From a virus, in the IMG/VR virus record IMGVR_UViG_3300008050_003866, positions 1 to 23,868 of that record: 23,868 bases of DNA. One strand, written 5' to 3'. The position numbers and the translations under genes are program-made. Position 1 is the stretch's first letter; each line of letters begins with the position of its first letter. Positions 1-23,868 of the stretch are shown here, in pieces. The notes beneath the pieces were generated by a model that made no database searches, had not been told where the DNA came from, and saw only the letters and a list, made by a program, of their open reading frames with translations.

Positions 1-1534
1 AAACCCCATTGTCGTCAATGTGAACAATCGTCTTGATCTCCTCCCGCAGTTTCCCTTTCACCTCTCTCGTAGCTGGGAACTCGACGGCCATCCCTCGGTC
101 AGACAAAACCGCTAACCAGCGATTCGCGGACACTTCAATCGAAGCCAACGCAGCCTCCGCCATATGAGCCCTCGCTCCCTTCGGTCCCAGAGCCTCCAGC
201 CATGATTGAGCCGCGTTCAGTGTCCATTTAGCGTGCTGGGCCACTGCCTGGGTCACCCCTAACTCGTGCTTGAGTTTCCCGATTGACTCAATCTCAGCCT
301 CAAATCGAGACTGAAACGGGTTCTCCGTCTTTACAAGATCCTTCAAACGCCGCACAGCCTGATTCAACTCGCGCTGAACAGCTGGAGCCTCCTCGCTTCC
401 AGTGGGGAGTGCACTGAGGTCGTCCTTCCACTCAAGCCTCGCGTTAACCAACCACTCATCGGCGTCCCTCATAATCTTCTGACAGTTCCGCGTCTCGGCC
501 TCAGCTTTTTTAGCCTCGGACTCTAAGATGTTTCTTTTCGATGTAGCCGCTCCAAGCTTTTTAACGACAATCGGTCCAATCGCCTGATCGCAGGTGGGGC
601 ACGGATCTCCTAGCGTCAACCCGCTCAGCTTAGTGGCTTCCTCAGAAGCCGCTCGAAGCTGGGCATAGGACTCACGGTAGAACTTCTCCGCTGCAACGAC
701 TGCGTCCTGATACGGCTTCCGATCCAGCTCAGGCTCTGCTGCCTCTAGCGCTGCTCGCTTTTTAAGGCTCCCGCTCAGAAGAGCGTCCGAGTCGATCTTC
801 GCGCTGTGCAGCTCATGGAGCCCCTTGACCTCAGCCTCGATTTCAGCGAGCTTGACCCCTTTCTCGGTCGTCCATTCCTTCAATTTGCGCTCAGTCGCGC
901 TCACATCAATCCGGGCTAACCGCGACTTAATGTCGTCAACCCGTCTCTCCGCTATCTCGTGAGCCTTGATAGCGCTGGAACGCTGCACCTTGGCTCGGTC
1001 GAAAGCTTCTTCCAGCTCTGCCGCTCCACTGATCGCGTCCAGAATAGCCCGTTTTCGAGAGTCGGTAGCCTCCGCAAAGCTCCAGGGATCTCCCTGCCCT
1101 CGGACTACCGTGCGGCACCACGTCTCATAGTCTGCGCCCACAATCCCATCAATCATCGTCTGAGTCGCGTCTGCCAGCGGAGTTCCGTGGTCGTACACCG
1201 TGATCGAATCCGCTCCAGTCAGCTTCCGCTCCCTCACTATCGTCCAATCGAGAGACTCGTTATCAGGATCAATGATCCTAATCTCAACGATTGCTTCGTG
1301 CTGGTCGCTCCCGACGACCGCCTTACCGCTGATCGCTCGAGTCCCGCTCCCCATCCTCTCTGGGGGACATTTCCCATACAGGCACCACGTCAGAGCCTTG
1401 CTCACCAGCGTGCTTTTCCCGGCTCCATTGTCACCGATAATAGCGACTGGGCCTTGACCGTTGAGGGTGAGTGTCTGGCTTTTGGACCCGTAGGAACCGA
1501 ACCCGGAGACACTAATGTACTCTAAGACTGCCAT
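1..1534 (-). CDS. sbcC: SbcC/Rad50-like (T4 gp46-type) recombination nuclease ATPase subunit, C-terminus beyond window
   Basis: The frame is open from an ATG at 1534 to the left edge (about 511 residues), so this is the N-terminal part of a longer protein. The Walker A motif GDNGAGKST lies at about residues 34-42. Long charged helical stretches follow, and CPTC at about residues 312-315 (bases 590-601) is the CXXC zinc hook that dimerises Rad50/SbcC coiled coils. The second coiled-coil arm has begun, but the ABC signature and Walker B halves lie outside the window. In this family the ATPase works with the SbcD/Mre11 nuclease in processing DNA ends; in T4 the gp46/47 pair feeds recombination-dependent replication. 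The start overlaps the end of the SbcD gene by 13 bases and has GAGGT five bases upstream. The family call is firm; phage-specific substrates are inferred. Confidence 0.93.
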   Translation of the reverse strand, partial: MAVLEYISVSGFGSYGSKSQTLTLNGQGPVAIIGDNGAGKSTLVSKALTWCLYGKCPPERMGSGTRAISGKAVVGSDQHEAIVEIRIIDPDNESLDWTIVRERKLTGADSITVYDHGTPLADATQTMIDGIVGADYETWCRTVVRGQGDPWSFAEATDSRKRAILDAISGAAELEEAFDRAKVQRSSAIKAHEIAERRVDDIKSRLARIDVSATERKLKEWTTEKGVKLAEIEAEVKGLHELHSAKIDSDALLSGSLKKRAALEAAEPELDRKPYQDAVVAAEKFYRESYAQLRAASEEATKLSGLTLGDPCPTCDQAIGPIVVKKLGAATSKRNILESEAKKAEAETRNCQKIMRDADEWLVNARLEWKDDLSALPTGSEEAPAVQRELNQAVRRLKDLVKTENPFQSRFEAEIESIGKLKHELGVTQAVAQHAKWTLNAAQSWLEALGPKGARAHMAEAALASIEVSANRWLAVLSDRGMAVEFPATREVKGKLREEIKTIVHIDDNGV

Positions 1535-2583
1535 AAACCGACCTCGTCTGCCCATGCAAGGAGGTTGGCTGGCTGCATTCGTTCGCCATCTGGTCCGTAG
1601 ACCCGATTGACATACTGAAGAACCGCCTCCTGCGGATTGGAATTCTTATCCACGATCTTGCGCTGACTGGCCCCAGACTCAGCGATAATCGAAGCGCCCT
1701 CTAGCCCAGCGTCCTTCAGAACCCTGGATTTCTGTTTGACCGCTTCTCGAGTGCCGTTCACGACGACCCTCACTCGGTCTCCAGCCCTCATCTCTGACGG
1801 AGCCTTCGGGTCAGCCCCTCCCAGATCCCAAAGCACCGTGTAGTGCTTAGGAGCGGAGAGGTTGTAGGCTATGCGCTCAGGAACGTCTGGTTCGCCACAC
1901 GGCCAGCCAATCGGGAACTTCTCCCAGCGCAGCCAGCCCTTCTTCTGCCCCTCCTCCGCGAAGGAAGTCTCGTAGGGTGAGCCACAATAGATAATGGAGC
2001 CAAGATTCTGAGGCATATGGTAGTGCCCTGAGATCACCATTTCAGCCGTCACTTTATTACAGGAGAGCCCGTCCATATCGCGTCTCATGCTGTTGACGTA
2101 AGAGCCCTTCCAGCCCTGGTGAACCCACCAGCATTTAGCGGTCCCGTTCTCACCCTTCTTCAGAGCGCCGACTGCGCTCCAGAACTCCTCTGCGGAGTAC
2201 TGGTATGGGACCATCAGCCCCACATTAGTGACCTCCGGGTGAGTGAAGACTCGAACATTCGACCTGTTTGCGAAGTTCGCTAACCGATCAAGGCTTTCCA
2301 GAGCGTTTCTGGCACGGGTGTACTGGTCGTGATTTCCGACGACAATGTACACCTCCCCTCTGAACCGTTGCAGTGTATCTCTAAATCGGTTGAAGGTAGG
2401 CATATGCACCGTGTCTGCCTGATCGAGGATATCCCCGACTAAAACCGTAGTGCCTCCACACTCCTGGTCGTCGGCCAGAAGAGCCTCCAAAGCCTCAAAC
2501 ACCCACTGAGCTGTCCGCTGCGATAGATGGAGATCGCTGGTCGCTCGGACTACCGCTTCTCCCTGAGACTGAATCGGACTCAT
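1522..2583 (-). CDS. sbcD: SbcD/Mre11-like (T4 gp47-type) metallophosphoesterase nuclease subunit
   Basis: 353 residues. The calcineurin-like metallophosphoesterase motifs appear in order: SDLHL (D17, H19), VGDILD (D51), GNHD (N84, H85), WVHQG (H155) and SGHYH (H187, H189). These residues coordinate two metal ions in the Mre11/SbcD nuclease site. The C-terminal third (from about residue 230) has no motif I recognise and probably corresponds to the capping and SbcC-binding region. The start ATG overlaps the stop of the RecA-like gene as ATGA, and the SbcC-like gene begins inside its 3' end, so the two subunits are probably translationally coupled. Known family role: exonuclease and hairpin endonuclease in complex with the SbcC ATPase. 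Confidence 0.93.
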   Translation of the reverse strand: MSPIQSQGEAVVRATSDLHLSQRTAQWVFEALEALLADDQECGGTTVLVGDILDQADTVHMPTFNRFRDTLQRFRGEVYIVVGNHDQYTRARNALESLDRLANFANRSNVRVFTHPEVTNVGLMVPYQYSAEEFWSAVGALKKGENGTAKCWWVHQGWKGSYVNSMRRDMDGLSCNKVTAEMVISGHYHMPQNLGSIIYCGSPYETSFAEEGQKKGWLRWEKFPIGWPCGEPDVPERIAYNLSAPKHYTVLWDLGGADPKAPSEMRAGDRVRVVVNGTREAVKQKSRVLKDAGLEGASIIAESGASQRKIVDKNSNPQEAVLQYVNRVYGPDGERMQPANLLAWADEVGLWQS

Positions 2584-3995
2584 CGTCCCTCCATGTAGAT
2601 TTCAGTCAGAACCTCTTTGAGCTTTTCATTGCCGCTCAACATCTCAGCCAGCTCTGACCAGCCTCTGAAACTCCGGTCGTCGTCTCCCAGTAGCTCTGGA
2701 TCGGTAAACCGGCTCCAGCCTCCACCCACACGGATAATCCCTCGCTCTTTCAAATCTTCAAACAACGCCCACGCGTCATTGGCTCCCTTCCCGAAAAGTA
2801 GCCCAAACCGCTCCACCCTGTACGGGTCGTTCAGCTTATTCTTGGGTACTTTAATCTTGACCTCCTGCCCGATAGGAGGGTGCCCCTGCGCTCGGCTCTT
2901 GCCTGGAGCAAATATATCGCCGCACCGATCAACCTCAACTCGGATTGTCGTGTGGTATTTGATCCCCCCTCCGCCATACGTCTCGCTCGTGGGACCGTAC
3001 ATATTCCGACCCATTGCGATTTTCTCGTAGCGCTGGTTCACCAGAATCATCCCGATTGCTTCATCATCAATCAGTTGGACCAGTCTCCTCAAATTGCGCC
3101 TAATCACCCGTGCTGCGGTAGCAGGATGCACATCGCGAGCAGATCCATCCAACTCAGCCTCCGTAGCCGTTCCTGCCACGCTGTCCCATCCGATCACGAC
3201 TGGTCGATCTGCCTCTTGGATCAGCTCATTAGGTACACCTTTGGCCCAGTCGGTGAGAGCCTTCTTCCGCTCGGCTGAGTCCTCAGTATGGATAACGACT
3301 GGACCCAGGAGCTTACGACTGGCTGTGTCTCGGATCCCGCTCGGCCTTAGACCGACCGACTTCTGCCAATCGAGTAGTGCTGCCGCCTGAGCCCGACCCC
3401 ACTGCACAAAGTCATAACTCGCGATTGGCTTTGCGTTTTTCGGTCCCTGTGGGTCGAATACCACATAACGATAGGTGTTCAGCTTCTGCATTTTGCAGCC
3501 AGCCCTCGCCAGAGCGTCCACCCAGGCTGTGGCGTTAAGATGAGCCACAGTACGGACCAGGGTTTCAATCTCGTCGAACATGCCCTCCACTGTTTTCCCG
3601 TCAATCCAAACCAGCGACTCGGGCTTTACACCGAGCGAAGCCATGTAAGCTCTATTACGGCTTCGCTCGGTGTCGGCTAGAACGCCAATCCCGCCCTTCG
3701 CTTGGGTAGCTGCAAATATCTGATCCAGCATTGTCGACTTACCTGCGCCAGCCCACCCGCTGATCTCGGTAATTCGCCCCAACGGGATTCCTGTAGTTCC
3801 TAACGCACGCTCCAGAGCGATATTCAAAGTCGGAACGTACCCTCTGGGTGCGCCCATTTCCTCTGAGATGTCCAGCGTCTGAGCGCTTCCCTGTCCGTGG
3901 GCTCGCCTTACATGGCTCGCCAACGTCCGAGCGAGAAGATCTCTCTTTGGACCTGGGGCTGTCTTGGGTTTCGGAGGCTTTGGGCCTTTGCTCAT
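2580..3995 (-). CDS. RecA/UvsX-like recombinase with ~100-residue insertion
   Basis: 471 residues, longer than typical RecA (about 350) or UvsX (about 390). A Lys/Pro-rich N-terminus (KGPKPPKPKTAPGPKR) precedes the RecA core. Walker A is GWAGAGKST at about 80-88, the catalytic-type glutamate is in ADTER (about E110), Walker B is VVIGWDS (about 266-272), GMILVNQR (about 315-322) matches the end of RecA loop L2, and GGGGIKYHTTIRVEV matches the RecA strand after L2. Between about residues 155 and 262, where RecA goes almost directly to Walker B, there is extra sequence of roughly 100 residues with no motif I recognise. The start has GAGG seven bases upstream. Role by family: ATP-dependent strand exchange filament on single-stranded DNA. 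The stop overlaps the SbcD start as ATGA. Confidence 0.9.
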   Translation of the reverse strand: MSKGPKPPKPKTAPGPKRDLLARTLASHVRRAHGQGSAQTLDISEEMGAPRGYVPTLNIALERALGTTGIPLGRITEISGWAGAGKSTMLDQIFAATQAKGGIGVLADTERSRNRAYMASLGVKPESLVWIDGKTVEGMFDEIETLVRTVAHLNATAWVDALARAGCKMQKLNTYRYVVFDPQGPKNAKPIASYDFVQWGRAQAAALLDWQKSVGLRPSGIRDTASRKLLGPVVIHTEDSAERKKALTDWAKGVPNELIQEADRPVVIGWDSVAGTATEAELDGSARDVHPATAARVIRRNLRRLVQLIDDEAIGMILVNQRYEKIAMGRNMYGPTSETYGGGGIKYHTTIRVEVDRCGDIFAPGKSRAQGHPPIGQEVKIKVPKNKLNDPYRVERFGLLFGKGANDAWALFEDLKERGIIRVGGGWSRFTDPELLGDDDRSFRGWSELAEMLSGNEKLKEVLTEIYMEGR

Positions 3996-4048
3996 CCCAT
4001 CACCTCACTCTTCGCTGACTCAAAGGAAAGTCCTTCGGTTGTCGTACC

Positions 4049-4069
4049 CAATGTCGCTGAGCGACATTG
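4049..4069. repeat. 21-base perfect palindrome upstream of the RecA-like gene
   Basis: CAATGTCGCT, one central base, then AGCGACATTG: ten-base arms that match perfectly. As RNA it could form a nine-pair stem with a three-base loop. It sits in the 136-base gap between the SSB-GYF gene stop (4132) and the RecA-like start (3995), about 55 bases before the start. No run of T follows on the minus strand, so a classical intrinsic terminator is unlikely. It may be an operator for a dimeric regulator or an mRNA structure controlling recA. The arm core CGACATTG is one base from the CGACAATG word repeated elsewhere in the window. I see no clear promoter or small gene in the rest of the gap. Confidence 0.7.
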
Positions 4070-4131
4070 AACCATCAATTCACACTCCACGCAGCCTCGG
4101 TCATCTGGCCAGTACTGGAGGAAGCACGCTT

Positions 4132-5217
4132 TCAAAACGCACTCCCTTCCCGTGGAGTAGGAGGGGCTGGTGGTCCCTTCTTGCCCTTTTTTGGTGGAGG
4201 TGGAGCGCTCCTTTTCTTAGGAGCGAGGAGTGTAGCAACTTCGGGAACCTCAGCCGCATCTGCCCAGTCACTCATTCCGTCCTTCCATACCGAATGAGTA
4301 GCTGAAGGTGACCGCTTAACGAGTTTGGCGACCGCTTCTGCGGTTAGTCCCTCCTCCTGTCCATCCGCACCGCTGTAATGCCAGGGTCCAGCCTCCGCCG
4401 CTTCCAGAGCAGGTGGGGCTGGGGTGACCGAAGCTTCCGCCTTCGGCTCTACGGACGGAGTCACTGGGTCGGGTGTGTAGGTCACTCGCTTTGACCCAGT
4501 TCTTGGGTCCGTTGAAGCCGCAATTTCGTGCAACTCGTCTAAGGTGGCTGGCTTAGCGAGCCCCTCGAGGTCGTGAGCCGCCTTTGCCGTCTCGATAAAC
4601 TCCTCCTGCAAGGCAGAAGTGTCCATGTCAGTGATGGCATAACGGATATCAAAGCGCTTGGGTCCGATTCTCCGCGTCGTCAAAATCAGGTCTCGTCCTT
4701 CTTCGAGATCCTCAATGAAAGAGCGCTTCGCCATACAGATATCGAGGATCTGTTGCTGGATTGTTCTCGAGAAGCCCCAGACCTTCGGCTCGCCCGGATG
4801 TTGGTCGTCGTCTAAGTCTATGACGTTCGCAAACACCCGCAGTCGGGTGCTTAGCTCCTTAGCGGTCCCCAGGTACTCGGGGTTCCTGGATGCGTATAGC
4901 TCTCGAGACATCTTACATAAGGGACACGCCTTCTGGCTCTTCGGATCGTCATGGTTGTCTGGACACACCAGCGCCCTGGTTCTGCCATCCACGGTGACCA
5001 TATGCTGGTCAATCGTCATCCAGAACTCCTCGTGGTTCCCTCCGTTACCGTCTGGCCTCGGAACAATCCTGAGTCGCTTCTTGGTCTGATCTCCTTTGCG
5101 GGAAGGCTTGTCTGTACTGAGCCAGACGTAATCTGACCCTCCTCCCTGTGATCGCCGAGAATCCCTCGCCTTTGCCTTATCCATTTCACGCTCGTAAGCG
5201 CTAAAATCCCTCGCCAT
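4132..5217 (-). CDS. gp32-like single-stranded DNA-binding protein fused to a C-terminal GYF_2 domain
   Basis: 361 residues. The N-terminal half resembles T4 gp32-type SSB. Residues H72, C85, C98 and C101 have almost the spacing of the gp32 zinc ligands (H64, C77, C87, C90), and RLRVFANVIDLDD (about 125-137) with WGFSRTIQQQIL looks like the gp32 core. After a Pro/Ala-rich linker (about 240-275), residues 278-330 fit the GYF_2 (DUF4339) pattern: WHYSGADGQEEGL followed by VWKDGMSDWADAAEVPEV. The tail is PPPPKK...PPAPPTP and ends in GSAF rather than the usual acidic SSB tip. The start has GGAGG five bases upstream. Neighbours are the RecA-like gene downstream and a polyproline-tailed protein upstream. 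Role: coats single-stranded DNA in replication and recombination; GYF-type domains are known for protein-protein contacts, so recruitment of partners is inferred. Confidence 0.82.
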   Translation of the reverse strand: MARDFSAYEREMDKAKARDSRRSQGGGSDYVWLSTDKPSRKGDQTKKRLRIVPRPDGNGGNHEEFWMTIDQHMVTVDGRTRALVCPDNHDDPKSQKACPLCKMSRELYASRNPEYLGTAKELSTRLRVFANVIDLDDDQHPGEPKVWGFSRTIQQQILDICMAKRSFIEDLEEGRDLILTTRRIGPKRFDIRYAITDMDTSALQEEFIETAKAAHDLEGLAKPATLDELHEIAASTDPRTGSKRVTYTPDPVTPSVEPKAEASVTPAPPALEAAEAGPWHYSGADGQEEGLTAEAVAKLVKRSPSATHSVWKDGMSDWADAAEVPEVATLLAPKKRSAPPPPKKGKKGPPAPPTPREGSAF

Positions 5218-5219
5218 AC

Positions 5220-5852
5220 TTACCTCCGAATCTGTGGTGGTGGTGGTGGTCTACGCGACCCTCCGACATCTGTACTTATGCCCAGAGGAGCTGAAACGTC
5301 AGTGCCTCTGTGATTGTCGTCAAAGTCTCCAGGGAGCGCAGCTCCAGAGGTCTCCGCGAACGCCCTGACTACCCAAGTCCGCTGCTTCGCAGCTTCGAGA
5401 GCAGACTGAAGAACTATCCACGCCTCCTCCCGCTCAGCGATAATCGCGTAGTGCCTTTTGTACTCGTCCTTAGTCCGCATATACATTTCAGCCGCTGAGT
5501 TAGAAGGCAGCTTTGCTGGCTTAGGATTGCCCTTCGCGTCCTTCCCAGGACTCACCGCGCAAGCAAACTCCGCGTCCGTAGCGAATCCAATATCGTTAGT
5601 AACTCGATGAATGAGAGTGTCTCTCCAGCATCGGTACTCCATCTCAGCCATCTGTTTGTCTCGATAGGCTAACGCCACGAGCCTTCCCAGTTCGCAGATG
5701 AGTTGAGGCGTCTGAGCCGCTTCTTCTCCAGGCATGTTTGGGTTCATTGCCACAATCATGGCAAGGTAGGAGCCCTTATAGCTCTCTCCCCCGACCGCTA
5801 TCTCTGGGCACGCTGAAAGCCCGTTCACCAGTTCTGTGTATCCTCGTTTCAT
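5220..5852 (-). CDS. Protein of unknown function with polyproline C-terminus, between polymerase and SSB
   Basis: About 210 residues from the ATG at 5852, preferred over 5858 because it overlaps the polymerase stop as ATGA and leaves six bases after AAGGA. I do not recognise a family. The middle is predicted helical and charged (LAYRDKQMAEMEYRCWRD, then TKDEYKRHYAIIAEREEAW), and the C-terminus is glycine/proline-rich, ending RRPPPPPQIRR from a GGT repeat at about 5233-5251. Position between DNA polymerase, SSB and RecA suggests a replication or recombination accessory; a mediator that loads the recombinase, like T4 UvsY, would fit the size and helical character, but no motif proves it. Confidence 0.8.
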   Translation of the reverse strand: MKRGYTELVNGLSACPEIAVGGESYKGSYLAMIVAMNPNMPGEEAAQTPQLICELGRLVALAYRDKQMAEMEYRCWRDTLIHRVTNDIGFATDAEFACAVSPGKDAKGNPKPAKLPSNSAAEMYMRTKDEYKRHYAIIAEREEAWIVLQSALEAAKQRTWVVRAFAETSGAALPGDFDDNHRGTDVSAPLGISTDVGGSRRPPPPPQIRR

Positions 5853-7858
5853 TTCCATTCCTTCTTATCGGCCCAGTTTGTCATTGTCGTCTCCAAGTCA
5901 GCGATCACAGGAACCGGGCCGAATAAGCCCGTGAACGCTTCCATTTCACGCTGAACAATCAGCGCAACCTCTCTCAAATCAGATTGAGCGCAGTCTACTT
6001 GGATCTCATCGTGGACTGTGCTGGTCGTTACCGCTGGAAGAAGACCGTGCTGCTCCAGCAGCCATAGCTTTACGAGACTGAACCTAGTCAGTTCAGCCGC
6101 GCTCCCCTGTACGAGGCACGCAAACATGGAGCGCTCCTCCTCCGCCACAGCCGACTCATTATCCCAGAGGAGTCGCTTCCCGTGACACTCACGGCTCGTC
6201 CAATTCATAAAGGAGAGGCTACCCTTCCTCATTTTGCGGAGGAGCGCCTTCTTCGTCCGATCAATCTCCGGGTTTCGCTGGTGGTAGGCTCGGTGATAAG
6301 ACTTCGCCTGTTTCTCCTCCATCATCAAATCGGGGTTAGTCATCAGAAGAGTTGGGCCTCCTCCATACGGCACTCCGAAGTTAATGACCTTCGCAGCCCC
6401 TCGTTGCCGCTTCCAGTCGGAACTGGCAGGGTCAGCCCCGAAAATCTCCTGCGCCACAATCCCGTGAACGTCTGAAGACTCCTCGTTCTCCCGTGCTAAG
6501 CGATAATCCTCGTAGTCTATCAGCTGATCGCATAGCCGAGCATAAGACTCCGACTGATACGCTCCCAGAAGCGTCTCGTTCTGCGTAATCCACGCCAGCA
6601 TTCTCAGCTCAATCTGCGAGTAGTCGCAATAAACGCGTGCCCTCCCAGGCTCAACGACGAAGGCTCGCCTCACCATCTTCGATAAGACTGGGTGTCGATT
6701 GGGGATATTCTGGAAATTAGGCTTACTCGAAGAGAGTCTGCCACTAGCGGCTCCATGCTGATTGAAGCTCGGATGGACGTACCCGGCTGAGTCAGCCTTC
6801 ATAATCAGGCTGTCCGTGTAGGTACTCAGCACCTTGTATCGAGCCCTCCACTCCATCAATGGGTCAATGCCCTCGTGTAGAGGCTTCAGATTAGTGAGTG
6901 CAGCTCGGTCCACGGCAGGCTCATTTCCGCTCTCGGTCATCTTAGTGACCGGCAGTCCCAAGTCTTGGTAGAGAAGAGTCCGAACCGCTCGGTCGTTATT
7001 CCAAGCCAAGTCTACCCCAAACAGATTCTGTAGCTCCCGTCCTCCGGTATCCAGCTCATTATTGAGCTGGACCTTCACCCGTTCGAGGTAGTCGGTATCG
7101 ATCAGCTGCCCTCGGTACTCCATGTCGGCAATGGCTCGAACGAGGAGCATTTCATTCTCGTACAAAGATCGTCGTCTAACCTCCCACGGCTTACCCAGTC
7201 CCATAGCTTTTGACCTCTGCACTCGGTCGAGTGCAAGCGTGTGTCCAACGTCCCTGCAAGCGTACTCAGCCTCTAGAGGAACCGGCACCTCTTGGTGCCC
7301 GTTCTTATCGAGGTAGGCAGTCCGAGAGATCCTCAACGACTTAGCCCGAGCCCGAATCCAATGCTCCACTGCGTCCTTCATCTCAATCGCATCTTCATAG
7401 GGAGAAGCGCCGATTTGCATAACGACCTTCTCCAGTTGCATAGCCCTCGCCTCGTCTATGAGGTAAGCCTGGATCATTGTGTCGTGAATCGGAGTCCACG
7501 GAGGCACGGCCCAGTCGTCGGCCCGAGCCATATTAATGTCGAACTTGAGATTATGCCCCACCAGCTCTGGGGCCTTCTTGAGCACGTCCGAGAAAGCTGC
7601 CTTCGCGTGGTCCACATTGGCTTGCCGATCAGTCGTCCTGTGCGCGACCGGGACGTACCACGCCCTCGGGCCATCTCCTCTCCAGTACCCGACTGAATAG
7701 CCTATAGGCTTCTGCCCGTCCCAATATCTCAATCCGCTCGTTTCAAAGTCGAAGCCCACTACAGACGCAGACGACAGCTCATTTACCATTGTCGTCAAAT
7801 CCTCAGAGGTCGTTACGAGTTTATGCCCAGCTGTCATCTTCGTCGGTACCAACATCAT
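5849..7858 (-). CDS. Family A DNA polymerase with 3'-5' exonuclease domain
   Basis: 669 residues from the ATG at 7858, which overlaps the upstream stop as ATGA and has GAGGAG eight bases before it; in-frame ATGs further upstream lie inside the previous gene. Proofreading motifs: Exo I GFDFETSG (D37, E39), Exo II GHNLKFD (D107), Exo III YACRD (D203). Polymerase motifs: SGRLSSSKPNFQNIPNR (about 372-388), motif A DYSQIELR (D412), motif B KVINFGVPYGG (K490, F494) and motif C VHDEIQVD (H616, D617). There is no 5'-3' exonuclease domain, as usual for phage PolA. The residue equivalent to E. coli F762 is phenylalanine. This is the phage replicative polymerase, acting with the helicase and primase encoded upstream. 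Confidence 0.97.
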   Translation of the reverse strand: MMLVPTKMTAGHKLVTTSEDLTTMVNELSSASVVGFDFETSGLRYWDGQKPIGYSVGYWRGDGPRAWYVPVAHRTTDRQANVDHAKAAFSDVLKKAPELVGHNLKFDINMARADDWAVPPWTPIHDTMIQAYLIDEARAMQLEKVVMQIGASPYEDAIEMKDAVEHWIRARAKSLRISRTAYLDKNGHQEVPVPLEAEYACRDVGHTLALDRVQRSKAMGLGKPWEVRRRSLYENEMLLVRAIADMEYRGQLIDTDYLERVKVQLNNELDTGGRELQNLFGVDLAWNNDRAVRTLLYQDLGLPVTKMTESGNEPAVDRAALTNLKPLHEGIDPLMEWRARYKVLSTYTDSLIMKADSAGYVHPSFNQHGAASGRLSSSKPNFQNIPNRHPVLSKMVRRAFVVEPGRARVYCDYSQIELRMLAWITQNETLLGAYQSESYARLCDQLIDYEDYRLARENEESSDVHGIVAQEIFGADPASSDWKRQRGAAKVINFGVPYGGGPTLLMTNPDLMMEEKQAKSYHRAYHQRNPEIDRTKKALLRKMRKGSLSFMNWTSRECHGKRLLWDNESAVAEEERSMFACLVQGSAAELTRFSLVKLWLLEQHGLLPAVTTSTVHDEIQVDCAQSDLREVALIVQREMEAFTGLFGPVPVIADLETTMTNWADKKEWK

Positions 7859-8199
7859 AGGGCTTGCTCCTCTCCAATCCACGTCACCAGGGAACTCCGG
7901 TAGCCTGAGTCGTCCATCGCTGCTACTAAGTGCTCTGGCGTGATCTCAACGACGCCCTCTCTAGCAGTCGGGTGCCCGACTATGGATAGCTCTCCGCCAC
8001 GCCACATAATCCTGATCTCGCCTATCGGAGTCTCGCCCTTCTCAAAGGAGCACACCGATAGGAGAAACAGCCCTGGGTCGCACAGCCGCGTTTCATCAGG
8101 CTCCGAGCCGCCAGTCACGTCTCTAAGATCGAGCGACCAGCACGCTACTTTCCTAATGTCAGAGCGACTGATATCGATTGATCCATATGAAGTTTTCAT
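7855..8199 (-). CDS. Small protein of unknown function upstream of DNA polymerase
   Basis: 114 residues, with a strong GGAGGAGG site immediately before the ATG at 8199. I recognise no family, membrane segment or metal-binding motif. The sequence is mixed alpha/beta in character, with an EIRIMWRGGELSIVGH stretch that looks like paired beta strands, followed by an EITPEHLVAAM helix. It overlaps both neighbours as ATGA (8199-8196 upstream, 7858-7855 downstream), so it is expressed together with the polymerase. Density of packing and a good ribosome site are the reasons for calling it real. Confidence 0.72.
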   Translation of the reverse strand: MKTSYGSIDISRSDIRKVACWSLDLRDVTGGSEPDETRLCDPGLFLLSVCSFEKGETPIGEIRIMWRGGELSIVGHPTAREGVVEITPEHLVAAMDDSGYRSSLVTWIGEEQAL

Positions 8200-8537
8200 T
8201 TCCTCCTCCTCCGTAACTTAAAGAATCTGTGTCCAGACAACGTCCTGTCGCCTGTAATGACCCGAGCAACGGCAGAGAGCGTTTTATATCGCTCAGCCTC
8301 TGGGCCATATGGAGAGTGGGGCTGGGACTCGTCATAGACGTATCGCCAGTGCCCCTTTGGATTGTCAGGAACCGGAGGCACCACAGCCACAGTGTGGCGC
8401 ACTCCGAGATAGTGAACGCTGAGAGCGTTGCCTACCTTTAGATCGCGTGAGTTGAAGTCTACGTCCCCCTCCCTCATGACCTCCTGGATCAGCCCGGTGA
8501 CATCGTGGAACGACCCTCTGTACCCCCAGCGCTTCAT
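8196..8537 (-). CDS. Small protein of unknown function
   Basis: 113 residues starting at an ATG that overlaps the previous stop as ATGA. The Shine-Dalgarno match is weak (AAGGTCAGGAA before ATG), so translational coupling is likely. No family is recognised. A central segment (NALSVHYLGVRHTVAVVPPVP) reads like beta strands, followed by HWRYVYDESQPHSPYGPEAERYKTLSAVARVITG, and the C-terminus is strongly basic (FFKLRRRRK), compatible with nucleic-acid contact. Function is not inferable beyond membership of the replication operon. Confidence 0.7.
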   Translation of the reverse strand: MKRWGYRGSFHDVTGLIQEVMREGDVDFNSRDLKVGNALSVHYLGVRHTVAVVPPVPDNPKGHWRYVYDESQPHSPYGPEAERYKTLSAVARVITGDRTLSGHRFFKLRRRRK

Positions 8538-8953
8538 TTCCTGACCTTGGGAGGTGGTACTCGCCTCTTTAAGGCTCGCAATACGCGCTGGACCACGCTT
8601 TGAGGCACGTGGTTAGGTGGTGGCTCCTCTTCGAGCCTAAGTCGGCCTAAGTACCCTTTGTCGCCCTGCCAGCAGGACGCAGCAAACACGCACCCAGCGC
8701 ATAGGCCCCGAGTCGGTGAGTATTTCTTCCGAAAGCACGTAGGAGCGTACTCCGCCTCAGAGGAAGCAATGGCTAATAAAGCCAGTGCCTCTCCCTCCGT
8801 CCCTGAGAACGAAGAAAGCCCCGCACCGACGAGAGCCGCCTGAGTATCCTCAGTGACCTTCGCCGATGCGAGGCTAGATATCGGAGCCAGCACCCTCCCA
8901 GAAGTGTTACTCCGATCTCCCCAACTTTTTCCAGACTTTTTCCCACGCGGCAT
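8534..8953 (-). CDS. Four-cysteine (CX11CX2CX5C) protein of unknown function downstream of the sigma factor
   Basis: 139 residues from the ATG at 8953, chosen because GAGGG lies six bases upstream; an upstream in-frame ATG at 8992 lacks a site. The gene begins inside the 3' end of the sigma-factor gene (47-base overlap in another frame). Four cysteines at about 73, 85, 88 and 94 form CX11CX2CX5C, a spacing seen in Fe-S or zinc sites such as WhiB-type regulators and the AddB/Cas4 iron-sulfur clusters, although none of those families is otherwise recognisable. The N-terminus is basic (MPRGKKSGKSWGDR), and the C-terminus carries EEPPPNH and RVPPPKVRK. A second protein in the window (18389-18907) has nearly the same cysteine pattern. 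Confidence 0.75.
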   Translation of the reverse strand: MPRGKKSGKSWGDRSNTSGRVLAPISSLASAKVTEDTQAALVGAGLSSFSGTEGEALALLAIASSEAEYAPTCFRKKYSPTRGLCAGCVFAASCWQGDKGYLGRLRLEEEPPPNHVPQSVVQRVLRALKRRVPPPKVRK

Positions 8954-9578
8954 CTTTTTCCCTCGGAGTCGCTGACATAGCGTCCTCCACACTCTCTATG
9001 CCCACAGATCGTAAAAAGTCAGCAGCCTTCTTCTTAATCGCCCAATAACGCTGCCGAACGACCCGACCGTCGCCGCTGTGTAGTCCGGTAATCGCTCCGA
9101 TTTCGCTAGAGGTCCAGCCATCCGCCCTCATCCTGATTAGAGCGTACTCGGCTGGCGTAAACCTGTGCTTTAGTAGCTCCTCCCAGAACTGAGCGTCGGA
9201 TTGTCGCTCAACTGCGTAGACCGCGTCTTCAGGACTATCACCACTCTCCACGGTTCTAAGAACTCCGAGCATTCGGTCCTCGCTAAGGTTGGACGACTTC
9301 CATCCGCCGCCTCGATCAGCCGACTTCTTAATGTCAGTCCAAAGTCGGAGCTTTTTGCGCCTAAGAGCGCAATTCAGATAGGCTGGGGGAGGCTTGCCCT
9401 CATTTCCTATAGCCCATTGTCGACAAGCTCCGACGACAGCGAGCGATAACTGTTGCTCCGCGTCTTGTATCGTCATCCCGAGCCATTCTAGTCCTCTGAT
9501 CCCGGAAGCGATTTGCCTACACCGCTTCCGAGTTTCGCTGACACACTGCGCTTCCCACGCTGAGGCTGTGGGTTTCAT
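8907..9578 (-). CDS. Sigma-70-family-like RNA polymerase sigma factor
   Basis: 223 residues. Residues about 38-75 (QDAEQQLSLAVVGACRQW...PAYLNCALRRKKL) resemble sigma region 2, including the pattern in which an aromatic/charged helix is followed by a short 'ayL...i...l' helix. Residues about 139-190 (FTPAEYALIRMRADGWTSSEIGAITG...) resemble region 4, with the helix-turn-helix around WTSSEIGAITGLHSGDGRVVRQRYWAIKK. The start overlaps the CobT-like stop as ATGA. Role, if correct: redirect host RNA polymerase to phage promoters, perhaps the repeated upstream elements in this window. It is divergent, and a non-sigma helix-turn-helix regulator remains possible. Confidence 0.7.
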   Translation of the reverse strand: MKPTASAWEAQCVSETRKRCRQIASGIRGLEWLGMTIQDAEQQLSLAVVGACRQWAIGNEGKPPPAYLNCALRRKKLRLWTDIKKSADRGGGWKSSNLSEDRMLGVLRTVESGDSPEDAVYAVERQSDAQFWEELLKHRFTPAEYALIRMRADGWTSSEIGAITGLHSGDGRVVRQRYWAIKKKAADFLRSVGIESVEDAMSATPREKDAAWEKVWKKLGRSE

Positions 9579-12040
9579 CGGCGACCCCCGCTGGACTGGA
9601 TCAGAAGATCACTGAGCTGCCGCATAACCGCATTGCTAAGCCCCACGCCGCTCTCAATCAAAACATGACCAGTCGCCGCTCGATGTCCCCGTCTCTCTTG
9701 GTTGGGGTAGAAGCTCGCGTACTTCTCCTCATGACCGCGTCCGTAGTAGCCAGCGCCGATCCCAACGCCGATCCCGTATACCTCGATTCCAGCCTGAGCC
9801 ACGGTCTCCACGCAGTCCCTCAGATGGCGATCTTCAATCCCGTGGTCGTTTGCTCCAGCTGGGAGTCCGTCCGCGATAACAATCATCACTAGTCGGTCGC
9901 AGTCCCCAGCGTTCTTCACCGCGTATTTTGCAGACTCAATCACCGATTCCCCGTCAAGGTTCGCAGCGTACCCAGTCACATATGGGATTGCTCCTCCGTC
10001 ATCTGATAGCCCAGGAGCCGATACAAACTCATGCATCCAGAGCGCTGAACTCCAACGCGACCATCGGCAATGCTGTTCCGAGTTCCCGGCAGAATCAGTG
10101 TAGGTGACCATATCCCTAGAAGCTCCGCTGCACTTAGCCGCATAGGAGTTGGTGTACCCCACAACAGAATGAGGCACTCCGCAGAGTCTAAGAGCGTCGT
10201 GAAGAACCATTGCCGTCATCGCTGCGTACCCAGCCTTAGACGTGACTCTGTAGGCCAGAGGCTTCCCGCAGCGGACCTGCTTACCTCGGTCGTCGTCCCA
10301 CCGCTTCCGACTACAGGATTCCCCTTTCTGGTTGACCTCTCCGTGGATTGGACACGTCTGCTGTGGAGCGCTGTCTCCCATGCTACCAGAGCAGTCGACT
10401 ACGATCTGGACGTAAGTGTTTTCCGCCAGCTGGTTGAAGTTATCGGAGAAGATATGAACACTGTCAAACCCCATCGCCAGCCCCGGCAAAGCGTCAGGGT
10501 CAAGGCTGTCGCCCTCCTCTAAGCCACCCACTCGCAAGTTCTGCTTTTGGGCCTTGATCGCGCATCTGAGGTGATTGGCCATAACCGTAGCCGCTGGCCC
10601 AGCCGCCTGACGGAGCCCCTTCGCTGCCTTAGTCGCTTCCTTCCTCTTTGAGCGGTTATACTGCTCCCATTTATCCTGACTCGCCGCTCCAGGATAGACT
10701 AAGTACGGTCGGTTATTAGCGTCAGTCTGGTGAATCCCCGCGATAATCTCGCTGGATGTTTTCAGTTCACCGTAATCGCCTCCGCAGCACGCATCTGCCG
10801 CGTCTATGACCTCTGACGGAGCCTTCATATCCACTTCGCCGACTCCATTTTCGTTGGTCTTACCGTCCTCACTTTTGCCCTTTTCAGGCTCAGAATCCGG
10901 GGAGTCTCCTTCCCCTTCATTGTCGCCTTCGCTGGACCCGTCCTCTCCGTCGTCACCTCCTGCGTTATCACCTTCTTCGGAGCCTTCTTCGGAGCCCTCA
11001 CCCTCAGAGTCATCAGAGTCGTCAGACCCGTTGCCTGACTCATTGTCGTCTCCATCCCCGTCCTCATCCGAGTCCTCATCTCCGTGGTCGATATCGTTGG
11101 AGTCCTCGTCCGAGTCCTCGTCCGAGTCCTCAGAGTCGCTATCCGAAGATCCGCCTGACTCCTCCTCAGTGTCAGACTCAGTGTCCGAGTCCTCCTTGCC
11201 CTGGGGAGAGCCGCTACCTTCCTCAGACTCCTCAGACGACGACTCACCTTCTTCTTCTGACTCACCCGGCTTCCCGAGATCTCCGATATCAGTCCCGTCC
11301 GCATCGTCAGTAGCCATATCCTGGAGCGCCTTCAGCTTATGCCAAACAGCCTCGGCTGCGTCACACACCTCGTCACTTGATTCGGCGAGAAGTCCTAAGT
11401 GGCACTCATCCTGAAGGTAATCGAGGAGCAGCGAAGTGGTTGGGTTAATATCCTCCTGCTTCACGTGCCCTCCGTGAACACGCAGCATGGCTTGAATAAG
11501 AGCCATAAACTGACCGACCGGCTGCTCAGACCCTTCAGGGACGTACTCAGGGTCACACGCCTTCGCGCCTCCCGTTTCTCGGATAACTACCTCGTGGGTC
11601 GCTTTAAGATGTCGCCGACTTCCAGGGTTAATCGCTTGCCACTTTCGCTCAATGTAAAAGTCCTCAAAGACGTTAGCGAGGAGCATTACCCGTCCTCGCT
11701 GGAATACCAGTTCGCCATCTGCATCCAGCTCGGAGCCCCATTTCTCGAGTCGACTCTCGTATACCACACCGTCCGAGTACTCAACATGAGCACACTCGTG
11801 GTCCAGAAGACCTCGCCAAGCCCACTGATGCTCCTCAGTCGCGTCCTCCCGAGCCGCATAGTTCGGTACGGTCAGCGTTCTAGTTTTCCAGTTCCAGCTG
11901 GCTCCTACGCCACGAGACTGAACTACGATGTCTGGTGCTCGTACCAGAGCCCGAGCCGTCCGCTCTGCTGCGGATTGCAGCGCTTCCATCGCTGCTTGTG
12001 GACTAAATAGTCCTTTTGGTTTGAATGGTGGTGGTGTCAT
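9575..12040 (-). CDS. CobT-like protein: HExxH metallopeptidase-like N-terminus, acidic tract and VWA (MIDAS) domain
   Basis: 821 residues. The N-terminal domain carries LLDHECAHVEYSD (HExxH, H81/E82/H85) and NVFEDFYIE (about 123-131), the paired motif of CobT-like and VWA-linked putative zinc peptidases. Residues about 255-405 are an extreme Asp/Glu/Ser/Gly tract. The C-terminal third is a von Willebrand A domain with MIDAS DCSGS (D549, S551, S553) and VIADG (D724). A Cys/His-rich insertion (C563, H566, C576, C591) sits directly after the MIDAS. CobT normally works with CobS and CobN to put cobalt into hydrogenobyrinic acid a,c-diamide; no CobN is present here, so a chaperone-like or metallopeptidase role with the CobS-like ATPase encoded upstream is at least as likely. 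GGAGG lies seven bases before the start, which overlaps the previous stop (TAATG). Confidence 0.88.
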   Translation of the reverse strand: MTPPPFKPKGLFSPQAAMEALQSAAERTARALVRAPDIVVQSRGVGASWNWKTRTLTVPNYAAREDATEEHQWAWRGLLDHECAHVEYSDGVVYESRLEKWGSELDADGELVFQRGRVMLLANVFEDFYIERKWQAINPGSRRHLKATHEVVIRETGGAKACDPEYVPEGSEQPVGQFMALIQAMLRVHGGHVKQEDINPTTSLLLDYLQDECHLGLLAESSDEVCDAAEAVWHKLKALQDMATDDADGTDIGDLGKPGESEEEGESSSEESEEGSGSPQGKEDSDTESDTEEESGGSSDSDSEDSDEDSDEDSNDIDHGDEDSDEDGDGDDNESGNGSDDSDDSEGEGSEEGSEEGDNAGGDDGEDGSSEGDNEGEGDSPDSEPEKGKSEDGKTNENGVGEVDMKAPSEVIDAADACCGGDYGELKTSSEIIAGIHQTDANNRPYLVYPGAASQDKWEQYNRSKRKEATKAAKGLRQAAGPAATVMANHLRCAIKAQKQNLRVGGLEEGDSLDPDALPGLAMGFDSVHIFSDNFNQLAENTYVQIVVDCSGSMGDSAPQQTCPIHGEVNQKGESCSRKRWDDDRGKQVRCGKPLAYRVTSKAGYAAMTAMVLHDALRLCGVPHSVVGYTNSYAAKCSGASRDMVTYTDSAGNSEQHCRWSRWSSALWMHEFVSAPGLSDDGGAIPYVTGYAANLDGESVIESAKYAVKNAGDCDRLVMIVIADGLPAGANDHGIEDRHLRDCVETVAQAGIEVYGIGVGIGAGYYGRGHEEKYASFYPNQERRGHRAATGHVLIESGVGLSNAVMRQLSDLLIQSSGGRR
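10828..11278 (-). repeat. Acidic low-complexity coding tract in the CobT-like gene, with short tandem repeats
   Basis: About 150 codons for Ser, Asp, Glu and Gly with almost no hydrophobic residues. Within it, a 12-base unit (GAGTCCTCGTCC on the plus strand) repeats about two and a half times at 11100-11131, and related units recur around it. CobT proteins normally have an acidic linker between the N-terminal and VWA domains, so the tract is expected in kind; its length and repeat structure suggest expansion by slippage. Confidence 0.85.
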
Positions 12041-12675
12041 TATCTCGCCTCCTTGCGGTTTTCCATTTCCTTGAGTTTTCGTTTAAGCTGGATTTTGGCC
12101 AGCCGCCTCGCCCGATAATCTTCATCGGACTCAGCAAAGTCAGACTTCGGCTCCATATCTGCGATCCTCTGTTTCAGATCCTCGATGTCGGCTTCGACCT
12201 TTCGCCACTTCGCATTCGCATCATACGAAGTGAACGACAATCTCCCTTTGTAGGCTAGATCCCACCCAGGTATAGGCTCCCATCCGTCCGCAGTCTCAGC
12301 CGCTCGGGACTTCTTCCCGAGAAGTCTCCGAGCAGTCTTCAGAGCTGCTTTCTCCATCGCGAACTCTGGTCGATGAGCGTGTAGTCCCATCGCCTCGAGT
12401 CCCTTTCGACTTCGGAAGTAATCATTGGGGTCGTCTTGTGTCTCCTGGGCCAGGAGCCACGCCTCGACCGCTTTGACGTCCATCGGCTTCTTCTTATACG
12501 TCTTATTGAGCCCGGTAAAGATCTCTGCGTCCATATCGATCATTCCGATCCAGACGGTATAAGTCCCCACATCAGCTCTTGTGACAATAACAGCGTAAGC
12601 GTCGTCTCCAACGTACACCCCGCTCGAAATGGTTGGCCCTTTCCACAGCTCAGCTGCGATTGGTACTAGAGACAT
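12040..12675 (-). CDS. Unknown protein between the CobS-like and CobT-like genes, with C-terminal coiled coil
   Basis: 211 residues with GGAG seven bases before the ATG. No family is recognised. The N-terminal half (SSGVYVGDDAYAVIVTRADVGTYTVWIGMID) looks like a beta-rich fold. The C-terminal segment from about residue 158 (WRKVEADIEDLKQRIADMEP, then RRLAKIQLKRKLKEMENRKEAR) is a probable coiled coil. It sits directly between the ATPase and the VWA protein (two bases from the former, one base overlap with the latter), so it may be a third component, adaptor or substrate of that pair; this is inference from position only. Confidence 0.8.
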   Translation of the reverse strand: MSLVPIAAELWKGPTISSGVYVGDDAYAVIVTRADVGTYTVWIGMIDMDAEIFTGLNKTYKKKPMDVKAVEAWLLAQETQDDPNDYFRSRKGLEAMGLHAHRPEFAMEKAALKTARRLLGKKSRAAETADGWEPIPGWDLAYKGRLSFTSYDANAKWRKVEADIEDLKQRIADMEPKSDFAESDEDYRARRLAKIQLKRKLKEMENRKEAR

Positions 12676-12676
12676 T

Positions 12677-13753
12677 TTAACTCTCCTCTGATATGACGAA
12701 CATTCTGCGAATGATCTCGACTAGGGTGTCACGCTCAATTGACGACTTCTGCCGTCTGAGAAACGCTCCGTAAGCAGCCTGGAGTACATAGGAGTCGTCG
12801 TCTCCCGCCTCAATCGGCTTACCTTTCGCATTGACCTGACCCGCTGCGATTCGACGCGCCCAGTCGAGAAGCATCCGAGTGCTGAAGCCCCCGCTGACCT
12901 CTCGGGATTGTCGTACTCCCTCAGCGACTCGCAGAATCCCCCGCAGGTGATCGTGATCGAGGTTGGGTACTTTGCTCGATATGCAGAGCTTCTCGGTATC
13001 CTGATCCATGTACGGACAGTCGATGAAACTGCCAAATCGGTCGAGGAGAGCCTCGTTCATATCGGAGTTCGTTCCTGCGTATGAGAATCGAGTCGACTCC
13101 TGAGAAGCGCCCAGAGCGTTATCCGTTGCGAAGATCCGAAACTCCTCGTGCCTCCGTACATAGCGAGGAGGCTGTGCGTCCTCTAGGAGTACCGCTCCTT
13201 CAGGCTCCAGTATCGGGAAGAGTGCCATAGCAACTGGCGGACTGATCGCCGCAAACTCGTCAAGGAGCAGCCATCCCCCAGACTCAGCCGCAGCCGTAGC
13301 GATACCTGGGACGAACACTGTCCGTCCAGCCTCAGCGCCGATCCGACCCTTCAGATGTCGAACCGATGTTCCGATGTTCATGTTCACCCGCCAGACAGGG
13401 ATATTGCAGCGTGCTGCAATTTGCATCACAAGGCTCGTCTTGCCCGAGCCCTTCGGACCCGTAATCAGACAGGGTGTCCAGCTATTGCAAGCCCAGGGTT
13501 TTGGATTGTCGTGCGGCCAAACAGCCCACGCGAGTTCCCTCACCAGATCCTCTCGGAATACGTAGTTAGGGTCAATTGGCGGAACTCCGTGTGGTATACA
13601 CTCGTCTCCATCTTCGTCATAGTTGACCGCTTGAAACAGCTGAACATCGATCCCAGGTAGGACTAGCGGTTTCCATACTCTCGGCTTTCGGGGAGGCTTT
13701 GCTCCCGCAGTCGGCTTCTTCGATTTAGTGGTTGGTGGTTTGACTTTTGCCAT
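12677..13753 (-). CDS. CobS-like / MoxR-type AAA+ ATPase
   Basis: 358 residues. A Lys/Pro-rich N-terminus is followed by a AAA+ core: Walker A ITGPKGSGKT (about 97-106), Walker B WLLLDEF (about 161-167), sensor 1 region FRIFATDN (about 205-212) and the arginine-finger segment ALLDRFG (about 235-241). The stretch TRFSYAGTNSDMNEALLDRF closely follows the CobS pattern in which an 'Y.GT...N.a..DRw' segment occurs at this place. CobS supplies ATPase activity for cobaltochelatase with CobT; related MoxR ATPases pair with VWA proteins as chaperones. GGAGG lies six bases before the start. It is the first gene after the upstream element at 13805-13878. Confidence 0.88.
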   Translation of the reverse strand: MAKVKPPTTKSKKPTAGAKPPRKPRVWKPLVLPGIDVQLFQAVNYDEDGDECIPHGVPPIDPNYVFREDLVRELAWAVWPHDNPKPWACNSWTPCLITGPKGSGKTSLVMQIAARCNIPVWRVNMNIGTSVRHLKGRIGAEAGRTVFVPGIATAAAESGGWLLLDEFAAISPPVAMALFPILEPEGAVLLEDAQPPRYVRRHEEFRIFATDNALGASQESTRFSYAGTNSDMNEALLDRFGSFIDCPYMDQDTEKLCISSKVPNLDHDHLRGILRVAEGVRQSREVSGGFSTRMLLDWARRIAAGQVNAKGKPIEAGDDDSYVLQAAYGAFLRRQKSSIERDTLVEIIRRMFVISEES

Positions 13754-13804
13754 AATGTGCCTCCAGGCTCTTCTACTCTATCAAGGGGTTAGGCCAATAA
13801 CTGA

Positions 13805-13878
13805 CCGTGGTAAGGACGGGATAATCCCCGCTCATACCTATAATGAAACTAACAATTCGATTGAACGTCATTGTCGTC
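13805..13878 (-). promoter_or_regulatory. Conserved upstream element, copy A (before the CobS-like gene)
   Basis: Read on the minus strand, this intergenic element starts GACGACAATGACGTT, continues to ATTGT and GTTTCATT, then GGGATTATCCC (a five-base inverted repeat with one central base) and CTTACCACGG. The same blocks in the same order, at nearly the same spacing, occur at 15904-15976, with roughly three quarters of positions identical. It ends about 50 bases before the cobS-like start. Its function is unknown: a promoter for the phage sigma factor, an operator or an mRNA leader are all possible. I do not see a convincing sigma-70 -35/-10 pair here. Confidence 0.6.
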
Positions 13879-13880
13879 TT

Positions 13881-13909
13881 AGCGGCAGGATCCGGTAGAG
13901 CCCGCCGCT
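13881..13909 (-). terminator. Possible hairpin after the 361-residue zinc-site gene
   Basis: Six-base perfect arms AGCGGC and GCCGCT, extendable by two pairs across one mismatch, lie 12 bases after the TAA at 13921 and directly before upstream element A. There is no run of T after it on the minus strand, so it does not qualify as a classical intrinsic terminator; it may be a weak or protein-dependent stop, or a processing site. Confidence 0.35.
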
Positions 13910-13920
13910 CTGACGGGGAC

Positions 13921-15006
13921 TTACACCCAAGGACACTTCGCAGCTTCGGAAGACGCCTCCTTAGACGCCTTCTCCTCTTCTGCCTTCACCTCGGCCTTTG
14001 GTCGGTGAGCCTCCTCAATCCTCCGCAGCATCTCGCGGTTGTACCCATAGAGGTCGTCCTCTGTGTATCCGTAAGATTTGAACTGGCAGATTCGGTATCT
14101 CTCGCTGTCAGACATGTTCGGGTGATCGGCAATAAACTTATCCCAATGGACATGAACCCCCTTGAGTCCAGACGACTCGTAAGCTCGATCCCACTCCTTC
14201 TGAAGCCAGATCGCAGTTCGCCACATCTGTCCTGGGCGACACTCACTGGTGTCCCCGTCGAAGTCTGCCTCAAAGAGTTGCTCAGTTCGCTGAGTGGTAA
14301 GGTACTCCTTCTTGTCGTAGAACTTCACAGCAGCCTTGGCCCATATCGCAAAGCCCTTCCGCCGCTTATTGTATTCGTTCGGGAGGTGACTCCGCACTCG
14401 ACGGTCCAGGTACTTCCGACCAGCAAGTCGAGCCATCTTCCGCACAACGTCCATCGCCTCGTCCGCGCTAGGGTGAGCCTCTCGCCATTCATGACGAGTC
14501 TGAGCTGCCTTAGACTTACCCTTCATTTTGTTCAGAAGTTTGAGCGCATTCTCAGAACACGCGTCCCCATCGACAGTGACTCCGTATTTGACGATACAGG
14601 TAGACCCGGTCCAGATCTCCTTACCGTTCTTCTCATTCAGAATAGGGAACTCGTAGCGATTGTTTTTATGTCCGCAGAGTTTGCAGTCCACCTTTCGGCA
14701 CTCTCCATCCCACCAGTCGAGGTGGTCATCGCGCCAGAATGGGTAGCCCCAGTCTCTCATACGATGCGATTCAACGTTCCACTCTGAGAGCGCCTCGGCG
14801 ATCAGTCCGCTATCAAGGTGAGCGTAAAGCGACTCAAGTTGAATCGCTGGGATTGTCGACTGATCCCAGTCGTTCTCCATCAGCGCCTCGATAATCGCTT
14901 CGAGATCATCTGGACAATTGGTTGATGAGAAGAGAAGCCTCAGCGTCACGCGAAATGCGTGAGCGCTTGCAGCGACTCCGTTAAGGTTAGTTAGTGGATA
15001 TGACAT
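13921..15006 (-). CDS. Protein of unknown function with a treble-clef-like CX2C...C site
   Basis: 361 residues from the ATG at 15006, which has GGAGG five bases upstream; an in-frame ATG at 15024 lies before that site and is rejected. Residues about 108-140 read CKLCGHKNNRYEF, then an EIWTGSTCIVKYG segment: a CX2C knuckle followed by a beta hairpin and 'GSTC', a layout common in small zinc domains of phage DNA-metabolism proteins. C103 or C150 could complete the site. The rest is helical and rich in Trp, Lys and Arg; the C-terminal 35 residues are Lys/Glu/Ala-rich. No catalytic motif is seen. The position within the replication block suggests nucleic-acid binding. Confidence 0.82.
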   Translation of the reverse strand: MSYPLTNLNGVAASAHAFRVTLRLLFSSTNCPDDLEAIIEALMENDWDQSTIPAIQLESLYAHLDSGLIAEALSEWNVESHRMRDWGYPFWRDDHLDWWDGECRKVDCKLCGHKNNRYEFPILNEKNGKEIWTGSTCIVKYGVTVDGDACSENALKLLNKMKGKSKAAQTRHEWREAHPSADEAMDVVRKMARLAGRKYLDRRVRSHLPNEYNKRRKGFAIWAKAAVKFYDKKEYLTTQRTEQLFEADFDGDTSECRPGQMWRTAIWLQKEWDRAYESSGLKGVHVHWDKFIADHPNMSDSERYRICQFKSYGYTEDDLYGYNREMLRRIEEAHRPKAEVKAEEEKASKEASSEAAKCPWV

Positions 15007-15024
15007 CCGTGCCTCCATGCACAA

Positions 15025-15050
15025 CAGCCCCCAGTGAATCCCGGAGGCTG
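15025..15050 (-). promoter_or_regulatory. RNA hairpin candidate in the leader of the 361-residue gene
   Basis: On the minus strand CAGCCTCC and GGGGGCTG can form an eight-pair stem including one G-U, with a ten-base loop. It lies in the 67-base gap between the previous stop (15074) and the start at 15006, about eight bases above the ribosome binding site. No T run follows. It could modulate translation or stabilise processed mRNA. Confidence 0.4.
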
Positions 15051-15073
15051 ATAAGTTGGTTAGTTGGTTGATA

Positions 15074-15895
15074 CTACAGGTTGAAAAAGCGCTTCAAGGT
15101 CATTCGATGATGGCGAGTCCCTGGAGGGAGGGCCAGCAGAGCGAAGAACATCTTACTGACAGTGGGCCAGCTCGTCCCCTTCTTGAGGTCATCACGGTTG
15201 CCCGCGAAGTACTCCAGGGTGTAGGATCCGTCTGGATTGCAGCGCACTCGGTATTCACACCGACCCCACGACTTCGGTCCAGAAGCCCTGTGGTTCTTAG
15301 TGATACAAAGAAGCCTCCCCGTCTCATATCCGACGACTGCGTCAGGCTGTTTGCAGCCGCTACCCTCACGCAGTTTCTTCCGCTTCGCCTTCTTGCGACT
15401 GCCTCCGGTCGTCCTCTTGACTTCCTTAGTGGCCTTCCCGACCTCTGAGGTATGGGCTCCGCTGAGATCCTCCGCCTTCAGCTCAGATCCCTTCTCCAGA
15501 GTATCGTCAGTGGTTGAATCTCCCAGATCGACTTTAAGCTCTACGACCGGCTCGTCAGTATCCTGGCTCCCTTGGGCCTCCACCCGCGAGTCGAGTAGCG
15601 TCGGGTCTGGGAGTAGCCAGTCTCGATACCAGTCCTCACTCGAACCGTCACTCGGCGTGATTACGGTTCGAGCCGCCTTCACCCCTTTCAGCACCCGACT
15701 AAGCTCGACAGTCTCGTCCTCTTCGGCGATACACTCATCGGGGAAGGCCATCATCACGGTTTCCCCGTCTCGGAAGCCGATAATAACAGCAGTCGGCTGC
15801 TCCTCTTCCTCGTCACCCCACTTCAAAGCAAAGTGGGTAAGAACACGATTCTGAGCCGCCTTCTTTTTGGTTGTACGTTGTTTTGGTTTTCGCAT
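15074..15895 (-). CDS. Protein of unknown function with a low-complexity middle
   Basis: 273 residues, with GGAGG five bases before the ATG at 15895. A very basic N-terminus (KPKQRTTKKKAAQNR) leads into an acidic/beta segment; residues about 120-185 are low-complexity and charged, ending in GGSRKKAKRKKLREG. The C-terminal 90 residues look like an independent globular domain (DAVVGYETGRLLCITKNH, then SWGRCEYRVRCNPDGSYTLEYFAGN and a helical end). No family is recognised. It is the first gene after upstream element B and is followed by the treble-clef-like protein. Confidence 0.78.
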   Translation of the reverse strand: MRKPKQRTTKKKAAQNRVLTHFALKWGDEEEEQPTAVIIGFRDGETVMMAFPDECIAEEDETVELSRVLKGVKAARTVITPSDGSSEDWYRDWLLPDPTLLDSRVEAQGSQDTDEPVVELKVDLGDSTTDDTLEKGSELKAEDLSGAHTSEVGKATKEVKRTTGGSRKKAKRKKLREGSGCKQPDAVVGYETGRLLCITKNHRASGPKSWGRCEYRVRCNPDGSYTLEYFAGNRDDLKKGTSWPTVSKMFFALLALPPGTRHHRMTLKRFFNL

Positions 15896-15903
15896 TACTG
15901 CCT

Positions 15904-15976
15904 CCAGTGGTTTAAGGGGATCATCCCTCTCACAACATCAATGAAACCGACAATAGAGTTAAACGTCATTGTCGCC
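15904..15976 (-). promoter_or_regulatory. Conserved upstream element, copy B (overlaps primase 3' end)
   Basis: On the minus strand it starts GCGACAATGACGTTTAA, which is also the last codons and stop of the primase gene, then has ATTGTCGGTTTCATTG, GGGATGATCCC (five-base inverted repeat with one central base) and CTTAAACCACTGG just above the ribosome site of the 273-residue gene. CGACAAT and ATTGTCG form seven-base inverted arms separated by 13 bases. TTGGCG, 17 bases and TATTGT give a fair sigma-70-like promoter match in this copy, but copy A lacks the same -35. Confidence 0.6.
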
Positions 15977-17044
15977 AAACTTTATTTGTGGACAATTCAA
16001 CGGGGAAATTGACCTCTCAAAACGACGCACCCGTGTAGCTCGAAACCGAGTCGGTCTCGCAAGAGAAGCGACTGGCTCCGAAACCTGAGTCTCGTCGATC
16101 AATCGTAGAACTTCCGCTCTTCCTAAATCTGCTGGGTCGAAGCCCGCTGGACACTGGGCGACCCGAGTCGGAATAAGAGTCCCCAGTCGCTTACGCGCTG
16201 CGATTGCTCCAGTCACTCCAGCCTCGTCTGGGTCATACAAAATCACAGCTTCCCGAGCGCCGGATGAGGCTATCAAAAACGCCTGTTCCACCGAAAGGGA
16301 GGCTCCGAGCGTAGCCACAAAGCCAGGACCACAAACTGCCACGTCCATTGGACCTTCGACCACGATCACGCGACTCCCAGGTAGCACAGCGTGAAGGCCA
16401 ATCACAACCTCAGACCGAGTCGCACAGCCTGGGACGTGGTCCAGTCCCCAAGCGACGTGCCTTGTCTCCCTCGGGAGATTCACCGTCTTAATGTGATGAG
16501 CGTCGGTCGCTCTTGCTACCCAGTAAACCAATCGGTTCCTCAGATCGTAGGCCGGAATCAGAAGCCTCCCGCTGAGGAGTCGATCCGCGATGCTACAACT
16601 CCCGTCTCCACTGATTGACGACAATCCGAACAGACCGCAGTTCTCGTCGGATATTCCCCGACTCCGAGCGTACTTCTTAGTGTCTCCCTGGAGAGGCTCT
16701 GTCCCTGGAGGCACTGGCGCTTTAGGTAGAACCCCTCGCTTCTCCTTCGGCTTATGGAGTGGCTCAATGCGTCCGCTCGCCAGCGTAAGCGCTCCGGTCG
16801 TTAAGTAGGATTGAGTCTCCTCAAAGTTCAGACCCAGAGTCGCTGAGATCAGTCCCACTGGCCTCCGCCCAGCAAACTTACAAACCCAGCACTGCCACGC
16901 CTTCTTCTGGACGTTGACTGCCAGCTTTGACCGACCGCATTTAGGGCAGACGCAGATCCACTCATTTCCCGAGCAGGTCTCCACCGTCAGGTTGGCTTCC
17001 ACCCACGCCTTAAAGTCCAGGTTTAGCTTAGACGACGACCGCAT
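15959..17044 (-). CDS. DnaG-type DNA primase (zinc-binding and TOPRIM domains)
   Basis: 361 residues. The N-terminal zinc domain has CPKC (C33, C36) and CWVC (C52, C55). The TOPRIM core has VIVVEGPMDVAV (E230) and ILYDPDEAG (D271, D273), with ATLGASLS between them, as in DnaG and T7 gp4 primases. It is compact, with the zinc and TOPRIM parts joined by a linker and RNA-polymerase-like region of about 100 residues. The ATG overlaps the replicative helicase stop by one base (TGATG), fitting a primase-helicase pair. The C-terminus ends GDNDV, encoded by the start of upstream element B. Role: synthesis of RNA primers at the fork. Confidence 0.92.
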   Translation of the reverse strand: MRSSSKLNLDFKAWVEANLTVETCSGNEWICVCPKCGRSKLAVNVQKKAWQCWVCKFAGRRPVGLISATLGLNFEETQSYLTTGALTLASGRIEPLHKPKEKRGVLPKAPVPPGTEPLQGDTKKYARSRGISDENCGLFGLSSISGDGSCSIADRLLSGRLLIPAYDLRNRLVYWVARATDAHHIKTVNLPRETRHVAWGLDHVPGCATRSEVVIGLHAVLPGSRVIVVEGPMDVAVCGPGFVATLGASLSVEQAFLIASSGAREAVILYDPDEAGVTGAIAARKRLGTLIPTRVAQCPAGFDPADLGRAEVLRLIDETQVSEPVASLARPTRFRATRVRRFERSISPLNCPQIKFGDNDV

Positions 17045-18402
17045 CAGTCATCCACAGGTGGGGGAGGTGGTGGCTCATCGCGTACTGATAAGTCGGAGAA
17101 AGCGCCTTTGGTGTAAGCCGTTCGGACTCTGACACAGAGTCCGTCCTCGGCATCCCGGTATTTCCCCAGAAACACGCGAGCCAGCTCAAACTCCCGCTCC
17201 CGCTCAGTCCGGTTTAGCGAAATGATAATATCGCTCACCCGCACCTTTTCGTAGCAGTCGGCGACATCTCGTGGTCGTAAGACGTGTTCTCTCCGATCTG
17301 CCCCCTTATCCGGTCTCTGAGCCTGAGTGGGGGAGCAAACTGCGTACCCTCTGTGGCCTCTGAACTCAATCCGCTCTGAGAGAGCCTTCAACTGCCGGAA
17401 GGCGACCTTCTGGCGCATATACTCCGACTCTCCGTCCGCCCCAGCCCAGAGTAGATCCCCGTAGTCTACGACGATCAAGTCAGGTACCCAGCCTCGACTG
17501 GTCCTCAGCTCTTTAAGCTCAGCGAGGAGATCGTCGTAGGACGCTCGCCAGCTATCCAAATCCCCGAACCCCCGAATAACGAGATTCTCCTTGAGTACCC
17601 GGTATTCTCGCTGCATTGATGCCATCACCGAAGTGCTGATATCTCCAGCTTTCACCGCACTGTAGAGGCTATCGGCAAACCGAGACTCGTATCGGTCCTC
17701 CGTTTTTGAACGACCTCCTTCCAGTACAAAATGGAGACAGCGCTTCCGTCGACGAGCAGCGGTAAACCCTCTCTGAACACACCAGAAGGTTTTGCCGATT
17801 CCTGAGTAGGCCATCACCACCTCTAGCTCACCCGGTGAGAGTCCCCCGTTCATCGCTCGATCCAGCTTATCGATTCCTATTGGATGGGCGATTGAAGTTC
17901 GCTCAGAGGTTTGTCGTCTAAACTGTCGGTCACCAAGCTCTTCGAAAAACCATCCTCGATCTGCGTCTCCAAATCGGATCTGCCTCATCTCGTCGATCCG
18001 ACCCATCATCAGATCCATAGCAGACTCTGGCTTCCCTTCGTTCCAGGCTTCTCTCGCCTCGGCAAATCCCATCATAAAAGTCTGCTGCCGAGCCCACTCC
18101 ACAATCGAGTCACGAACATATTCAGAATCCCGAACGTCACTCATGTCCTCGACGATTGCACTCGCTCCGACTCTGGCTGGATCTTCGTCTCCGAGCCTCC
18201 TCAGCTCAGTCTGAAGTTTCAATAAGCTCGGATTCTCGTCATCACCTATGACTTGCCAGCCCCACAAGCTCGCTGGGTCGGTCCATCCTAATTGCCCTGC
18301 CTCAATAAACCTCCGAACGAGAGCCTTGAGTCCTGGGTCATCCATCATTGTCCGCACTAATTGTCGTTGAAAAGTCGGACCAAATTCGTCAGCTCCTCGC
18401 AT
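17044..18402 (-). CDS. DnaB-like replicative DNA helicase
   Basis: 452 residues. Residues about 174-192 (PIGIDKLDRAMNGGLSPGEL) lead into Walker A AYSGIGKT (about 198-205); Walker B is PDLIVVDYGDLL (D313), followed by LKALSERIEFRGHRGYAVCSPTQ, the DnaB H3/H4 region. The N-terminal 150 residues are helical and could match the DnaB N-terminal and linker regions. The C-terminus ends DEPPPPPPVDD, a polyproline tail that may contact the GYF_2 domain of the SSB (inference). GAGGG lies upstream of the ATG; the gene starts inside the 3' end of the four-cysteine gene and abuts the primase gene. Role: fork unwinding. Confidence 0.92.
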   Translation of the reverse strand: MRGADEFGPTFQRQLVRTMMDDPGLKALVRRFIEAGQLGWTDPASLWGWQVIGDDENPSLLKLQTELRRLGDEDPARVGASAIVEDMSDVRDSEYVRDSIVEWARQQTFMMGFAEAREAWNEGKPESAMDLMMGRIDEMRQIRFGDADRGWFFEELGDRQFRRQTSERTSIAHPIGIDKLDRAMNGGLSPGELEVVMAYSGIGKTFWCVQRGFTAARRRKRCLHFVLEGGRSKTEDRYESRFADSLYSAVKAGDISTSVMASMQREYRVLKENLVIRGFGDLDSWRASYDDLLAELKELRTSRGWVPDLIVVDYGDLLWAGADGESEYMRQKVAFRQLKALSERIEFRGHRGYAVCSPTQAQRPDKGADRREHVLRPRDVADCYEKVRVSDIIISLNRTEREREFELARVFLGKYRDAEDGLCVRVRTAYTKGAFSDLSVRDEPPPPPPVDD

Positions 18403-18907
18403 TCTTTACCCTCGGCTCCAAAATCCCTGAACACTGCTCCGTCAAAGAGCACGATTGACACCACGCACTCGCTGGGTGCCAGCCTCCCGTGAGAGTCAGA
18501 GCTGACCCCAAGCACGTGAACCTGTCATTCGCGAACGCTTCCTTCGCACTCTCGCCGAGTACCGTCAGCTTTGAGACGCGACTCGTATCAGCCACGACCG
18601 ACTTCCTGTCGGAAACCTCCTGGTCCAAGGCGCTGAGTCTCCCAGCCATCCAGCTTTGGTAGCTCTCCAGAAAACCGTCACCGACTCGATGTAAGTCCTT
18701 CAATGGGATGCGCCTTCTCCACTTGATTGCGTCGTGGCGAGCAATAATCCAATGCCTGGAGTCGACTTCGTTACGCTTCGCCCAGCCGATGAACTTTTCA
18801 GCCACGCCCAACATCTTGGGCGAGTGTCTCAGCGGAAATGTCCCCCTCCGTCCACAAAGCCGCTGTGTCAGGCGATTGTACTCGGTGATTAGCTCATTCG
18901 GCTTCAC
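18389..18907 (-). CDS. Four-cysteine (CX17CX2CX5C) protein of unknown function upstream of the helicase
   Basis: 172 residues beginning at GTG (18907), with GGAGG seven bases upstream. The N-terminal 110 residues are helical and basic (WIIARHDAIKWRRRIPLKDL). Near the C-terminus C132, C150, C153 and C159 form CX17CX2CX5C, a spacing compatible with an iron-sulfur or zinc site. It sits between two helicase genes, like a loader or accessory protein, but no helicase-loader motif (for example Walker A) is present. The protein encoded at 8534-8953 shares the cysteine spacing, but I see no other similarity. Confidence 0.78.
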   Translation of the reverse strand: MKPNELITEYNRLTQRLCGRRGTFPLRHSPKMLGVAEKFIGWAKRNEVDSRHWIIARHDAIKWRRRIPLKDLHRVGDGFLESYQSWMAGRLSALDQEVSDRKSVVADTSRVSKLTVLGESAKEAFANDRFTCLGSALTLTGGWHPASAWCQSCSLTEQCSGILEPRVKNARS

Positions 18908-18922
18908 GCGCAGACCTCCACC

Positions 18923-20497
18923 TTACTCTATGTGTCGCTGACTCGAAACGTCATTGTCGTCTAACCATTTCTCGAATTCATTCGGCTCAACGACTTCCGC
19001 TAAAAAGGCTTTCTCACCGCGATAGTGCTGGAGTCGCCTCGCGGAGTGATCGAGGAGTGTGGCGTGATGAGTGTCCGCTGCGTCGACGACAATCGCGGAC
19101 TGCTTACCCTCGGAAGCAGTCAACGCCCGAAAATAGTCTTGAACCACTTTCACTTTCGATTGCCCTGCACTGGCATAAACGAGTGCGTCTGCCGCTGGCA
19201 CGTCGCGCCCTTCCCCTATCACAGACGTTCCAACGACAGCCGAGACTTCCCCCTTCTCCAGCTTTTTAAGCATCTCATCCACGCGATCATTGTCCCGTCC
19301 GTCCACAGCCACCGCTCCTTTCACCATCATCGATAGCTTTTGAGCGTGACTGATCTCTTTTACTAGGATCAATACGCGCCTTCCTCGACGCACAAGCGCA
19401 TTCGCTGCATCGGCGAGTGCTTGGTTCCTGAGTAGGCTCTCAACCACGCCCTGTTTGTAGATATCGTACCCAGAAGCCTTCAAACTCCCCCGGATCCTTA
19501 GCATTGCAATTCTCGCTGGAACAAGCCTCCCGGCTTCAACCATATCCCCAACCGAGCGACTGTAAATCGAGCGCCCCAAGACCCCAGCCATTTCCAAGTC
19601 CTTACCATCAGCCCGAAAATGGGTTCCAGTCAGCCCCAGCCTCCAAAACGCACTCGAGCAAGCGACCGAAGCAGCCTGCCATGTTTTGGCAGCCGAGTGG
19701 TGGAACTCGTCCACTATGAGGAGCAGACGAGTGTGTAGATTCGGCAACTTGGTCGCCGTTTGTGGTGTAGCCACGATGACATCAGCTGCCACGAGCTTTC
19801 TGTGGGTTTTAGCACTCGACGACAATCCGCTGTGAACTCCGATTGTCGTCTTATGCGGAAGAAGCGCTTGGAATACTCCCGCAGTTTGATTCACAATCCC
19901 AATAGTCGGCGCAATGTAGAGAGTGGGAACTCCAAGTGCGGCTGAGACAGCGACTGCGATTCGCGTCTTACCGCTTCTCGGTGGGAGGTCGACAACGCCT
20001 CGCCCTGCCGCCAGAAACGCCTCCACAGCAGCTTCTTGGTAGTCATACAGGTCCAGACTCGCCCACGGCACTCCTCGCGCAGGAACTACCCTCTCATCCG
20101 AGATTGTGTACTCTACCCCCAATCTCAACGTCAAAGCCCTCTCAACGTGCCTCAAAAGGCCAGTCGGAAAAGACCCGTCTGCATTCACTAGACGGACCCA
20201 GCCGTCCCACACCCCTCGCTGGCGAACCGTTGACTCGAACTGAGGTCTGGTCAGCGTCTCCGCTGTTACCCCCAGAGCTTCTAACTCAGCGCAGGTTGAC
20301 TCATCGGCAAAGAGCCTCGCTATATCCCCGACTCCTCCATATCGCCGTCGAGCCGAATAAAAGCGCTTGATGATCTTCTGGGCCTCGACCGGAGGCATCA
20401 ATCGCTTTCGGTAAGCAACGTGGTGCCTCACAACCCTCAGAGCCTCCTTCTCGGTATGAAGCTGACTCATTACGTTGTGGACCTCGATCCGAGTCAT
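18923..20497 (-). CDS. Superfamily 2 DEAD/DEAH-type helicase (UvsW/RadD-like)
   Basis: 524 residues. An N-terminal region of about 145 residues with no assigned motif is followed by YDYQEAAV (Q-motif-like, about 151-158), motif I LPPRSGKT (about 171-178), IVATPQT (about 241-247), motif II VDEFHH (about 262-267), motif III GLTGTHFR (about 288-295) and motif V GTSVIGEGRDVPAADALV (about 423-440). Motif VI is irregular (QDYFRALTASEGK, about 453-465): where most members have QRxGRxxR the last arginine is a threonine (T460). Family members such as T4 UvsW process branched DNA and R-loops. The ATG overlaps the winged-helix stop as ATGA and there is no Shine-Dalgarno match, so coupled translation is likely. 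The end carries DDNDV, overlapping the repeated upstream word. Confidence 0.88.
   Translation of the reverse strand: MTRIEVHNVMSQLHTEKEALRVVRHHVAYRKRLMPPVEAQKIIKRFYSARRRYGGVGDIARLFADESTCAELEALGVTAETLTRPQFESTVRQRGVWDGWVRLVNADGSFPTGLLRHVERALTLRLGVEYTISDERVVPARGVPWASLDLYDYQEAAVEAFLAAGRGVVDLPPRSGKTRIAVAVSAALGVPTLYIAPTIGIVNQTAGVFQALLPHKTTIGVHSGLSSSAKTHRKLVAADVIVATPQTATKLPNLHTRLLLIVDEFHHSAAKTWQAASVACSSAFWRLGLTGTHFRADGKDLEMAGVLGRSIYSRSVGDMVEAGRLVPARIAMLRIRGSLKASGYDIYKQGVVESLLRNQALADAANALVRRGRRVLILVKEISHAQKLSMMVKGAVAVDGRDNDRVDEMLKKLEKGEVSAVVGTSVIGEGRDVPAADALVYASAGQSKVKVVQDYFRALTASEGKQSAIVVDAADTHHATLLDHSARRLQHYRGEKAFLAEVVEPNEFEKWLDDNDVSSQRHIE
18942..18961 (-). promoter_or_regulatory. Upstream word, copy D (before the GTG-start four-cysteine gene)
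   Basis: GACGACAATGACGTTTC on the minus strand matches the first block of elements A and B exactly over 15 bases. It lies within the last codons of the SF2 helicase gene, about 35-55 bases before the GTG at 18907. The later blocks (GTTTCATT, GGGAT/ATCCC) are not present here. Confidence 0.5.
19818..19850. repeat. Ten-base perfect inverted repeat inside the SF2 helicase gene
   Basis: GACGACAATC and GATTGTCGTC are perfect reverse complements separated by 13 bases. Both arms contain the 9-base word that recurs through the window, and the 13-base spacing equals that between CGACAAT and ATTGTCG in element B. It is coding sequence, so the arrangement is not required by the protein. Confidence 0.7.
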
Positions 20498-20817
20498 TTG
20501 GGAGGCTCAAGGATTGTGTAGAGGTTGACCCTACGAGTCTTTGAAAACTCCTTCTTCCCCACGTGGATGTACTTCGCGTCCGCCAGCTCTTTAATCGCCC
20601 GATAGATCGTCCTCTCTGAGAATCCAACGACTTTGGCCAAACTACTGATTTTGGGCCAGCATTTCTGAGTCTCGCGACCCGCATAAGGAAGCAGCGCAAA
20701 GTAAACACAGCGACTCCCGGTAGACAGCTTGCGAAATTCGTCGGTATCCATATGACTGAGAAACACCACCCCGTAGCCACTTCGACCGTCCCGAACTACA
20801 AACTCCTCCGCTGCCAT
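20494..20817 (-). CDS. Winged-helix DNA-binding protein
   Basis: 107 residues from the ATG at 20817, which has GAGG five bases upstream; a GTG at 20823 is too close to that site. The central part (WPKISSLAKVVGFSERTIYRAIKELADAKYIHVGKK) is a clear helix-turn-helix with a wing, of the type found in phage replication-initiator N-termini and helix-turn-helix regulators (IPR036388-like fold). It is the first gene of the replication block, immediately after the gap that separates it from the holin-like gene, and it is coupled to the SF2 helicase. Likely roles are origin recognition or control of the operon; sequence alone does not decide. Confidence 0.82.
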   Translation of the reverse strand: MAAEEFVVRDGRSGYGVVFLSHMDTDEFRKLSTGSRCVYFALLPYAGRETQKCWPKISSLAKVVGFSERTIYRAIKELADAKYIHVGKKEFSKTRRVNLYTILEPPK

Positions 20818-20825
20818 AGCCACCT

Positions 20826-20869
20826 CTCAGTGGACTATCCCCGAAGAAGTCCAAACGTCAGATTGTCGC
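20826..20869 (-). promoter_or_regulatory. Degenerate upstream element, copy C (before the winged-helix gene)
   Basis: On the minus strand GCGACAATCTGACGTTT is followed by GGGGATAGTCC and CCACTGAGAGG, the first and last blocks of elements A and B in the same order, but with the middle (ATTGT...GTTTCATT) missing and two extra bases after CGACAAT. It lies just above the ribosome site of the winged-helix gene. Further upstream in this 121-base gap a TATAGT at 20903-20908 could be a -10 box, but no good -35 precedes it. Confidence 0.45.
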
Positions 20870-20880
20870 TTCAAAGTCCC

Positions 20881-20903
20881 GAGCAAAAAAGGCGCTCTGG
20901 CGA
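20881..20903 (-). terminator. Weak T-run terminator candidate between holin-like and winged-helix genes
   Basis: On the minus strand CGCCAGAGCGCC is followed by TTTTTT and GCTC. The stem is only three or four pairs (CGC/GCG, or GAGC/GCTC around the T run), so it is weak. It falls at the boundary between the virion/lysis side and the replication side, where a transcription stop would be expected. Confidence 0.25.
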
Positions 20904-20938
20904 CTATATGTACTCTTATGCTCAGACCGTAGAAGTCC

Positions 20939-21178
20939 CTAATCGCTAGATTCTGGAGACTCCTCGGTGAGCGCTGGCGCTTCTGATGCTGGATCTTCCG
21001 GGTAGCCGCGACCCAGTGGACGAGCAGTATCGAGTCCCATAAGCCCGAGAATTGTCCCCTCGACTGCCAGGAACGTCTCGAGCGGAATCTCAACGCCATA
21101 GTGCGCTGCGATTTCCTTCGCAGCTGCGACCAGAATAGCCACGAGCAGTAATTTGAACCTTGTTGAGTTTGTAGGCAT
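20939..21178 (-). CDS. Small membrane protein, holin-like
   Basis: 79 residues with GGAGG four bases before the ATG. One hydrophobic segment (about 9-22, LLLVAILVAAA) is followed by an amphipathic or second weakly hydrophobic stretch (about 31-50, IPLETFLAVEGTILGLMGLD) and an acidic, proline-rich tail. The pattern 'hydrophobic helix, GVEIP, hydrophobic helix, R/G turn' is common in short holin-like proteins of tailed phages. No endolysin is visible nearby, so the lysis role is unproven; a virion or superinfection-exclusion membrane protein is possible. Confidence 0.6.
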   Translation of the reverse strand: MPTNSTRFKLLLVAILVAAAKEIAAHYGVEIPLETFLAVEGTILGLMGLDTARPLGRGYPEDPASEAPALTEESPESSD

Positions 21179-21193
21179 AACGCCTCCCCTTTG

Positions 21194-23326
21194 TTAAAGA
21201 ATTGAGCCGACTGCGACAGTCAAGACGACACCGACCAGATATGGACTTCCATCGGATGCACCATCACCCTCGAGCTTAATGTTTAGGCACCATTGCATCG
21301 GTTCAAAAGTGCTCGTGATTGGCTGAAATGTCCCATTGCCTCCAATCACTGGGTCTTCAATAGCGTCTGCGGTGAAGTCCCACTCCTCTGACTGAGGGGA
21401 CAACCCGTCTCCAGGCTCCCGCACGAGGTCGTCTGTTCCTGTGGCATTATCTCCCCAGTGCCCTGAGAAGTATTGCGACCACTGACCGTTGATCGCTTGT
21501 CTGGGATCTCGGTAGACGAGCCTTGCATACGCAGCATAGGCGTTAGTGGCAGCGAAGTTCGGGTTTCTGTAGAAGAGGAACCGGATCTTTTGAATTCGAA
21601 CGCCCCCGTTTCCTGAGTTGGTAGCCTGTAAATGAGCGCCGTAGCCCAGGTACCTGTTGAGATCGCACTCTAAGAAGCTCTGGTGAGTGAGGTCCGGGGA
21701 GTTCCACTGCCACGCCGTCCCTCCTCGATTCGGAGTGCCTGGACCGACCCCGGTTGCATACTCAGCAGGAAGGTCTATCAGCTGGTACGGACGGGAATTC
21801 GCTGCCAGACCCCCTACATTGCCATTTGTGGGTAAGAACGCTGATGGTCCTAAATGAACGTAGTAGAGGCAGGTGTCATCTCTGATATTCTCTACCGAGG
21901 GAGCGTACCTCAAGAGCTGAGTAGAAGTGGTCCCAGGGAAGCCTGCATTGGAAGGTAGTATTAGATTGGCCCAAGCAGCCTGTCCGGTTCCAACCGTCAT
22001 TCCATTGGTGAAAACAGTACCCTCTCCCGGCTTCCCGGCACCGATCTCACCCGAGCCAACCTGAGTCTGATCGTTAAACATAAGACTCGGAAATGCAGCG
22101 CCTCCTCCTGTGTTGAAATACCCTGTGTAAGACGGGGAACCGGGTAGTCCTACAGCGAAATTCCCCTGAGCCTCTTGGGTGCCGGATCCGACGATTAAGT
22201 CCGTCTGTCGCTGAGCACTCCCGTGAGGGTCAACATAGTGCTCCACATGAGTCTTTAGATGACTGATACTGGCTCTCTCTCCCGTCCAGTTCCACACAGG
22301 GATGGTGCCTCCTCCAGAAGAGCCTCCTCCGACGCCGGTGAACTCTGGGCACATTGTGTACCAGTTATAGATCCCGTTCCCTTCTCCGTCTCCGATGATA
22401 TCGCGTAACTGAGCCCTTAGAACCGCTGCCCAATCCTGCCAACAGGACACTCCGTTAACTGCTCGATTGTAAGAACGCTGACCGTAAAGGGATGATCCAG
22501 AAGACCCGTCAAAACCCCAAGCGGTCGCACCTACAATTTGCGCTGTCCCTGCTCCGATTGCCCCAAGCGATCCGAACACTCCCTCGAATATGTTATTTTG
22601 CCACACGTGGAAGTCGGACCATACGCCACCTGTCATATTGTAGACAGCAATGAGCTGCTGACCGTCTCGTGGAGGTCCGCCCAGAAGCGCGTGGATGGAG
22701 GCATTCCAGCCAGCAACTTTTCGCGTGTCCATTCCGACCGCGTCCTCTGAAGTGGATGCATTGTTCCAAAACAGTCGTGTTCCTGGAATTGCCGGGTCAA
22801 ACACGGTTTCGATATAGACTCCGTAGTTCCCGTCAGGCACTGGCATTGAGATTGTTTGGGTATCGTCCCCCTCACAGCCAACAGCAGTTCCTAGCTCGGA
22901 GTCTCCGTTGTCCAGCGTGGTTCCTCCGAACCCTCCAGTTAACGGGCCTCCTCCGAGCGGTCCTAGAGTAGCTCCCTGGTAGTCTTCAAGGTAAGCGACA
23001 TTGACTGTTATCACATTTGGGCCAGCTGAAGGCTCTACACCAATGTAGTTGCATAAGCCGTTCTTCCCAAAGTTCGTTTGATATTCAGGTCGTCCAGCTA
23101 CGAGAAGAGGGTTTGCTGGTTCAGTCGCACGGTCACGAATGTTCCTCCAACCCAACCCATCCGCTTGCATCAGTCCCATGACTCCATGACCAAAAACGAA
23201 GTTATGGAGCAAAAGCCTTGTCTCACTCCGCGCATTGTCCTGTAGCGCTTTGATGTCAGGTAAATCGACTCGTTCGTTTGGTTCAAATCGAACAACGTTT
23301 CTGTCGCCCTTCGGATCATCAGCCAT
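21194..23326 (-). CDS. Probable virion structural (tail or appendage) protein
   Basis: 710 residues with GGAGG five bases before the ATG. It is rich in Gly, Asn, Thr and aromatic residues, with no enzyme motif; the long Gly-rich beta-type sequence and absence of coiled coils suit a virion protein. The N-terminal stretch (VRFEPNERVDLPDIKALQDN) resembles the base of phage tail-fibre or minor structural proteins that begin with a short attachment segment. A second large segment (about 350-710) reads like a jelly-roll or similar beta domain. It follows another structural-type gene and is separated from the replication block by the holin-like gene. Confidence 0.62.
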   Translation of the reverse strand: MADDPKGDRNVVRFEPNERVDLPDIKALQDNARSETRLLLHNFVFGHGVMGLMQADGLGWRNIRDRATEPANPLLVAGRPEYQTNFGKNGLCNYIGVEPSAGPNVITVNVAYLEDYQGATLGPLGGGPLTGGFGGTTLDNGDSELGTAVGCEGDDTQTISMPVPDGNYGVYIETVFDPAIPGTRLFWNNASTSEDAVGMDTRKVAGWNASIHALLGGPPRDGQQLIAVYNMTGGVWSDFHVWQNNIFEGVFGSLGAIGAGTAQIVGATAWGFDGSSGSSLYGQRSYNRAVNGVSCWQDWAAVLRAQLRDIIGDGEGNGIYNWYTMCPEFTGVGGGSSGGGTIPVWNWTGERASISHLKTHVEHYVDPHGSAQRQTDLIVGSGTQEAQGNFAVGLPGSPSYTGYFNTGGGAAFPSLMFNDQTQVGSGEIGAGKPGEGTVFTNGMTVGTGQAAWANLILPSNAGFPGTTSTQLLRYAPSVENIRDDTCLYYVHLGPSAFLPTNGNVGGLAANSRPYQLIDLPAEYATGVGPGTPNRGGTAWQWNSPDLTHQSFLECDLNRYLGYGAHLQATNSGNGGVRIQKIRFLFYRNPNFAATNAYAAYARLVYRDPRQAINGQWSQYFSGHWGDNATGTDDLVREPGDGLSPQSEEWDFTADAIEDPVIGGNGTFQPITSTFEPMQWCLNIKLEGDGASDGSPYLVGVVLTVAVGSIL

Positions 23327-23350
23327 TGTCGCCTCCTTGCTTTAATAGTC

Positions 23351-23868
23351 TCATGAGTAGTCTCTCGTCACAACCGGGTGACACCCAGCGTCTAAAATGA
23401 GGTTCAATAGCTCATCGACTAACGCGGTGTCGTCAAACAGGTATAACGGATATTGGGCCTCTCCCGAATACGTATTGTCCTGCATGAGCTGACCTCCTGG
23501 GACTGTGGCGTAATCCACCCAGAGGTTCACCGGGAATGCAGCGTGAGAGCAGGTAATCGTGTTTCCGGCCAGAGTGTATCGAGCCAGTGTGAAGTTGAGC
23601 GCAGCGATTGTTGGGAAGTCTGGATTTATCGTGAAAATGATATCGTCGTCGGATCCACCCCACGGGACTGGAACGCCTCCGACTGTGAGAAGAACCACTC
23701 GGTTGGGAGGCACTCCTCCTCCCCCAGAAGCCACCTTAGTAATCGTCGCAGTTCCGATATTTGCGGGATTTGAAGCCGACGTGACAGTCACCTTGTGTCC
23801 TATCATCCAATCTCTGAACACCGGGAGGTCCGATACCAGGGTGCCTGGACTCCCAATCCCCACAGAAG
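23351..23868 (-). CDS. Probable virion structural protein, N-terminus beyond window
   Basis: The frame is open to the right edge; a GTG at 23863 is only an internal codon candidate, with no ribosome site visible, so I treat the gene as 5'-truncated. About 172 residues are visible. Short beta-type segments (HKVTVTSASNPANIGTATIT, VVLLTVGGVPVPWGG) precede a C-terminal part, GEAQYPLYLFDDTALVDELLNLILDAG. The composition (Thr, Val, Gly, Asn) matches the next gene, from which it is separated by 24 bases holding only the GGAGG site. No specific family is recognised; tail or capsid decoration protein is a guess. Confidence 0.6.
   Translation of the reverse strand, partial: SVGIGSPGTLVSDLPVFRDWMIGHKVTVTSASNPANIGTATITKVASGGGGVPPNRVVLLTVGGVPVPWGGSDDDIIFTINPDFPTIAALNFTLARYTLAGNTITCSHAAFPVNLWVDYATVPGGQLMQDNTYSGEAQYPLYLFDDTALVDELLNLILDAGCHPVVTRDYS

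Follow-up and report, generated by a model that had tools for sequence, protein, structure and literature searches.

The stretch of DNA analysed here (the window) is a virus record of 23,868 bases, whose replication genes encode a polymerase, DnaB, a primase, and UvsX-like, SbcD-like and CobS/CobT-like proteins. An ORF on the minus strand (18923–20497) encodes a helicase with Pfam matches above the cut-off to PF04851, PF00270 and PF00271, which we take to belong to SF2. Directly upstream of it lies the gene of a winged-helix protein of the HTH_36 family (20494–20823, minus; 109 aa), which is also found beside DnaB and the primase. Within the helicase gene, positions 19818–19850 read GACGACAATCCGCTGTGAACTCCGATTGTCGTC, that is, GACGACAATC, 13 bases, and GATTGTCGTC. 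The left arm (19818–19827) carries a site on the plus strand and the right arm (19841–19850) one on the minus strand, and the arms are perfect reverse complements. Both the location and the perfection of this inverted repeat are as the initial annotation described them.

The significance of the repeat should be judged together with the word that it contains. In 40 dinucleotide shuffles, perfect 10-base inverted repeats with a loop of 3–30 bases occur 0.7 times on average and 4 times at most, and the window itself holds eight overlapping start positions, corresponding to three separate repeats. The lone palindrome is not beyond chance, whereas the word CGACAAT is far beyond it: the window contains 27 copies against 2.3 expected, and the largest count in 100 shuffles is 7. 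Allowing up to one mismatch, GACGACAATC occurs 21 times against 1.8 expected. The word uses all three frames and both strands (7 plus, 20 minus). The copies outside the palindrome and the two elements described below are as follows. Plus-strand copies lie at 565–571, 2340–2346, 12235–12241, 16619–16625 and 19087–19093. Minus-strand copies lie at 8–14, 2944–2950, 3730–3736, 5313–5319, 5883–5889, 7788–7794, 9200–9206, 9416–9422, 10919–10925, 11042–11048, 12907–12913, 13505–13511, 14852–14858, 18360–18366, 18953–18959, 20862–20868 and 23325–23331, the last overlapping the ATG of ORF 21194–23326. In the helicase alignment, phages B and E (defined below) also have the word at the column of 18953–18959, and phages C and F at that of 19087–19093. 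Element B (15948–15974), at the gene junction upstream of ORF 15074–15895, is a convergent pair with words at 15948–15954 (plus) and 15968–15974 (minus), reading CGACAAT-13-ATTGTCG. An element resembling it (13827–13876, minus; family D4, 74% identity) lies upstream of the CobS-like gene with a word at 13870–13876 (minus), and its second arm is degenerate on direct reading.

We collected relatives as IMG/VR contigs by searches with the polymerase, the helicase, DnaB and the winged-helix protein. Phage A consists of the window and G001 (99.98% identical over 15.3 kb), phage B of G006, G003 and G002 (with G008 as a duplicate), phage C of G009 and G005, and phage D of G010 and G004, the latter assigned by the common metagenome and the same word, not by overlap. 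Phages E, F, G, H, J and N are G007, G011, L048, L049, L051/G013 and L054, respectively, and phages K, M and P are L050, L052 and L053. In all examined contigs of A–F, CGACAAT ranks first or second among 7-mers by enrichment, with densities of 1.20, 2.88, 2.32, 2.01, 3.08 and 3.16 per kb in that order. Aligned sites of the window phage and its nearest relatives give an extended consensus of about G-R-CGACAAT-C, while in phage D the base that follows the word is preferably T. The distantly related L032, whose DnaB is 23% identical, contains a single copy in 16 kb. Among cultured phages, megablast gave no match, and all matches of the polymerase, helicase, DnaB, winged-helix and UvsX proteins in the phages collection are below 60% identity (best rows 21–36%); the CobT-like and 710-aa proteins had no match in that collection. 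Enrichment counts revealed no comparable word in K, M and P. The contig of phage K, which has no GACAA word, contains CAACTCG 26 times against 4.1 expected, dispersed; this is perhaps a further word class, or codon bias. The excess of GAGTCCGA in phage M was rejected as a dispersed word, at least 15 copies being found in one 0.6-kb coding stretch (L052, 16665–17270) between two CobT-like matches.

The arms of the palindrome are identical in phages A, B, C and E; the helicases of the others are 59–72% identical to that of the window. In the codon alignment of these four genes, no identical run is longer than the two formed by the arms (11 nt each; the next is 8), and among codons with an invariant amino acid, 6/7 in the arms are identical in all four phages, compared with 35/248 in the background; the seventh differs only at a base outside the arm. 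Synonymous changes breaking the repeat, which the initial annotation named as its refutation, are absent among these four phages, while the repeat is broken in two others: phage F retains the left arm alone and phage D has lost both arms, with the encoded amino acids changed as well in each case. A scan of IMG/VR for GACGACAATC and GATTGTCGTC separated by 2–16 bases returned four stretches, all from this phage family and, by the pair list, all the helicase pair. In this family of uncultured tailed phages the word is present in many dispersed copies, and the palindrome is one of its conserved pairs.

The word was also compared between reciprocal-best genes. Aligned word sites are identical in 126/428 comparisons, as against 4.7% for all 7-mers, and this rate ranks 12th among 1149 words with at least 40 occurrences, the words above it being shifted copies of CGACAAT or rare words. 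At sites with unchanged overlapping amino acids, the word is kept in 104/138 comparisons against 16.0 expected from the codon conservation of the gene pairs concerned, and the largest value in 20000 codon-matched simulations is 30. These 138 comparisons cover both directions and several pairs and so lack independence; when each pair enters only once, the totals are 52/61 against 8.3 expected. This observation argues that the word is kept by selection on the DNA itself. Such selection appears to override codon choice throughout the family and, at the helicase site, perhaps amino-acid choice.

As to the arrangement of the sites, the initial annotation proposed a dimeric binding site with defined spacing. 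Measured from G to G, convergent pairs 24–26 bp apart occur 12 times against 1.2 expected, while divergent pairs at this distance number 0 and tandem pairs 1. The helicase pair accounts for four of the 12, another four are found at gene junctions, and C, D and J supply the remaining single cases; as the helicase pair is ancestral and the junctions are partly homologous, the independent events are fewer than 12. Junction pairs precede ORF 15074–15895 in phage A, ORFs 27404–28219 and 29521–30660 (the CobS homologue) in phage B, and the CobS homologue in phage C. Two of the 12 pairs belong to phage J with its different word. Together with the arms identical in four phages, these counts support a putative binding site of defined spacing; a single fixed value of the spacing is not supported. 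The proposed 13-base separation common to the palindrome and element B is only formal, because the arms compared have 10 bases in one case and 7 in the other; between 7-mers the spacers are 15 and 13 bases, or 26 and 24 bp from G to G. A range of 24–26 bp from G to G therefore replaces the fixed 13-base value. Of the 674 sites in ten phages, by far the most lie outside such pairs. The basic unit is therefore the single asymmetric word, and the dimeric palindrome cannot be upheld as the unit.

With respect to simple ORF predictions, 297 of the 674 sites have the same orientation as the gene and 306 the opposite one (603 genic sites), and 71 lie outside ORFs against 46.6 expected, a mild intergenic excess. 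This equal use of the two gene strands led us to reject an RNA element as the general explanation. Sites occur in every 2.5-kb bin of the three contigs binned, and their spacing is more even than random in G009, G001, G000 and G013 and not so in G006, G010 and G005. One region of phage C (L024 11971–12943, contig G005), which lacks long ORFs, holds twelve copies, ten on the same strand, in about 1 kb; it is a possible control region or origin.

More distant lineages carry altered words. L048, L049 and L054 have no CGACAAT and instead contain CTGACAA in 16, 27 and 11 copies against 0.4, 0.5 and 1.0 expected. This word is common to phages of very different G+C content (0.675 in L048 and 0.522 in L054). 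L051 has GAGACAA 24 times against 0.9 expected, and the 50-kb contig of the same phage (J) contains GGAGACAA 75 times, with 0 for the reversed control. In seven aligned proteins, 8 of 38 sites of the altered-word lineages share columns with the CGACAA sites of A–F, compared with 0.32 in a shift null (largest 4 of 5000) that does not hold amino-acid conservation fixed. At DnaB column 561, for example, CGACAATC is found in B, E and F, TGACAACC in G and H, and TGACAATC in N. Taken by itself, phage J coincides only weakly with the C-class sites over the whole genome: 1/41, 0/8, 1/15 and 2/47 against D, A, B and C, with nulls of 0.06, 0.01, 0.03 and 0.08, respectively.

Bacterial contigs (genome_contigs) were also searched. 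A DnaB search for a prophage or host gave 45 pattern-matching stretches, none of which is a relative. The palindrome scan gave 8 stretches from unrelated bacteria, where about 4 are expected by composition in our own arithmetic, with 2–6 words per 5.3–8 kb nearby. Twenty phage-A proteins had no match in L033 and L039, the two of these eight that were compared. L033, an Elusimicrobia MAG contig with no protein relation to the phages, carries two similar short inverted repeats, CGACGACAATCC-ATTGTCGTC, at 1845–1868 and 3509–3532, about 1.7 kb apart.

The winged-helix protein beside the helicase is the leading candidate for a protein that would read the word. HTH_36 is present in 12/17 records, that is, in all records covering the region, the five others being further fragments of phages A–D. 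The matches include, weakly, all three relatives without a detected word (K, M and P; G017, G018 and G019), and therefore the presence of the family was rejected as proof of the reader. In what we take to be the recognition helix, phages with CGACAAT have T/G-V/I-Y/F/H-R, whereas the two CTGACAA phages whose records cover it have S/T-I/V-R-R; this difference is confounded by ancestry, since both the SF2 tree and the DnaB tree place G and N as sisters. The winged-helix tree has no well-supported branch, and the SF2, DnaB and winged-helix trees give no signal of swapping of the winged-helix gene. The AlphaFold2 model has a mean pLDDT of 74.6. Its top Foldseek hits include RepA N-terminal domains and chains of Rep-DNA complexes (4pql, 4pt7 and 5kbj), DnaD N-terminal domains and centromere-binding winged helices, with a best E of 1.6e-3, so that none reached 0.001. 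The PHROG matches are mostly replication initiation and helicase-loader families. Elsewhere in the window, a 223-aa protein (8907–9578, minus) without a convincing Pfam match has an end that resembles, by eye, sigma region 4 or a LuxR-type helix-turn-helix. A small ORF of phage A (L021 14062–14256, minus) is probably the source of a weak CsrA match (E 1.4e-4), for which the match table names no member.

Judging from these sequence comparisons, we find it reasonably probable that the palindrome is one of many genome-wide putative sites for a sequence-specific protein, most likely phage-encoded, with the winged-helix protein (20494–20823, minus) as the leading candidate. The enrichment of the word, its conservation as DNA, the geometry of the pairs and the lineage-specific words are observed; from these we infer that the sites are bound by a protein, which protein this might be, and what the binding might serve. 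The protein would occupy single sites a few hundred bp apart over the entire chromosome of the phage, so as to organise or mark it. In certain places two facing molecules, separated by roughly two and a half turns of the helix, would act cooperatively, and some pairs just upstream of genes probably act as operators. A lineage in which the specificity of the protein shifts would see all of its sites shift as well. The uniform, unoriented and in-gene distribution is best fitted by a role in organising or marking the chromosome, combined with use as operators at some junctions. A bolder version, possible though doubtful, is that binding at hundreds of in-gene sites lets the protein coat or bridge the phage's own chromosome and that the lineage words separate own DNA from that of a competitor, giving virulent phages a marking system with specificity groups.

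Several other explanations compete with this reading. The word might serve as a stoperator-like roadblock, where a phage repressor on dispersed sites stops both the initiation and the elongation of transcription, like that of Cluster A mycobacteriophages. Dispersed asymmetric sites with a phage-specific motif are indeed found here, as are the mild intergenic excess and the pairs that A, B and C have upstream of genes, and related Cluster A phages have similar, non-identical motifs according to excerpts of PMC6550527. According to excerpts of that paper and PMC9283540, however, stoperators mostly follow the direction of transcription and lose their function when reversed, whereas no predominant orientation is seen here. 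Their 20–30 sites per genome (excerpts of PMC6550527) also differ from the 1.2–3.2 per kb of these phages, and integrase/resolvase matches (PF00589 and PF00239) are found in 0/11 records, all of them fragments. PF02195 (ParB_N) likewise matches 0/11. We consider the roadblock unlikely. It is a more improbable suggestion that an initiator recognises the word as an iteron or origin site, by analogy with RepA iterons, and that replication starts at many dispersed points. The PHROG matches of the winged-helix protein, its resemblance to RepA and DnaD N-terminal domains in Foldseek, and the position of its gene beside the helicase, DnaB and primase, speak for it. The Foldseek matches fall short of E 0.001, though, the sites spread over the whole genome instead of clustering as repeats at one origin, and the dense non-coding cluster of phage C has no match in the other phages.

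There is a slim chance that the word is read by the host, either as a recombination signal of the Chi type or as some other word of the host that the phages accumulate. An asymmetric word of 7–10 bases in both orientations, mostly inside genes, would suit such a signal, and some lambdoid phages have very many Chi sites (excerpts of PMC3784561). The same excerpts give a Chi density of about 0.2 per kb in phages and hosts, and among the eight bacterial genomes from the palindrome scan, which are not known hosts, the highest density of CGACAATC is about 0.09 per kb. Neither a role of paired geometry nor a preferred pairing is known for Chi, in contrast to the convergent pairs seen here; CTGACAA across the G+C range of L048 and L054 suits phage inheritance better than a host; and the phage encodes its own UvsX and SbcCD-like proteins. 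Codon usage, a protein motif or chance would suffice for a lone inverted repeat, which exceeds no ordinary expectation. For the word, an explanation of this kind was rejected by its excess in the window, its spread over frames and strands, the codon-matched test and reversed controls at or near 0, and its probability is next to nil.

If the sites do belong to a phage-encoded protein, the change of word between lineages would be a natural experiment in which a DNA-binding protein co-evolves with hundreds of sites, and such joint drift directly predicts which small protein reads which word. It also suggests that phages without a detected lysogeny module may keep a genome-wide network of binding sites. 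No description of this word was found among the papers listed by the literature searches, one of which was far from specific.

Among known systems, the Cluster A stoperators of L5 and Bxb1 are, in the excerpts of the sources cited above, similar in having short asymmetric sites genome-wide, with phage-specific motifs and some sites at promoters. Unlike stoperators, the sites here are denser, unoriented, mostly in genes and convergently paired at 24–26 bp, and the candidate reader is an HTH_36 protein instead of a two-domain repressor, with no integrase match in the fragments examined. Plasmid RepA, DnaD-type initiators and the centromere-binding winged-helix proteins AspA and TubR are likened to the candidate reader by fold; those matches are weak, and the sites here are dispersed and form no iteron or centromere array. 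Chi sites, in the excerpts of PMC3784561, are likewise asymmetric, dispersed, present in both orientations and enriched in some phages, whereas the word described here is much denser, occurs in pairs and changes between related phages.
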